64,000 nucleotides of DNA, from NCBI GenBank assembly GCA_028289345.1, contig JANQQL010000025.1:620001-684000 (forward strand). Reading direction: 5' to 3'. The stretch is from Planctomycetota bacterium (lineage in GTDB: Bacteria; Planctomycetota; B15-G4; SIAN01). Made by a program: the position numbers and the translations under genes. How positions within the stretch are numbered: position 1 is the stretch's first letter; each line of letters opens with the position of its first letter. Below are positions 1-64,000 of the stretch, one piece after another. The notes under the pieces were generated by a model that worked only from the letters and a program-made list of their open reading frames with translations, did not search any database and was not told the DNA's origin.

Positions 1-175
1 AGGCTTTGGTCACGGTTCCGAGAGCGACACCCAGCTGCCGGGCAAGCATGCGCTGAGAAGGAAGACGCTGGCCTGGCGCAAGAGCTCCGCAATCCATTCC
101 TTCGGCAAGCGCGTCACAGATCGCGAGGTAGGGCGGGCTGGGGCGATTCAAGAGATCCGGAGTCCAAAACGTCAT
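1..175 (-). CDS. MocR-type GntR-family transcriptional regulator, N-terminal fragment (truncated by window edge)
   Basis: Hand translation of the minus strand from ATG at 175: MTFWTPDLLNRPSPPYLAICDALAEGMDCGALAPGQRLPSQRMLARQLGVALGTVTKA..., a typical GntR/MocR winged-helix start; runs off the window. Confidence 0.85.
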   Translation of the reverse strand, partial: MTFWTPDLLNRPSPPYLAICDALAEGMDCGALAPGQRLPSQRMLARQLGVALGTVTKA

Positions 176-202
176 TAGTACACTTTATTCAAAAGTGTAC
201 TA
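176..202. promoter_or_regulatory. Perfect inverted repeat TAGTACACTTT-ATTCA-AAAGTGTACTA, putative MocR operator
   Basis: 11-bp perfect arms, 5-bp spacer, directly abutting the start codon of the minus-strand MocR gene. Confidence 0.75.
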
Positions 203-333
203 CTTCCTCGAACCTGATCCGCTCGAATCCGGAACCGAAGAGGCGGTGGGGAGGTGCGTCGCACCGGCCGTTCCGAGGGGCCTTTCCTCTGAGGACCGGT
301 CGATCCCTAGCCCTTGGATTCTGGGAGGATCGA

Positions 334-1443
334 ATGGTGGTTTTTCAGCTGCTTTTACTGCTTGCAGGAACTGGGGTGCAGAACACGATGGCTCGCCAGT
401 CAGTGATTTCGCCGAGCGGACCCCGTTTGGTTGGCTCCTTCCTCGAGACCTTTGAGCAAGCAGACCGAGAGGAAGTCTTCACCGAAGAGCCCGACGATGC
501 GCGCCGTTTCGTGGTGCAGTTCTGGTACCCCACCGACTCGGCAGAGAGTCCACCTCTCCCGTACATGGACCCCAAGACCGCCGAGTTTCAAGCCGGGAGC
601 TTCGACCTTCCCAAGGGTTTCGCCCAGGAGCTACGAAGTCACTCCTTCGGCGACTCTGCCCTATCCCAATCGAAGGAGGTGTTCCCTCTCATTCTTTGTT
701 CACCGGGGCTCGGAGAGCCGCAACACACCTATCAGGGGCTGTGTGAGGAGCTGGCGAGTCGCGGCTTTGTGGTCGCGGGAATCAATCACACCTACTCGAC
801 TCACGTGACCGTGTTCCCTGACGGGACGTTCCGGACCTGGGACGACTTTGCTTGGAACTGGGAAGATCCCGAGCGGTTTCCTCAGGCGATCCACGCCAAC
901 ATCTATGAGTGGTTGGCCGATGCACAGCATGTCTTGGACGTCCTCGGGGCGTTGGAATGGGAACAGGAAGACCACCCCTTTGCGGGGCGGCTCAATGTCG
1001 ATGAAGTGGGATACTTCGGGCATTCCTATGGCGGATCGACGGCACTTCTCGCGGGGCTTCATGACCCGCGTGTCGTCGCCGTCGTCGACATGGATGGGGA
1101 GCCGTTGGGGGAGCAAGGACGGCCCCACCAACTGGAAGTTCCCGCATTGCTACTCACCATTCCGGGAAGCAAGATGTTCGACGAGTTCCATCGAAGTGAG
1201 TGTGATCGATTGGTGGAGTTTCGTGGCGGCACCCATTTCACATTCTCCGACGCACCACGCCTCCAGGAGATGTTTCGGTCCCCGAAGAATGAAGAATCCT
1301 CGACCCACTTGGGGGGGCTTCGCGGCTTGGAGCTCACCCGGACTCTGGTTGGTCGATTCTTCCGGCGTCACCTCCTGGAACAGCCCGATCCGTCGTTTGA
1401 GTCGTGGATGGCCGCACAGCCCGAATTGGTCGTCGTCCCTTGA
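334..1443 (+). CDS. Alpha/beta hydrolase, platelet-activating factor acetylhydrolase-like
   Basis: FVVQFWYPTD..., LILCSPGLGEPQHTYQGLCEELASRGFVVAGINH, GHSYGGSTAL nucleophile elbow. Confidence 0.8.
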   Translation: MVVFQLLLLLAGTGVQNTMARQSVISPSGPRLVGSFLETFEQADREEVFTEEPDDARRFVVQFWYPTDSAESPPLPYMDPKTAEFQAGSFDLPKGFAQELRSHSFGDSALSQSKEVFPLILCSPGLGEPQHTYQGLCEELASRGFVVAGINHTYSTHVTVFPDGTFRTWDDFAWNWEDPERFPQAIHANIYEWLADAQHVLDVLGALEWEQEDHPFAGRLNVDEVGYFGHSYGGSTALLAGLHDPRVVAVVDMDGEPLGEQGRPHQLEVPALLLTIPGSKMFDEFHRSECDRLVEFRGGTHFTFSDAPRLQEMFRSPKNEESSTHLGGLRGLELTRTLVGRFFRRHLLEQPDPSFESWMAAQPELVVVP

Positions 1444-1538
1444 GGCGAGTCGGACCCAAGAGTCGCTCCGCCCCGCGGCGATGCCATCCTTCGGCTTTCG
1501 GTTACACCCTCTCGCCCTGAAAGGTCGATCCCCGCTGA

Positions 1539-2759
1539 ATGGGAGAGTCGGATAGGAAATGGAGCGCCGGGGTCCTGGTCGTGGCGTGGGCCGTGGCGGC
1601 GTTCGAGTGGTCGCGGATGAGTCCCGCCCATCTGTTGTGGGCGTGTGACGTTTCCTTGTTGCTGACGGCGATCGCCCTTTTTGTGGGCTCGTCTCGATTG
1701 CTCACCGCGCAAATGACTCTGCTGGTCGGAGTTCACACGTTCTGGTGGGTGGACTTCCTGAGTGTCCTAGTGGCCGACGTCGCCCCCTTCGGCTTCAATT
1801 CTTACATGTTCTTTCGAGATCTGTCCTTTGGGCAGAAAGCGTTGTCGCTGTTCAATCACCTGGCCGTCGTCCCGCTGGGGTTCGCCGGACTCCGACAGCT
1901 CGGCGTCCACCAAAGAGGTTGGCATTGGATGGCGCTTCAGTGCGCCGTGTTGGGTGGGCTTTCGCTCGGCTTCGCGGCGAGTGGTGAGATTGCGTTGAAC
2001 TGGGCGCTGGGGTCTCGGTGGGTGACCCCGCCCGAAAGCTACGGCGCATGGGTGGTGTACTTTGCGTTGTTGATTGCGATCTTGCCGTTTGCTCTTTACT
2101 GGCCGACGAATCGATTCCTGAGTTGGCTGCTGCTCCGTGATCGATGGACCATTTCCTTGCGACCGGTATCGGCGCTCCCAGTGCTGTTTGCGCTGACTTG
2201 GGCGTTCACTTGGATTGCGGATCACAAGTGTCGGCTTCCCGAGGAGCTTGGCTTGGATCGAGGTCTGCGTTCGGCGAGGCTCCGCCTTCCTGAGATGCCC
2301 CTGAAGACACCGGTCCATGAAGTCCGATCCCCCGAGCGAGGCGCGGCGTCCATTCCGGTCCAACCCTGGGTTCTCCCGCTGCCCACCTCTTGGTCCGCCA
2401 AGTTTCAAGAGTGGATCGTTTCGTGGCCGCAAGGCTCGGAGCGTACACGGGGGGAACTCTGCCCCGACGTGGGTCCACGAGTGGTGCTCCGAGGAGAGCG
2501 AGCATTTCCCGGGAGCCAGGTGTGGGGCTTCGTCGCGTTTGATCGCTACTACTTCACCACGGTGTGCGATTCGTTCACGGATCGACAAGAGTTCGAAGTT
2601 CCACTGCGCATCGGGGACTCAGAGCCAGACGGTCGAGTGAATCCGAAACTGGGGAACTCGTCGGAGACCTATGCAATCGGGGTTGTGGAAGTCCTCGAGG
2701 GGCGGGTCGTTTCTCGATCGCCCTACTATCTGGTGGAGCGACGAGCCAGCGTGCGCTGA
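1539..2759 (+). CDS. Multi-pass integral membrane protein of unknown function
   Basis: 406-aa ORF with several hydrophobic segments in its N-terminal half and a soluble C-terminal part. Confidence 0.65.
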   Translation: MGESDRKWSAGVLVVAWAVAAFEWSRMSPAHLLWACDVSLLLTAIALFVGSSRLLTAQMTLLVGVHTFWWVDFLSVLVADVAPFGFNSYMFFRDLSFGQKALSLFNHLAVVPLGFAGLRQLGVHQRGWHWMALQCAVLGGLSLGFAASGEIALNWALGSRWVTPPESYGAWVVYFALLIAILPFALYWPTNRFLSWLLLRDRWTISLRPVSALPVLFALTWAFTWIADHKCRLPEELGLDRGLRSARLRLPEMPLKTPVHEVRSPERGAASIPVQPWVLPLPTSWSAKFQEWIVSWPQGSERTRGELCPDVGPRVVLRGERAFPGSQVWGFVAFDRYYFTTVCDSFTDRQEFEVPLRIGDSEPDGRVNPKLGNSSETYAIGVVEVLEGRVVSRSPYYLVERRASVR

Positions 2760-2773
2760 GGAACGCGATCCCC

Positions 2774-3238
2774 TCACTCGGGGGCGGCCGGCTCTGCGGG
2801 GCTCTCGGAAGGAGTCTCTGCCGACTCGGCGGTGACCGTTTCGGCGGAATCGCCGACCGAAACCCGTTCCAGAACTCGAGCGGCCAAGCGTCCGTCGGCG
2901 ACGACCACTTCTGCCAGGGCGATCGGCTTGCCATTCACATGCAGTTCGATGGGCTCCCCAGCAAGGCGCTCCAAGTCCACGACCGTGCCAATCTTGACCG
3001 CCAGTAGCTGCTCCAGCGGCAGCTCACGCTGGCCAATGACCGCGGTGACCTGCACGCCGACATCCATCATCGCCCCGAGGCGTTGTTGAACGGTACTTCG
3101 GTCCTCCGTTCCGAGCTGAGGAAGCGAGATGGCTGCCGCCTCGACCTTGGGGTCGACCGGGCTTTCCGACGGGTTTTCTTCGGTCGCTTCGACGACCTCT
3201 TCGCCGGCAGTCTCGACGGTTTCGTCGCTGTCAGGCAT
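2774..3238 (-). CDS. fliN: Flagellar motor switch protein FliN (SpoA/FliMN C-terminal domain)
   Basis: MMDVGVQVTAVIGQRELPLEQLLAVKIGTVVDLERLAGEPIELHVNGKPIALAEVVVADGRLAARV; overlaps fliM by 8 nt. Confidence 0.9.
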   Translation of the reverse strand: MPDSDETVETAGEEVVEATEENPSESPVDPKVEAAAISLPQLGTEDRSTVQQRLGAMMDVGVQVTAVIGQRELPLEQLLAVKIGTVVDLERLAGEPIELHVNGKPIALAEVVVADGRLAARVLERVSVGDSAETVTAESAETPSESPAEPAAPE

Positions 3239-4214
3239 GGGTCGCTACCTTTCGCCCCCGCGCGGGACGTGGTCCCTTGGCGGCCTTGTTTTCTGCTTGC
3301 TTCGGGTTCTTTGGCCGAGGCTCTTCCTTCTTGGGCGCCTGAGGTTCCCGAGGACGATCGAACAGCTCCTTGACCTCCACTGCATAGAACCCGTCGTGAA
3401 CGCCGAGCCGGCCGCGAAACTTTCGCTTTCCCTGCACCTTGAGTTCCACCAACTGCCCAGGGACGGCGTCGAACACCAGAATGTCACCCGGCTCGAGGTC
3501 CGCGGCCTCCTCGACCGTGAGTCGACAGCGTGCGAGTTCTGCGACAAGAGAAGTGGTTGCCGACTTCATGTCCCCGCTCAGATTCGAAGGATCTGCGTCC
3601 AGCGCGTCGTCGATTCGTACGGTCTCTTCGACCAACCCTCGAGAAACTCCCAACAGCAGGATGTGCTCGGATCCGTCAATGGTGACGGTGATCTCCCAAC
3701 AAACAAGAACATTGTCCAGGTCGGTAAGGAATGTGCGCAGGGGTTCTTTGAGGGCGGTTCCGGCGGCGACACGCAAACCCAAGGGAGGTTTGCTCAACGC
3801 GTCCTGGAGGCCGTGGAACATCTCCAACAAGAACGCTTGGCCAAGGTCCATCTCGAGCTGGCTCGGGACTCGGCCGGGCGGTTCGCTTTCCCCGGAGCCC
3901 CCGAGGATTCGGTCGATCGCGCTATAGATCAGTGAGGAGGTGGCTCCGACCAGAACGCTCTTATCACTGGCGCGACTCTCGGGGCCCCCGCTGTACCACC
4001 ATGCCTTCCCCTCGGCGAACTGACTCAGGTCCCGCGGTCGTTTCAACTGAATGTCCGAGACCGCCACCTGGCTTCCTGTCCGAATGCTCTGCCGCAAGGA
4101 AAGCCGAACCCGTTCTGCCAACACTTCGCGCAACGCGTCGAGCCGCTCGACACTCCGTGGCGAGAGTGACGTCGGTGTGGCGAGATTGTATGGCTGGAAG
4201 TTCGGTTGGCTCAT
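3231..4214 (-). CDS. fliM: Flagellar motor switch protein FliM
   Basis: 327 aa; FliM-like core and C-terminal SpoA-like domain; between fliL and fliN. Confidence 0.88.
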   Translation of the reverse strand: MSQPNFQPYNLATPTSLSPRSVERLDALREVLAERVRLSLRQSIRTGSQVAVSDIQLKRPRDLSQFAEGKAWWYSGGPESRASDKSVLVGATSSLIYSAIDRILGGSGESEPPGRVPSQLEMDLGQAFLLEMFHGLQDALSKPPLGLRVAAGTALKEPLRTFLTDLDNVLVCWEITVTIDGSEHILLLGVSRGLVEETVRIDDALDADPSNLSGDMKSATTSLVAELARCRLTVEEAADLEPGDILVFDAVPGQLVELKVQGKRKFRGRLGVHDGFYAVEVKELFDRPREPQAPKKEEPRPKNPKQAENKAAKGPRPARGRKVATHA

Positions 4215-4783
4215 TGCACCAGCAAGTCGTGGAAGTACAGACCCGTGACTTTGCCTTTTCGCTCGTCGTTGAAAATCAAGCTGTCGAGGAGCTCCATCAG
4301 CTCCAACTTCAGGATCTCTTTCCCTTCGGTGGTCTTGAGTTCTCCGGACTGCTTGCCGGAAATGTGGGTGATCAGTGCGTCTCGAATGACAATGCCTAGT
4401 TCCCCGGCGATTCCGTCCACGACCTCAGAAGTGACCTCTGCGCGGATCTCTAGTTTGAGCTCGATCCGCAGGAAGCCCTCGCGTCCTTCATCGGCCAGAG
4501 TGATCTGAACGCGGGGCAAGTCGACGAGGGTGGCCGGCTCGTATCCTTCGAGGTCGGGGTCGGACCCTTCTTCGGCTTCTTCCTCGATTTCTTCCTCGGC
4601 TCCCTCGGTGGCTTCCATCGGAAACAGAACGAAGGTGAACAGGAACGAAAGACCGACAGCGCCCACCGCGCCAATCGCCGGAAGAAGGACTTTGGAACCG
4701 AGGAGCTTGCTCAAAGCTCCGTCGGCTTTGGGCTCTTGCTCTTCGGTGGCCTCTGGAGTTTCGTCGTCTTTGGGATCCGCCAT
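4211..4783 (-). CDS. fliL: Flagellar basal body-associated protein FliL
   Basis: Single N-terminal TM, acidic linker, then LRIELKLEIRAEV...IRDALITHISGKQSGELKTTEGKEILKLELMELLDSLI...GKVTGLYFHDLLVQ. Confidence 0.88.
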   Translation of the reverse strand: MADPKDDETPEATEEQEPKADGALSKLLGSKVLLPAIGAVGAVGLSFLFTFVLFPMEATEGAEEEIEEEAEEGSDPDLEGYEPATLVDLPRVQITLADEGREGFLRIELKLEIRAEVTSEVVDGIAGELGIVIRDALITHISGKQSGELKTTEGKEILKLELMELLDSLIFNDERKGKVTGLYFHDLLVQ

Positions 4784-4866
4784 CAGGAGTTCCGCCTAAC
4801 CGGGTGTCACACCCCGGAAGTCCACGAAAGCCCGCGGGAGGCGGTCGCTTCGCCGTGCCAGCTGGA

Positions 4867-5565
4867 TCATTCCGAGATCCTCCACACCAGCAAGACACGA
4901 CGATTCGCAATGGGATCACCCTGCGCCGTCCGAGCGACGCCGGAACCAATGGCCCGCATGCGATCGAGAGGAACACCCCCGCTTTCCAAGTATCGAATCA
5001 CCTCCAGAGCCCTCTGTAGGGAAAGATCCAAGCGAGAACGAAACGACACAGCCTCGGTCTCTCCGCAAAAACCCTGAACTTCCAACGATCCGGGACGACT
5101 CGCAAGGGTGGGTGCGAGCGAGTCCAAGTTGCGGCGATCCTGTAGAGTGAGGCGGGAAGACCCGGAGGAGAACTTGATTCCGAGCGGGACCGGAAACGGT
5201 TTGCCGTCGTCCAGTGCGCTGGCCTCCCCGTTCTTCAGTCGGTCGAACTCTTCATTCAGCATCTTTTCGGTGTGTTCAACCCAGTTCTCCTTTGCCAGCG
5301 GATCGATCTTTGGGGGTTTGTACTGAGCGAGCGGGCTGCCCTTGGGAATCAGAGTTCGGGAAGAAGGCATGATCCCCGGGAGCCCCAAGGCTTCCAGGCG
5401 TTCGAAATGGGAACCGATTCCCGAATCAACGAAACCGATCTCCTGTTGCGTCGCCAGGGCGACCATCAGAATGAAGAAGCACAGCATGTTGGTCATCATG
5501 TCTGAGAACGAGGTCATCCACGCGGGGATCTTGTTCTTCGATGGCTTGGGGGCCTCCTTCGCCAT
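4867..5565 (-). CDS. Second MotB/OmpA-family stator-like protein (MotB2)
   Basis: IPAWMTSFSDMMTNMLCFFILMVAL MotB-type TM with Asp; C-terminal OmpA-like domain (LDLSLQRALEVIRYLESGGVPLDRMRAIGSG...NRRV). Confidence 0.85.
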   Translation of the reverse strand: MAKEAPKPSKNKIPAWMTSFSDMMTNMLCFFILMVALATQQEIGFVDSGIGSHFERLEALGLPGIMPSSRTLIPKGSPLAQYKPPKIDPLAKENWVEHTEKMLNEEFDRLKNGEASALDDGKPFPVPLGIKFSSGSSRLTLQDRRNLDSLAPTLASRPGSLEVQGFCGETEAVSFRSRLDLSLQRALEVIRYLESGGVPLDRMRAIGSGVARTAQGDPIANRRVLLVWRISE

Positions 5566-5568
5566 CGG

Positions 5569-6294
5569 TCAGTCCTCGTTCGGCAGTATCAGGATGTCGA
5601 TCCGGCGGTTGGTGCGGATCGACTCCAGGTTGACGCTGTTGTCCAGGGGTCGGTCGTCTCCGTGAGCGCTGACGGAGATGCGGTGCTCGGGAATCCGACC
5701 CCTCTGTCGAAGGTATTCGGCGACTGCCACCGCCCGTTCTCGAGAAACCGAATAGGGATCCACTGGCCCGTCGATGTTGACGCCCTCTTCCCACGCGTGC
5801 CCCTGAATCACGATGGATTGGTTGTGGATTCTCAACAAGTCAGAGAGCTCTCGAAGGACCCCTTCGGTCTCTTCTGAAATCTCTGCGGAACCCGAGTGGA
5901 AGGTTGAGCGGGTGGTGACTCGCAGACGGAGTCCCTCGTTGGTCATCTCGAAATCGATAGAGTTGCCCACGCCGGGCTGGCGAACCATGGCCTTAGCCTG
6001 CTCCTGGACGCGATTCAGATCTTTTCGGGAAGAGCGCATGCCGTCTTTGGGAACACGATTCTGCAGAGAGGGCGGCGGCTTGTTCAGCGATTCCTTGGTG
6101 CTGGCTCGAGGGTCGGCGATGGCGCCGAAGCCACCGGCCATGGACCCAGCCATTTTGGAGAAGTTTTCTTCCTCCATGGAGCTGTAGGTCATAAGCAAGA
6201 TGAAGAACGTCACTAGCAGCGAAACCATGTCCGCGAAGGTCATGATCCATTCGGGGGTCTCCGGTTCGCTGGGTTCGACCTTCTTCTTGCTCAC
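5569..6294 (-). CDS. motB: Flagellar stator protein MotB
   Basis: PEWIMTFADMVSLLVTFFILLMTYSSME TM with Asp; OmpA-like C-terminus; 4-nt overlap with motA. Confidence 0.9.
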   Translation of the reverse strand: MSKKKVEPSEPETPEWIMTFADMVSLLVTFFILLMTYSSMEEENFSKMAGSMAGGFGAIADPRASTKESLNKPPPSLQNRVPKDGMRSSRKDLNRVQEQAKAMVRQPGVGNSIDFEMTNEGLRLRVTTRSTFHSGSAEISEETEGVLRELSDLLRIHNQSIVIQGHAWEEGVNIDGPVDPYSVSRERAVAVAEYLRQRGRIPEHRISVSAHGDDRPLDNSVNLESIRTNRRIDILILPNED

Positions 6295-7064
6295 GCCTTG
6301 GCCTCCGCCGGCGTTTCTCGCTGGGACGGAGACAAGAACGACTTGAGCCGCTCTTCCACGAGCTGGGGCTTGTCGCCGGCCTGAATCGCCAACACTCCCT
6401 CCAGTGTCATACTCTTGAGCAGCACTTCTTCTTGGCTGCGCTTTTCGAGCTTTGCTGAAAGAGGAATGAAGAACACATTGGCGAAGAACGAGCCGTACAT
6501 TGTGGTGAGAAGCGCGACCGCCATCCCGACGCCAATCGAGGATGGGTCACTCATGTTTCGGAGCATGGCCACCAGCCCGATCAGCGTCCCGATCATGCCG
6601 AACGCCGGAGCGGCGGAGCCCATGGTGTCGAGCATTTGCTTGCCCGTCGCATGGCGGGTCTGCAAGAAGTACACCTCGTTTTCGAGCACTTCTCGAATGG
6701 CTTGGGCGGGGAGGCCATCAATGACCATTCGCAGTCCTTTGGATTGAAAGTCGTCGGTGATCTCTTCGACCTTCTCTTCCAAAGCCAGCAAGCCTTCGCG
6801 CCGAGCGAGGTTGGCGAATGAAACCAGTCGCTCAATTTCCTCCGAGGCCGAAGGAAGAGGGTACATCACGGTCTTCTTGACGACTTTGAAGACCGAGATG
6901 ACCGTGGCCAAGGAGAAGCTGATCAGGGTGGAGGCAATGGTCCCTCCGCACACGATGGCGAGAGACGGGATGTCGATGAAGGCACTCAGCGGCGCGGCCA
7001 TCAAAATCGAACCGACCACGCTGAGCAGCGCGAGAACAATTCCGACGAGGGTCGCGATATCCAT
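6291..7064 (-). CDS. motA: Flagellar stator protein MotA
   Basis: Start MDIATLVGIVLALLSVVGSILM; MLDTMGSAAPAFGMIGTLIGLVAMLRNMSDPSSIGVGMAVALLTTMYGSFFANVFFIPLSAKLEKRS. Confidence 0.93.
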   Translation of the reverse strand: MDIATLVGIVLALLSVVGSILMAAPLSAFIDIPSLAIVCGGTIASTLISFSLATVISVFKVVKKTVMYPLPSASEEIERLVSFANLARREGLLALEEKVEEITDDFQSKGLRMVIDGLPAQAIREVLENEVYFLQTRHATGKQMLDTMGSAAPAFGMIGTLIGLVAMLRNMSDPSSIGVGMAVALLTTMYGSFFANVFFIPLSAKLEKRSQEEVLLKSMTLEGVLAIQAGDKPQLVEERLKSFLSPSQRETPAEAKA

Positions 7065-7107
7065 CAGGATCTCATTTCTTGCCGAATGACGAGGGGGAAG
7101 CGGGGGC

Positions 7108-7803
7108 TCACTTCTTGGCCTCTTCCTTCTTCCTCAGCATGATGTCGATGATTTCTTCCAGGTCTTCTTCGGGGAACCGTTTGAGCACGTCCGCGCTGAC
7201 AGACTCTTTCATCTTCATGAGCACTTGGACGGCCTTCTCGGTCGGCATGGCACTCAAAGCGCTACGGACCGTGTCCGGATCCTTCATCTGTTCGAAGTAC
7301 TTGGCGAGCTTGGCGATGCCCGCGGGATCCACTTCGGGCAGGGCGCTGCCCATGTCTTTTTCGCCAGGAGCTGCGGCGACACCCAGGTTCTCGGCCTGTC
7401 GGATCAGGTCGGATTGTCGCCGGCTGATCTCTTCTTCGAGGAGTTCCAGTCGGCGCTCCTTTTCATCCAAGGACGCCAGACGCTGGTCGTACTCGTCATG
7501 CTTCTCTTCCAGAGTGAGGAGCAGCGAGTTGAACTCTTCGTAGCCAATCGGCTTGGGAACCTCGAACAGGGCCCGGCCCTGCTCGACGCTTCCTTCTTCG
7601 CCTCCCGAATCTCCCGAGCCGCCGCCTCCCGATCCTCCGCTCCCCGGCCGTGATCCGGGCCTGCCGATGGACGCCATCTCGGCGGACTCGACCTCTTGCT
7701 GATTCAGGTTGAGTCGCTGTTTCCAGCGCAACAACATGGTGACCAATGCAAAGGTCGAGCCCCAGAACAAGAGTAGTCCGCCGATTCGAATGAGTTTTTT
7801 CAT
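7108..7803 (-). CDS. MotE/MgtE-N-like flagellar coiled-coil protein
   Basis: N-terminal TM, coiled coil, C-terminal AKYFEQMKDPDTVRSALSAMPTEKAVQVLMKMKESVSADVLKRF; between fliJ and motA. Start chosen at MKKLIRIGG for a 4-nt overlap with fliJ. Confidence 0.8.
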   Translation of the reverse strand: MKKLIRIGGLLLFWGSTFALVTMLLRWKQRLNLNQQEVESAEMASIGRPGSRPGSGGSGGGGSGDSGGEEGSVEQGRALFEVPKPIGYEEFNSLLLTLEEKHDEYDQRLASLDEKERRLELLEEEISRRQSDLIRQAENLGVAAAPGEKDMGSALPEVDPAGIAKLAKYFEQMKDPDTVRSALSAMPTEKAVQVLMKMKESVSADVLKRFPEEDLEEIIDIMLRKKEEAKK

Positions 7804-8246
7804 GGCTGGCCTCCTTGGGAGTCTCGCCATCGGATGAGCAAGGCAAGCTCGTCGATCTGGCGACGCTCCTTCCGGTCATTTTCTTGTTGGTCACGTGCCT
7901 GAAGGCGTTCGCAGTACCGGTCGGTGGCGCGGTCCTTCTGCATCGCGGCGGTGAGCGCCGCGCGGGCCTCCTGTTCCACCAATGCAAGGCGTCTCAAGCG
8001 AGTCTTACACCCTCGCAAGGCAAGGTTCAGTTGAGTCGCCAGCCGTTCCCACTCCGTCGCGCGCTGCCAACGTTGCTGGGCTCCGGCCAGTCGCTGCGAC
8101 TGTTCTTGGCGTTGTTGCTCGGCACGGAGCTCTTCTTGGACCTGCTCTTCTTCTTGCCGGCGGGCCAAGCACTGTTGCAGCTGTCCCCGACACTGACGCA
8201 CCTGATCTCTCAACAGCCGTTGGTAGCGATGAAGCCCCCGATTCAT
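7800..8246 (-). CDS. fliJ: FliJ-like flagellar export coiled-coil protein
   Basis: 148-aa Arg/Glu/Gln-rich coiled coil immediately downstream of fliI with 4-nt overlap; call leans on position. Confidence 0.7.
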   Translation of the reverse strand: MNRGLHRYQRLLRDQVRQCRGQLQQCLARRQEEEQVQEELRAEQQRQEQSQRLAGAQQRWQRATEWERLATQLNLALRGCKTRLRRLALVEQEARAALTAAMQKDRATDRYCERLQARDQQENDRKERRQIDELALLIRWRDSQGGQP

Positions 8247-9502
8247 GAGTGGACTCCGACTGTCAGCTCATGAAGAAGGGCCTGGCCTTCTTCGAAGCTC
8301 GCGGGATCGCTCATCCCCTGGCACAAGAGACTGCGAATTCTCGGAAGCAGCTCGAGGATGCGATCCAACGACGGATCCGAACCCTTCCGGTAGGCGCCGA
8401 CTTCGATCAAGTCGCGATTCTCTTCGTATCGCGCAAGCCAGGAGCGAATCTGCTGAGCCGCTTTCCAGTGCTCCGGGGTGACGAGGTGGGGCATCAGCCG
8501 GCTGAGGCTTTGGAGGGGATCGATGGGGGGATAGTGACCCCGCTCTGCCAAGCTCCTCGAGAGAACCAGGTGGCCGTCGAGAAGTCCTCGCAAGCAGTCG
8601 GCCGCAGGATCCGAGAGGTCGTCTCCTTCGACCAGGACGGTCAGGAGGGCGGTCACGGATCCGTGTTCCGAGGTGCCGAACCGTTCGACCAAACGCGGCA
8701 TCTCGGCATACAGGGACGGCGGGTAGCCGCGATTGGTAGGAGGTTCTCCTGCGGCCAACCCGGCCTCTCGAATGGCCATGGCGAATCGCGTGGCCGAGTC
8801 CATCACCAGCAGAACATTCGCGCCCTGGTCCCGAAAGTGCTCGGCGATCGTCGCCGCCACATGGGCGCCTTTCAGGCGCTGCATGGCCGGACGATCGGAG
8901 GTGGCGGCGACCACGATGGTTCGGCGTCGAGATTGATCGTCAAGGTGTTCGGTCAGGAACTGGCCGACTTCGCGACCGCGTTCGCCAATCAGCGCAAGAA
9001 CCGTGACGTCCGCTTTGGATTCGCGCAGGATCATCCCGAGCAAGGTGGACTTCCCGACGCCGCTGCCCGAGAAGATGCCGACGCGTTGGCCCTGGCCGAT
9101 TGTGTGGCATTGATCAATCGCCCGGACTCCTGTGACCAAAGGCTGTTGGATCGGGGTGCGAGTCAGAGCGGCGGGGGCTTCTGGAGTGAGGTCGCGGTGC
9201 CGCCGACAGCGCAGCGGTCCGGCGTCATCGATGGGGCGGCCGAGTCCATCTACGACTCGACCGAGGAGCTCCTCACCGACCGGGACAGTCCATGGCCTTC
9301 CCGTGCATTCGACCGGGAGGTTGGGCCCCAGCCCCTCCAAGCGGTCCAGAGGCAACAAGACGGTTCGTTCATCGTGGAAACCGACGATCTCCACCGGAAT
9401 GTTGCGACGCTGGGTGTGGACCAGGCAAAGGTCACCGATCTCGCCGGCCACTCCTTCTGCTTCGAGTCCAATGCCCAGGGACCGGCGAATGCGGCCGGTC
9501 AC
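8243..9502 (-). CDS. fliI: Flagellar export ATPase FliI
   Basis: Walker A GIFSGSGVGKSTLLGM; ALIGERGREVGQFLTEHL; VLLVMDSATRFAMAIREAGLAAGEPPTNRGYPPSLYAEMPRLVERFG. Listed start is a GTG; frame stays open upstream into the fliH 3' end, so the true start may be earlier. Confidence 0.93.
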   Translation of the reverse strand: MTGRIRRSLGIGLEAEGVAGEIGDLCLVHTQRRNIPVEIVGFHDERTVLLPLDRLEGLGPNLPVECTGRPWTVPVGEELLGRVVDGLGRPIDDAGPLRCRRHRDLTPEAPAALTRTPIQQPLVTGVRAIDQCHTIGQGQRVGIFSGSGVGKSTLLGMILRESKADVTVLALIGERGREVGQFLTEHLDDQSRRRTIVVAATSDRPAMQRLKGAHVAATIAEHFRDQGANVLLVMDSATRFAMAIREAGLAAGEPPTNRGYPPSLYAEMPRLVERFGTSEHGSVTALLTVLVEGDDLSDPAADCLRGLLDGHLVLSRSLAERGHYPPIDPLQSLSRLMPHLVTPEHWKAAQQIRSWLARYEENRDLIEVGAYRKGSDPSLDRILELLPRIRSLLCQGMSDPASFEEGQALLHELTVGVHS

Positions 9503-9552
9503 GATGGAGCGAGCTCGCCGGGGAAGTCGTTCACGAATGTCTTGCAGAGCCT

Positions 9553-10140
9553 TCAGCTTGCTGCTCCCACGTTCGAGAAAGACTCTTTCATCTGCCGCAG
9601 TTCGTCCTCGAGGCTGCGGGAAATCTCGGTGACTCCGGTTTGCAGCACCAGGCCTGCGCGGGGCACCGACGGATCAGGTTGAAGATCGAGATCGGTGGTG
9701 GATTCAGTGGCGTCCCACGCGCCTCGCAGGGCCGACTCGTCTTCGGGATGGACTCGGATCTGGATGGTCTGAGTTCGAAACCGATGGCGATGGGCTTCGA
9801 GGACCTCTTTCAAGGGATCCGCGAGTGAGTAGTTGCTCCGATCGACTTCCTGGCGGGTGATTCGCTCCACCGCTTGGAACACCAGCTCGACGCACTCTTC
9901 TTCGAGCCCTTGCAGGTGCTTGTCGAAGTCTTGCTGCAGACGCCCGAAGTGCTGGCGAACGGCTTCGATCAGGGGGGCCACATTCACGGGAGGAGGCGGC
10001 GGCGGGGGAGGCGTGGTGTCCTTCACCTGGACCGGCATCCGGGCGATGACGGTCTTGGTTCCTCCGCTCCGCGGGAGCTGATGGGTCAGTGTTTCGCTCG
10101 ATGCGAGTTCGGGCGAGTCACTCAATGACGTCGTCATCAC
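9553..10140 (-). CDS. fliH: FliH-like flagellar assembly protein
   Basis: ALRGAWDATESTTDLDLQPDPSVPRAGLVLQT-like C-terminal domain; between fliG and fliI; overlaps fliG by 23 nt. Confidence 0.82.
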   Translation of the reverse strand: MMTTSLSDSPELASSETLTHQLPRSGGTKTVIARMPVQVKDTTPPPPPPPPVNVAPLIEAVRQHFGRLQQDFDKHLQGLEEECVELVFQAVERITRQEVDRSNYSLADPLKEVLEAHRHRFRTQTIQIRVHPEDESALRGAWDATESTTDLDLQPDPSVPRAGLVLQTGVTEISRSLEDELRQMKESFSNVGAAS

Positions 10141-11113
10141 CGCTCCTTCGCAGCACCACGTCGCCGGTCTTGATCAGTGCTCGGACCTGCGTGAGCAGCT
10201 CCTTGCGAGCTCCCTCGACCTCTGTCACCGGGAGCGCCCCGAGCAGCTCTCGTTCTTCGAGGATCGTTTCTCGGGATCGCTTGGACACGTTCTCGAGGAT
10301 GGCGGCTTCGATCTCCTTGGACGCGCCTTTCAAAGCGACGGTCAACGTGCGTGTGTCGACCCCCGCCAGGACCTTCTGCATGGACTTCTTGTCGATGCCG
10401 ACCAAGTCGTCCATGGTCACCCGACGTTCGTCAATGGCTTGGTAGAGCTCTTCGTCATCTCCTTGCAAGCCTTCGGCCAGGTCACGCTCCGTCTCTTCCG
10501 ACAGGAAGTTCAAGATCGAAGCAGCGATTCCCACCCCCTTCGAGGCGACCGGAGTTTGCGGAGGAGTCGGGCCGAATTTGTCCAACAAGGACCGGGCCAC
10601 TTTTTCTTGAAGCGGTCTCGCCGGGGGAGTGAGCCCGGCGATGCGGCGCACCACGGAGGCTCGTTTCTCGGCATCGACGTGCTCCAGCACCTTGGCCGCA
10701 GAGCCGGGCTTCATCGCCGACAGCGCCAGCGCGCACACTTGTTCGTTCTCGTCCATCAAGACGTCCGCCACGTCGCGAGGCGGCAACCGTTCCAGCGGGG
10801 AGAAGGGATCTCCCTTTCGAGACACGGACAGCCGCTGCAATTGCTCCTCGGCTTTCTCGTCGCCCAACGCGTCATTCAGTAGGTCGTGGAAGTCATTGAC
10901 TCCCGCGCTGCCTTCTTCGATTCGCGTCCAGTACTCGTTCAGCGGAGCATCGGTGTCGGTGGGCTGGAACGTCGGATTGGTGGACAGCTCGACCATCGCC
11001 TGGGAGATGGCTTCGAGCGGAGCCTCTGGCAGATCCTTGAGCAACGCGGACGCGGAGTCCTTGTCGATGCCGAGGAGAACTGCTGCGATCTTCTGCGCGC
11101 CTTTGGGTTTCAT
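10118..11113 (-). CDS. fliG: Flagellar motor switch protein FliG
   Basis: KIAAVLLGIDKDSASALLKDLPEAPLEAISQAMVEL start; LLGIDKKSMQKVLAGVDTRTLTVALKGASKEIEAAILENVSKRSRETILEERELLGALPVTEVEGARKELL, typical FliG C-terminus. Confidence 0.93.
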   Translation of the reverse strand: MKPKGAQKIAAVLLGIDKDSASALLKDLPEAPLEAISQAMVELSTNPTFQPTDTDAPLNEYWTRIEEGSAGVNDFHDLLNDALGDEKAEEQLQRLSVSRKGDPFSPLERLPPRDVADVLMDENEQVCALALSAMKPGSAAKVLEHVDAEKRASVVRRIAGLTPPARPLQEKVARSLLDKFGPTPPQTPVASKGVGIAASILNFLSEETERDLAEGLQGDDEELYQAIDERRVTMDDLVGIDKKSMQKVLAGVDTRTLTVALKGASKEIEAAILENVSKRSRETILEERELLGALPVTEVEGARKELLTQVRALIKTGDVVLRRSGDDDVIE

Positions 11114-11125
11114 GGCATCCGTTTC

Positions 11126-12610
11126 TCAGGTCGTTGCTTCTTCGCGCAACCAGTTCACCAATGCTTCGCGGGCTTCTTCTGGTTGCTCCTGGATGTAGCG
11201 ACCCACGCGAGTGCGAACATCGAGGTCTTCTTCTGCCGTCTTGGCATCCGCGGTGTCGTCATCCTTGTCCTTGCTTCCCCCCTTCAGCACTTTGCGAAGA
11301 GCCATCAAGACGATCAGCACGGTGAATGCCTCCGCCAGGTAGCCGAGCAGGGGGATGAGGTCGGCGATCGCGAATCCGGATGCCTCCTCCGGGGGGGCTT
11401 CCGCTTCCACGAAGGGATGGCTGTTCACCGTGAACGTGTCCCCGCGATCTTCTTGGAATCCGACCGCAGCCTTCACCAAGTTGGCCAACCCCTCTTGCCG
11501 GGCCGTGTCCGCCAACGACTCATCGGAAGCGTCCAGCAGGAGGGAGACAGAGATCCGTCGGAGAGATCCGCCCTTGTCGATCGACAAGCCCCGGGTGATG
11601 CCCGCCAGATTCTCGGTGGTGGTCTCATCGGTTTCGTCGAGGGAACTCGGGTCCGCTTGGGCGTTCCCGAAGGCCTCTCCGGGATCGCCTCCGCTGGAGC
11701 CGCTGCTGTTCTTTCGTGAGCTGGTGGTCTCGCGAAGAATTACCTTGTTGGCGTCGTCTAGCGTCTCGCTCTGAGTTTCCTTGTAGGTCAGGTTCAATTC
11801 CGCCGTGATGCGCACGGACGCCCGACCGGCTCCGATCGCCTGAGCCAACTGCGATTCGGCCTTCGCTTCCAGGTGTTGCTCCAGCTCTCGCACCTTTTTC
11901 ATGTAGGTGCTCGAGAACAGCGGGTCGTCCGCAGACTCCGTGGGGAACAACTGGTTCAGGTTCGAGTCGGTGATGGTGACATCTTTGGCCTGGATGCCGT
12001 GGCCAATGCAGGCCGCAGCCAGGTGGGCCATGGCTGCAAAGTTGACATCGTTCAGACGGGCGCCGGGGCGGAGGGCAAGAGTGATCCCCGCGCTGGCATG
12101 CTCTTGACGCCGCCCAATGAACGCACTCTGCTTGGGAAGGTGCACCATGACCTTGGCGCGGCGCACGGATTCCATGCTTTCGATGGCGCGTTGTACTTCC
12201 CCGGCCTTGGCTCGCTGGAGGTTCACGTTGAACAACGCGTCCGTGATTCCGAGCTGGTGATCGTCGAAAATCTCGAATCCCACGCCGCCATTGGCGGGAA
12301 GCCCGGCGTTGGCCAGGCGCAGACGAGTTCGATGCACCTGGTCTTCAGGCACCTGAATGGCTGCGCCGCCTTGACTCAGGCGGTACGGGATGCCCTCCCG
12401 ATCCAGCTGTTCGACCACGGCGCCCGCGGAATCCTCATCGAGGCCGGCGTAAAGCAGACCCCAGGAAGTGCGACCGGCCATGATTGCCGCGACCACGCTG
12501 ACCACCAGCGCCAACGCCAACACTCCGAGTACTGCGGAGCGCTGGCCGCCTTCCAAGCGGCGGAAGACATCCATTGGGTGAGTCGCGACTTCTTGCCAGA
12601 ACGATGCCAT
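11126..12610 (-). CDS. fliF: Flagellar MS-ring protein FliF
   Basis: LLYAGLDEDSAGAVVEQLDREGIPYRLSQGGAAIQVPEDQVHRTRLRLANAGLPANGGVGFEIFD; FNVNLQRAKAGEVQRAIESMESVRRAKVMVHLPK. Confidence 0.95.
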   Translation of the reverse strand: MASFWQEVATHPMDVFRRLEGGQRSAVLGVLALALVVSVVAAIMAGRTSWGLLYAGLDEDSAGAVVEQLDREGIPYRLSQGGAAIQVPEDQVHRTRLRLANAGLPANGGVGFEIFDDHQLGITDALFNVNLQRAKAGEVQRAIESMESVRRAKVMVHLPKQSAFIGRRQEHASAGITLALRPGARLNDVNFAAMAHLAAACIGHGIQAKDVTITDSNLNQLFPTESADDPLFSSTYMKKVRELEQHLEAKAESQLAQAIGAGRASVRITAELNLTYKETQSETLDDANKVILRETTSSRKNSSGSSGGDPGEAFGNAQADPSSLDETDETTTENLAGITRGLSIDKGGSLRRISVSLLLDASDESLADTARQEGLANLVKAAVGFQEDRGDTFTVNSHPFVEAEAPPEEASGFAIADLIPLLGYLAEAFTVLIVLMALRKVLKGGSKDKDDDTADAKTAEEDLDVRTRVGRYIQEQPEEAREALVNWLREEATT

Positions 12611-12621
12611 GGTTCAGTTCT

Positions 12622-12906
12622 CTAGATCGACATCCGGTTCAACTCTTGATACGCATCCGTCAGCTTGTTCCGCACCTCGACGAGAAAGCGAAAGGTCAGG
12701 TCCGCCTTGGCGAGCTTCACTTGCACTTGGTGCAGCTCTCCTTCGCCGGTCGTCAGGAATTTTTCCGCGTCTGCCGCCGCGTCCTTGGAGCGTGCACTGG
12801 ACTCTTTCAGCAGATCGGCAAACGCGGTCGCAGAAGAAGGCTGGTCCTTCTTCATCTGCTCCCGCTGGAGCTGTTCAAGGAGTGATTGGACGCGCGAAAG
12901 TTCCAT
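12622..12906 (-). CDS. fliE: Flagellar hook-basal body protein FliE
   Basis: Small protein ending ELHQVQVKLAKADLTFRFLVEVRNKLTDAYQELNRMSI, characteristic FliE C-terminus. Confidence 0.92.
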   Translation of the reverse strand: MELSRVQSLLEQLQREQMKKDQPSSATAFADLLKESSARSKDAAADAEKFLTTGEGELHQVQVKLAKADLTFRFLVEVRNKLTDAYQELNRMSI

Positions 12907-12920
12907 CAGAAGTTCCTCAG

Positions 12921-13343
12921 CTACCTGGTCATGTCCATGGTCTGACGCATCATCTCGCGGTACATGCGGATGACGGCGACATTGGATTCATAGGAGCGTG
13001 TGGCGCTGAGCAAGTCCGCCATCTCCGTGGGGACGTCGACGTTGGGGTACTCGACGACTCCTTCAATCGCGTCCGGGTGAGAGTCATCTCGGATCGAGCG
13101 GCCAGGAGTGAGGTCCTTTTCGATGGACCGGACTCGGACTCCCCCCTGGGGAGTTCGAATTCCCCCTTCGCTTTCTCGAACGATGGTCTCGAACAGGACC
13201 CTTTGCCGGCGATACGGGCCGCCCTCGGCGGTCCGGGTGACACTGGCATTGGCGATGTTCTGAGCAATGACCGAGACTCGAGCCCGCTCCACTTGGAGGC
13301 CCGTGGCGGCGATGTCCATGGTGGTGAAAGCGTTGGCAGTCAT
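12921..13343 (-). CDS. flgC: Flagellar basal-body rod protein FlgC
   Basis: MDIAATGLQVERARVSVIAQNIANASVTRTAEGGPYRRQRVLFE...VEYPNVDVPTEMADLLSATRSYESNVAVIRMYREMM. Confidence 0.95.
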   Translation of the reverse strand: MTANAFTTMDIAATGLQVERARVSVIAQNIANASVTRTAEGGPYRRQRVLFETIVRESEGGIRTPQGGVRVRSIEKDLTPGRSIRDDSHPDAIEGVVEYPNVDVPTEMADLLSATRSYESNVAVIRMYREMMRQTMDMTR

Positions 13344-13354
13344 CCCATGTTCTC

Positions 13355-13726
13355 CTAGGTATGTCCGTTGATGGCCATGCGCATGGAGCTCAACTTGCCG
13401 TTGACCATGCGCGTCGCGAGTTCGTAGCGAAGTGCAACCTTCTGCAGCAGGGCAAGCTCGAAGTCGGTGTCGACCGAGTTGCCGTTGGAGGCGATCGGTG
13501 CTGACTCGTCGACCTCCAGTTCCGGGCGAACCGAACGGTAGGCTCGCATCCTCTCCATCCCGGCTGGCTTCTTGGCTGCCTCGATCAGGTCGGCGAAGGA
13601 GGCGTCCACGCGGCGGTACCCGGGAGTGTTTGCGTTCGCGATGTTCTGGGCGATGGCGCGAACTTGCAGCGCGGTGACGTCCAGGGTTCGCTCGATGGGA
13701 AGCAGGATCTTGTCGAATTCGTTCAT
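13355..13726 (-). CDS. flgB: Flagellar basal-body rod protein FlgB
   Basis: LDVTALQVRAIAQNIANANTPGYRRVDASFADLI; start chosen at MNEFDKILL rather than the longest ORF. Confidence 0.93.
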   Translation of the reverse strand: MNEFDKILLPIERTLDVTALQVRAIAQNIANANTPGYRRVDASFADLIEAAKKPAGMERMRAYRSVRPELEVDESAPIASNGNSVDTDFELALLQKVALRYELATRMVNGKLSSMRMAINGHT

Positions 13727-13736
13727 GGTGCTTGTC

Positions 13737-15173
13737 TCAGGCCGGGGCCAGGGTTTCATCGAAGACGAAATCGTCTTGGGGGTCTTGCTTGCGGGGAGGC
13801 GCTCGCCGCGGCTCGGGAATGGCGATTCCCTGGGAGCGGTAGAGGCGGATCTTGTTGCAGATGGTGCGAGCAGTCAGTCCGAGGATCTCTGCCGATCGGG
13901 TGCGATTGCCGTGGTTCTGACGCAGGGTGCGAAGGATGAGCTCCCGTTCCACCTCTTCCATGGTGCGTCCCATCAGAGATTCAACGTTGGCACGCTCCTC
14001 AACCGGGGTCTCTGGCAGGGAAAGATGCTCGACATCGATGGTGTCTTCGGGGCAAAGCACCACCGCTCGCTGAACCAGGTTGGCGAGTTCTCGAATGTTT
14101 CCGGGCCACGAGTATTCGGTCAGCAGCTGGCGTGCGGAGGAAGTCAGGGAGCACTCACGTCGACCCAGGGCCTTGGCATAGGTCTTCAGGTAGCGATCGA
14201 TCAGGAGCGGAACGTCGCCCTCTCGCTCCCTCAGCGGAGGCAGGTGGATGGGGACGACGTGAAGTCGGTAGTAAAGGTCCTCGCGGAACGACCCGTCGCG
14301 GATGGAGTCTTCCAAGGGACGATTCGACGTCGCGATGATGCGAACGTCCAGTTTCAGAGTCTTGCTCCCACCAACGCGTTCGAACTCCTCTTCTTCCAGG
14401 ACCCGCAGCAGCTTGGCTTGGATCGTGGGGGATACCTCGGAGACCTCATCCAGCAGCAGAGTTCCCTTGTTGGCGAGTTCGAAGCGGCCCTCCCTTCGCT
14501 GCACTGCTCCCGTGAAGGCCCCTCGTTCGTGTCCGAAGAGCTCGCTTTCCAAGAGCGTTTCCGAAAGAGCTGCGCAGTTCACTCGGACGAAAGGCTGGTC
14601 TGCTCGATCGCTCCAGCGGTGGATGGCTCGAGCCGCGAGTTCCTTGCCGGTTCCGCTTTCGCCACGCAACATCACCGTGGCCTTGGTGGGGGCCACGCGG
14701 CGGATCGCCGCCAACATCTCTCTGACGCGAGGAGATTTGCCGACGATCTCCGTTTCGACTTCGGGATTCACTTGGCTGCGCAGATATCGATTTTCGGAGA
14801 CCAGGGCATGGCGCCGTTGAAGGCGCTCGATGAGCAACGTCAACTGCTCGGAGCCAAAGGGCTTGAGCAGAATGTCTGCAGCGCCTTCGCGCAACGCATC
14901 GACGGCGACCTCGACCGTGCCATGGGCGGTCATCAATGCCACCGGCATCTGTGGCTTGTGCTTGCGGATCCACCGAAGCAACGTGAGGCCGTCCATCTCG
15001 GCCATGCGAAGATCGGAGATCACCAGATCGAAATCGTTGTCACGCAACTCTCGGGTCGCGTGACGGCCGTTCACCGCCGTCGTGACCTCCATCCCGAGGC
15101 GTGACAAGGATTCGGTGACGAACTCGCGACCGAGTTCATCGTCTTCCACCACGAGTGCTTTCTCGAAGGTCAT
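13737..15173 (-). CDS. Sigma-54-dependent NtrC-family response regulator (FlgR-like)
   Basis: Receiver FDLVISDLRM; AAA+ GESGTGKELAARAIH and GAFTGA loop (ERGAFTGAVQRREGRFELANKGTLLLDEVSEV); C-terminal Fis-type HTH. Confidence 0.95.
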   Translation of the reverse strand: MTFEKALVVEDDELGREFVTESLSRLGMEVTTAVNGRHATRELRDNDFDLVISDLRMAEMDGLTLLRWIRKHKPQMPVALMTAHGTVEVAVDALREGAADILLKPFGSEQLTLLIERLQRRHALVSENRYLRSQVNPEVETEIVGKSPRVREMLAAIRRVAPTKATVMLRGESGTGKELAARAIHRWSDRADQPFVRVNCAALSETLLESELFGHERGAFTGAVQRREGRFELANKGTLLLDEVSEVSPTIQAKLLRVLEEEEFERVGGSKTLKLDVRIIATSNRPLEDSIRDGSFREDLYYRLHVVPIHLPPLREREGDVPLLIDRYLKTYAKALGRRECSLTSSARQLLTEYSWPGNIRELANLVQRAVVLCPEDTIDVEHLSLPETPVEERANVESLMGRTMEEVERELILRTLRQNHGNRTRSAEILGLTARTICNKIRLYRSQGIAIPEPRRAPPRKQDPQDDFVFDETLAPA

Positions 15174-16402
15174 GAAGTCAGCTCTCTTTCCTCGGGCTTG
15201 ATGGCCTCCTCTTCGAATGCAGGGAAGTGGAGTTCAAAGGTGGTTCCCCCTTGGGGACGGGGTCGGGCATGAATGCGGCCGCGGTGGAGATCGACGATGC
15301 GATGCACGATCGCGAGCCCCAAACCGGTGCCGTCAGCACGGCCGGTGACGAATGGCAGGAAGATGCGTTCGCGGATCTCTTCCGAGATTCCCGGGCCTCG
15401 GTCTTGCACCAAAAGGCGGGCCTCGTTGCCGATCTGCTCCGCGGTGATTTCGACGGGCGGACCTTCGGGGTCGGCTTCGCGAGCGTTCTCGACCAGATTC
15501 ACGAGGACTCGCTCGAGAAGCGTGGGGTCGCCATGGACGGTCAGCGAAGACGGTTGAGGAAGACCAAGCGACAGCACGTTCTCTTGGTCTGCAAAGTGTT
15601 CGGATACGAGCCGGAACAGGGACAGCACGGGAATCGGCTGAGGTTGGAAGCGTTCGGGTTGAGCGAAGCAGAGCAAGTTGGTGATGATGGCGTTGGCCTT
15701 GCGAACGCCGCGGATGATTCGCTCGGCGTACTCCCGACAGTCCTTTTCTTCCTTGGGGACCGTGTCCAGCAGGAGACCGGCGAACCCTTCCATGGCGTTC
15801 ATCGGATTGCGGATCTCGTGAGCGATGCCGGCTGCCATTTCTCCCAAGGCGGTGAGAGTTTCGGTGCGGCGCAGTTCGTGCCGCAGGATCTCGATCTCGG
15901 TTTCGTCGACCAAGCACTCGACTTCGCCGAGGTGGGCACCGGCCGCGGTTGTTACGGGCGACCGAGTGGAGCGAACGAAGATCGTCTGCTGAACCGTCAT
16001 CTGGAGTTGACGTGGCAACGACCCGGAGTCCGCGGAGCACACGGGCATTCCACGTCGATCGAAAAGCTCTGATTTGGGCAGTCCCAGGAGTGCGGCCGAA
16101 TCGAGGCCCGTCAGAGTTTCGAAAGCTCGGTTGACCAAGACGATTCGATCCTGGCGATCGGTGACCACCACCGCGGTTTGCAAGCTTTCGAGGACGGCTT
16201 TCAAGTGTCCGGAAGCTTCGTCGAGCTCCGCGACCTTCTGAGACAACGCGCGATTGGATTCTGCGAGGGCAAGGTCGATCTCCTTGGCCTGGCGACGAAG
16301 TCGGTCGTAAGCACTTTCCAGCGCTCCTGAGATCTGAGTGAACGCTTCGAAGGATCGCTCCAGCTCGGCAACCCGTTCGGCGGGAGGGGATTGAACGCTC
16401 AT
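15170..16402 (-). CDS. PAS-domain soluble sensor histidine kinase (FlgS-like)
   Basis: PAS-like VVVTDRQDRIVLVNRAFETLTG; H box LTALGEMAAGIAHEIRNPMNAMEGF; N/G boxes LVENAREADPEGPP, DRGPGISEEIRERIFLPFVTGRADGTGLGLAIVHRIV; 4-nt overlaps on both sides. Confidence 0.93.
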   Translation of the reverse strand: MSVQSPPAERVAELERSFEAFTQISGALESAYDRLRRQAKEIDLALAESNRALSQKVAELDEASGHLKAVLESLQTAVVVTDRQDRIVLVNRAFETLTGLDSAALLGLPKSELFDRRGMPVCSADSGSLPRQLQMTVQQTIFVRSTRSPVTTAAGAHLGEVECLVDETEIEILRHELRRTETLTALGEMAAGIAHEIRNPMNAMEGFAGLLLDTVPKEEKDCREYAERIIRGVRKANAIITNLLCFAQPERFQPQPIPVLSLFRLVSEHFADQENVLSLGLPQPSSLTVHGDPTLLERVLVNLVENAREADPEGPPVEITAEQIGNEARLLVQDRGPGISEEIRERIFLPFVTGRADGTGLGLAIVHRIVDLHRGRIHARPRPQGGTTFELHFPAFEEEAIKPEERELTS

Positions 16403-17226
16403 CCGCGGGACCCTCCTTGATTGCCGAGGGCGGACAGCACTTCGGCATAGTCGGCGGACCACTCGGCGTTCTGGCCCCAGGTGGTTTCCTTGAACTCTTC
16501 GGAAATCGCTCGGAATTCATCGCGAGCTTCCACGGTATGTCCGGCTTTGAGTAGACACTCCGCGATGCGATAGATGGTCGGAAGGTTTTCTTCGTTGCGT
16601 TCCAGTTCGAGCTTGCGGTACTCGGTCAGCGCGGCTTCGAACTTGCCCGCGGCAAACAGGGACTCGGCGCGGAGCAACGGATCCTCCGAAAGTTCTTCTT
16701 CCGTGGGTTCCATCACGGGTTCCGCACTCGAGTTGGCGGAGAGTTCTCCTGGGTCGAAGTCTGGAGCAACCGCCGAGGCCGACAAGGCGCCGACCTCCAG
16801 AGGGTTCTGCAACCCCATGCGGTACAACTGCTTGAATGCTTCGCGACCCATCTCTTCTTCGAGATCCAGGAGCTGGACCAACAGCGGGGATGGTTCCGGG
16901 AGGGGGGCGTTGCCCGGTTCCAGGTCGGACAACAGTCGAAGCTCCGCCGAGAATCCGGGAAGGATCCGAGCTCGCAGTTGCTCCGGGGTGTATGACAAAC
17001 TGGCCACTGCCTGAGGGTTGAACTGACGAAGCACCTGATGGCGAGTGGTTCGCGCCAGCGACAGATCCTCCAGAGACGGGAGGTCTCCAGCTTTCACACC
17101 CTGGGAGAGTTCGTTCAACTCAACCAGAATCCGATCTAGCTCTTTCAAAGTGTCTGATGCCTGCTCTTCCGCGTCGAACACTTGAAATCCAAACAGCAGG
17201 CCGGCCAACCAGACTGCAGTCATCAT
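16399..17226 (-). CDS. Putative exported/anchored TPR-containing protein (TPR1)
   Basis: N-terminal hydrophobic MMTAVWLAGLLFGFQVF; C-terminal TPR-like PLLRAESLFAAGKFEAALTEYRKLELERNEENLPTIYRIAECLLKAGHTVEARDEFRAI. Confidence 0.75.
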   Translation of the reverse strand: MMTAVWLAGLLFGFQVFDAEEQASDTLKELDRILVELNELSQGVKAGDLPSLEDLSLARTTRHQVLRQFNPQAVASLSYTPEQLRARILPGFSAELRLLSDLEPGNAPLPEPSPLLVQLLDLEEEMGREAFKQLYRMGLQNPLEVGALSASAVAPDFDPGELSANSSAEPVMEPTEEELSEDPLLRAESLFAAGKFEAALTEYRKLELERNEENLPTIYRIAECLLKAGHTVEARDEFRAISEEFKETTWGQNAEWSADYAEVLSALGNQGGSRG

Positions 17227-18752
17227 GACGATTCCTCCGTGGGGGAAGCGGGGGACATGCGGAGCCGATCCCGCAGGTGGGGCGCCTGGCGAAGAACCTC
17301 TCGTGCCAGTTCCATGAGCTCGGCACGCTCTGCGGAACTGTCCGTTTGAGGGAGGGTTTCCGTCACCAACTTCAGGCAGTGCTCGCGTTGCCGTTGCTCC
17401 AGGGCCACCCGTGCCTGACCGATGCGGGCGGAAATGGCATGTTCGGGGTAGAGCTCGAGGCGTTCATAGCTCTGGCGTGCTTTGGTCAGGCGTCCCTCTC
17501 GAAGCGCATGCCCGGCGTGGCTTTGCAAGGCGCGAACCGCAATGGATGCGTCGGGGGATTGAGAAGCCTGGAACAGCAGCGGCAGAGCCAGGCTCGTGAC
17601 TCCGCATCGAGCCCACAGTTCCCCCTCCATGAGATCACTCGAGAACAAGAGATCCGGAGTTGGGTCGAGTTCACGCACCCGATGCAGGGCAAGGATTGCG
17701 GTGCCCGGGTCATCCAGCGCTTCGTGGGCTTTGGCCAGGGAGTAGTTGACCTGAGCGGCTCCAGGGCCATGACTGAAGTTCCTCGAATGTTGTTCGGCAG
17801 CGGTGATGACTCGAGGCCACTCTTGGGTTCCTTCGTATGCCTGAACAAGGCCGGTCAAGGCTCGTTCGTTGTGAGTGTCAGAGGTGGTCGCGGCCAGAAC
17901 GCGGCGAAACGCAATGGCTGCCCGGTCCGCGTCGCCACCGTCGAGCAACAGCTCCCCGGCTTCAAGAACCGTGGCCGGTGCCAGAGTCTTCAGAAACTCG
18001 ACCACGTGGCGCAACGCGAGGTCGGCGCGGTGGTGGTCTTGCAAGCGCCGATAGGCGCGCACGCATTGCAAGTAGGATGGCGCCACCAGAGGACTGCGCT
18101 CGTATTCTTCAGAGATGTGGAGCCACGCTTGGATCGCTGCTTCGTCATCCGCGAGGTTCCGGTGTGCGTGTCCTTTCCGGAACCACACCAGGGGGAGTTC
18201 GGCGTAGTTGGCGTGATACTGAATGACGCTGTCGTACTCCTTCAGCGCTTCTTCGTACTCACCAAGGACGTAGTGGATGTTGCCGATCTCGAAGCGAATC
18301 CGAGGAGCTTCGGCATGCTGGAAGTCGCGGAGGAGGGCCAGGCGGTAGTTGGACAGGGCTCGGCGATACACGTCTTCGACTTCGATGTTGCCGGGGCGAT
18401 CGGCTTTGAGCCGAATCTCTTTCCGAGAGATCTCAGCGACCAAACCAACGGAACCGGCCATCCAGGCGCCCACCTCAGAAAGGGCCCGATTTTCCAAGCC
18501 CGCGTCGAGTGGCCGCATGACCCGCAGCTCGGCCTCGCCTGGCTCCACGATGAGCTTGCGGCCGCAAAGTCGCGCCAGCTTCTCGAACAGGCTCATGGCG
18601 TCCACATGACGCGCGAAGACGTCGAACCGAGGATCGCGTTCGCCAGCATCGCTGACCAAGCTGACCTTGGATGAGTCGAGGATGGTGGAGTCCTCGTTCC
18701 ACGGCTCCCCGTTCGACCCAAAGATTGCAAGAGCGAAGGCGACACCGATCAT
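17223..18752 (-). CDS. Large TPR-repeat protein, putatively exported (TPR2)
   Basis: IRFEIGNIHYVLGEYEEALKEYDSVIQYHANYAELPLVWFRKGHAHRNLADDEAAIQAWLHISEEY and further TPR-like repeats; 4-nt overlaps with both neighbours. Confidence 0.78.
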   Translation of the reverse strand: MIGVAFALAIFGSNGEPWNEDSTILDSSKVSLVSDAGERDPRFDVFARHVDAMSLFEKLARLCGRKLIVEPGEAELRVMRPLDAGLENRALSEVGAWMAGSVGLVAEISRKEIRLKADRPGNIEVEDVYRRALSNYRLALLRDFQHAEAPRIRFEIGNIHYVLGEYEEALKEYDSVIQYHANYAELPLVWFRKGHAHRNLADDEAAIQAWLHISEEYERSPLVAPSYLQCVRAYRRLQDHHRADLALRHVVEFLKTLAPATVLEAGELLLDGGDADRAAIAFRRVLAATTSDTHNERALTGLVQAYEGTQEWPRVITAAEQHSRNFSHGPGAAQVNYSLAKAHEALDDPGTAILALHRVRELDPTPDLLFSSDLMEGELWARCGVTSLALPLLFQASQSPDASIAVRALQSHAGHALREGRLTKARQSYERLELYPEHAISARIGQARVALEQRQREHCLKLVTETLPQTDSSAERAELMELAREVLRQAPHLRDRLRMSPASPTEESS

Positions 18753-19552
18753 GGGGCCATTCCCCCAGGGGTCGGTGCGCCGGGAAGCTGAGGGAAGCCT
18801 CCCCGGGCTCGGGCCTCGGACAACAGGGTGTCCGCCACGCGAATCTGGGCGATCTGGAGGAACGGCCGATCTTCCAGGGCCACCTCATCGCTGCGGCACA
18901 AGATCTCGAAGTAGATCTTGCGTGTCTCGGCGTGGCGACCGGCTTCCAAGAGCTCCTGGGTCCGTTCGATGATCTGTCCGTAGCCGCTTTCTCGGGTCAC
19001 TTCATCGGTGGCGAGCAAAGTGAAATGAGTGGCTCGTTCGATGTCGCCAATCTGCCGGTAGGCTTTTGCCAGAAGCAAGTTGATTTCGAACCGGTGTTCC
19101 GGTTCCAAGTTCCGGTCGGACTCGACGAATGGCTGCAAGACCGAAATGACGTCTTCGTACAGCCCTTGCTTCAGCTGCTCTTGGGATTCCGCCAACGTGT
19201 CCTGGACAGACACGTCACCCAAGTCGTCCATCGGATAGGGACCCACGGGCGCGGTGGTCGGGAAGGCTCGGCGCAGAATGATGTCGAGGGTCTGAATGCC
19301 AAGGAACGCGGTGAGAATGATGCCGAACCACCGCACCGATTTGGACAGCTTGTGCATGGATGCATCGCCGGGAAGCGGCAACGTTTCCGGCAGAGGTTCC
19401 ACCGGTTCCAATGCGCTTGCTTCCGCGAGCTCATCGCGGATGTCCGCGGTAGGTCCGAACTTCTCTTCGAGATCTTCCTCGGAAAGTTGTTCGATTTCGT
19501 CTTCGGCCATGGAGGCCTCCCGCTGGGAAAGACGCGCAGCGGGAACGGACAC
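18749..19552 (-). CDS. Single-TM, TPR-like protein (TPR3), first gene of the flagellar operon
   Basis: Acidic N-terminus, TM RWFGIILTAFLGIQTLDIILRRAF, then TPR-like helices; alternative start MAEDEIEQ at 19510. Confidence 0.72.
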   Translation of the reverse strand: MSVPAARLSQREASMAEDEIEQLSEEDLEEKFGPTADIRDELAEASALEPVEPLPETLPLPGDASMHKLSKSVRWFGIILTAFLGIQTLDIILRRAFPTTAPVGPYPMDDLGDVSVQDTLAESQEQLKQGLYEDVISVLQPFVESDRNLEPEHRFEINLLLAKAYRQIGDIERATHFTLLATDEVTRESGYGQIIERTQELLEAGRHAETRKIYFEILCRSDEVALEDRPFLQIAQIRVADTLLSEARARGGFPQLPGAPTPGGMAP

Positions 19553-19913
19553 GGATCAAGATCCTGAAAGAGGGATCTCTCAGGTCTCTTCCTCGTGTGC
19601 CTTGGGTCGATCCGGGATCTGTTCGACCGCTGGCATCGCATCAATCTTCATCGCTCCTATCGAGAGGTTTCTTCTTTCAGCTTGAGCGAGCACGGAAGGG
19701 TTTTCTTGCCAAGAGAAGAAAGGAATGCCGTCAACGCGGGTTCGTTTCCGAGCAACCAAGGGGAAGGTGTTCGTGGTCCAGGATTCGCAACGCAGGAAGC
19801 CGCAAAGGGACTGCTTCCGGTGCATAGGTAATAACCCTTAAGTGAATCCTTGGTGGTGAATGTAACCGTGATTAGGGAAGTCCCTTATTTGAGCGAGTGA
19901 GAGGTTTCTTGCG

Positions 19914-21407
19914 GTGAAGCAACGATCGTTGGATCTGTCGCTGTGCATGATCGTCAAGGACGCGGAATCGGAGTTGCCTCGTTGTCTTGACAGCGTGGTC
20001 GGCGTCGTCGACGAGATGATCATCGTCGATACGGGATCCACCGATCGCACCGTGGAAGTGGCCCGCTCCTACGGAGCCCAGGTTTTCGAGATTGCCTGGA
20101 ATGACGATTTCTCCGCCGCGAGAAACGTCAGCCTCGATCGAGCCCGAGGTCGTTGGGTGCTGGTGCTGGATGCGGACGAGTTCTTCGAGCCGGGTTGCTC
20201 CCAGGGAATCCGTGATCTCCTCCAGGACGAGCGCTACCTCGGCTACTACATGCCCTGCCGGAGCCCGCTGGGGAACTCCGATTCGCTCGAGGTTTCGCTC
20301 CTCCGACTGTTCCGTGCTTCCCCCAAGGTGCGTTTTCGTTATCCCATCCATGAACAGGTTCTGGAGGATCTGCAAGCTTGGTCAGAGAAGACCGGACAAC
20401 GGTTTGGGCACATCGAAGACGTGGTGCTCCATCACGACGGGTATCTCCCCGAGGTCGCGAAGCGGAAACGAAAGACCGAGCGCAATCTTCGACTGTTCCG
20501 CAAAGCCGTGGCGGACTACCCTGACTCCTTGTATCTGTGGTTCAAGTACGCCGAAGCCCTGCGACCAATTCCGGGCGATTCGCACCTCCATCACACGGCC
20601 ATTCAAAGAGCCTATGAGCTGTCTCGAGCTTTGAATGGGGAGGAACGCCGCCGGGCTCCCCATCTCGCCGACGTCTTTGCTCACTACGCTGCCCACTTGT
20701 TGGAAACGGACCAGCTGGAGAAAGCCGAGTCGGTGATTGACGAAGAGCCCCCAGGGAGCTTTCGGTCGCCGACCTATGACTACGTCGCGGCGCTGGTCCT
20801 GGAGGCCCGGGGCCGGGTCCGCGAGGCTCTCCGCTGCGCGCGGGACTGCCAAGGTCCGGATCGCCACTCGTTCCTGGTGGTGGCCTCTTCCAAGCTTCGA
20901 TCCATCCAAGCACCGCTTCTCGAAGCTCGGCTTCACTTGCAATTGGGTGACGGGAAGGTAGCCCGCGGCGTGGCTCACTCGATTTCCCAACGCCATCCGC
21001 AAACTGTTGCCTGCTGGCGCATCATGGCCGATGCGTGCCTCGTGGTCGGAGACGTGGGTGGCGCCCTGCACGACCTGGCAGAAGGTCTCCGCGCGAATCC
21101 GGAACATCCGGAACTCTTGTCGCAAACCGGGCTTGTTCTCTTGCGAGTGAGGCGGATGGAGTTGGCGCTCAGTTTTCTCGAGCGTGCCGGAACGTCCGAA
21201 CGAATCGGTCAGATTGCCTTGGAAGTCCTGAGGCCCGCTCAGCGAGTTCTCGATCCCCAGGAACACGAAGAGGTTCGGGTTCTTCAAGAGGTGGTGAGGG
21301 GTTCCCGTCGACACGACTTGCCGACCAGCCCCGCAGTGCGCGTGCTGGCTCCGATCTTTGGTTCCCTGTTCTTGCCGAAGGCTGGCGAAGTCTCGGCCCC
21401 CGGGTAG
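19914..21407 (+). CDS. Family-2 glycosyltransferase with C-terminal TPR-like region
   Basis: LSLCMIVKDAESELPRCLDSVVGVVDEMIIVDTGSTDRTVEVARSYGAQVFEIAWNDDFSAARNVSLDRARGRWVLVLDADEFFEP; GTG start. Confidence 0.9.
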   Translation: MKQRSLDLSLCMIVKDAESELPRCLDSVVGVVDEMIIVDTGSTDRTVEVARSYGAQVFEIAWNDDFSAARNVSLDRARGRWVLVLDADEFFEPGCSQGIRDLLQDERYLGYYMPCRSPLGNSDSLEVSLLRLFRASPKVRFRYPIHEQVLEDLQAWSEKTGQRFGHIEDVVLHHDGYLPEVAKRKRKTERNLRLFRKAVADYPDSLYLWFKYAEALRPIPGDSHLHHTAIQRAYELSRALNGEERRRAPHLADVFAHYAAHLLETDQLEKAESVIDEEPPGSFRSPTYDYVAALVLEARGRVREALRCARDCQGPDRHSFLVVASSKLRSIQAPLLEARLHLQLGDGKVARGVAHSISQRHPQTVACWRIMADACLVVGDVGGALHDLAEGLRANPEHPELLSQTGLVLLRVRRMELALSFLERAGTSERIGQIALEVLRPAQRVLDPQEHEEVRVLQEVVRGSRRHDLPTSPAVRVLAPIFGSLFLPKAGEVSAPG

Positions 21408-21605
21408 GTCGAAGGGTTCGGCGCGCTTCCGGTCGAACCGGTGTCGGTCACTTGCGTTGGATGGCTTAGTACCAGATTGCGGTGTCGCGACGGTTCGACT
21501 CGGTCATTTCTCGCGCCCCCCTCGTGATCTCGAGCCCGACTCCAGTGCACGGGGCGTGCGTTCGCCGCTTGCTACAATCCGTGCAACTTTGCGGAGATCG
21601 ATTTC

Positions 21606-22943
21606 ATGAATCGCGGCGGAACTTCCAACAGGGTCCGTGCTCAACGGTGGTGGTGTGCCGCAGTGCTTCTTCCGTGGTTGGGGGCCCCCACTGCGGGGGG
21701 CCAAGAAGAGGCGGAGCTCAGGGACGATCCGCGGATCGTGGTCGCCCCGAGCAACTCTCCCGAGGCCGCCCAGCAGTTTCGCAAGCGGCTCGATGCCGAA
21801 GGGATTCGGGTCGACTTGGCCAGGCGCGAAGTGCAAGTCCGTGGCAGCATTCTGCGGCACAAGCCGTCCCCGAATTATCCGATCGAGTACGCCTTGGTCA
21901 CCGAGAAGGGCTTCACTCATGAGGCCTTTGGCGTTGTTCGAGGGACGCCCAGCCTGATCAATGCCTGTTTGCTGTGGATCGGACTCGAGCCGGGGGTGGG
22001 GAGACACCACGTCTTGAGAGATCCCCCGCCTTCGGAGGAAGACGTCGAACTCGGATTGGAAAGTCCGTCTCGGCTGGTGTCGCCGGAAGGAGATCGAGTC
22101 TTTTGCTATGTGCGATGGCGGGACGACTCCGGGCAACCGCGCGAAGAGATTCTCGAGGACCTGCTGTTCGATGTTCGCAACGAGGGGCTGCTTCCATTGC
22201 GGGGGTTTGTCTATTTGGGCTCCCGGTTCATGACTCGGGAAACTCCTGCAGGACCGCAAGAGGTCTACCTGGCCGACTACGAAGGCAACATTGCCACCAT
22301 CTATCCCGATCGTGCCTTGGCCAGGAACTGTTTGTTCGATGTGTATTCCACCGACGCGGTTCCGTACCGATTTGCCGATGTGAACCCCGACCGAGTTCCG
22401 CCGCCGGATGCCCTGGTTGACTTTGTCTTCACTCCTCATCGGAAACCAGAAACTCGACCCCTTGATCTGGAGCCAAAGCCGGTGCCGGAGCCTTGCGACT
22501 CGGCGGTTCCCCTTGCCGAGTCAAGCCGCAATCCTTACCTCCAACAAGCGCCTTCGACGTTGCTGAAGAGAATTGGAAAAAGGAAGCTGTCCGAGCTTCG
22601 GGGCATGATTGCCCGTGGTCGACCCGAACTGCGCGAGGTGGTGGCAGGGCTTCTCGGTGTGGTGGGAAAAGAGGGCGTCGAGAAAGACCTGTTGCAGCTC
22701 CTGAGGCTCGATCGCTCGGATGACGTTCGTCTCAGCGCCGCCTTTGCCTGCGTGGAATTGGGCACGGATCCAGTGATCGCGGGACTCGTCGAGTTGCTCG
22801 ACAATCCGTGGTGGAAATGTCGAGAAGACGCTTACTTCGCGCTGCAGCTCTTTTCGGGAGAGAATCATGGGCGAAGCTCCGAGCGCTGGCGCCAGTGGAA
22901 CGATGGGCGTGTCTCCGTCAATGCGTCGAACGGGGATCCTTGA
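21606..22943 (+). CDS. Secreted YdjY-like domain protein with C-terminal HEAT-like repeats
   Basis: Signal-like N-terminus; GIRVDLARREVQVRGSILRH...YPIEYALVTEKGFTHEAFGVVRGTPSLINACLLWIGLEPG; C-terminal HEAT-like helices. Confidence 0.72.
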   Translation: MNRGGTSNRVRAQRWWCAAVLLPWLGAPTAGGQEEAELRDDPRIVVAPSNSPEAAQQFRKRLDAEGIRVDLARREVQVRGSILRHKPSPNYPIEYALVTEKGFTHEAFGVVRGTPSLINACLLWIGLEPGVGRHHVLRDPPPSEEDVELGLESPSRLVSPEGDRVFCYVRWRDDSGQPREEILEDLLFDVRNEGLLPLRGFVYLGSRFMTRETPAGPQEVYLADYEGNIATIYPDRALARNCLFDVYSTDAVPYRFADVNPDRVPPPDALVDFVFTPHRKPETRPLDLEPKPVPEPCDSAVPLAESSRNPYLQQAPSTLLKRIGKRKLSELRGMIARGRPELREVVAGLLGVVGKEGVEKDLLQLLRLDRSDDVRLSAAFACVELGTDPVIAGLVELLDNPWWKCREDAYFALQLFSGENHGRSSERWRQWNDGRVSVNASNGDP

Positions 22944-23173
22944 CCGGGGCTGCGGCGGCAGCCTGGCATGGCGAGGTTCCGGTACCGAGCGCCGGCGTGG
23001 CGAGGACATGGGTGTTCGTATCACGATCTCGGCGAGGCTTCCTCTCTCGACCCGGCGATCTTCTGAAAGAAGCTCGGCTGTGACATAATCCGCCCAGCCT
23101 GTCGTCCCTGAGATCCAGCGAGGCATCCTCCGTGGTGGGACCGCAGCGGGAGAAGTCACGGATAGGAGCTGTC

Positions 23174-23704
23174 ATGAAGAATGTCCTGATCGGTTTGGTG
23201 GTCTTGGTCGCGCTGTTGGTGGTGGTCGGTTTCGTGCTTCCCACCGAGTATGAGCTGTCGGAGAGCATGGTGATCGATGCGCAGCCCGGGACGATTCATG
23301 CGATGGTCGGCAACCTGGAACGCTGGCCCGATTGGATGCCCTGGCACGACATGGACCCGACCATCAAGACCACCCTTGGGGACAAGAGCGCAGGAGTCGG
23401 TGCCAGTCAGAGTTGGACCGGGAAAGACGGGGATGGGGAAGTCACCTTCACCAAATCCGACCCCAGCTCCGGTGTCGAATACGACATGGCGATGATTTGG
23501 GACGAAAGCCGCGCGGAGAGTTCGGCGAAGATTGCCTACCGAAACGTTGCGGGGGGAACCGAGGTCACCTGGTCGATGGCGGGAGACATGAGCGGGGCAA
23601 TGCCACCGGTCGTGGGCGGTTACATGACGCTGGTCATGAAGCCCAGTATCAAGAGCGCCTTCCGGGACGGCTTGACCAAGTTGAAGAACCAGGTGGAGAA
23701 GTAG
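23174..23704 (+). CDS. SRPBCC family protein with N-terminal TM
   Basis: MKNVLIGLVVLVALLVVVGFVLPTEYELSESMVIDAQPGTIHAMVGNLERWPDWMPWHDMDP. Confidence 0.82.
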   Translation: MKNVLIGLVVLVALLVVVGFVLPTEYELSESMVIDAQPGTIHAMVGNLERWPDWMPWHDMDPTIKTTLGDKSAGVGASQSWTGKDGDGEVTFTKSDPSSGVEYDMAMIWDESRAESSAKIAYRNVAGGTEVTWSMAGDMSGAMPPVVGGYMTLVMKPSIKSAFRDGLTKLKNQVEK

Positions 23705-23753
23705 GTCCCGGAGCAATCTGCGCGCCCACACGAAACGAACCCCGTGCTCGGGA

Positions 23754-26700
23754 ATGATCTCGAAGACGTTTCGGCGAGGGCCAGCACCGACGAAAGATCT
23801 CCTCAAGATGCAGTTTCTCATCCTGGGTGCGCCGCACTCCGGCACCGAGTTGGTGGCTCGGATCCTGCAAGACTGGGTTGGTTCGGAAGGGGGAGCCGAA
23901 CTCGCCGCCGACGCCCGCCAGCGAGACCTGACCGAGTTGAATGACGAGTTGTTGGGGTTGGCCGGGTTTCGTTGGTTCGACGTCGATCCCGGCAGGATCC
24001 GAGGAGCCTGGGCGGATCTTCCGGGTTCTTGGATCGAGCGACTTCGTTCATGGATTCCGAGGGAACCGCAAACCTCCCAAGTGTTGGAAGACCCGCGGTT
24101 TTCGGTGACGCTGCCCGCGTGGGCTCCGGTGCTTTCCGGTGCTCATGCCGTTCTCTGTCACCGGCACCCGGGCGAAGTTGCTGGGGCGCTGCGCGGCTCC
24201 TCTTTTCTCGCACCCCCGCTGTCGCGGGAACTCTGGAAGACCTACTCGCACAGCGCGCTGCATGTGACTCGAGACCTTCCGCGCTCGACGGTTTCGATCA
24301 GGCGGCTTGTGGAGGCTCCGTTAGAAGCTCTCCAAGAACTAGCCGAGTCGTTGGCTTCCTCCGGGCTGATCGTTTCCGAGGAAAGGGTCGAGACTTCTGC
24401 GCAAGGCCTCAGGGAAGCCGGCACCGGTCTGGAGTCGGTTCCCGCGGTGGAGTTGGAGCTGTCCACCGAACTCCAGCGCATGATGAGGGAGTTGGACGCC
24501 GGCGAGCTGCCGGAAGTGGCGCCTCCTCGTGTCCACTCGGACGAGGTCCGTGCCGGTTGGCAGGTCTATGAAGAGGTGGCGCAACAGCTCGAACATGCCG
24601 CGGCCTTAGAGACTCGAGTCCGCGAACTCGAAGCCGACCGCGAAGCCCAACACGCAACGATTCAGCGGGTTCGAGCCCGCAATCAGGAGCTGCAAGACGA
24701 GGCCCGGCGTGCTCATCAGTACCAACAAGAGTTGGAGAAATCTCAGGGAGCATTGCGAGAGTTCGCCGATCGCCAAGAGCTCCAACGCTCCGAGTTGGAG
24801 CAAGTGGTCGAAGATCGGTCGCAGTTGCTCGTGTGGTTGAACGAAACCGAACAGGTGTACCGGCGGATGAAGAAGTCGGTGAGCTGGAAGCTAGCCCACG
24901 TCGGTCAAAAAGTCATTCCCGCAAAACAAAAGGAAACTGGTTTCCCAGGCAATCGGCTCCGTGACACGATCAAGAGCTTCCGCAAGTGGCGGGAGACTTG
25001 GGACCCGGATGCCGTCAAGGTCATCATGGGAAGTCCGGCCAGCACGGCACCCGCTCACGTCGTGGCGACCCGACCGGTGGACATCGTGGTGTGCGTCCAC
25101 AACAGTCCCGAGGACGTCCGTCGATGCCTGGACTCACTCGAGCGGCACACCAACCTTCGAAATCATCATCTGATTCTGGTGGACGATGGGAGTGAAGATG
25201 AAACGAGGCGTCTGGTCGTCGAGGCGGTGACACGACTGGGTGGTTCCTACATTCGTAACGAAGAGCCGCGTGGCTACACCCGTGCCGCGAACCAGGGGCT
25301 GAAGCGGTCCCGAGCCGCGCTGGTCATCTTGTTGAATTCGGACACCGTGGTCACTCCGGGTTGGGTGGAGGCGCTGGAGCGCTGTGCTCAGATCCCTGGT
25401 ACGGCTTGCGTGGGGCCGTTGTCCAACGCGGCTTCCTGGCAATCGGTTCCCGAACTCCAAGATCCGGACGGTCGCTGGAAGGTGAATGTCGTGCCGCCAG
25501 GGTTCACTCTTGACGAGTACGCCCGGTCGATTGCCGCGAATTCATGCCGCCTCTATCCGGAGGTGCCATTTGTCAACGGATTCTGTTTTGGGATCACCCG
25601 CCAAGCGTTGAACGAAGTGGGCTTCCTCGACGAAGAGAACTTTCCCCTTGGCTACGGGGAAGAAGACGATTTTGCGCTGCGTGCGATCGAAGCGGGGTTT
25701 CGCAATCGCATTGCCGACGATGCCTTTGTCTTCCACGCCAAGTCCAAAAGCTTCACACCGGAGCGTCGCAAGAAGCTCGTGGCAGAGGCCCGTCCAGTCA
25801 TCACCACCAAGCACCCGAAATTCACGGCTCTGGCCCGTTCGATGGAAGACCAAGAGGAACTCTTGCGATCTCGGGTCACTGCGAGGCTCACCGGCGCCCG
25901 TCGCCCCGAACCCGTGAGCGGTGGTTTGCCCGCGGAAACTTGGACCATCGCCTGGCTACAACCCCACTTGCGAACCGTTGGCGGGATCCGACGAGCGATT
26001 GAGATGACCAATCGAATGGTCGGTTGGGGACACCGAGCGATTCTGGTGACTCCCGAAGGAACGCCGGCGGACTGGCTTCCCATGGCGGCGGAAGTTTGCT
26101 CCGTAGAAGAGGCCAAGCAGCGGGAGCTAGATGTGCTGATCGTGTCCGATCCGGACATGGTCGAGCCGTTCCTCGCGATGACCGCCCGCACCAAAGTCAA
26201 CTACCACCTGGCCGCCTATGCCCAGTACCGAGATTCGGGGGCGCTCCTGGACCGTTACTACGGCCTCGGAGACGAGGTGATTCAGCTCGCCAACTCCCAA
26301 TGGACCGCGGAGCAGATTCCAGGAACTCCCGCCGTCGATGGAGTGTTGGCCGGGGGGGTTGATCCACGCTTGTTCCGACCCGTGCGAGGATCGGTGGCGT
26401 ACGACGTTGCTTGCTACGGCTCTCCCCGACCCCACAAGGGCACGGAGGCGATCGTCAAGGCGGCCGAGGGGTGGCGGTTGCTCCGTTTTCATTCCGTGGG
26501 CGCCGATCAGGACCAACTCGCAAACCTCATTGGATCGGCTCGAGTGTTTGCTTCTGCCTGCTGGCATGAGGGGTTCAACCTTTGTCCACTGGAGGCCATG
26601 GCCTGTGGCGTTCCCGTGGCCATGACCGATGACGGAGGCTCTCGTGAATACGCCCGCCATGAAGAGAACGCCCTAGTGGTGCGGCCGAAAGACGTGTCTG

Positions 26701-26855
26701 CATTGCGGGATGCGATCGAGCGTCTCTTGAACGATCGGCCGCTGCGCCGCCGACTCATCGAGAATGGGATGGCGACCGCTTGGTCCTACCGTTGGGACAC
26801 GGTCACTCGCCAGCTGCTGGAGATCCTCGCGTCGAGAGTGAATCCGACCGGGTGA
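23754..26855 (+). CDS. Multidomain protein: sulfotransferase-like N-terminus, coiled coil, GT2, GT4 (alternative start 23808)
   Basis: N-terminal FLILGAPHSGTELVARIL; GT2 VDIVVCVHNSPEDVRRCLDSLERHT...LNSDTVVTPGW...PLGYGEEDDFALRA; GT4 VACYGSPRPHKGTEAIVKAAEGW...ASACWHEGFNLCPLEAMACGVPVAMTDDGG. Confidence 0.88.
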   Translation: MISKTFRRGPAPTKDLLKMQFLILGAPHSGTELVARILQDWVGSEGGAELAADARQRDLTELNDELLGLAGFRWFDVDPGRIRGAWADLPGSWIERLRSWIPREPQTSQVLEDPRFSVTLPAWAPVLSGAHAVLCHRHPGEVAGALRGSSFLAPPLSRELWKTYSHSALHVTRDLPRSTVSIRRLVEAPLEALQELAESLASSGLIVSEERVETSAQGLREAGTGLESVPAVELELSTELQRMMRELDAGELPEVAPPRVHSDEVRAGWQVYEEVAQQLEHAAALETRVRELEADREAQHATIQRVRARNQELQDEARRAHQYQQELEKSQGALREFADRQELQRSELEQVVEDRSQLLVWLNETEQVYRRMKKSVSWKLAHVGQKVIPAKQKETGFPGNRLRDTIKSFRKWRETWDPDAVKVIMGSPASTAPAHVVATRPVDIVVCVHNSPEDVRRCLDSLERHTNLRNHHLILVDDGSEDETRRLVVEAVTRLGGSYIRNEEPRGYTRAANQGLKRSRAALVILLNSDTVVTPGWVEALERCAQIPGTACVGPLSNAASWQSVPELQDPDGRWKVNVVPPGFTLDEYARSIAANSCRLYPEVPFVNGFCFGITRQALNEVGFLDEENFPLGYGEEDDFALRAIEAGFRNRIADDAFVFHAKSKSFTPERRKKLVAEARPVITTKHPKFTALARSMEDQEELLRSRVTARLTGARRPEPVSGGLPAETWTIAWLQPHLRTVGGIRRAIEMTNRMVGWGHRAILVTPEGTPADWLPMAAEVCSVEEAKQRELDVLIVSDPDMVEPFLAMTARTKVNYHLAAYAQYRDSGALLDRYYGLGDEVIQLANSQWTAEQIPGTPAVDGVLAGGVDPRLFRPVRGSVAYDVACYGSPRPHKGTEAIVKAAEGWRLLRFHSVGADQDQLANLIGSARVFASACWHEGFNLCPLEAMACGVPVAMTDDGGSREYARHEENALVVRPKDVSALRDAIERLLNDRPLRRRLIENGMATAWSYRWDTVTRQLLEILASRVNPTG

Positions 26856-27059
26856 TCTCCGCAATCCCGAAAGCCGTGGAGAGCCCACGGATTCGCCTGC
26901 AGTACGACTTCTCGCCGGATGCGAGAATCTTTCGAATCGGACATCCAAGGCCTTTCTCAACGGCCGACGAGTGTTTCACCGCAGCATCCTTCCTGAGAAC
27001 CCCACGAAAACTTCGAATTCGTGAACCCGATCTCTGGTCGGCGGGACTCCCTGGGCACT

Positions 27060-29651
27060 ATGTCGAATCCGACCACACCGTCTGCCGAATCGTTGCTGTC
27101 CCACGCCGCTTGGGTGGGAGCCCTCGCGGTTTCTTTGGTTCGTGATGCGAGCGAGGCCGAAGATCTGGCACAAGAGGTGCTCCTCGAAGCGTTGCGTCGT
27201 CCGCCGCGGCAGCGAGGGCCGTGGCGTCCTTGGTTGAAGACCGTCGCCAAGAACCGCGCACGCCGACTCGCCCGCGAGTCACAGCGGCGCACGGATCGGG
27301 AGCGGAAGTCCGCACTCTCGGAAGTCGAGGATCGGGAACCCGCGGACATCGTGCAGCGCGCGTCTCTGCAACGGCAAGTGGTGAATGCGGTTCTGGACCT
27401 GGACGAACCGTACCGAACGACGGTTCTGCTGCGCTACTTCGATGGGCTGACTCCGGCAAAGATCGCCAAGAGACAATCCGTTCCCGTGAGTACGGTGCAA
27501 ACCCGGCTCAAGCGTGGCCGTGCTCGTCTCCGTGAGGCGCTCGCGCCAGAGCCAAGTCAGCGGCAATCCTGGGCTCTGGCAATGGTTGCGTTGCTTTCTG
27601 AGTCCCAGCGGGCGTTGTTGCGCGGATCCTTGATGGGGGTTTCTTGGTGGGCCGGAGGAGTGTTGTTGATGACGACGACGACGAAGGCCTCGCTGATCGT
27701 GTTGGCGATCGCGGGATGGGCATTGTTCGAGTACTCCTTCCCGTCGGCCCCCGCTTCCGACCCGCTCGACGCCGGATCTCCGGGCGATCATTCGCTGCTC
27801 GCGGATGTTCGGCCATCCCTTCCTGAGGTGAACCGACGAGAGCCGGTCGAACCGTCGAAGGGCCATTCCGCGTTGATCTCAGCGGCCAATGCCGCTGAGA
27901 AATCCACCTCTCCCAAGGAGGTCGCACTGCGGGGGCGAGTCTTCTCCCAACGAGGAGATCCGGTGTCCGACGCCTGGGTTCTTCTTCGAGGCAGCGTCGG
28001 CGCCTTGAATCTGCGCACGGAGGGACGGTCGCTGCTTCGACGCTATCGATCCGGCGAACTTCCGGATGGCTACTTTCGAGCGATCACGGATCCGAACGGG
28101 CACTTTTCCTTTGCCGAGGGCCCGGTCAAAGGTTCGTGGGACCTGTTGGCTTGCCATCCGGATCGGGGCATTGCTGCTCGTTCCGGAATGGTGCCCGAAC
28201 ATTCCCTCGGCGAGGTTTTGCTGACCTTGGAGCCGGGAGTGGTGTTGTCGGGGCGAATCAGTGATCCGAGTGGCGCTCCCCTGGCAGGGGCAAACGTGTC
28301 AGTGATGTCCTATGGGGAAGAGAACACGGTCAACGCTCCCGACTGGGTCCAGAGCGATCCGTTCGGGGATTACCGCAGCCTGACGATGCCGGGGAATCGC
28401 TTCTTGCTGTCGTTGCGCGCTCCCTCCTTCTACTCGACGCACCGGGTCGTCGAAGTGCCGCCCGGGTCTGAGGCTCATCGGGTCGACTTCGTGCTCGAAC
28501 CTGCTCCCCGGTGGAGTGGACGGATCACGGATCCCCATGGGCAGCCTGCAGGTCTCCGGGAAGCGGTGGTTCGACGAGCCGGGGAGAGCGCCTTGAAAGA
28601 GGTGGCTCTTTTCGTTTCCCGGTTGCATCCGTCGACCACCGTGAACTTCCGAGCCGGCTCCCCGGTCGAGGGGACGATCGAACTCCAACAGGATGGTTAT
28701 GAAATCTGGCCCGAACAGCCGGAGGACCGCTTCGTCTCGGTTTGGGTCGGAGATGCGTTGCTGGGTTGGGTGGATCGATCCAACGAATCTGCGGACTCTG
28801 ACATCGTGGTGGACGTGGAAAAGATCCCCGCGAAGGGACCTTTCGGAACTCTGACTTTGCAAATCCTGCACGAGGGGTCTCGAGAGCCGGTGTCGAGAGG
28901 CGAGGTCCGGCTTTGGTGTGAGGATGCTTGGGAGGAGGAGTTCTTCGGCGGGAAGCGATTCTTCCTGGATCCGGCCACCATGCATGGCGGCGCGTTCACC
29001 GTTTCTGAAGTGCCCTATGGAGATTGTCGACTGAGAGTGTCGTCGGGGGAGTCGGCGGTCATCCTTCGAACGGAGGTTCGCTCGGAAGATCAACGGCTGG
29101 TCGTGGAGTTGCCTCCGGTCGATGGGAGCCTGACCGTGCGGGTCACCGGAGAGTCGGGCCGAGTGCCCGAATCCACCGAACTCACCTTGCTCAACGAGGA
29201 CGGGGAGTTCTGGTTTCCTGTCGCGTCTCAGTTTTCGATCAACGAGCAAGGGACCTGTTTGTTCTCGGTGCCACGGGGGAAGTACTGGGTCGTCGTGATT
29301 CCGCAAGACCAAGTCCATGGAGCGCTGGCGCAGCTGGTGGAAGTGGACCAGAACAGCACTGCGGAGGTGATCGTTCCCCGCGCGGAAATGATCCGGCTCG
29401 AGTCTCGTGGCACAGCACGGGGGCCCTTCGAATTCGTCATCCGTGACTCGCGAGGGATCCCCGTCATCGAAAGTCGTCGCGACGGACGGCGTCACTTCGG
29501 TGCAGGAGGTGGTCCGTTCTACGTCGCCCCGGGAGACTACACCGTCGAGGTCCGCTGCCCCTCCTTCACCCTCGAGCCGTTCTCGGTTGCCTCCCGCTCG
29601 GACGAGGCCGCGGTCGAATTCGAGATGCAACTCGTCCAGTCCTCCCCCTGA
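27060..29651 (+). CDS. ECF sigma factor fused through a TM segment to a large region with carboxypeptidase-regulatory-like domains
   Basis: Sigma2-like SLVRDASEAEDLAQEVLLEAL...WLKTVAKNRARRL; sigma4-like VLDLDEPYRTTVLLRYFDGLTPAKIAKRQSVPVSTVQTRLKRGRARLREAL; TM KASLIVLAIAGWALFEYSF; repeats such as LEPGVVLSGRISDPSGAPLAGANVSV. Confidence 0.85.
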   Translation: MSNPTTPSAESLLSHAAWVGALAVSLVRDASEAEDLAQEVLLEALRRPPRQRGPWRPWLKTVAKNRARRLARESQRRTDRERKSALSEVEDREPADIVQRASLQRQVVNAVLDLDEPYRTTVLLRYFDGLTPAKIAKRQSVPVSTVQTRLKRGRARLREALAPEPSQRQSWALAMVALLSESQRALLRGSLMGVSWWAGGVLLMTTTTKASLIVLAIAGWALFEYSFPSAPASDPLDAGSPGDHSLLADVRPSLPEVNRREPVEPSKGHSALISAANAAEKSTSPKEVALRGRVFSQRGDPVSDAWVLLRGSVGALNLRTEGRSLLRRYRSGELPDGYFRAITDPNGHFSFAEGPVKGSWDLLACHPDRGIAARSGMVPEHSLGEVLLTLEPGVVLSGRISDPSGAPLAGANVSVMSYGEENTVNAPDWVQSDPFGDYRSLTMPGNRFLLSLRAPSFYSTHRVVEVPPGSEAHRVDFVLEPAPRWSGRITDPHGQPAGLREAVVRRAGESALKEVALFVSRLHPSTTVNFRAGSPVEGTIELQQDGYEIWPEQPEDRFVSVWVGDALLGWVDRSNESADSDIVVDVEKIPAKGPFGTLTLQILHEGSREPVSRGEVRLWCEDAWEEEFFGGKRFFLDPATMHGGAFTVSEVPYGDCRLRVSSGESAVILRTEVRSEDQRLVVELPPVDGSLTVRVTGESGRVPESTELTLLNEDGEFWFPVASQFSINEQGTCLFSVPRGKYWVVVIPQDQVHGALAQLVEVDQNSTAEVIVPRAEMIRLESRGTARGPFEFVIRDSRGIPVIESRRDGRRHFGAGGGPFYVAPGDYTVEVRCPSFTLEPFSVASRSDEAAVEFEMQLVQSSP

Positions 29652-29931
29652 CCCGCGGAGCGGTCGCGCCCGCGGAAACCCGGACTTCCTGACCTCGCAA
29701 TCTTCCAAGCTCGCTTTTTGGCAACCGTGGGTCACTCGCCAGCCGGCGCGGCCGACTCGTTCTTGTCGGGGTCCTCACGGCGAATTCACTTGGCGATTCG
29801 TGAAGGATGGAGGACTCGGAATGATCCCGTCAGAAGAACTCTGGACACTTGCCGTCGGCCGTCCTCAACAACGCGGGCCCGTTCGGCTGCTTCGAAGCGG
29901 GTTGCCGGCGGCAGGCTTCCCGCCCCAATGA

Positions 29932-31377
29932 CTAGTCCTTGCGCCGAAGGAAGTACAAGGTGCGCTCAGAGCCTTCGATAGAGATTCTTTCTTCGATCTC
30001 GAACCATTGGCCGAAGCTCGCCTCGAATCCCTCTTCGTGGTAGTCCGGGAAAATGTCCTCGCGGGTCGCGAGGAGCTTTCTTACCTGGGAGTCGCTCTTT
30101 GGCACGAACTCCAGAATCACGGACTTGCCGACGTCGTGGAAGAATCGGGCGAGGTGATCGAAAGGCAGGTTGTTGGAAATCGCCAAGTGATGAATCAGGG
30201 CTAGGCCCATGACCAGGTCCGCGGGACCGCGCTCGGCGAGAGAGTCTCGCTCCCGATGGTGCCAGCCCAAGGAGGGGCTGGGATTGGTCAGGTCCAAGAC
30301 GAGAGGAAGGATGTCCTTTCGCTGGTCGGATTGGATCTGACGGTAGTTTTTTTCAACGGCCACCGGGTCGATGTCGAAGGCGACGGCGGCCACCCCCGCC
30401 GCTTCCGCAGCGATTCGCGAGAAATGGCCGTTGTTGGCGCCCAGATCCCAAACGGATTGAGGCTTTGCCTTGGCTGCCAGCCGGGCGACCAACTCCTGCT
30501 TCTTGGCCATGGATTGGTCGTCGTAATTGGTGTCCGCGTAGTAGTCGCCCCACTCAGTGCCGGCCGGCTTCCATTCGAGTTTGCGGACGGTCGACTGAAG
30601 GTTGTCCACCAGGGCGGTGAGCCGGAACTTGCTGATCTTTGCATCTCGGGCTTTCGCCGACTTGCCGGTCGCGGCATCGTCGGCGTGGCGCTTCTGGGAC
30701 CCGGCGTGCAGGTGCAGGTGGGTCAACAGGGAGAACTTCCACTTGGTCCGAGACGGGAGCAGCTTGCTGGCGAGGTCCAGGGGCACGCCGTCGATGTAGA
30801 CGCGGAGCAGCTGGCTCAGGCGCACATCCTGGTAGGACATCAATGCCAGTGGTGCTAGGAAGTGCTGGCAGAACTGACGGTAGGCGACCCACGGTTTCCC
30901 TTCTTCGTAGCGCTCCAATGAGAGCGTGTCGATCAGGACCGGGCGTCCTTCCAAGAATTGGATGTTGTAGGCGCTGCAATCTTTCAGCGACATGTCGTGT
31001 TCCATCGCCAGTCGCTGAATCTGCAACGTCAGCAGCGCGGCGTCCTTCAGCTGACTGAAGGACCATTCGTAGGGATACGAGATGAATGGCACGCGCTCGG
31101 GAGCGATGACCGTGAAGCCCAGTTCCGGATCCACGAACTCCTTGGGGGCTTCTTCGTGTCGGACCAGCAGTCGATCACTGACAAGACGGTCGTACAGACC
31201 GTCGGGACGCATCAATCGCTGAAAGTCTTCGCGATAGACTTCGTTGACTTGGCGAAAGAGCGTGCCGTCGCGCTGGAAGAGAAAACCGCTCGGATCGCGG
31301 AACGAACTCGGCAGCCTGCGTTCAGCCGGAGTGCTCCGTCTCATCCTCGCCATCCTTTTCCATGCCGCCCTTGCCAA
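29932..31377 (-). CDS. Class I SAM-dependent methyltransferase, NoeA-like by recollection
   Basis: SSFRDPSGFLFQRDGTLFRQVNEVYREDFQRLM...; SAM motif VWDLGANNGHFSRIAAEAAGVAAVAFDIDPVAV; alternative starts 31353/31344. Confidence 0.82.
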   Translation of the reverse strand: MARAAWKRMARMRRSTPAERRLPSSFRDPSGFLFQRDGTLFRQVNEVYREDFQRLMRPDGLYDRLVSDRLLVRHEEAPKEFVDPELGFTVIAPERVPFISYPYEWSFSQLKDAALLTLQIQRLAMEHDMSLKDCSAYNIQFLEGRPVLIDTLSLERYEEGKPWVAYRQFCQHFLAPLALMSYQDVRLSQLLRVYIDGVPLDLASKLLPSRTKWKFSLLTHLHLHAGSQKRHADDAATGKSAKARDAKISKFRLTALVDNLQSTVRKLEWKPAGTEWGDYYADTNYDDQSMAKKQELVARLAAKAKPQSVWDLGANNGHFSRIAAEAAGVAAVAFDIDPVAVEKNYRQIQSDQRKDILPLVLDLTNPSPSLGWHHRERDSLAERGPADLVMGLALIHHLAISNNLPFDHLARFFHDVGKSVILEFVPKSDSQVRKLLATREDIFPDYHEEGFEASFGQWFEIEERISIEGSERTLYFLRRKD

Positions 31378-31543
31378 AGATTCCCGAGACGGTCATGCAG
31401 ATGCGCGACCAGAACATCCGGATCGCGAAGACCGCACCCAGCACGATGCCGACCACGGCCTGCAAGATGATGCTGCCCGTCCCGGGATCCAGGTAAGCCA
31501 GCACGGGTTCTGCCAGGTGGAACGACTCGAGAGGAATCATCAT
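31322..31543 (-). CDS. 73-aa single-TM microprotein with YLDPGTGS motif
   Basis: MMIPLESFHLAEPVLAYLDPGTGSIILQAVVGIVLGAVFAIRMFWSRICMTVSGIFGKGGMEKDGEDETEHSG; overlaps the methyltransferase start. Confidence 0.8.
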   Translation of the reverse strand: MMIPLESFHLAEPVLAYLDPGTGSIILQAVVGIVLGAVFAIRMFWSRICMTVSGIFGKGGMEKDGEDETEHSG

Positions 31544-31866
31544 GGGAATTCACCGCCCTCGGGATGCCGGCGAGCAGTGGTCGGCGGAAGGACGGTTCCA
31601 CCCCCACGAACTCCACTGGCTTCCATCATGGAACGACTGGACGGGAACAAGCCTGCCCCAGGACATTGCCTCCCGACCGCCAGAGCAGACCGTGAAACCG
31701 TGAGGTGAAACCCTGAGCGAGTCGATTGCTCACGGCCGTGCCTTGTTGGCCGTGATCGAACCGTTCGATCCGCTCGGAGGCCTTCACCTTGGGCCTGCCC
31801 ACGCCGGAAAGAGTAGTCGATGCCCCCGAGCCAAGTCAATTGCCCCAGGGGGGCGCGAGAGAGCAG

Positions 31867-34800
31867 CTACTCCGAGGCGGGAGCGCTCGGTGCCATGCCT
31901 CGACGAAGCGGCACTTTGATGCTCTGCCGCGAGGAAAAGCCGTCCCCTGTGTCGAAGTACACGCGAGAGAAGTCGCCGGCCGAGGTGTTGAGCTCGAATC
32001 GCAGGGTCGCCGATGTCGCTTGGGACAGGTCCAAGGGCGTGAGGTCCTTGGTCCGGAAGTAGCCAAGCCGCTCCCCGGAGTCGAGAAAGACGTCTGGGGT
32101 CTGGAGAACGTCGATGCGTGTGGGAGCCAGCTGTTCGGGCGCCTGCAAGCGAGAGTGTCGCTCGCCATTGACCCATAGCTCCACGTTGGCGAGTCGAAGA
32201 ACACAAGATTTGTCGGATGGCGTGAGCTGGATCCCTCGGAGGGTCTCCCGAGGAAGATCGACCTCGAAGGGCATCGGAGCAATTGCCAGGAGAGCATCGC
32301 GGGCTTTCTGGAAAGGTTCCGTTCCCGGTACCAGACGAGCTCCCGGCTCCAGAGCATCGTTCCACAGACGCTTGCCCGTAAGGCTGATCAAGTGACGAAC
32401 CACGCCAGGGTCCAACGTGATCTTGCTCACGGTCTGACGGTTCTTGGAAAGCGCCAGGAACGTGGGCAATCGGCGAATCTCTTTCAATCGGCCGAGAGGC
32501 ACGACGAAACGGAACCCGAACAAGCGGTTCTCATCGACGGAGAACGCTTTGGCGATGCCCCGGGACGCGGTGTTCAAGCTTCCCGCGAACAGCACTCGCT
32601 GTTCGTCGATCGCCACGATCAAGTCCGCGGGCTGCCCTCGGTCCCAGTCCGCTCCCCAGCCTTCGAAAACGACCGTGTCTTCGATGACATCGGTATCGAG
32701 GACGACGCCGCGGACCACACCGCTCGAGTCAAGGTCGTAGCGACTTCCTTGGCGGCTGGTGAGAACTCCCGCCACGGGGTCATAGGCATAGGCCGGGACG
32801 GTCGAGAGGGCACTCCCGCCGGGCGGGCCGAGAAGGAGGGTTTGGCCGTCGCGAGACTCGAGGCGATAGAGGTTCACCGCATTGTGACCGGAAACGAAGT
32901 ACTGGTCGTCGACAATGCCGGAAAACAAAGTGGTGCCATCCACGGAGTAAGTCGTCGCGATTCCGGCGATCACTCCGTTCAAGCATAGCGCGAGGGGATC
33001 TCCCGCCTGGAGGTCGTTGGGTTCGTTCCAGCGTCCGTTGAGGCGAGCCGGGACGAAGGCCCCGGACCGGTCCACTCGCTCGAGCAGCGCTGCTTGTTCC
33101 AGTTCGTAGTCTTGGGCCTCGACGCGAATGTCCAGCTTCTGGACCGATTGGCCGACCAAGTTTCGATGAGGTCCAAAGCGGAACAAGTCGCTGTCCGCCT
33201 CGCCGAGTTGGAAGTGCTTGGCGGTGCGGTCCAGGGCCTGCTGACGGGACTCCAGCACTGCGTCATAGGAATAGGTGATCAGCGAGGCGTCCCAGTTGAG
33301 AAAGGTTCGCTCCGCCGGTTTCTCTTGGCTCGCCTGCTGCAGGGGGCGCCCGTCGGTCTCCCACGGCAGGTTCAGCCCCATGGCGGATGCAATCGTGGGC
33401 AGAATGTCGACAATTTCTGCATGCACCTCACTCACTTCCCCGCTCAATTGCCCGGGAAGTTTGACGAGCAGCGGAACGAACATCACCTCGCCCACTCCTG
33501 CCTCGGAGAGGCGTCGCTTTTCCACGCCGGCCTGGTAGGCGATTCCGTGATCCGCGACCACCACGATGAGTGATTCGTCGTAGAGCTTCTCGCGTCGGAG
33601 TTTGTCGAAGAACTCACCCAACAGGGAGTCGACGTAGCTCATCTGAAGGAGGTGCCGCCATTGGTATTCGGCGACGATATTGGGCGCTCCCATCCAGCGG
33701 TCGTTGACGATGGAAACGCCGGTGATGTGGGGAGCGGTCAAGTACTTCTTGCCGGAGGGAAGGTACTCCCACGGCGTGTGCGGCATCATCAGGTGCAGGA
33801 AGTTCACCGTCGGTCGGGTCGAATTCTCGATGCCTCGCACGAAGTCGCGGAAGAATGCCGGGCGGTCACCTCGGAGAATGGCGTCGCGGCGTTCGTCGAT
33901 CGTTTTTTTGTCCGGGATGTCCTTCCAAGGTTCTTCCCCAGAGACGGCGTCTGGAGAAGGGGGCGGCTCGGCCACCTCGGTCTCTGCCGCCGCGCGTGTG
34001 GCAGCGGCGTCTCGAGCAAAATCTCCCCACTGGTTGTCGATGGCCGGAAGCGAAGTTGTGTAGCTCGCCGGTGTGACGACGTGGAGGTAGACCACTCCTA
34101 GATCCGAGAACAACGACTTCATCCGCTCGCCATAACTCAGAGCGGACTCGCTGCGTCCGGACAGTTCATCGGGGCACAGATAGGTCGACACCTCGAGCAC
34201 GTTGTAGTCGTACTCTTCGGCCAACCAGGTGAACAGATTGTCGGGATGATCGGCCACATTGGGAAGCAAGCGAGTGATGGGACGGATTCCCGTGAGGACC
34301 GAAGGAACAGCCAATGCCGTCGCCGTCGCAACCGAAGTCGCATTCCGGTACCAAGTGGCGGACTCTGCGAACTTCGCCAGATGAGGAAGCCGCTTGGCGT
34401 CCAGATTGCCTTTTGCGTCCATCAGAGAGAGGGAGGGACACTCGTCCAGGACGATCACTGAGATGGGTGGTTTCTGTTTGGCGTGGGCGAGGGAGCCGCC
34501 GGAAGAGGAAGTGGCCGCGGCGGGGAAGATCACGCTCTTGACCGGCGATCCGAACACGAACAGGGCGACAAAGCCTCCCGCCACCAGGGGAGCGGCGGTC
34601 GAGAGCAGCAAGCGAAGGGGGCGTGAGCCGGCGTAGAGCGAAACGCCCAAGAGACCCACGACGGCCATGGCAGCGATGGCAAGGGCACCGCTGAATGGGT
34701 CGAGGAGTCTCAACGCGGGGGCGGCGTACAACGCCACCAGCAAGCCGACGAACAGGAAATGGACAACCAGTCCGGCCGGTCGAGCGACCCACCAGGCCGC

Positions 34801-35049
34801 GCCCACCAAGGTCGCCATTCCCAGAGGGAGTAGCAAGCCGAGGGTCAGGACTAGCGTCCAAAGATCCTCGGGCTGCGAACCACGCACGACGAAGAACGAA
34901 GGGTTCTCGGCAGTGACGCGGAACAGTGGCTGGGCAATCCCGAGACTGCTCAACGCCCACAAGTGCACGGTGCAATGCCAAAAACCGAGGAGTGGATTGG
35001 TCTTCGTGGCGCTCGTCTTGGGCGTCGGTGAGGAGGGGGCGTCCGTCAA
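31867..35049 (-). CDS. Membrane-anchored sulfatase-like / alkaline phosphatase superfamily protein
   Basis: Several N-terminal TMs; ISVIVLDECPSLSLMDAKGNLDAKRLPHLAKFAESATWYRNATSVATATALAVPSVLTG; ESLIVVVADHGIAYQAG metal-binding motif. Confidence 0.85.
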   Translation of the reverse strand: MTDAPSSPTPKTSATKTNPLLGFWHCTVHLWALSSLGIAQPLFRVTAENPSFFVVRGSQPEDLWTLVLTLGLLLPLGMATLVGAAWWVARPAGLVVHFLFVGLLVALYAAPALRLLDPFSGALAIAAMAVVGLLGVSLYAGSRPLRLLLSTAAPLVAGGFVALFVFGSPVKSVIFPAAATSSSGGSLAHAKQKPPISVIVLDECPSLSLMDAKGNLDAKRLPHLAKFAESATWYRNATSVATATALAVPSVLTGIRPITRLLPNVADHPDNLFTWLAEEYDYNVLEVSTYLCPDELSGRSESALSYGERMKSLFSDLGVVYLHVVTPASYTTSLPAIDNQWGDFARDAAATRAAAETEVAEPPPSPDAVSGEEPWKDIPDKKTIDERRDAILRGDRPAFFRDFVRGIENSTRPTVNFLHLMMPHTPWEYLPSGKKYLTAPHITGVSIVNDRWMGAPNIVAEYQWRHLLQMSYVDSLLGEFFDKLRREKLYDESLIVVVADHGIAYQAGVEKRRLSEAGVGEVMFVPLLVKLPGQLSGEVSEVHAEIVDILPTIASAMGLNLPWETDGRPLQQASQEKPAERTFLNWDASLITYSYDAVLESRQQALDRTAKHFQLGEADSDLFRFGPHRNLVGQSVQKLDIRVEAQDYELEQAALLERVDRSGAFVPARLNGRWNEPNDLQAGDPLALCLNGVIAGIATTYSVDGTTLFSGIVDDQYFVSGHNAVNLYRLESRDGQTLLLGPPGGSALSTVPAYAYDPVAGVLTSRQGSRYDLDSSGVVRGVVLDTDVIEDTVVFEGWGADWDRGQPADLIVAIDEQRVLFAGSLNTASRGIAKAFSVDENRLFGFRFVVPLGRLKEIRRLPTFLALSKNRQTVSKITLDPGVVRHLISLTGKRLWNDALEPGARLVPGTEPFQKARDALLAIAPMPFEVDLPRETLRGIQLTPSDKSCVLRLANVELWVNGERHSRLQAPEQLAPTRIDVLQTPDVFLDSGERLGYFRTKDLTPLDLSQATSATLRFELNTSAGDFSRVYFDTGDGFSSRQSIKVPLRRGMAPSAPASE

Positions 35050-35789
35050 TGCACTAGCACCTCGTCGAACATCGTTTCGTAGGGAGTCCCTTCGTACAGG
35101 CGGCGGACTTCTTGGAAGTTCAGCAACATGACCGTGAGGTCGTCTTTGGTTTGCTTCTGGGGAATCTGGTCAGATTCATGGTCCAGCAGTGCCGGGTCGA
35201 TGTCGAGGAACTTGCCGAGAGAGGCCAGGGTGGCCTGCCGATCGGTCAAGAGCTCTTCGTAGTCCAGATGGTGGACGGGCAAGGGCAGAGAGGCCACTCG
35301 CTCCGTGAGTTCGGTCTCGCGAATTTCCAGGTTCTTCAGCAACTTGCGAAATCGATCGATGTCCAGCTCGAAAGGTCCGGGAGCGGTTTGCCCTTTCCGC
35401 AGGTGGACGCTCCCGGTGACTTCTTTGAGGCGCAGGGAGTTCAAGATGGAGACCCCTTGCTTCACTCGATTGCGCCGCTGCATGTGAATGACCTTGGCCT
35501 TCTCTTCGATCAGGGCGTTGTAGAAGCCTTCTTTGTCGAGGAGGTCATTGGGCTTGATTTTGAAGCCGGCGCAGATCAGCTTCGGGTGCTTGCGTCGCCG
35601 TTCCTGCGCCTTCTGATAGAAGCCGTGGACCATCGCGACCTGGGCCGCCGCTCCGTCCTCTTGGCGCTTCAGCGACTCCAACAGCTTTTCGCCCTCGAAG
35701 TGAACTTCGGGGGATGTGTTCAGCAGCATCCGCAGGTAGGCACTGCCACAGCGACCGTGGAACACCACGGCGAACTTTGTCATTTCCAT
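35046..35789 (-). CDS. Sulfotransferase-like protein
   Basis: KFAVVFHGRCGSAYLRMLLNTSPEVHFEGE resembles a PAPS 5'-phosphosulfate loop; VHHLDYEELLTDRQATLASLGKFLDID; 4-nt overlap with the next gene. Confidence 0.75.
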   Translation of the reverse strand: MEMTKFAVVFHGRCGSAYLRMLLNTSPEVHFEGEKLLESLKRQEDGAAAQVAMVHGFYQKAQERRRKHPKLICAGFKIKPNDLLDKEGFYNALIEEKAKVIHMQRRNRVKQGVSILNSLRLKEVTGSVHLRKGQTAPGPFELDIDRFRKLLKNLEIRETELTERVASLPLPVHHLDYEELLTDRQATLASLGKFLDIDPALLDHESDQIPQKQTKDDLTVMLLNFQEVRRLYEGTPYETMFDEVLVH

Positions 35790-35936
35790 GAGGCTCCTCC
35801 GAGTCCGCATCGTACCACCGGGCAAGCCGTGGTCGGCCCCACATCATTCTCACTGCCCGGAGGCTGCTCTGCCGGAGGGTTTCGCTGCGTTGCGGTTAAC
35901 ATCCATCCGATCCTCCTCTTCTCGAACGGTCCTCGC

Positions 35937-37046
35937 TTGAAACGCATTCTTCTCGTCAATGACACCGGGCAGACGTCCAACCCTGGTTGCCAAGCGGCCA
36001 GCCGAGGAGTGCGACGGGCCTATGCCCAACTCACCGGTTCGTGCGAGTTTCGTTCGCTGCCCCTTGGCTATGGGGTCGATCCGTTTCGGGCGCTCGCCGC
36101 GGCGCCCCGAGACTGTGTGGTGCGAGAGGCCGATCGCTTCGCTCACGGCCGAGACGTGACTCCGTCCGTCGACGTGGATCGTTTCGGCGAATCCGTGTTA
36201 ACCCTGGAGAAAAGCGACCCCGAGCTAGCCGCATTGGCCGAGTGGGCCGACCTCGTGGTGGTCAACGGCGAGGGATCCCTGCACCATCAGTTTCCGCGGG
36301 CCCTGGCCTTGATGGCGCTGCTCCGAGTCTTTTCGAAACGAGTTGCCGTGCACCTGGTCAACTCGACGTTGCAGGGCGTGCAGGCGTCTCTCTGGCAGTT
36401 CGTGTCGCAGGAGCTGGCCGGAGTCCACGTTCGGGATTCTCGAAGTGCGGCATTCGTGCGAGAGCAAGGGCAGGAGCCTTTGCTGACTCCTGACCTGGCA
36501 TTGTTCGAGCTGGAGGTTCCTCCGGTGATCTCGGCGACCTCCTCAATCGCCCGACGCGTTCTTCTGACCAGCGGAGTGCTGGTCACTCGAGAAGGGCTGC
36601 ATGCGCAACTCGAAGTCCTTCGCCATCAAGAATTCGAGCCCGTGTACCTTTGCATTGGTGATGGGGGGGAAGAGAAGATCGTTCGAGAAGTCTGCGGGGA
36701 AGAGACGCCCGTCGTTGCCGCCGGGCCCCTCGGACCCTCCGGGGTGATGCGCCTGGCCTCGGAGTTTCCCTTGGCAGTTTCCGGCCGTCATCACATCAAC
36801 TTGTTTCTCGCGACCGCGGGAGTTCCTTTCGTGCCCTTGCCCTCCAACACCTGGAAAATCGAAGCGACCCTGAAAGACCTCGGATATCCGCGGCAGCCAT
36901 CGGCGAACGCCAAGGAGTTGGGGCAAGCGGTGGGCGAAACCTGGACTCAGCGGGAGTCGTGGGCGGAGGCGGCTCGTGCCATGGGCGAGCGCGGATTGGC
37001 CCGAGTGAGGGAGTTTCTCCCAGGAGTCCGAACATGGAGGTCCTGA
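35937..37046 (+). CDS. Polysaccharide pyruvyl transferase family protein (TTG start)
   Basis: LKRILLVNDTGQTSNPGCQAASRGVRRAYAQL; LVVVNGEGSLHHQFPRALALMALL; AVSGRHHINLFLATAGVPFVPLPSNTWKIE. Longer ORF upstream is overprint of a minus-strand gene. Confidence 0.78.
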   Translation: MKRILLVNDTGQTSNPGCQAASRGVRRAYAQLTGSCEFRSLPLGYGVDPFRALAAAPRDCVVREADRFAHGRDVTPSVDVDRFGESVLTLEKSDPELAALAEWADLVVVNGEGSLHHQFPRALALMALLRVFSKRVAVHLVNSTLQGVQASLWQFVSQELAGVHVRDSRSAAFVREQGQEPLLTPDLALFELEVPPVISATSSIARRVLLTSGVLVTREGLHAQLEVLRHQEFEPVYLCIGDGGEEKIVREVCGEETPVVAAGPLGPSGVMRLASEFPLAVSGRHHINLFLATAGVPFVPLPSNTWKIEATLKDLGYPRQPSANAKELGQAVGETWTQRESWAEAARAMGERGLARVREFLPGVRTWRS

Positions 37047-37741
37047 CCCCCTTCGACTTGGTCCAGCGATTTCCGGAGCGGCAGACCGTCGCCATCGTCG
37101 GCAACGCCCCTTCCTTGAAGGATTATCGACTCGGAGACTTCATCGATTCCCACGACATCGTGGTGCGCTTCAACGAAGCCGCCATGGCCGGTCATGAAGA
37201 GCAGGTGGGGCGGCGCACGGACATCCTGGTCGCCAATCCCTACCCGGAGAAACGCAAGCGCCCGCTTCTCGATGGAGGGCGTGCGACCTGTGTACTCATC
37301 GTGAACCCACCAACCCGACGGGGGGACAAGCAAGTCTTCGAGCGTTGGGTCGGGGATCATCCGGTGTTGTTCACCTACACCCCGGATCTGGTCGGGGTGG
37401 AAGAGTCCACCCATCAGCGCGGCCTGACGACGGGGACCTATGCGATTCAACTGCTGTGGCGATTGCTGCATCCTTCGCGATACTTCATCACGGGCTTCAC
37501 CATGTTCTTGGAAGGGGCGCCCGGCCACTACTGGAGCTCGTCCCAGCCTCCAGGGATTCGAGCCCACGACATGATCACCGAAGCCGCAGTTTTCATCCGC
37601 GTGCTGAACGCTGCGAACGTGCCGGTGTGCGTGACTCCGGACATCCAGTGGGTGTCCGAACAGATCCAAGTCCCCTTGCTGCCGCGCATCCGTCTGATCG
37701 ACGGGCAATCGCCCCAGCTCAACGACGAAGCCAGCCGATGA
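37034..37741 (+). CDS. GT29 (sialyltransferase)-like protein
   Basis: VAIVGNAPSLKDYRLGDFIDSHDIVVRFNEA (L-motif-like); GLTTGTYAIQLLWRLLHPSRYFITGFTMF; 13-nt overlap with the preceding gene. Confidence 0.75.
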   Translation: MEVLTPFDLVQRFPERQTVAIVGNAPSLKDYRLGDFIDSHDIVVRFNEAAMAGHEEQVGRRTDILVANPYPEKRKRPLLDGGRATCVLIVNPPTRRGDKQVFERWVGDHPVLFTYTPDLVGVEESTHQRGLTTGTYAIQLLWRLLHPSRYFITGFTMFLEGAPGHYWSSSQPPGIRAHDMITEAAVFIRVLNAANVPVCVTPDIQWVSEQIQVPLLPRIRLIDGQSPQLNDEASR

Positions 37742-40700
37742 AGATCGCCCAGTTCGGGACGTTCGATGTTGAGAACTACGGGGACTTGCTGTTTCCGAAG
37801 ATCCTGGAGAAACGGCTCGAAGGCCTCGGCGAGTTGGTGTTTGTCTCGCCCATCGGGGGAGCTCCGGTTTGGCGCGACTGCGTGGCGAGCGTGTCGTTCG
37901 ACGAGTTTCGCTCCTCTGCCGCGGAGTTCGCCGGCCTGGTCATTGGCGGTGGCAACATCGTGCATGCGTCCACGACCACTTTGCCGAGCTACCAGCAGCG
38001 CACCGTGCCGTTGACGGGATACGCCGACCTGTGGCTCGGCCCCTTGGAGTTCGCCGCGCGCGGGGGAGCGGCCGCACTGTGGAATGCTCCCGGAGTGGCG
38101 GAAGCATTGCCCGAAAACTTGGCGAGTCTGGTTCGCGATCGCATGAAACATGCCCGCTACCTCAGCGTGCGTGACCGATCGAGTCGGGACCTTCTGGCCA
38201 GCGCGGGCATTGCCTCTCCGATTGCCGTGGTTCCGGACACGGCCCTCGACGTCACTTCGGTGTGGTCTCCGACGGAGCTCGAATCGGAGTACCATCGGTT
38301 TCTCGTCGAACGCAACCTCGATGCCCAAGAGGACCTGATCGTCTTCCACGCCAAGCGCCGCTACGGCCAAGGCGGAGTGGAGGTCATGGCCGAGGGAATT
38401 CGTGGAATCTGCGAACATTGGGGAGCAACGCCGGTTCTTCTTGCCATCGGGCCGTGTCATGGAGACGACGCCGTGGCGCGAGAAGTCGGGGAATGTCTCG
38501 GCTCGAATGCGGTGGTCGTCGAGCGTCCTGGGAGCTTGAAGCGAGTCACGGCGCTGCTGGCGAGTTCCCGGGGCTACGTGGGGTCGTCCTTGCACGGAGC
38601 GATCGTAGCGACGGCGTTTGGACGACCGGTGTTCGTCGTGGCGTCACGCCAGACCCAGAAGTTTCAGGGTTTCCTGGAGCCCTTGGGTCTGGACGGCCAG
38701 CAAGTGGACACCTGGTCGGAAGCTCTCCACGAGCGATCTCGGGCTCTTCAGGCTCCCGACGTTTCCGCCGAGTTGGCGGTGGCGAGGAAGTGTCTCGACA
38801 GCCACTTCAGCACGCTGCGGGAACTGCTGAAGGAGGCCGGGGAGCGGCACGCGGGCCACTCGTGGGTTCCGGAGCTGGCGTATCGGAGCGGAGTCCTGGA
38901 AGCCGCCGGATTGCGGCTCCTTCACGAGCGAGAAGAGGCTCGCGAGGAAGGGAAGCGAACGAGGCTCGAGTTGCGAGAAACCCAAGGGGCCCTGAGTGAG
39001 AGTCGCCAAGCTCATGGTCGGGCGCAGAACGAGTTGACCCGTTCCCAATCAGAGCTTTCGAAGCTTGGAAAGCAGTTCCGCGACAGTCAGTTGCGAGCGA
39101 AGAAGCGGTTCACCGAACACCAGCAGAGTCATCTCGAGGACCTCGAGACCACGAAGACTTGGGTGGAGAGGCTGACCGGTTTCGTCGAGCGCATGGAAAA
39201 GTCGCGCTCTTGGAGATTGGGCAAAGCATTGTGGCGAGTGATGCGATCCCTTCGCCTGACCCGGAAGAAACCCAGCCGTTCGCCGCGTCGAGCACGCGAG
39301 ATCCTGCGTGAGATGCAGGTCTGGTACGGACGGCGGATCGATCGTTGGCAGAAGCGTGAGGCAGCAGCCGCCAAGGATTGGCCAGAGAACGCGCCGCCGG
39401 GAGGGCACCTGATCGACTTTGCCGGGCGAATCACGGTCTTGATCCCGGTCTACGATGCGGTGGAGGCCGTGGAGCGGTGCGTGGACTCGGTCCTCGCATC
39501 GACGAAGGTGCCGCATCGGCTGCTCCTAGTGAACGATGCCAGCCCCGATCCTCGGGTGGCTCCGTTGTTGGCCAGCTATGAGCAGGCTCACGGCCATGTG
39601 AAAGTCGTCACCAATGAGCGAAACCTGGGTTTCACGAGAACCGTCTGCCGCGGATTCGAAGAGTCTGGCAACGACGACGTCGTGATCTTGAATAGCGACA
39701 CCGTGGTTCCCCGTGGTTGGCTGGCCCGACTGTCGACGGCCGCCTACCATCGCGATCGGATCGCGACGGTCACGCCGCTTTCCAACGCCGCCGGGGCGTT
39801 CAGCGTTCCGGTCAACCATCAGATCAACCAAGTGCCGGAAGAGCTGGGCGTGGAGGGCATGGATGCCTTGGTCGAGGAGCTTTCCGAGCGGCGATGGCCC
39901 CAAGTGCCCACGGCCAACGGGTTCTGCTGCTACCTCCGCCGGGATGCCTGGGTCGAGGTCGGTGGTTTCGATCCGCAAAACTTCCCGCGCGGCTATGGCG
40001 AAGAGAACGACTACTCCATGCGCGCGGCGGCGGCCGGATGGGTCAACGTCGTCGACGACACGACCTTCGTCTTCCACGAGCGTTCGGCATCCTTCGGAGA
40101 AACGAAGAATGAGCTCGCGGAAGCAGGAAAGAAGCGGCTTCAGGAGCTGCATCCCGACTACAAGAAGAAGATCCGGGAGTGGTTGCAGAACGATCCCGTG
40201 GATCCCCTGCGAGCCAAGCTAACCCAGGCCCTCGAGTCCAAGGCCCCGCCGACCGTGCCAACCACGGTGGCCGCTCCACGGGGAGCCATTCTGTACGTGA
40301 TCCACGATGGCGGCGGAGGAAGCGTCCTCACCAACCTGGACTTGGTTCGAGAGGTGTCCCGAGATCGTCGCTGTTTGCTTCTCCGCGCGGATCTCAACAA
40401 GTGGTCCCTGGACGAAGTTCAGAACGACTCTGCCCATCCCGTGGAAGAGGTCGCGTTCGAAAACCGCTGGGGAATCCAGTGGCCGCTCGACGAGCCGCGT
40501 CGCCTGGCCTTTTCGCGAATTCTGCGCGAGCAAGGCGTTTCTTTGGTGCACTTCCGTGGTTTGATCGGCACGGATCCCCAGGCCCTTGCCATTGCCCGGG
40601 AGGCCGGTTGCCGAACGATCTTGAGCTTCCACGATTCGTACCTGGTGTGCCCCACCGTCGGTTTGGTCAACAATCGCGGCGAGTTTTGCGCCGGCCGTTG

Positions 40701-41544
40701 CAACAACGACGCGGATGACTGCCAGCTCAGCAAGCGCTGGTTTCCGGGCCTTCCTCGTCTGAAGAACGGCTTCGTGCACGAGTGGCGGCGTCGCGTGGCG
40801 GAGGGTATCCCGGAAGCTGACGCCTACGTGGTCACGACCGAGAGTGCGCGACGCCTAGTGTCGTCCTACTACCCGGTCGTCAGCGGCCGTCGACTCCATG
40901 TCATCGAGCACGGTCGCGATCTTGCGGGATACCAGGACAGCGCCGAGGCTCCCGGGGAGGGGCCCATGGGAGTGGTGTTCTTCGGGGCTCTGGGCCACCT
41001 GAAGGGCCCCGATCTGGTGCAGGAGTTGGTCGAACGAAACCAGCGGGAAGGCAGCCCTTTCGAGTTCCACATCTTGGGCGACAAAGCGGCCTCATTTCAG
41101 CCGGAAAAGTTCGGCGCCCACGTGCACGGTCCCTACCAGCGCGACGAGTTGCCCCGATCCCTGGCGAAGATTCAGCCGTCCGTTGCACTCGTTCCGTCCC
41201 GTTGTTCGGAGACCTACTGCCACACGTTGACCGAGGCTTGGGCGGCGGGCCTGCCGGTTCTCGGCAGCCATTTGGGGGCGGTGCGAGATCGCATCCAGGC
41301 CCACGGCGGCGGCTGGATCCTCGATCCTCACGACGCCAATTCGTGGTACGAAACGTTGCTTCGTCTGCGGCAGCATCCCGAAGAGTGGCAGGCCAAAAAG
41401 CGCGAAGTCGACGCCCTTTCGATCGTGTCACTCCCGACGATGGTGGCTCGCTACCAAGATCTCTACCGGTCGGTGGAACAGGGTGCGGAACGCCAGGACG
41501 TGCTGACCCCAGAGAACGGCATCGCCCGGGGAGCCACCGGCTAG
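37738..41544 (+). CDS. Giant multidomain protein: pyruvyl-transferase-like domain, coiled coil, GT2, GT4
   Basis: MKIAQFGTFDVENYGDLLFPKILEKRL; AGLVIGGGNIVHA; coiled coil; GT2 ITVLIPVYDAVEAVERCVDSVLASTKVPHRLLLVNDASPDP...LNSDTVVPRGW...FPRGYGEENDYSMRA; GT4-like C-terminus. ATGA overlap with the preceding gene. Confidence 0.88.
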   Translation: MKIAQFGTFDVENYGDLLFPKILEKRLEGLGELVFVSPIGGAPVWRDCVASVSFDEFRSSAAEFAGLVIGGGNIVHASTTTLPSYQQRTVPLTGYADLWLGPLEFAARGGAAALWNAPGVAEALPENLASLVRDRMKHARYLSVRDRSSRDLLASAGIASPIAVVPDTALDVTSVWSPTELESEYHRFLVERNLDAQEDLIVFHAKRRYGQGGVEVMAEGIRGICEHWGATPVLLAIGPCHGDDAVAREVGECLGSNAVVVERPGSLKRVTALLASSRGYVGSSLHGAIVATAFGRPVFVVASRQTQKFQGFLEPLGLDGQQVDTWSEALHERSRALQAPDVSAELAVARKCLDSHFSTLRELLKEAGERHAGHSWVPELAYRSGVLEAAGLRLLHEREEAREEGKRTRLELRETQGALSESRQAHGRAQNELTRSQSELSKLGKQFRDSQLRAKKRFTEHQQSHLEDLETTKTWVERLTGFVERMEKSRSWRLGKALWRVMRSLRLTRKKPSRSPRRAREILREMQVWYGRRIDRWQKREAAAAKDWPENAPPGGHLIDFAGRITVLIPVYDAVEAVERCVDSVLASTKVPHRLLLVNDASPDPRVAPLLASYEQAHGHVKVVTNERNLGFTRTVCRGFEESGNDDVVILNSDTVVPRGWLARLSTAAYHRDRIATVTPLSNAAGAFSVPVNHQINQVPEELGVEGMDALVEELSERRWPQVPTANGFCCYLRRDAWVEVGGFDPQNFPRGYGEENDYSMRAAAAGWVNVVDDTTFVFHERSASFGETKNELAEAGKKRLQELHPDYKKKIREWLQNDPVDPLRAKLTQALESKAPPTVPTTVAAPRGAILYVIHDGGGGSVLTNLDLVREVSRDRRCLLLRADLNKWSLDEVQNDSAHPVEEVAFENRWGIQWPLDEPRRLAFSRILREQGVSLVHFRGLIGTDPQALAIAREAGCRTILSFHDSYLVCPTVGLVNNRGEFCAGRCNNDADDCQLSKRWFPGLPRLKNGFVHEWRRRVAEGIPEADAYVVTTESARRLVSSYYPVVSGRRLHVIEHGRDLAGYQDSAEAPGEGPMGVVFFGALGHLKGPDLVQELVERNQREGSPFEFHILGDKAASFQPEKFGAHVHGPYQRDELPRSLAKIQPSVALVPSRCSETYCHTLTEAWAAGLPVLGSHLGAVRDRIQAHGGGWILDPHDANSWYETLLRLRQHPEEWQAKKREVDALSIVSLPTMVARYQDLYRSVEQGAERQDVLTPENGIARGATG

Positions 41545-41616
41545 TCGGCGTTTTTCAACGGCGTGCGAGGCATGCAACTTGTGCGGCACGGGGCGGCAGA
41601 GATCGACGGGGATCTG

Positions 41617-43305
41617 TTAGCGGCTTGCGGGCGGAGCCTCCGGCAGGGCTCGCAACGGCGAGCCGTACTCGGGGCGCCACATCAGCAGGCGATGGTCGGG
41701 GTCCAGAACCACGGACTGCACCGGCTCTTCGGCGGGAAGTCGCAGCACGGTCCGAGGACTGTCCACTTTGACCGAGTGACGATTCGTGGTTCGCTCTCCG
41801 CGGAGTTCGAGGTCGAGCCAAAGCTCGTAGGGTTCTCCGAACTGCTGAATCACGAGCTCGCCGTTTGAGGAATCGCCGGGGACGCCCTTCCAAGTCGCGG
41901 TCAGATGAGGCGCACCGGTGCGGTCCAGCCACTGAGGAAAGAACGTGTCCAAGGAAGATTCGGGAGCGGCTTCGTGAAAGCGGCTCCGCACGTCGTCAAG
42001 ACTGACACGCTTGCCGGCAAAGTCTTTCAGGATTCCACGGATCGTCTCGAAGAACACCTCGTCGCCGACTCGTCGACGCAGCATGTGAAGCACCCAAGGG
42101 CCCTTCGAGTCCGACAGATTGTGTGCCGAAGATTGTCCACGCAGAGCAGACAGGGCAATGTCCTGACCATTCCGGGCGATCTCGAAGTAACCGCGAGCGC
42201 ATTGTGCTTGCACGGCTCCGGGGCGGGAGAATTGCAAGAAGTCGGTGGCCGCCTGTTCGCCTTCCAGGATCTCGATGGCCAAGACGGCGCCGTATTGGGA
42301 CAAGGTCTCGGAGCAGAAGATCGAGCCACTGCCACGGCTGTTGACCAGATTTCCCCACCATCCATGACTGGCTTCATGAGCAAAGATCCCGAGGTTCTGG
42401 CCGAACTGGAAGACCCATTCGTTGGCCATGACGAACCCTTGCTCGGAGGAGGCCGCCCAGCCGAATCGAGAGTTGGGAACTTCGGCCAGGTGGCAGGACG
42501 GGTACGGGTAAGGGCCGAAGCGTGTTTCCAAAGCGGCGAGCGCCCGTGCCAAGCCCTGGGCCTGGTGTTGCGCCTGTTCCGGATCGCCGCTCAGCCGGTA
42601 AACATCCACGGTCCGCTCGCCGACTTCGTGGGACGCCACTTGGTAGGGACCCGCGGCAAACGAGCGGGCCACCGGTTGCCCCACTTCCCAGACTTCGCTG
42701 GCGACCTCTCCGGCGTCGCTGTGTTCGATGCGGAGACCGTTGCTCAACGCTCGCCATCCGGTTGGCAAGTTGAATTTGGTGGTTCCCGGAGTCGAGCCCA
42801 GGCTCGCGCTGCCCGTCACTTGGGGAGGCACCGCGATCGGGTGCCAGGCTTCTACCCAGCTCGCCAATGCCAGGTCTTTCGTCACGGCGAACTGGGAGGA
42901 CTGACGTCCTTGGTTGCTCGAGCGAAACCAGAGTTCGACTTCGTCACCGATTTCCCGGGGAGTTTCGAAGCGGACCAGGGCCTCCCGGATGTTGCCGCTG
43001 CCCAGTCGCCGGGCGGGGATCTCGCCGTCCCCTTCGGGTGAGCCGACTTCGAGAAAACTCATGGTGGCGGCTCGAGAGTTCATTCGAAGGGGAATCTCGG
43101 AAACGCCGGGCACGAGGATCTCCACCAGCAGGGAGCCATCGATTTCCAGGGTTCCTTGGTCAGGAAGCAGAGTGATTTCGAGATCCATCCAGGTGGTTTG
43201 CCAGGGCATGGCTGGTTCTTGGGAGGCCGGTGCCGCGGACGTCACAAGGAGGGCGACCAGGACTCCGAGCCACTTCGTTTGAGAACCATCCGACGCTGCT
43301 GCCAT
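41617..43305 (-). CDS. Secreted M1-family (gluzincin) metallopeptidase-like protein
   Basis: Signal-like start WLGVLVALLVTSAAPAS; NLGIFAHEASHGWWGNLVNSRGSGSIFCSETLSQYGAVLAIE; start chosen at MAAASDG. Confidence 0.78.
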   Translation of the reverse strand: MAAASDGSQTKWLGVLVALLVTSAAPASQEPAMPWQTTWMDLEITLLPDQGTLEIDGSLLVEILVPGVSEIPLRMNSRAATMSFLEVGSPEGDGEIPARRLGSGNIREALVRFETPREIGDEVELWFRSSNQGRQSSQFAVTKDLALASWVEAWHPIAVPPQVTGSASLGSTPGTTKFNLPTGWRALSNGLRIEHSDAGEVASEVWEVGQPVARSFAAGPYQVASHEVGERTVDVYRLSGDPEQAQHQAQGLARALAALETRFGPYPYPSCHLAEVPNSRFGWAASSEQGFVMANEWVFQFGQNLGIFAHEASHGWWGNLVNSRGSGSIFCSETLSQYGAVLAIEILEGEQAATDFLQFSRPGAVQAQCARGYFEIARNGQDIALSALRGQSSAHNLSDSKGPWVLHMLRRRVGDEVFFETIRGILKDFAGKRVSLDDVRSRFHEAAPESSLDTFFPQWLDRTGAPHLTATWKGVPGDSSNGELVIQQFGEPYELWLDLELRGERTTNRHSVKVDSPRTVLRLPAEEPVQSVVLDPDHRLLMWRPEYGSPLRALPEAPPASR

Positions 43306-43364
43306 CGAGCTTTCTCCAATTCCAGGGGGCGTCTTGCGGCCAGATCTGCCGGGGGCGCCGTGGT

Positions 43365-44330
43365 TCAAACCGAAGTGAGAGCTGGCACGCGAGTTTTGGT
43401 CGAGCGCCAGTCGAAGTCGTGGCCAATCCTCTCGAGTTCCTCTGGGAGGAATCGGTACCCCACCCCGTGAACGTGGGGTTGCGCTCTTTCTTCTTCGGTC
43501 AACGTGTCCCAAAGCCGGGGCGAGAAGAGCAGAGGCGTTCGTTTGGAGGCCGAGCCGATCAAGCGTCGGGGAGTGCGAGTCACCCGGGGTTTGAGAAGAA
43601 AACGGTCCTCGGGAAACAACAGGGACAGATCGGCGATGATGTTCCAGGCCATGGCCTCTTCGTATTCACACAGCTGCAACGTCAGCCGCCGGGTTCCCGA
43701 ATGGGAGAAGCGCCGGGCCAGAGCGGGATCCGGAGCAATGGCTGCGAAGCGGATCTCGTGAAGCCGCTCGGGCCAGCGCCGTCGAATCTCGTTGTAGTGA
43801 AAGTAGGTCGCCACCACCGGACCCTTCGGCGGTTCCCGATCCCGAGCAAGGCTCCACGGACGCGCTTCCACACTCCAGCGAGATTCCAGCTCGCGAGCAT
43901 GGTCCCGACATTGGGATTCGCTGCATTCCACCACGTGGACGAGCGGGCGGCGCGGGGAGGGCTCGGCCAGATTCTGCAATGCTCGAGTGAGCTCCGTCGG
44001 CGAGAGGCCGAACCGCTCCCGAGCATCGCGCACGACTCGACGCAGGTACCGCTGGAGTTCGGGCGCGGAGCGGTTGTCTGGCCCTCCCGAGGCATTGTCG
44101 ACGATTCGCGTGCCGCGCGAGCCCAGGCTCTCTACGAGACCTTGCTGAACGAGCTCGGCGTAAGCGCGTCGGACCGTGTGGAGGTTCACTTGCCAGCGCT
44201 CCGCCGCGTCACGCAGAGTGGGCAATGCCTGACCGGGCTCCAGCTTTCCCGTGCTCAGTTGGTAGCGGATCGCTTCCGCGATCTGGTGAAACAAAGGAAC
44301 CGGGCTTTGAGGGTCGAGGGTGATATTCAT
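43365..44330 (-). CDS. GntR-family transcriptional regulator with long C-terminal domain
   Basis: SPVPLFHQIAEAIRYQLSTGKLEPGQALPTLRDAAERWQVNLHTVRRAYAELVQQGLVESLGSRGTRIV. Confidence 0.9.
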   Translation of the reverse strand: MNITLDPQSPVPLFHQIAEAIRYQLSTGKLEPGQALPTLRDAAERWQVNLHTVRRAYAELVQQGLVESLGSRGTRIVDNASGGPDNRSAPELQRYLRRVVRDARERFGLSPTELTRALQNLAEPSPRRPLVHVVECSESQCRDHARELESRWSVEARPWSLARDREPPKGPVVATYFHYNEIRRRWPERLHEIRFAAIAPDPALARRFSHSGTRRLTLQLCEYEEAMAWNIIADLSLLFPEDRFLLKPRVTRTPRRLIGSASKRTPLLFSPRLWDTLTEEERAQPHVHGVGYRFLPEELERIGHDFDWRSTKTRVPALTSV

Positions 44331-44333
44331 GAT

Positions 44334-44357
44334 CTTGTTCTAGTTCAATAGAACAAG
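44334..44357. promoter_or_regulatory. Perfect inverted repeat CTTGTTCTA-GTTCAA-TAGAACAAG, putative GntR operator
   Basis: 9-bp perfect arms, 6-bp spacer, 3 nt from the GntR start codon. Minus strand shows candidate TTGCCA-N16-TAGAAC with the start codon 6 nt after the -10. Confidence 0.75.
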
Positions 44358-44666
44358 CTGGCAACCCAGTGGGTTCGAACGAATCTGTTGAGTGGGATCC
44401 GCTCCTCCGCTTTTTTTCCATGTCGCCGTCATCCGGTGCGACGGTCCCCCAGAGGCGGTCAAGCATCGGGAAGCGACGCGCCTTTCAAGCCATCCACGGG
44501 CCGTCCGACTGGCGGGGAACTCGTCGAATCTCGCCATGAGCGGGATGGCCGAACGGAGTCGTGCGCTGCCGCGGCGTTTACGACGAGATGGGGATCTTTG
44601 GAGGACAGGAGGCGAGAGGGCGTGCGGATGGTTGGCCGAGCCAGGAATCCCCGCGCTGCCGCCCAA

Positions 44667-45740
44667 TCACCGGCCTCGCCAAATCCTCCAGCGATCGATC
44701 ACCTGGCCTTCTTGTTGCACGTAGACCTCGTCGAACATCGCCATGGTGAGGCAGGAGTGGTGCGGCAGGATGCGGACGCGGGTGCCGACCGGCAGAGGGC
44801 GATTGAGTTTGCCGTGCTCTTGACTCACCGAAGCCACGTAGAGGTCCTCCTCCAGTTCGGAGGAGTCGTCCCGGAAGAGCTTGCCGAAGGTCCCATCCTC
44901 TGGCCCCAAGTCCTTGGAGAGCGCCAAGGCGCCGGCATCGATGACGCACTGCCGCGAGTTCGAAGAAACGACACTCGCCATGACGGTGACCGCGCAATCC
45001 GTCGGCGCGCAGCTGCCCATCGCCACCTGACTGTAGTCGAACAAAGCGTAGTTGCCGGGACGCGCTTCCGTCACGCCGTTCAGTTGTTTCACCGCCATCA
45101 TTGCCGGGGTCGAGCCGACGGAGATCTCGGGAACCTCGACTTCGTGATGGGCAAGGGTTTCGGCAAAGCCGACCATGACGGCACGCTCTTCTTCGGCCAC
45201 CGCGGCCCGATCCGCAGCTCCGTAGGCATGACCCGAATGGGACAGGATGCCTCCAAACGTCAGGTTCTCGCTTTCGTGGATTCGCCGCGCGAGCTGCCAG
45301 GCCTCCTCTTGTTCCGGATCCACGCCGACTCGGTGATAGCCGCAGTCGACTTTCAGCCACACCTCGAACGGGAACGCGGCTTGTTCCAGCGCGTCGACGG
45401 CGGTTCCGGAATCAACCACCAAGCGGAGCCGAACCCGGGAGGCGATTGCGCGCACTTCTTCCAACCGGTTCAAGATCACCGGAAACGCCCAGGTGATGTC
45501 ATCGAAGCCGTGGTCTGCAAAGACCTTTGCCTCGTAGAGGGTCGAGACCGTGATCCCGCGGGACCCCAGCGCTCGTTGGCGGCGCGCAATCTCGACGCAC
45601 TTGTGGGTCTTGATGTGAGGGCGAAGCGCGACTTCGAGTCGGCGTGCTCGCTCGGCCATCGAAGAAAGGTTGTTCTCCAGCACCGCGGCATCCAACAACA
45701 GAGCCGGAGTCGACAAGTCGTGAATGGTGGGGAAGTCCAT
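44667..45740 (-). CDS. PLP-dependent D-threonine aldolase / D-serine dehydratase-like (alanine racemase N-fold)
   Basis: LSTPALLLDAAVLENNLSSMAERARRLEVALRPHIKTHKCVEIARRQ; C-terminal LPHHSCLTMAMFDEVYV metal-binding-like motif. Confidence 0.88.
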   Translation of the reverse strand: MDFPTIHDLSTPALLLDAAVLENNLSSMAERARRLEVALRPHIKTHKCVEIARRQRALGSRGITVSTLYEAKVFADHGFDDITWAFPVILNRLEEVRAIASRVRLRLVVDSGTAVDALEQAAFPFEVWLKVDCGYHRVGVDPEQEEAWQLARRIHESENLTFGGILSHSGHAYGAADRAAVAEEERAVMVGFAETLAHHEVEVPEISVGSTPAMMAVKQLNGVTEARPGNYALFDYSQVAMGSCAPTDCAVTVMASVVSSNSRQCVIDAGALALSKDLGPEDGTFGKLFRDDSSELEEDLYVASVSQEHGKLNRPLPVGTRVRILPHHSCLTMAMFDEVYVQQEGQVIDRWRIWRGR

Positions 45741-46224
45741 CGAAGGTGCGGTCGCTCCCGACGAGCTTTGCGGGCGGAGTTGGCGGTTCGAGGTTCCACC
45801 CATCGTATCGGCGCAGGGATCTGCGGGCAGGGCGCTGAAAAAGCGAAGGACCAACAAGTGACCTCGGTTGCGGGGGACGCCGGTGCGTCGCAGGCCAGGG
45901 CACCCAAAAGAAGTTCGTGTCGGGTCGGTCTGGAACCCGTGCTCGGGGCCCGGGAGGGGGCGCGAAGAGGTCCCCTGTGAGGCCGAGCGGCGTTCGTCAT
46001 CGGATCCCTACGCCGAGCGCCCCATGGCCAGTGGGAACCCGGGGTTTGACCGCGACGCCGAGCGGTGGTGATGGCGAGCGACTCGGCACCACAGCCCGCC
46101 CCTCCCAGGGCTTCTCTGCGGGCTGCTGGGGTCTCCTCCCCCCGGGGCGAGCCAGGGGCCAGGGAGTCCCGCCCACGGCGCTCCAGATTTCCTTCGTCCA
46201 GGGCCTTGCACCGGTCGATCTAAT

Positions 46225-46244
46225 ATGTCACCATTTAGTGACAT
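46225..46244. promoter_or_regulatory. Inverted repeat ATGTCAC-CATTTA-GTGACAT, putative ArsR operator overlapping the ArsR start codon
   Basis: 7-bp perfect arms, 6-bp spacer; preferred ATG (46243-46245) lies partly inside the right arm. TCTAAT at 46219-46224 is a possible -10. Confidence 0.7.
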
Positions 46245-46617
46245 GATTCCTGCCGAACAAAACCAGGTCTGGAAAGCCCTCGCCGATCCCACGCGGCGCG
46301 AGATTCTGGATCTGTTGGCCGAGAAGCAGAGATCCACCGGAGAGCTGTGCGAACACTTCGCCGAGGAGTCGCGGGGAAGTCTCTGTCGCACCGGGGTCAT
46401 GAAGCACCTGGACCAGCTCGAGAAAGCTCATCTGGTGGTCGTCAAGCGCGACGGTCGCATGCGTTGGAATCACCTCAACCCGGTGCCGATTCAGGCGGTG
46501 TGCGAGCGCTGGGTCAGTCGTCACGTTCGTCAGCTGTCTTCGTCGTTGCTGCGCTTGAAGCAGCACGTGGAAGAGAACCCGGAATCGCCCAAAGGGCCCA
46601 AGCAGAAGAAAGGATGA
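46243..46617 (+). CDS. ArsR-family HTH transcriptional regulator
   Basis: EQNQVWKALADPTRREILDLLAEKQRSTGELCEHFAEESRGSLCRTGVMKHLDQLEKAHLVVVKRDGRMRWNHLNPVPI; alternative start 46225. Confidence 0.88.
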   Translation: MIPAEQNQVWKALADPTRREILDLLAEKQRSTGELCEHFAEESRGSLCRTGVMKHLDQLEKAHLVVVKRDGRMRWNHLNPVPIQAVCERWVSRHVRQLSSSLLRLKQHVEENPESPKGPKQKKG

Positions 46618-47087
46618 CCATGCAGCCTTCCGCCGGATTCGAAAATGCACGCACCGTGTTGCTCGAGATGGAAGTGCCCATTGCCGCGAGCCCCCAGCGA
46701 GTGTGGGAGGCGACAGTCAACGAAATGGACCAGTGGTGGCTGGTGGACTTTCGTTGTGCAGGAAAGCCCGGGAAGATTGTGTTCGAGGCGCGAGTCGGTG
46801 GGCAAATGTACGAGGATTCCGGAGATGGAGCAGGCATCCATTGGTTCCGAGTGATCTCGTTGGATCCGGGGAAGTCCATGCATTTGAGCGGCCACATTGC
46901 GCCACCCTTCGGCGGTCCGGCGACCGCGCTCATGTACTTGAACTTCGAAGCTCAGGAAGACGGAACGACCGTGTTGAAGGTCACCCATTCCCTGGTTGGC
47001 AAGCTGGATGATGGTTTCGTCAGCAGTCTGGATTCTGGCTGGAAGCAGTTGTTCGTCGACGGTTTGAAGCAACACGCGGAAAAGTGA
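46614..47087 (+). CDS. SRPBCC/AHSA1-like protein
   Basis: LEMEVPIAASPQRVWEATVNEMDQWWLVDF...; ATGA overlap with ArsR. Confidence 0.83.
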   Translation: MTMQPSAGFENARTVLLEMEVPIAASPQRVWEATVNEMDQWWLVDFRCAGKPGKIVFEARVGGQMYEDSGDGAGIHWFRVISLDPGKSMHLSGHIAPPFGGPATALMYLNFEAQEDGTTVLKVTHSLVGKLDDGFVSSLDSGWKQLFVDGLKQHAEK

Positions 47088-47098
47088 GGAGTGAACCC

Positions 47099-47542
47099 AT
47101 GAAACTTTCTCGGAATGTTTGCACGGTGGCAGTCTCTTTGTTGACGGGAATGGTGGGATGGGCGGCGGGCCAAAGCACCGATCGCGAAGCGTCTCTCGAT
47201 CTGGTTCGCGAGCACTTCGAGTACTTCAACGAGCATGACGTCGAGGCCCTGACCGACCTGGTGGCCGATGACGTGGCCTGGTACACCATCGAGGGGGGGG
47301 AAATCACACCCAACGCGAAGAACTCGGAAGAGCTGGCCGACGGTCTGTTCCAGTATTTCGAGGGAGTGCCGACGGTGAGCGCCGAGCTGGAACATTTGCA
47401 CGCGGCGGGCTCGTTCGTGGTGGCTCGCGAGCGAGTTCGTTGGGAAACGTCGGCCGGCAAGGAGCAGAGCCAGGCGTCGTACAGCGTCTACGAGATCCGG
47501 GACGACGCGATCCAAGCGGTGTGGTACTTCCGGGCCGAGTGA
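47099..47542 (+). CDS. Secreted NTF2/SnoaL-like protein
   Basis: Signal-like N-terminus; ASLDLVREHFEYFNEHDVEALTDLVADDVAWYTIEGG; 11 nt after the SRPBCC gene. Confidence 0.8.
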   Translation: MKLSRNVCTVAVSLLTGMVGWAAGQSTDREASLDLVREHFEYFNEHDVEALTDLVADDVAWYTIEGGEITPNAKNSEELADGLFQYFEGVPTVSAELEHLHAAGSFVVARERVRWETSAGKEQSQASYSVYEIRDDAIQAVWYFRAE

Positions 47543-47923
47543 CGAGTCGCGGAAAGGGCGGAGGCGCGAGGCGTTGGCCCTGGGTGATTTCCGTTCTGGG
47601 GAGCCCCGGTCATCCCGGTGAGGACTCGCCACGAGAGCGGTGTTTTCGCCCAAACGGTTTTGCGGCCGCGGGATAAAACATAGGGCTGGTGCGCTTCGTG
47701 GTTGGTGGACTGAGGCGAATCTCAAGGAGGCTGGTCGATCCACCGCCCTTCCCGTTTGGTTCCGTGGTTTGATTTCGGTTCGATGGCTGTTCCGCGAAGT
47801 CTGAGGACGAGGAGTTCGCTTCATCCGAGTGCACGGCCATTTGCAGACTTCGCCCACTCCAGGCTTTCCTGGGCACGATTGACCGCCTTCTCTCAAAACG
47901 CAGACTCGTCGCGTTCGGTTCTC

Positions 47924-49087
47924 ATGAAGATCTCTCTGCTCTGTTTCGATCTCGCGCACAACTGCTTGGGGCGGACCTATCTGCTCGCCCAGGTCTTGTC
48001 GCGGCGTCACCAAGTGGAGATTCTGGGGCCTTCGTTCGGGGCCAAGGGACGAGAGATTTGGGGGCCGTGCGCCAGCGGGGAGTTCGAGTACTTCTCGGTT
48101 CCCGGCGGAAAGCTGCCGGGTTTCTTGAAGTCGATGCGCCAGCTTCGCCAAAAGATCTCGGGAGATGTGATCTACGCCTGCAAACCGCGTTTGCCGAGTT
48201 TTGGAGTGGCCCTTCGTGCCAAGCGATCTCGGGGTGTCCCGGTCATTCTCGACATCGACGATGAAGAGATGGCGTTCTTCACCGAGCGCGACTGGCGTCG
48301 CAAGCGCAAACTGTTGCGCAATCCGTTGGGGCCGTTGTACTCGCGTTGGATGGCCAAGCGGATTCCTGAGGCCGATGCCATCACGACGGTGTCACGGACC
48401 CTGCAGCAGAGATACGGGGGCGTCCTGGTTCCCCACGGCCGGGATCCGCAATGGTTGGATGCGGGTCGATTCGACCGAGCCGCTCTTCGGAGTCAGCACG
48501 GGTTGTCGGACAAGAAGGTCGTGATGTTCTTGGGAACGGCGCGTCCGCACAAAGGCCTGGAAGATCTGGTCGCTGCCGGACAACGGCTCGATCGCCCCGA
48601 CCTGCTGCTGTTCTTTGTTGGCAAGGGAGCTCAGCCGGATTACGAGCAGTCTTTGAGCGACCAAGCGGGCGAGATGCTGCGCTGGCATGAGGAGATCCCG
48701 TTTTCTCGGGTGCCGGAGTTCCTCGTCATGGCCGACGCGGTGGTGATTCCTCAGCGGGAGAATCCCGGGACGGAGGGGCAGATTCCTGCCAAGCTCATGG
48801 ATGCGATGGCCATGGCCCGTCCGATCGTGGCAACCCGGGTGTCCGATTTGCCAGAGATCCTCGAGAACTGTGGTTACCTGGCAAATCCAGGGGACCCGGC
48901 TTCGTTGGCAGCGGCCTTGAAGCAGGTCTTCGATGACCCCGAGGCGGCGCGGCAGAGGGGAGAGCGCGCGCGGGAGCGCTGCGAGCAACAACTCAGTTTG
49001 GACGTGATGGAGTCTCGCTTGGAAGAGTTGTTGAAGAAAGTGACCCAGCCTTCGAGCTCCGAATCTGTCAAGGCGGCCGCCTCGTGA
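47924..49087 (+). CDS. Family-4 glycosyltransferase
   Basis: MKISLLCFDLAHNCLGRTYLLAQVLSRRHQVEILGP; VMFLGTARPHKGLEDLVAAGQRL; LMDAMAMARPIVATRVSDLPEIL. Confidence 0.88.
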   Translation: MKISLLCFDLAHNCLGRTYLLAQVLSRRHQVEILGPSFGAKGREIWGPCASGEFEYFSVPGGKLPGFLKSMRQLRQKISGDVIYACKPRLPSFGVALRAKRSRGVPVILDIDDEEMAFFTERDWRRKRKLLRNPLGPLYSRWMAKRIPEADAITTVSRTLQQRYGGVLVPHGRDPQWLDAGRFDRAALRSQHGLSDKKVVMFLGTARPHKGLEDLVAAGQRLDRPDLLLFFVGKGAQPDYEQSLSDQAGEMLRWHEEIPFSRVPEFLVMADAVVIPQRENPGTEGQIPAKLMDAMAMARPIVATRVSDLPEILENCGYLANPGDPASLAAALKQVFDDPEAARQRGERARERCEQQLSLDVMESRLEELLKKVTQPSSSESVKAAAS

Positions 49088-50172
49088 AGATCGCCTACCT
49101 GCATCGCTTCGACCCGGAACTGTTCGACGGTTCACGAGTTCACGTGGAAGAGATCACCTCTCGTTGGGCCGCGGCCGGTCATTCCCTCGTCACCCTGGCG
49201 CCTCACCCGGTTCCGAACTGTGAACTTTGGTCGGAAGACGATTTCCAGCGACGCGGGTCCGAGATCGATGTGTTCTACGTACGCATCCACGGCTCCAAGT
49301 CGAATGACAAGCTGACCGAGCTCCGGAGGTATCAACCGGCGGCGGTGTGCGTTTGGGAGGTCAATGCTCCCATCGAAGAGAAGCGCTTGGAAGGCATGTC
49401 CCGCTTTCGACTGATGCGCTTGAACCGGCGCCGCAAGAAGGCTGCCAAGGAAGTGAATGGTGCGGTGGCCGTGTCTGCCGAGATGGAAGCCTATGCCCGG
49501 CAGCAGCTGGGCATTGCGACAACCATCGTCATTCCCAACGGCGCCGATCCCCAGCGCTTTGGCTCCGTAGACGGCGATTCAAGAAATCGGCCGCGCCCTG
49601 GGTCGGAGGAGTCCGGGCCGTTTCGAGTGCTCTGGGCCGGAACGAGCCGCTACCGATGGCAGGCCCTCCACCGCGCCGAATCCCTGGCACAGCAGGTCGA
49701 ACAGCGAGACCTGAATGCTCGCATTGTGGTGACCGCAGACGGTGCTTCGCGAAGTTCTCTCGAGTATCTGGGGCACCTCGCGCGGCAAGACATGCCGGCG
49801 GCCATGGCCGGCTGCCACGCAGGATTGTGCCTCTACGAAGACGTCACCTATTTCCCGACCTTTTACTTCTCTCCCATCAAGCTGTTCGAGTACATGGCGA
49901 GCGGACTCGCCGTCATCGGCCAAGACGTCGGCCAGATTCGCGAGGTCATTACGCAACACCAATGCGGGTTGCTGACCGACGGCTCGCTCGACGACCTCGC
50001 CGACAAAGTGCAACAACTCGCCAGCGATCCCGCCGAGTCCCGCCGAATGGGCGAGCGTGGCCGGCAAGCGGTCCTGTCTACCTACAACTGGGACCGGGCC
50101 GCGCAAAGGACGGAGGAGTTTCTGGTCGAGCTGGGAAACGGCAAGGGGCGCGAAGCTGGGTCGGCAAGCTGA
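49084..50172 (+). CDS. Family-4 glycosyltransferase (GTG start, 4-nt overlap with preceding gene)
   Basis: MKIAYLHRFDPELFDGSRVHVEEITSRWAAAGHSLVTLAPH; SPIKLFEYMASGLAVIGQDVGQIREVI. Confidence 0.88.
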   Translation: MKIAYLHRFDPELFDGSRVHVEEITSRWAAAGHSLVTLAPHPVPNCELWSEDDFQRRGSEIDVFYVRIHGSKSNDKLTELRRYQPAAVCVWEVNAPIEEKRLEGMSRFRLMRLNRRRKKAAKEVNGAVAVSAEMEAYARQQLGIATTIVIPNGADPQRFGSVDGDSRNRPRPGSEESGPFRVLWAGTSRYRWQALHRAESLAQQVEQRDLNARIVVTADGASRSSLEYLGHLARQDMPAAMAGCHAGLCLYEDVTYFPTFYFSPIKLFEYMASGLAVIGQDVGQIREVITQHQCGLLTDGSLDDLADKVQQLASDPAESRRMGERGRQAVLSTYNWDRAAQRTEEFLVELGNGKGREAGSAS

Positions 50173-50269
50173 GAGCGCGTTCCTGCCGAGTGGTGGGAAG
50201 CCTTGTTCGCTTCGGCTGCGAGCGATCCCAGTGTGTCACTCTCCTGGTCATCGAGGGGGTCTGAAAAGA

Positions 50270-50288
50270 GCCGCTTCGCATCAGCGGC
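50270..50288 (-). terminator. Putative intrinsic terminator of the minus-strand secreted-protein gene
   Basis: GCCGCT-N7-AGCGGC hairpin; on the minus strand followed by TCTTTTC; 15 nt downstream of the stop at 50304. Confidence 0.55.
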
Positions 50289-50303
50289 AACCGGTGATGC
50301 CTG

Positions 50304-51362
50304 CTACTGAATCACGCCCCGCAGCCCATTGCTCGCCGTCAGTCCTCGCGGTCCCGTTGGATCCGAAATCCACCACTGCCAGGAAAGTTCGGTCCCGCTC
50401 GGGAGTCCCGCGGGGAGCGCGCCGGAAAAGTCGAGCTGACCAGTTGCGCCGGTGTTCAGGGGAACGAGAACGTCGGGACTTGGGACGAAGACGCCACCGC
50501 GGAAGGGGGCGTTGATCTCGCTGAGGCCCCACACCCAGAACGCGGGGGCGCCGGGGCGAGCGTTGCTCAGAGTCCAGTTCGAAACCTGGCCGGGAAGAAG
50601 ACTACCGCTGCCGGTGAAACAAGGGCTGCCCCTGCTGCCCGCCAGGGAGTGACCGCGGTTGGACCACGGGCCGGAAGGAGCGGCGCCCACGAAAACAAAC
50701 GAGCGGATGTCGGCTTCACTGTTGGCCCAGACGGTTGAGTCCCCGATGTTCACGACGTTCGGAGAGCTGATGGGAGCTCCATGAGGCAGGCTGAGTTGCG
50801 TGACTCCGTCGATGGAGAGGACCGCTCCCGATTCGTTCACGGCCAGATGGTATCGATGAAAGTCGTCCGTCGTGTCGAAGTCGACCTCCACGACTCCGGG
50901 GTCTCCAAACGGCACGAAGGGGTCGTTCACCAGATACACCTTCGATTCACCGAGGCCGACCTGGAAGTTGCGGGACAAGTGATCGCGAACCACCATGCGA
51001 AATCCGGCTCGTGGCGAGTCATCACATTCATCCGTGTTGTACTGAGAGCTCTGAATCAAGACATCGGCTTCGAAAGTCGTTCCGAGATCGAAGTCAAACG
51101 TCCGGTTGAGAACCTGCCAGCGCAGGATTTGGGGATTGCTGAAGTTGGAGCAGCTGGTGGAAGTGTTTGGCAAGCTGGATTGGCTCAGAATGCCGTTCGC
51201 CACAGAGAACGAGCCGCCACCGATGGGGGACTCGTTGAGCTCCCAGCCCTGTTGATCCGGGGTGGTTCCCAGGGCGGCGTTGTATGGCGCACAAGTGACC
51301 TGGGCCGGCAAACGAGAAGCGAGGAGTAGGAAGGCGAGGGGAAGGCTTGATCGAAGGTTCAT
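50304..51362 (-). CDS. Secreted protein, LamG/concanavalin-like body and C-terminal putative sorting/adhesion domain
   Basis: Signal peptide MNLRSSLPLAFLLLASRLPAQ; C-terminal NARPGAPAFWVWGLSEINAPFRGGVFVPSPDVLVPLNTGATGQLDFSGALPAGLPSGTELSWQWWISDPTGPRGLTASNGLRG. Confidence 0.68.
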   Translation of the reverse strand: MNLRSSLPLAFLLLASRLPAQVTCAPYNAALGTTPDQQGWELNESPIGGGSFSVANGILSQSSLPNTSTSCSNFSNPQILRWQVLNRTFDFDLGTTFEADVLIQSSQYNTDECDDSPRAGFRMVVRDHLSRNFQVGLGESKVYLVNDPFVPFGDPGVVEVDFDTTDDFHRYHLAVNESGAVLSIDGVTQLSLPHGAPISSPNVVNIGDSTVWANSEADIRSFVFVGAAPSGPWSNRGHSLAGSRGSPCFTGSGSLLPGQVSNWTLSNARPGAPAFWVWGLSEINAPFRGGVFVPSPDVLVPLNTGATGQLDFSGALPAGLPSGTELSWQWWISDPTGPRGLTASNGLRGVIQ

Positions 51363-51619
51363 GGACTCTCTCCGTGTCGGGGTTTCCTCGCGATCCGGAG
51401 AACGGCTCGACTGTCGCACGAAATCTTCCCAGGGTGCGGATGTCGCAGGGTGAAGCGCGGAAGGCTCACCGTTACAGCCACCGCAACTCCCCAAGAGGGC
51501 GAGAGATCGACAGCTTTGTGCCGCGCTCTCGCTCGCGGCAATCTCCGCGGTCGCCTGTGCCGAGGGGCCTCATTGGCAGAAAAAGTGCGGTCATGAGACC
51601 GGGGCGAGATTTCCGGAGA

Positions 51620-52885
51620 CTAGGTCGCCCGACGGGCCTTCCACCACTGCAGCGCGCGCTGTGCGAGCGAAACCAGTTTGGCTCCCAGCGGCCGGAGTTT
51701 CTCGGCGCCGGCCTTGACCCAGCTCGCCACGACGATGACGCCTCGCTTGATCTTGCCGCAGAGGGCCCGGTCGTACTGGGACAGCCGCGACCAGCGCGAA
51801 CAGTTTCCGCTGACCCGGTCCTTGACCTTGCGAGTGGCACTGGAAACCTTCGCCGGGAGATCCAGTTGTTCGCTGTACTGCGCGACGTGGGTGACCGCTT
51901 TGGTCACCGACTGGGACACCGACTGTGCCCCTTTGCGAACCACGGCCGCGGCCGACACGTTGGAGAGGCGCTCGACATCTGCTTTCAAGTGGATGGCACT
52001 CTGGTAGCGCAGTTCCGAGTCTTTCTCGAGGGACTTCAGAACGACCTTGTCCAGTCGCGGATCCAGCTTCGCCTTCAGTGAGGGAGCGGTGAATCGACCC
52101 AGAGGGAGTTCCTTCGTCAGCAGCTCGTAAAACACCACGCCCAAGGAATACAAGTCTGCCCGGTGGTCTACTTCCGACGGACGTTCAATCTGCTCCGGAG
52201 CCATGTAGTGGGGAGTGCCCATGACTTGGTTGGTCCGGGTCAGGGGGTGATCGGCGGGGTCTCCGGCCAGCTTGGCGAGCCCGAAGTCAGTGATTTTCAC
52301 CGTGCCTTCGTGGTTCAGCAGAATGTTGTCGGGTTTGATGTCGCGGTGCACGACGCCACGCTCGTGGGCGTAGTGTAGTCCGTCGCACACTTGCTTGACG
52401 AGTTCCAAAGCGAGAGCGCAGTCAACCGAGCCCGCGCGCATTAGCTCCCGCAAGGAAACCCCGTCGACGTACTCCATGGCGAAAAAGTACAGATCGTCCA
52501 CAGAGCCGAAATCGAAAACCGTGACAATGCCCGAGTGGTTCAGGTTGGCGAGCGCCCGCGCTTCCCGAAGGAAACGATCGGAGAACGACGGGTTCGCACT
52601 CAGGTCCGGCAGCAGCACCTTCAAAGCGACCAAACGCCCCAGTTTCCGGTGGCGAGCGCGATACACCGCACCCATGCCCCCTGCTCCAATCAACTCGAGG
52701 ATCTCGTATCCCGGGAGCAGCTCGCGCAGGTCCTCGACCGCCGGCGCCTGGCGAATTCCGGGAGGCGGCTCGACCGGCACCGTTTCGACGCCCAGGCGGA
52801 GCAGGCAGGAGGGGCACATGTCCTCGGCCGAGCTGAGCGGAAGAAACACGGTGCCGCAGTGTTCGCAGAAGTGGCGCTTTTCCAT
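51620..52885 (-). CDS. Serine/threonine protein kinase with N-terminal zinc ribbon
   Basis: CEHCGTVFLPLSSAEDMCPSCLLRLG; GAGGMGAVYRARHRKLGRLVALKVL; GVVHRDIKPDNILLNHEGTVKITDFGLAK; GTPHYMAPEQ. Confidence 0.93.
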   Translation of the reverse strand: MEKRHFCEHCGTVFLPLSSAEDMCPSCLLRLGVETVPVEPPPGIRQAPAVEDLRELLPGYEILELIGAGGMGAVYRARHRKLGRLVALKVLLPDLSANPSFSDRFLREARALANLNHSGIVTVFDFGSVDDLYFFAMEYVDGVSLRELMRAGSVDCALALELVKQVCDGLHYAHERGVVHRDIKPDNILLNHEGTVKITDFGLAKLAGDPADHPLTRTNQVMGTPHYMAPEQIERPSEVDHRADLYSLGVVFYELLTKELPLGRFTAPSLKAKLDPRLDKVVLKSLEKDSELRYQSAIHLKADVERLSNVSAAAVVRKGAQSVSQSVTKAVTHVAQYSEQLDLPAKVSSATRKVKDRVSGNCSRWSRLSQYDRALCGKIKRGVIVVASWVKAGAEKLRPLGAKLVSLAQRALQWWKARRAT

Positions 52886-52968
52886 CGGGTTCAACCTCCG
52901 CCCCCCTTCACCGGAAGCGTTTCCGAAGGTTACCGCTCTTCTCGAAGTTTTTCCTCGGCCCGCTTCGA

Positions 52969-53712
52969 TCAACCGAGGAGCGACTCCAGCAGGTGACGCA
53001 GCTCGTCTTCAATTTCTTCCGGAGAAGACACGGTGGCCGCCACTTCCTCTCGCAGGCAGCGAGCGAATCGCTGGCGCAGGCGGTGGAGGGCGACCTTGGC
53101 GGCACCGGGAGTCATGGACAGACTCGCCGCGAGCTCGGCCAGGGATTCGTCCGACGGGTTCAGCATTCGCGATTTGAGAGCAGTAAATCGCCTCGACTCT
53201 TCCTCGGAGATTCCGTCGGCAAGTCGCTCGAGGGCCTTGCCAAGAACGGAACGTGCCCAGACCTTCTCGTAGGCCTTCTCGGGGGTTGCTTCATGAAATG
53301 GCTCGTGTTCGTAGCGTTTCTCGGCGTCCGGAAGCTCTAACGGAACGGTCGTTTGATTCCCGCCACGCTTCTTGGCGAACGTCTTCTCCCGTTCGTTCAA
53401 GAAGTAGTTCTTCACCGCAGTCAGGAGGAAGCTGCGAAATCGTCCACCTTGAGGGGACAGGCTCTTCAAGTCCTGGCGTTCGAGCAGTCGAGCAAAGAAC
53501 CCCTGGGTCAAGTCTCGGGCTTCTTCTCCGTCGCAACCCCGTCGGCGCAGATAGGAGTACAACGGTTGCCAATAGCTGCGAGCCAGCCATTCGAGAGCAT
53601 CGCGAGCATCCTTCGGGTCGGCATTGCCCGCCGCCAACACGATGCTCCACTGAGTGGTCCGGAAGTCGGAGCTGCCGCTCCCGGTTTTTTGGCGTGATTC
53701 GAATTCGTTCAA
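52969..53712 (-). CDS. ECF-type RNA polymerase sigma factor
   Basis: TTQWSIVLAAG...YWQPLYSYLRRRGCDGEEARDLTQGFFARLLERQDLKSLSPQGGRFRSFLLTAVKNYFLNERE; sigma4-like helices; upstream of STPK. Confidence 0.9.
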   Translation of the reverse strand: MNEFESRQKTGSGSSDFRTTQWSIVLAAGNADPKDARDALEWLARSYWQPLYSYLRRRGCDGEEARDLTQGFFARLLERQDLKSLSPQGGRFRSFLLTAVKNYFLNEREKTFAKKRGGNQTTVPLELPDAEKRYEHEPFHEATPEKAYEKVWARSVLGKALERLADGISEEESRRFTALKSRMLNPSDESLAELAASLSMTPGAAKVALHRLRQRFARCLREEVAATVSSPEEIEDELRHLLESLLG

Positions 53713-53882
53713 GGAGTCGCCCTGGCCCGGATCGCACAGGAAGGCCGACTGCGAATGGCCCGAGTTCCTTCTCGCTTTGTCATTCCTCGATTCTCCATCC
53801 TCACCGTACCTTTCGATCCGCGTTTGGTGAAGACCACCGCAAGTCCCTGCGAGAGCCGCTTTGACTCATTCTCGCGAGTGTT

Positions 53883-55169
53883 TCACCGAGACTTGCGCAG
53901 CAATGGCGCGAGAAATGCGCCATGAACCACCATCGCCAAGGTCGCGGCGGCGAGGGACGTCCAGGCGGCACCCACGGAGCCGAACCCGCGGGAGAGGGGC
54001 ACGATGGCAAGGAGCAAAGCCACTCCGGCAACGAGGGATGCCCGGAGAGCTTCCCGTTGGCGTCCGAGCACGTAGAGGGCGTTCTGGAAATGACAGCGAA
54101 GGACGTAGAGAGGCACCAGAAACCCGAGGATGCGAAGGATCGTCAAGCAACGCTCGGTTTGGTACTCGGGGCCGTACACCAATCCCATCAGCCATTGGCC
54201 TCCGGGGAGTAAGGCGGCGGCGAAGAGCAGGGCCGGCCAAAACGACACGTGGAAGGAACGCCAAAGGAGCGGACGAAGCTTCTCCACCGGTTGATCCGCG
54301 GCGCGGCTCATGGTCGGAAAGAGATTCAGCAGGTAGACGTCGGTGGCTGCGAGCAGCACCGCCACGATGCGCATCGGCACACTGAAGAACGCCGCGTCCT
54401 CCGAAGCGACAACCGCCGCCAGCACAATCGGAGGCACGAAGATCAGCACGATCGACATCAGGTGAGAGAGAACGACCGGCGTGCCCGTGCGAAGGAGCGT
54501 TCGATCGACATGGAAGGGGATCACGCCCAGCCGTGGGCGCGAACGCTTCCGCCATACCCACACGGAAAGCACCGCGGCTCCAGACGCTCCGGCGACTTCC
54601 GCCCAGGAAACGGCGCCGATGTCTTCGGGGCCGTGAACGAAAGCCACCGTGAGCAGGAGGAATACGGAGTAGCGAAGCGTCTGGGGAACGGCTCTCCACA
54701 ACATCCTGCCCTGGCTTTGGAACAGCCAATTCAAGGTGAAAGGAATGGAGAACAGGACGAGTCCGATGCTCAAGAGAAGACGACGAGGGGTCGTGCCAAG
54801 CGGGAGGATCCAGACGATGAGCACCAACAAGAGATAGCAGGCCAGGGCGAGGGTCAGCTGAGTCGACACGGCACGGGAGAGCGTGGTTGGAATGACCGAG
54901 GGATCCCTGGCACACTCGCGCTGAGCGATCACCGAGACCCCGGCTTCCACGAGAAGGGTCAGGATCATGAGGACCGCGAAGCAAGCCTCGACCGTTCCCG
55001 TGGGCGAGGGGCCCAAAATGCGCGCCAGCCGGACCCACGCGACAAACGTCACGGCCCGGGTCAGGGCTTCGCCCACGGCAAGGATCGCAAGGTTCCTGGC
55101 CAACGACGGCAGGCCCGTGGAGACCGAGAACGTTTCCGGCGGCGGTTTCGCGGACGAAGGCGAAGTCAT
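53883..55169 (-). CDS. Polysaccharide flippase (Wzx/MATE-like)
   Basis: LARNLAILAVGEALTRAVTFVAWVRLARILGPSPTGTVEACFAVLMILTLLVEAGVSVIAQRE; about 12 hydrophobic segments. Confidence 0.85.
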   Translation of the reverse strand: MTSPSSAKPPPETFSVSTGLPSLARNLAILAVGEALTRAVTFVAWVRLARILGPSPTGTVEACFAVLMILTLLVEAGVSVIAQRECARDPSVIPTTLSRAVSTQLTLALACYLLLVLIVWILPLGTTPRRLLLSIGLVLFSIPFTLNWLFQSQGRMLWRAVPQTLRYSVFLLLTVAFVHGPEDIGAVSWAEVAGASGAAVLSVWVWRKRSRPRLGVIPFHVDRTLLRTGTPVVLSHLMSIVLIFVPPIVLAAVVASEDAAFFSVPMRIVAVLLAATDVYLLNLFPTMSRAADQPVEKLRPLLWRSFHVSFWPALLFAAALLPGGQWLMGLVYGPEYQTERCLTILRILGFLVPLYVLRCHFQNALYVLGRQREALRASLVAGVALLLAIVPLSRGFGSVGAAWTSLAAATLAMVVHGAFLAPLLRKSR

Positions 55170-55363
55170 CTCCGGGCTTGCGAGAGCCGTGCGACAGACA
55201 ATTCAACGACACGCGGGACGTTCCCCGTCACCATTGACACGGCGCTCTCCTTTCCCTTGCAGACCACGTCGTGGCTCACTTCTCGGGCCACTCCGGTCAT
55301 CGGCACTTCACGCGACTCGGAGCAAGGAGACAATCAGGCTGTTTTCGGAGGGGCTTGCTCCTG

Positions 55364-56653
55364 TCACTCCAGATCGAGCACTCGCCCCTGCTTCACCGCG
55401 ATCTCCACGTCGAACAAGAGGTTTGGGTCATCGAGAGGATCGCCGCCCAGGACGAGGACGCTGCCCTCGAAGCCATCGGCAATCCGGCCGATTTTGCGTT
55501 CCGGAAAGATTGCCTGCGGGGTGATCTCGGAAAGAATCTGCAGGAGCGTGACCGGATCGAACACCTCATCGTCGATCCAGGTCTGGATCTCAGCACGCAG
55601 GGTTCGGTTGAACAGATCGGAGCCGGCCAGCACGATTCCTCCGAGCGTGACGTACTCATCCAGGAAGCGGGCCATGAACTCTCGCTGGTTGGCGGCTTCC
55701 GGACTTTCTGGGTTCGGGTGGGAGGTGATGGTCAGTGTCGGTGTGATGCCAATTCCCTGGTCGATCGCGCTTTCGAGGACTTCTTCGGGGACCTTGAAGC
55801 GTTCCCATGTCGCGGGATCGCCATTCCAAGTGGGCATGTGCGCGAAACCGTCGACTCCGGCCTCGACCCCTACCTCGAAGTCTCGTGCGGTGTCGATGTG
55901 GGCGAACACGCGCAGCCCTCGAGCGTGCGCCTCGCGGGTGATGTGGATCGCGAGCTCTGGCGATAGGCCGGAGTCTCCTGCTTTCTCGTTCGCGGAGTTC
56001 TCAGCGTAGTTGCCAACGTCCACCAGGAAGATCTTGACCACGTCCGGCTTGCCCGCGAAGTACGCGGGCAGCTTCTTGTCGGCGTCTTCGAGGCTGTCCA
56101 AGAACAGGTAGCTGTTGTTCTCGTCCAGGCGGCTGCGCTTGATCTCTTCCATTCGCCCCGGCCACGTCGCCGCGTTTCCAAGGCCCATGGTGAATGGCTC
56201 ATAGGCCAGGAATGGATGGCCCAAGGTGCTGGTGAGTCCCTGGTGGGAGTAGGTGACATCCGGAGTTTCTGGGCTGGCGAAGTAGTCGCGAAAGAACTCC
56301 AGGTCCTTGGTCTTGCTCGTCAGATTCTGGACGTAGAACGTTCCCTCGCCCAAGTACTGATCGGACAGCGCGGGAATCTGCCAGCGACGGTCCAGATTGT
56401 GCGTGTGGGCATCTCCATAGGGCGGAACCAGGAAGCGACCCGTCACCTCGAGGGTGGTGTCGATGGCCGACGGTTTCTCGTCGGTGAAGCGCCCGTCCAC
56501 GATGTACAGATCGCGTTGTTCGAAGGATTCTCCGTCGAACACACTTCCACCAATCAAGGCGACGGACGGAGTCTCTGCCCACGCCACGCAGAACAAAACC
56601 AGCGGGAGCGCCAAGAGAGTCCATCGAGTCTGACGGGAAGCAAGCGGGGGCAT
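55364..56653 (-). CDS. Secreted amidohydrolase-family protein
   Basis: FLVPPYGDAHTHN; LRVFAHIDTARDFEVGVEAGVDGFAHMP; GIVLAGSDLFNRTL; IGRIADGFEGSVLVLGGDPLDDPNLLFDVEIAVKQGRVL. Confidence 0.88.
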   Translation of the reverse strand: MPPLASRQTRWTLLALPLVLFCVAWAETPSVALIGGSVFDGESFEQRDLYIVDGRFTDEKPSAIDTTLEVTGRFLVPPYGDAHTHNLDRRWQIPALSDQYLGEGTFYVQNLTSKTKDLEFFRDYFASPETPDVTYSHQGLTSTLGHPFLAYEPFTMGLGNAATWPGRMEEIKRSRLDENNSYLFLDSLEDADKKLPAYFAGKPDVVKIFLVDVGNYAENSANEKAGDSGLSPELAIHITREAHARGLRVFAHIDTARDFEVGVEAGVDGFAHMPTWNGDPATWERFKVPEEVLESAIDQGIGITPTLTITSHPNPESPEAANQREFMARFLDEYVTLGGIVLAGSDLFNRTLRAEIQTWIDDEVFDPVTLLQILSEITPQAIFPERKIGRIADGFEGSVLVLGGDPLDDPNLLFDVEIAVKQGRVLDLE

Positions 56654-57052
56654 CGTTCGAGATCCTCGGGGGGGAAGGCGGTGGGAGTCTGGCTGCAACG
56701 CCTCGAGTTTCGGTTACGAGGTGGATCCAGATTCGGTTCATCGCCGAGAACTGTTCCCATCTGGGATGAGTGGAGAGAATTCGCGGTCGAGAAGATCTCT
56801 GTTCCCGAAGAGCGCAGGCAGCAGTGCCGGCGGCTTCGAGTCGGCCCGCGGATTCTCATCCGCGGGAGCTATCCTCTGCTCCGCGAACGGCACGAGCATT
56901 CCTGGATCCTGGCAACTTGGCTGCGCCAGCCCAACGGACTCTTCGCGCCCGAACTTTCCTGGAAACGACCGCCCTGGTGCGACGGCGAGTGGCTGCCCCC
57001 CAAGGCAGCCTTGCACCTGCGCCGAGGTGGGAGAAAGACGAGGGCTGACGCC

Positions 57053-58924
57053 GTGAGTGCCGACGAACCCGCTTCCCGACCGTCTTTCTCCTGGTCCCGC
57101 GCGGCCGGGCAAGCTCTGGTCGCGGGAGTGCTTCTCGGGATGGTGTGGGCGAAGGTCGAGTTCGCCACCGAGAAGCCGGGGTACCACGCCAAGCGACTGG
57201 AAAGCATCGCCACCTATGTTTGCGTGATGGGATGGGGCACCGTAGGCCTTTGGGCGGTACTCGGGCTGATTCCCGTCGTGCGACGTCGCGCACAGTGGAT
57301 CGCCCCTGCACTGGCTGCCGGGACAGTGGTGACGGGAGTCATCTTCTTCCGAATCCACGCCGCGGGATTGGTGTTCGTTCCGTGGACGGACGACAAGCAT
57401 CTCGAGGCGTTTCGTGTGGGAGGGTGGTGCGGGCTGACTGTCACGGTGTTCGGCTTCTTGCTCTGCCGTGGTCTTGGAGCAACGCCGCTCGGCGTTGTTT
57501 GGTCTCGCGCGACGGGTCATTCCATGGTCGTCGGGGTTGCCCTGCTGGTCGGATTGGGGGCGTCAGTTGTGACCGCCCGGACGGTTGCCGATCCGTATCG
57601 GGTCTCTCTTCCCGGTCCGCGGGAGAGCGAGTTGCCATGCAACGTGGTGATGCTGACGATCGACACATTGCGTGCGGATCATCTCAAGCAATACGGGTAT
57701 CACCGCCCGGTGGCGGAACGCCTGGAGCGTTTCGGGTTCACGACCTTCGAGCGGTGCTCTTCCACCGCGAACTGGACGCGACCCACGACTGCTTCGATCT
57801 TGACCGGCTTGTACCCGTCCTCCCATGGGGCGTTCGAGATGAACAGCCGCCTGTCGTCCCGGGCGGAGACGATTCTCGAAGTCACGGCTTCTCAGGGAGC
57901 TGCAACGGGGTACTTCACCGCCAACATCAATGCCAGTGACGTGTTCGGTTACGCTCAGGGTGTCGAAACGAAGTTGGCCGATCCGACCCGACCCGATCAG
58001 CCTTGGGGAGGCACGACTTTCGGGCAGCTGGTCGCCGCCCACAGCAATCTCCAGGACGGGATGGTGCTCAACCGCTACGTCCTCGGCTTTCTGGAAGGAG
58101 CACTTGCTGACCGGTTCCACCTGTACGTTCAGTACAACGATCCCCACGAACCCTACCGACCTCCTCAGAGTTACGTGGAAACCTACGACCCGAACTATCC
58201 GGGACGGATCGTCGACAAGCCCCGCCGTTGGTTCCGGGTCACGGATCGGGAGCAAGAGCACTCCGAAGCACGATACGATGGCGAGATCGACCGCAGCGTG
58301 GACGCGATCGTGCAGGTGCTCGAACTCTTGGAGCAGCACGGTGTGCTGGACGACACTCTGGTGATCCTCACCGCCGATCACGGCGAAGAGTTTCGCGATC
58401 ATGGCAACTGGACCCACGCCAAGACTTCGTACCAAGAGATGTTGCACATCCCTCTCTTGATTCGTCCGCCGCGAGCTCCCGGAGTGAGTCGAGTTTCCGA
58501 GATCGTCAGTCAGGTGGATTTGTATCCAACGGTTCTCGACTACCTTGACTTGCCCATTCCGGAGCAACTTCCCGGACGCTCATTGCGTCCCGGCATCGAA
58601 GGGACCACGATTGCATCTGCAGAGCGACCGGTGTTGTCCGAAAGCCACCACTCGCAAACCTGGAGCTACCAAAGAAGCGGTTTCAAGCTGTTGGTGGCCG
58701 AGGGCGGGGAGATTCGGGAGCTGTATCAGTTGGCGGAAGATCCCCGGGAATCAAACAATCTGGCGACGAAAGCGGAGTTCGCGTCGCTCGTCGAGGAGCT
58801 GTATCGGGAGGGGCTCGAGATGCGCGAGAGATTCGCGGCCCAAGCTCTCGACACGTCTGCCCAAGAACTGGACTCCGAGGTCACCGAAGAGTTGCGGGCC
58901 TTGGGTTACATGGACTCCCACTGA
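57053..58924 (+). CDS. Membrane-anchored sulfatase-like protein (GTG start)
   Basis: N-terminal TMs; NVVMLTIDTLRADHLKQYGYHRPVAERLERFGFTTFERCSSTANWTRPTTASILTGLYPSSHG; LVILTADHGEEFRDHG. Confidence 0.87.
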   Translation: MSADEPASRPSFSWSRAAGQALVAGVLLGMVWAKVEFATEKPGYHAKRLESIATYVCVMGWGTVGLWAVLGLIPVVRRRAQWIAPALAAGTVVTGVIFFRIHAAGLVFVPWTDDKHLEAFRVGGWCGLTVTVFGFLLCRGLGATPLGVVWSRATGHSMVVGVALLVGLGASVVTARTVADPYRVSLPGPRESELPCNVVMLTIDTLRADHLKQYGYHRPVAERLERFGFTTFERCSSTANWTRPTTASILTGLYPSSHGAFEMNSRLSSRAETILEVTASQGAATGYFTANINASDVFGYAQGVETKLADPTRPDQPWGGTTFGQLVAAHSNLQDGMVLNRYVLGFLEGALADRFHLYVQYNDPHEPYRPPQSYVETYDPNYPGRIVDKPRRWFRVTDREQEHSEARYDGEIDRSVDAIVQVLELLEQHGVLDDTLVILTADHGEEFRDHGNWTHAKTSYQEMLHIPLLIRPPRAPGVSRVSEIVSQVDLYPTVLDYLDLPIPEQLPGRSLRPGIEGTTIASAERPVLSESHHSQTWSYQRSGFKLLVAEGGEIRELYQLAEDPRESNNLATKAEFASLVEELYREGLEMRERFAAQALDTSAQELDSEVTEELRALGYMDSH

Positions 58925-59177
58925 CGCAGGAATGACGCCCTTGGGATCCGGACCAACCCCGGAGAAGAGCCACCGAGGATTCCTGAAAAATCGTTGAGAC
59001 GTTGGCTGCCCAAGCCACGAAAGTGCGGGTCGTTCGCCGCGTGGTCTTCTCCGGAACTCGCGCCATCCACGAGCGCGGAAATCCCTGACGGCAGCGGAGA
59101 ACACCTTCCAACCCCCCGCCGCGGCGACGACTCCTCCGCAAGGACCCGAAGCCCGACCGAATCGAGAAAGAGGAACC

Positions 59178-60938
59178 ATGTCCGTTGTTTCCAAGCACAG
59201 TGAGGCGGAATCGGGGGCGAGGGGAGAGGGGACGCCTCGACTTTGGCCTGGGATTGCGGCCGTGGTGGTCATGGTGGTCGGTCGCTTCTTGATTCCGGCC
59301 GTGGTTCCGGGGAGCGCCCTCCTCGGGGTGCTGAGCGTGTTGATCGGCACCGTGGCGATGCTGGTGTGGTGGACCGGATTCAGTCGCATCCCCCAGGGAG
59401 AACGTTGGGGCGTGCTCGCGGTCCTGATCCTCGGAGCGGTGGTGGCTTCCCGTTTCCTGCATGAGTCCATCGCGACTTCCATGCAAGGGTTGATGTACGC
59501 CATCTACTTGATTCCTGTGCTGTGCGTTGGGCTGGTGGCGTGGACGACTCTTCGTCGAAGTCTGTCCCGGTCGGGGCGTTGGGCGTTGTTGGTCGGTTTC
59601 ACCGTCCTGGGCTGTGGCGCATGGACCTTGCTGCGGACCGAGGGCATGACGGGAGACGGGCGCCAGGACTTTGCCTGGCGCTGGTCGCCCACCTACGAGC
59701 AGCAGCTCCTCGCGCAAGCGAACCCGAGCGTCGGGTCGCCTCTCGCGAACGACGAACCATTCAACGTGGTTTGGTCCGGGTTTCGTGGGAATCACCGGGA
59801 CGGAGTGGTCCGCGGCACCCAGCTGTCCAAGCACTGGAGCTCTGCTCCTCCGACGGAAGAGTGGCGGCGCAAGATTGGTCCCGCCTGCTCTTCATTTGCC
59901 GTCAGTGACCAGTTCCTTTTCACTCAAGAACAGCGCGGCGACCACGAGGCGGTGTCGTGCTACGGCCGAAAAAGTGGGGAACTTGTCTGGCGCCATCAAG
60001 ACGAAGTTCGGTTCTGGGATTCCCATGCGGGAGCCGGACCACGAGGAACGCCGACTTTGCACGGCACCCTTCTGCTGGCCTTCGGTGGGACCGGTTTGTT
60101 GAGCGCGTTGGATGGGCCCACCGGCAAGCTCCTTTGGTCCAGGAATGTGGCCAAGGACTCTGCGGTCGAAGTGCCCGAGTGGGCCTTTTCGAGCTCACCG
60201 CTCGTGATCAAAGACAAAGTCTTCGTGGCTGCCGCAGGCACCCTGGTTGCCTACCGGCTTGAGGACGGAGAACTCCTCTGGCAACGAGCTTGCGGGGAGG
60301 ATGGCTACAGCTCGCCTCATCTCCACAATCGTGCGGGGATGACTGAAGTCCTGCTTGCGAGCAAGCGCGGCTTGACTTCTGTTCTTCCCGACGATGGCTC
60401 CGTGATTTGGCAGTTCCCACAGGAAGAAGGGGCTCGCATCTGCCAACCGGCCTTGCTTCCAGAGGGTGACATTCTGCTCAGTGACGGCGAAGCAGCTGGT
60501 CTGCGTCGGTTCTCGGTCTCACGCTCCGGGCAGAGCTGGGAGTTTGAGGAGCGCTGGAAGTCCATTCGCCTGAAGCCTTACCTGAGCGACTTCGTCGTTC
60601 ATCAAGGGGCCGCCTATGGCTTCGATGGAAGTCTTCTGGCGTGCATCTCGTTGCAAGACGGGAGTCGACAGTGGAAAGGCGGACGCTACGGGCATGGACA
60701 GCTCTTGCTACTTGCGGACCAAGATCTCCTGCTCCTGATTTCTGAACAAGGAGAAGTGGCGCTAGTTTCCGCAACTACGGGGTCCTTTCAGGAGCTGGGC
60801 CGGTTCCAAGCGTTGCAGGGCAAGACGTGGAACCATCCGGTGCTTGTGCAAAACATGCTCTTCGTCCGCAATGGTCAGGAGATGGCCACCTTCCGGCTGC
60901 CAACCGAGAGCTCTCCTTCGACACCGAACGGATCGTGA
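59178..60938 (+). CDS. Membrane protein with PQQ-like beta-propeller
   Basis: N-terminal TM helices; repeats such as SCYGRKSGELVWRHQDEV, SALDGPTGKLLWSRNVAKD, VAYRLEDGELLWQRACGED, CISLQDGSRQWKGGRYG. Confidence 0.88.
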   Translation: MSVVSKHSEAESGARGEGTPRLWPGIAAVVVMVVGRFLIPAVVPGSALLGVLSVLIGTVAMLVWWTGFSRIPQGERWGVLAVLILGAVVASRFLHESIATSMQGLMYAIYLIPVLCVGLVAWTTLRRSLSRSGRWALLVGFTVLGCGAWTLLRTEGMTGDGRQDFAWRWSPTYEQQLLAQANPSVGSPLANDEPFNVVWSGFRGNHRDGVVRGTQLSKHWSSAPPTEEWRRKIGPACSSFAVSDQFLFTQEQRGDHEAVSCYGRKSGELVWRHQDEVRFWDSHAGAGPRGTPTLHGTLLLAFGGTGLLSALDGPTGKLLWSRNVAKDSAVEVPEWAFSSSPLVIKDKVFVAAAGTLVAYRLEDGELLWQRACGEDGYSSPHLHNRAGMTEVLLASKRGLTSVLPDDGSVIWQFPQEEGARICQPALLPEGDILLSDGEAAGLRRFSVSRSGQSWEFEERWKSIRLKPYLSDFVVHQGAAYGFDGSLLACISLQDGSRQWKGGRYGHGQLLLLADQDLLLLISEQGEVALVSATTGSFQELGRFQALQGKTWNHPVLVQNMLFVRNGQEMATFRLPTESSPSTPNGS

Positions 60939-61610
60939 GTGTCGACGATGGTCTCCTCTGGCGTGGTGTTTGCCACCTCGGCGTGTTGCTTGGCGTTGTT
61001 TGCACTCATCGGGGTGTTCGATGGTCTCTACTTCCACCTGTGGAAGTTCCGATTGCATGAACATCCGGAGTCCCGGACCGAGCACCGCTTGCACACGGCT
61101 CGAGCGTTCTGTTTCTCGGCCATGGGGCTGTTGTTTTACGTGGTCAATGCCGGAGGGTGGCTACTGTGGTTCGCAGTGACACTTTTGGCCGCCGATCTTG
61201 CTCTCGAGGTGTGGGACGTCCTGGTGGAGAAGGAGGCGCGGGCCAAGCTCGGGGGCATCTCGAGTGCGGAACAAGTCGTGCACATCCTGGCCACCGGATT
61301 CAAGACCGTCTCCGTGGCACTCGTCTTGATCGCCAAGCCCGGCACGCTCTGGAGCCTTGGCTCCCCAGCGTTCTCGCCTGACCCTCATCCGCGCTACCTG
61401 GTCGTCGCCGGTGTGGCGTTTGCCGTTTCCACGTTCCTGGGCGGAGTGATGCAGTGGCGGGCCACGGCGCGTGTCCCGAGGCACCTTGACCGCTGTCGGC
61501 GCCCGTTCATCCTGCGAGCCATCGACTGGCTAGCCCTGATCCCGCTCTCCGCAGACACGATGTGCAAGCCCGAGTCATCCAGCCCGGTGCGGCAGATCCC
61601 GTCTCGGTAG
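60939..61610 (+). CDS. Small multi-pass membrane protein of unknown function
   Basis: FDGLYFHLWKFRLHEHPESRTEHRLHTARAFCFSAMGLLFYV; GTG start immediately after the preceding stop. Confidence 0.72.
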   Translation: MSTMVSSGVVFATSACCLALFALIGVFDGLYFHLWKFRLHEHPESRTEHRLHTARAFCFSAMGLLFYVVNAGGWLLWFAVTLLAADLALEVWDVLVEKEARAKLGGISSAEQVVHILATGFKTVSVALVLIAKPGTLWSLGSPAFSPDPHPRYLVVAGVAFAVSTFLGGVMQWRATARVPRHLDRCRRPFILRAIDWLALIPLSADTMCKPESSSPVRQIPSR

Positions 61611-61665
61611 AAGCCGGTCACGGGCGGTCTCACGGCAAACGCAACGAGTCGCGGAAGATGAATCT

Positions 61666-63294
61666 TCAGCGCCAGTACGGGATCGTGCCGGCTTCGTCCA
61701 GGCTGAAACGTCCGGGTCGCTCCTCGACCACCCGCCGCAACCACTCCTCGGGATAGCCCACCCCCTGCGGGCGCCCTTGATCGTCCCGCACGTATCCATC
61801 CACGTGCTTCGTCAGCAGGTACGTCGCCAGCTCTTGCCAGCGCGTGAACAACTCTTCCCCCGCACTCACCGAGAACTGAGTCAACAGTTCTCGAGCTCCT
61901 TGGGGGTCCGCGGCGAATCGCTCCGCAGCAACCGCATCCAGCTCAGCAATTGCCTTCTGGAAGTTGCCTTCGGACTCCGACTGGGCAGCAAGAACGTCGG
62001 GCAGGATGCGGGACCAGCGATCGTAGGTCTGGTTCGACACCATGTTGAACACCCACCACGCGGAGTCCCACTGGAACTTCGAGTAGTCCCCCGTGGTGTA
62101 CGACGGCGGCAATCCCTGGATTCCGCAGTAGAGCGGCAAGAAGCACGAGGTGTAGCAGTCGTCGGGAGTGAACCAGTAGACACCGCCCACCGGATCCGGG
62201 AGCCAGGAGCGGCACTGCGCGACCATGACGAACCCGGCCTGTTGGGTGGAGATCGGACGTTCCCAGCAGTTTGCCTGACCGTCGACTTCGAAGGTCAACC
62301 CGCGGAAGCGAACGGGACTCTGGAAGGGACCGGCGTCGATTCCCTGAGTCATGTCGAACTGGGTTCCCTCGTAGTGATCCCGCATCAGCCCCATGACGTC
62401 TGCGTAGCTGAGCTTCTCCTCAGGTTGAATGAACAGCGGATAGTCCTCCGCTGCCGGATCACCTCGATGAAACGCGGGGGAGAAGCTCTGGCTCGGCGCC
62501 ACTCGTCGATACACGCTCCAGACGCGCGCAGCACACACTCGCTTGGTGCGCAGCGAGAGATCGGGGTGGTAGGCATCTCGGTAGGAGAAAGGCGTCCCTG
62601 AACTCGGGTCGTAGAAGCCCTGCTCGACGGCGAAGTCGATCACATCCGGGGAGTAACGCCAGCTCTCGGGATCATCGAGGGGAAAGGTCGTGATGCGGCT
62701 GTGGTTGGCGTGCGCCGAGATCGAGCCGTCGGGGATGCGAGCAGCCACCCACACGGCCCCCGGTCGGTCGGGTCCCTTGCCAATGATCTCCATCATCCAA
62801 GCTTCTTGCGGATCGGCGATGGAGATCGTCTCGCCACTACTGCGGTAGCCGTAGGTATGAACCAACTCGTGGATGACGTCGATCGCCTCGCGCGCCGTCG
62901 TCGCTCGCTGCAGAGTCAGCCACATGAGCGCGTCGTAGTCGAGCCGACCTTCCGGATCGCGAAGCTCCTTGCGGCCGCCCGTGGTGGTCTCCCCAAGCGC
63001 CAGCTGATGCTCGTTCATCAGACCGACCACGCTCGCGGTTCGCGGTGCTTGCGGAATCTCGCCATCCACCTGATCGTCTTCCCAACCCTCGATCGTCGTG
63101 GTCTCTTCCACGGCGTGCTCGCCCCCGGGATGCAGCAGCAGCTTCGGCATGAACGGCGCGTCCGCGCTGTAGGTGATGAAGACCGAGCCGTCCGTGCTTG
63201 CGCCGGCGCTCACGAGGATTGACGTGCAGGCGTCTTCGTTCAGGTCCTCGGTGGTCGTGGCCTGGAGGGCGAGGAAAGCGAGAATGGACAGCAT
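61666..63294 (-). CDS. Secreted C69-family dipeptidase
   Basis: Signal-like N-terminus; DACTSILVSAGASTDGSVFITYSADAPFMPKLLLHPGG with candidate catalytic Cys; SIADPQEAWMMEIIGKG. Confidence 0.9.
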   Translation of the reverse strand: MLSILAFLALQATTTEDLNEDACTSILVSAGASTDGSVFITYSADAPFMPKLLLHPGGEHAVEETTTIEGWEDDQVDGEIPQAPRTASVVGLMNEHQLALGETTTGGRKELRDPEGRLDYDALMWLTLQRATTAREAIDVIHELVHTYGYRSSGETISIADPQEAWMMEIIGKGPDRPGAVWVAARIPDGSISAHANHSRITTFPLDDPESWRYSPDVIDFAVEQGFYDPSSGTPFSYRDAYHPDLSLRTKRVCAARVWSVYRRVAPSQSFSPAFHRGDPAAEDYPLFIQPEEKLSYADVMGLMRDHYEGTQFDMTQGIDAGPFQSPVRFRGLTFEVDGQANCWERPISTQQAGFVMVAQCRSWLPDPVGGVYWFTPDDCYTSCFLPLYCGIQGLPPSYTTGDYSKFQWDSAWWVFNMVSNQTYDRWSRILPDVLAAQSESEGNFQKAIAELDAVAAERFAADPQGARELLTQFSVSAGEELFTRWQELATYLLTKHVDGYVRDDQGRPQGVGYPEEWLRRVVEERPGRFSLDEAGTIPYWR

Positions 63295-63449
63295 GGAAAC
63301 CTCGCGGAGGTAGTGGGGGGTGTGGTGGTTATCGAGATGGGGCGTGGATCATAGCGTTGCGCCGCCTCGCTGGTTTGATCGAGACTTCCGGCATCCCGAT
63401 CGTCCCAGGTCTGGTCCGGGTCACTGACGAACGTCTCTGGTTCCCGCAG

Positions 63450-64000
63450 CTAGCTCTTGCGCTCACAGCGGATCACGTTGTCACCTTCGATGAGTAGAGC
63501 CGCATCGATTTCGCCGGCCGGGTCCTTGGTGAACTCGAGTTCGGCGTCGAAGTCGTACAGAAAGAACTGGTTTGCCGAACGGGGATAGAAGCGCAGGATG
63601 GGGGTGCCGGGCATTTCCAGGTCCACGCCGTCGTCACGCGCCCGGATCTGCACCACTCGGCCGCTGGGCTGCTCGTAGGTGCCGGAGTATTGCTGAAGCG
63701 TTTCGGCACTGACCTTGATGACGTCTGGCAGCTCGGTCACGTCCGAGCTTCGATAGGACCGGTGAATGATTTCCTTGCCTTCGGGGAGGGCTGCCCGCAC
63801 CACATTGTTGCACAGGTACAGACCGTTGTCCCCGTTGGTCAGCACCACGACGCCGCGCCCGGATTCCGGAAGCAGAACCACGAGAGCGGCGACACCAATG
63901 TCGTTGCCCCCGTGCTGAATCGCATACTCGTCGTGCGCAAGACCGGACACCAGCCGCCAGCCCAATGCTTGTTGCGAATTGGAGTTGATCTCGGATTGTG
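63450..64000 (-). CDS. Serine hydrolase (beta-lactamase-like), C-terminal part, truncated by window edge
   Basis: LGWRLVSGLAHDEYAIQHGGNDIGVAALVVLLPESGRGVVVLTNGDNG; frame stays open to 64000 (QSEINSNSQQALGWRLV). Confidence 0.8.
   Translation of the reverse strand, partial: QSEINSNSQQALGWRLVSGLAHDEYAIQHGGNDIGVAALVVLLPESGRGVVVLTNGDNGLYLCNNVVRAALPEGKEIIHRSYRSSDVTELPDVIKVSAETLQQYSGTYEQPSGRVVQIRARDDGVDLEMPGTPILRFYPRSANQFFLYDFDAELEFTKDPAGEIDAALLIEGDNVIRCERKS

Follow-up and report, generated by a model that had tools for sequence, protein, structure and literature searches.

A conserved YLDPGTGS microprotein encoded next to NoeA-type methyltransferases in diverse bacteria

We identified a family of membrane microproteins (MP) that neither Pfam nor NCBIfam contains, that is present in hundreds of species and that is mostly encoded directly beside a NoeA-type protein with a methyltransferase domain (MT). 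One member lies in the window, i.e., the 64,000-nt stretch of DNA analyzed here, which belongs to an 8.4-Mb Planctomycetota genome. In a genome-collection scan, 73 of 80 MP loci had an MT no more than 251 bp away, and in 68 of the 80 it is located directly downstream on the same strand; one of the seven loci without a close MT stops at a contig edge. Where at least 3.5 kb were available on both sides, MT was present in 39 of 44 loci and a gene for a membrane protein of the alkaline-phosphatase superfamily (ALP) in 32 (73%).

The microprotein locus and its sequence family

The locus consists of four open reading frames on the minus strand, encoding MT, MP, ALP and a sulfotransferase-like protein (ST), in agreement with the initial annotation, which had also noted both gene overlaps and the single transmembrane segment (TM) of MP. 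ALP and ST overlap by 4 nt (TTGA at 35049-35046), and MT overlaps the stop of MP by 23 nt when it starts at the ATG at 31344, the likelier start within an ORF spanning 29932-31377. Since ALP and MP are separated by 323 nt, the four genes need not share one transcript. Pfam and NCBIfam recognize only the C-terminal methyltransferase domain of MT, the sulfatase-like domain of ALP and, weakly, the sulfotransferase; MP has no Pfam, NCBIfam or PHROG model, and the same holds for 15 of 15 diverse relatives in family scans.

Genes of the microprotein locus in the window
Gene	Predicted product	Position	Strand	Length	Remark
MT	NoeA-family putative kinase-like domain plus class I SAM methyltransferase	29932..31344	-	470 aa	
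MP	YLDPGTGS microprotein, single TM, basic tail predicted to be cytosolic	31322..31543	-	73 aa	
ALP	NoeB-like membrane protein, alkaline-phosphatase-superfamily domain	31867..35049	-	1060 aa	TTG start
ST	Sulfotransfer_3 protein, local accessory	35046..35789 (ATG), alternatively ..35825	-		PF13469, E 2.8e-6

The locus is surrounded by glycosyltransferases and one pyruvyl transferase. Two giant glycosyltransferase fusions of GT2 and GT4 are encoded on the plus strand (23754-26855 and 37345-41544), the second of which additionally has a polysaccharide pyruvyl transferase domain and is adjoined by a GT29 sialyltransferase-like ORF at 36959-37741. A single ORF at 27021-29651 (plus strand) combines ECF-type sigma-70 regions 2 and 4 with a long C-terminal part bearing a carboxypeptidase-regulatory-like domain. 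Elsewhere in the window we observed a flagellar-type cluster with a FliI-like ATPase and a FliF-like M-ring protein (8243-12610, minus strand), followed by a sigma-54 response regulator (13737-15173), and a second sulfatase-superfamily protein of 902 aa (56216-58924, plus strand).

Because a five-row subset of MP sequences served as the profile, the 15-row alignment being too diverse, the scan of one genome per species was limited to relatives with an exact AYLDPGTGS. It returned 474 candidate stretches, of which 80 MP loci were retained for neighborhood analysis. In these 80 sequences, in which the Ala before the Tyr and the letters of YLDPGTGS were preset by the search pattern, a hydrophobic stretch lies upstream of the motif in 79%, and a cleavage-like A-x-A precedes the Tyr, with Ala at position -3 in 82%. 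The motif is followed by Q in 98%, then by about 17 hydrophobic residues with A/GxxxG/A, and by a tail with K/R in 87% and W in 91% that continues with [RK]IK.FF (overall K..W.[RK]IK.FF). In the wider MP set the core is Y[LIV]DPxxG. The window MP, which reads AYLDPGTGSIILQ and then enters its one TM, fits the proposed family in its core, the following Q, the TM and the basic tail. A clear signal peptide is missing from it and from several others, with the polarity of the protein unchanged.

Neighbors and fusion partners of the microprotein

The linkage also holds in the converse direction: 70 of 78 MTs, sampled from four taxa (Planctomycetota, the phylum of L036, the phylum of L107 and the class of L074), have an MP, always within 225 bp, and 68 have it directly upstream on the same strand. 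When the same MP profile was run on 523 kb of control sequence, it detected, apart from the MP of the window, only two further copies, both in loci that already carry an MP. Moreover, pairs that are more distant in MP also tend to be more distant in MT (r=0.37, kinship uncorrected), with none of 2000 permutations reaching as high a value. A phylum is named for 51 rows of the tree, and these cover 17 phyla. The initial annotation had made its interpretation depend on conserved co-occurrence of the peptide with methyltransferase or phosphatase-like genes, and had mentioned LDPGTGS peptides beside methyltransferase and sulfatase-like genes in other bacteria; the two surveys bear out both. MT was not found in the phage collection. 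The only in-frame candidates for fusions of MP with MT or ALP (L102 and L117) are likely chance upstream extensions of an ORF and were rejected.

Loci with MP but without MT reveal a more general partnering of MP, as CDP-glycerol-type glycerophosphotransferases (PF04464) often adjoin it. In L062, L069 and L084 such a gene follows MP directly in place of MT. Among 16 strong MPs from a Gammaproteobacteria sample (n=274 genomes), eight have MT within 1.5 kb, three adjoin or cluster with PF04464 (L158, L159 and L163), two are fused to the N-terminus of PF04464-like enzymes (L161:123-1448 and L165:2216-3589) and one has ALP (L162); in the stretches read around the remaining two (L160:6719-6949 and L164:6549-6848) there is no MT, ALP or PF04464 gene. 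We assigned the enzyme part of the two fusions from its homology to proteins of L158, L159 and L163 that match PF04464. A query of the same sample with the fused protein found the subfamily in five genomes, all five of which carry MP. Weak gammaproteobacterial matches (L149-L156, E ~5e-6 to 1e-3) were left out of these counts and rejected as MPs, since the motif is missing near the match and only L153 has a dissimilar FLDPG protein.

In L058 (8241-10728) and L062 (8237-11957) MP adjoins genes for PEP mutase-cytidylyltransferases of phosphonate synthesis, hinting at phosphonate-decorated glycans. Besides its glycerophosphotransferase, L062 encodes a TPP enzyme resembling phosphonopyruvate decarboxylase as well as a second MP copy (~14.0-14.3 kb, minus strand) adjoining an ALP gene (14359-16050, minus strand).

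Conservation of the protein across phyla and the enzyme fusions in two genomes indicate beyond reasonable doubt that MP is translated. The links and fusions to PF04464, the signal-peptide-like start (A-x-A before Y), the one TM and the basic tail argue for an N-out/C-in anchor, and the fusions would place the C-terminus of MP in the cytosol, where CDP-activated donors are used. MP would thus probably sit in the membrane as a single-pass protein, with YLDPGTGS outside and the basic tail inside.

Predicted activities of the enzymes and related systems

By sequence, MT is a full-length NoeA homologue with a putative N-terminal kinase-like domain and a C-terminal SAM methyltransferase: it shares 36.4% identity with Sinorhizobium NoeA over 99% coverage (tblastn against plasmids, E 2e-68). 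The label "NoeA-like" was therefore apt; "methyltransferase" was correct for the SAM domain (PF13489 at its cut-off) and incomplete otherwise, because the conserved kinase-like domain makes MT more than a methyltransferase. R31, D122, N127 and D139 as well as D300/G302 are invariant in 42 MT homologues, the most distant of which is ~30% identical to the window MT. We assign the N-terminal half as kinase-like on this conservation together with a published analysis, the Legionella pan-kinome (PMC9758233), which describes the Lani_1194 family as kinase plus methyltransferase, with equivalents of D166/N171/D184 conserved, Arg in place of the catalytic Lys and the ion-pair Glu not found. On its own, the kinase-like domain has no relative by sequence in PDB or Pfam. 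The AlphaFold model of MT (pLDDT 93.9) has WbdD (4azs) as its best Foldseek match, with E 4e-8 in the methyltransferase part.

Three genomes sampled from the taxonomic family of the window genome have no MT, and two MTs from the same order share 38-40% identity with the window MT, compared with 50-59% for many more distant Planctomycetota. In a maximum-likelihood tree with a weak backbone, the window MT pairs with a Bacteroidota row (97/89), outside the Planctomycetota rows. This patchy and divergent occurrence in near relatives and the pairing in the tree make horizontal acquisition of the window MT likely. In L019 (~8270) one in-frame TAG interrupts the MT frame, with good conservation on either side of it; this may represent a sequencing error, a pseudogene or read-through.

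ALP matches PF00884 (E 1.4e-18) and aligns with the NoeB core at only 22% identity over 175 aa (E 5e-7). Its AlphaFold model (pLDDT 71, core ~90) has five or six helices, then the catalytic domain and then beta-rich C-terminal domains; Foldseek matched it to sulfatases and to phosphonate monoester hydrolases. The window ALP is similar to a longer subclade (L072, L060, L082 and L033). Among 19 relatives the metal site (D202, H419, H424, D500 and H501) is invariant and T244, at the nucleophile position, near-invariant. A Thr nucleophile is typical of LtaS-type phosphotransferases and phosphodiesterases, and Cys or Ser of sulfatases; T244 thus disfavors a strict sulfatase. Fold and residues together indicate that ALP is a membrane enzyme of the alkaline-phosphatase superfamily like NoeB.

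The noeA and noeB genes were described as host-range nodulation genes for particular Medicago species (Ardourel et al. 1995, as cited in PMC4053727 and PMC9048898). In Ensifer, S. meliloti and Rhizobium we found the order nodL, an unnamed 71-aa YLDPGTGS protein, noeA, noeB; in Sinorhizobium the MP between nodL and noeA is annotated merely as "hypothetical protein". The nodL-noeA-noeB operon thus resembles the window locus in its MP-noeA-noeB set, full-length MT homology and ALP-fold partner, and S. meliloti noeA overlaps its upstream small ORF by 23 nt, exactly as MT overlaps MP. In contrast, the window ALP lies upstream and carries a C-terminal extension, and family searches of the larger window genes found no nod genes. 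Of 27 M. truncatula genotypes, 17 were not nodulated by an S. meliloti strain whose noeA is truncated (PMC4053727), a result that fits a role of the module in surface or Nod-factor chemistry without proving it. The Lani_1194 family shares with the locus its membership of the NoeA family, an ALP-fold neighbor and a conserved small neighborhood, with Lani_1193 in 65% and Lani_1195 in 38% of 816 neighborhoods (PMC9758233); from its position and frequency we infer that Lani_1193, the sequence of which is not described in the main text of that paper, is MP.

WbdD, which caps the O antigen of E. coli O9a, phosphorylates the terminal mannose and subsequently adds a methyl group to that phosphate (PMC3482155). 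Like MT, WbdD unites kinase and methyltransferase in one chain and is its closest solved fold; it belongs to a different family, however, and the alignment is restricted to the methyltransferase. Compared with the WbdD order (methyltransferase, kinase, coiled coil), the domains of MT are reversed and the C-terminal coiled coil is missing. By analogy alone, MP also resembles DltX, a small membrane protein of the dlt operon without which a phosphate-rich surface polymer is not decorated (PMC5541007).

Proposed role of the microprotein and implications

From the observed conservation of the families, their linkage and fusions, the catalytic residues and the folds we infer a substrate, a product, a reaction order, physical binding and subcellular sides as follows. 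MP would be a membrane docking subunit, its basic tail recruiting a cytosolic enzyme through which a lipid-linked surface glycan receives a phosphate-containing group. By analogy with WbdD, a NoeA-type MT would phosphorylate a glycan hydroxyl and then methylate the product, giving a phosphorylated, methylated glycan, perhaps a phosphomethyl chain cap. The outward motif may contact the lipid carrier, a flippase or ALP, and the membrane ALP would afterwards hydrolyze or transfer the phospho-group on the outer face. We regard this model as having about an even chance of being right. Docking to MT is favored by the MP-MT linkage, the distance correlation, the links and fusions to PF04464, the anatomy of MP and the glycan-gene setting, and WbdD-like chemistry is proposed because the kinase residues of MT are invariant and WbdD is its closest solved fold. 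Among the readings considered, glycan decoration with the peptide as membrane partner, as suggested in the initial annotation, fits best. Against the model, an outward YLDPGTGS that never varies is more than a simple anchor would require, two gammaproteobacterial MPs (L160 and L164) have no obvious partner nearby, and glycan enzymes are only modestly enriched among the flanking genes surveyed.

In a rather unlikely alternative, MP chiefly partners the outward ALP or a glycan flippase, comparable to DltX, and its linkage to MT reflects only a common pathway. The most conserved part of MP is predicted to face outward, ALP is near almost three quarters of the assessable MP loci, and in L045, L069 and L162 MP has ALP nearby and no MT. 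MT linkage is nevertheless tighter than ALP linkage (39 versus 32 of the 44 loci), and both MP fusions join a cytosolic-side enzyme rather than ALP. A little less probable still is that the kinase-like domain has no activity or targets proteins or soluble signals, making the module one of methylation only or of signaling. The substituted Lys, the missing ion-pair Glu and a kinase domain unmatched by sequence, including to any Pfam kinase, point this way and count against phosphorylation; invariance of R31, D122, N127 and D139 down to ~30% identity would be unusual for a dead kinase, and MP also partners phospho-transferring glycan enzymes. Far less credible is the four-gene sulfation and methylation decoration module with ST that had been read from the window. 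The overlap of ST with ALP speaks for it, but an ST homologue occurs in none of the 80 MP loci, nor in the Planctomycetota loci L015-L025, so that ST was rejected as a core member and a conserved unit is largely refuted; such a module may hold locally in the window genome.

The docking model can be extended to a broader, more tentative proposal, which we rate somewhat short of an even chance. YLDPGTGS peptides, including that of the noeA operon, would be widespread adapters joining several phosphate-adding enzymes to lipid-linked glycan assembly: NoeA-type kinase-methyltransferases, CDP-glycerol-type phosphotransferases and possibly phosphonate transferases. The mature peptide would start at the Tyr, and its outward DPGTGS loop would recognize the carrier or the ALP enzyme on the outer face.

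The MT family, its ALP partner and the nodulation phenotype were known already, and the papers accessible to us state the chemistry of NoeA/NoeB merely as a hypothesis. The suggestion of an undescribed system therefore probably holds for the MP component, and not for noeA/noeB or for the kinase-methyltransferase family and its conserved neighbors described in PMC9758233. Literature searches with variant spellings of the YLDPGTGS motif yielded no relevant paper, and the searchable literature, which does not include Ardourel 1995 or the supplements of PMC9758233, holds no description of the identity of MP, its topology, its alternative partner, its fusions or its presence in the noeA operon. MP represents the missing conserved third component of the noeA-noeB operon and ties this operon to a system present in at least 17 phyla, for which our model would predict a WbdD-like phosphate-plus-methyl chemistry of NoeA/NoeB.
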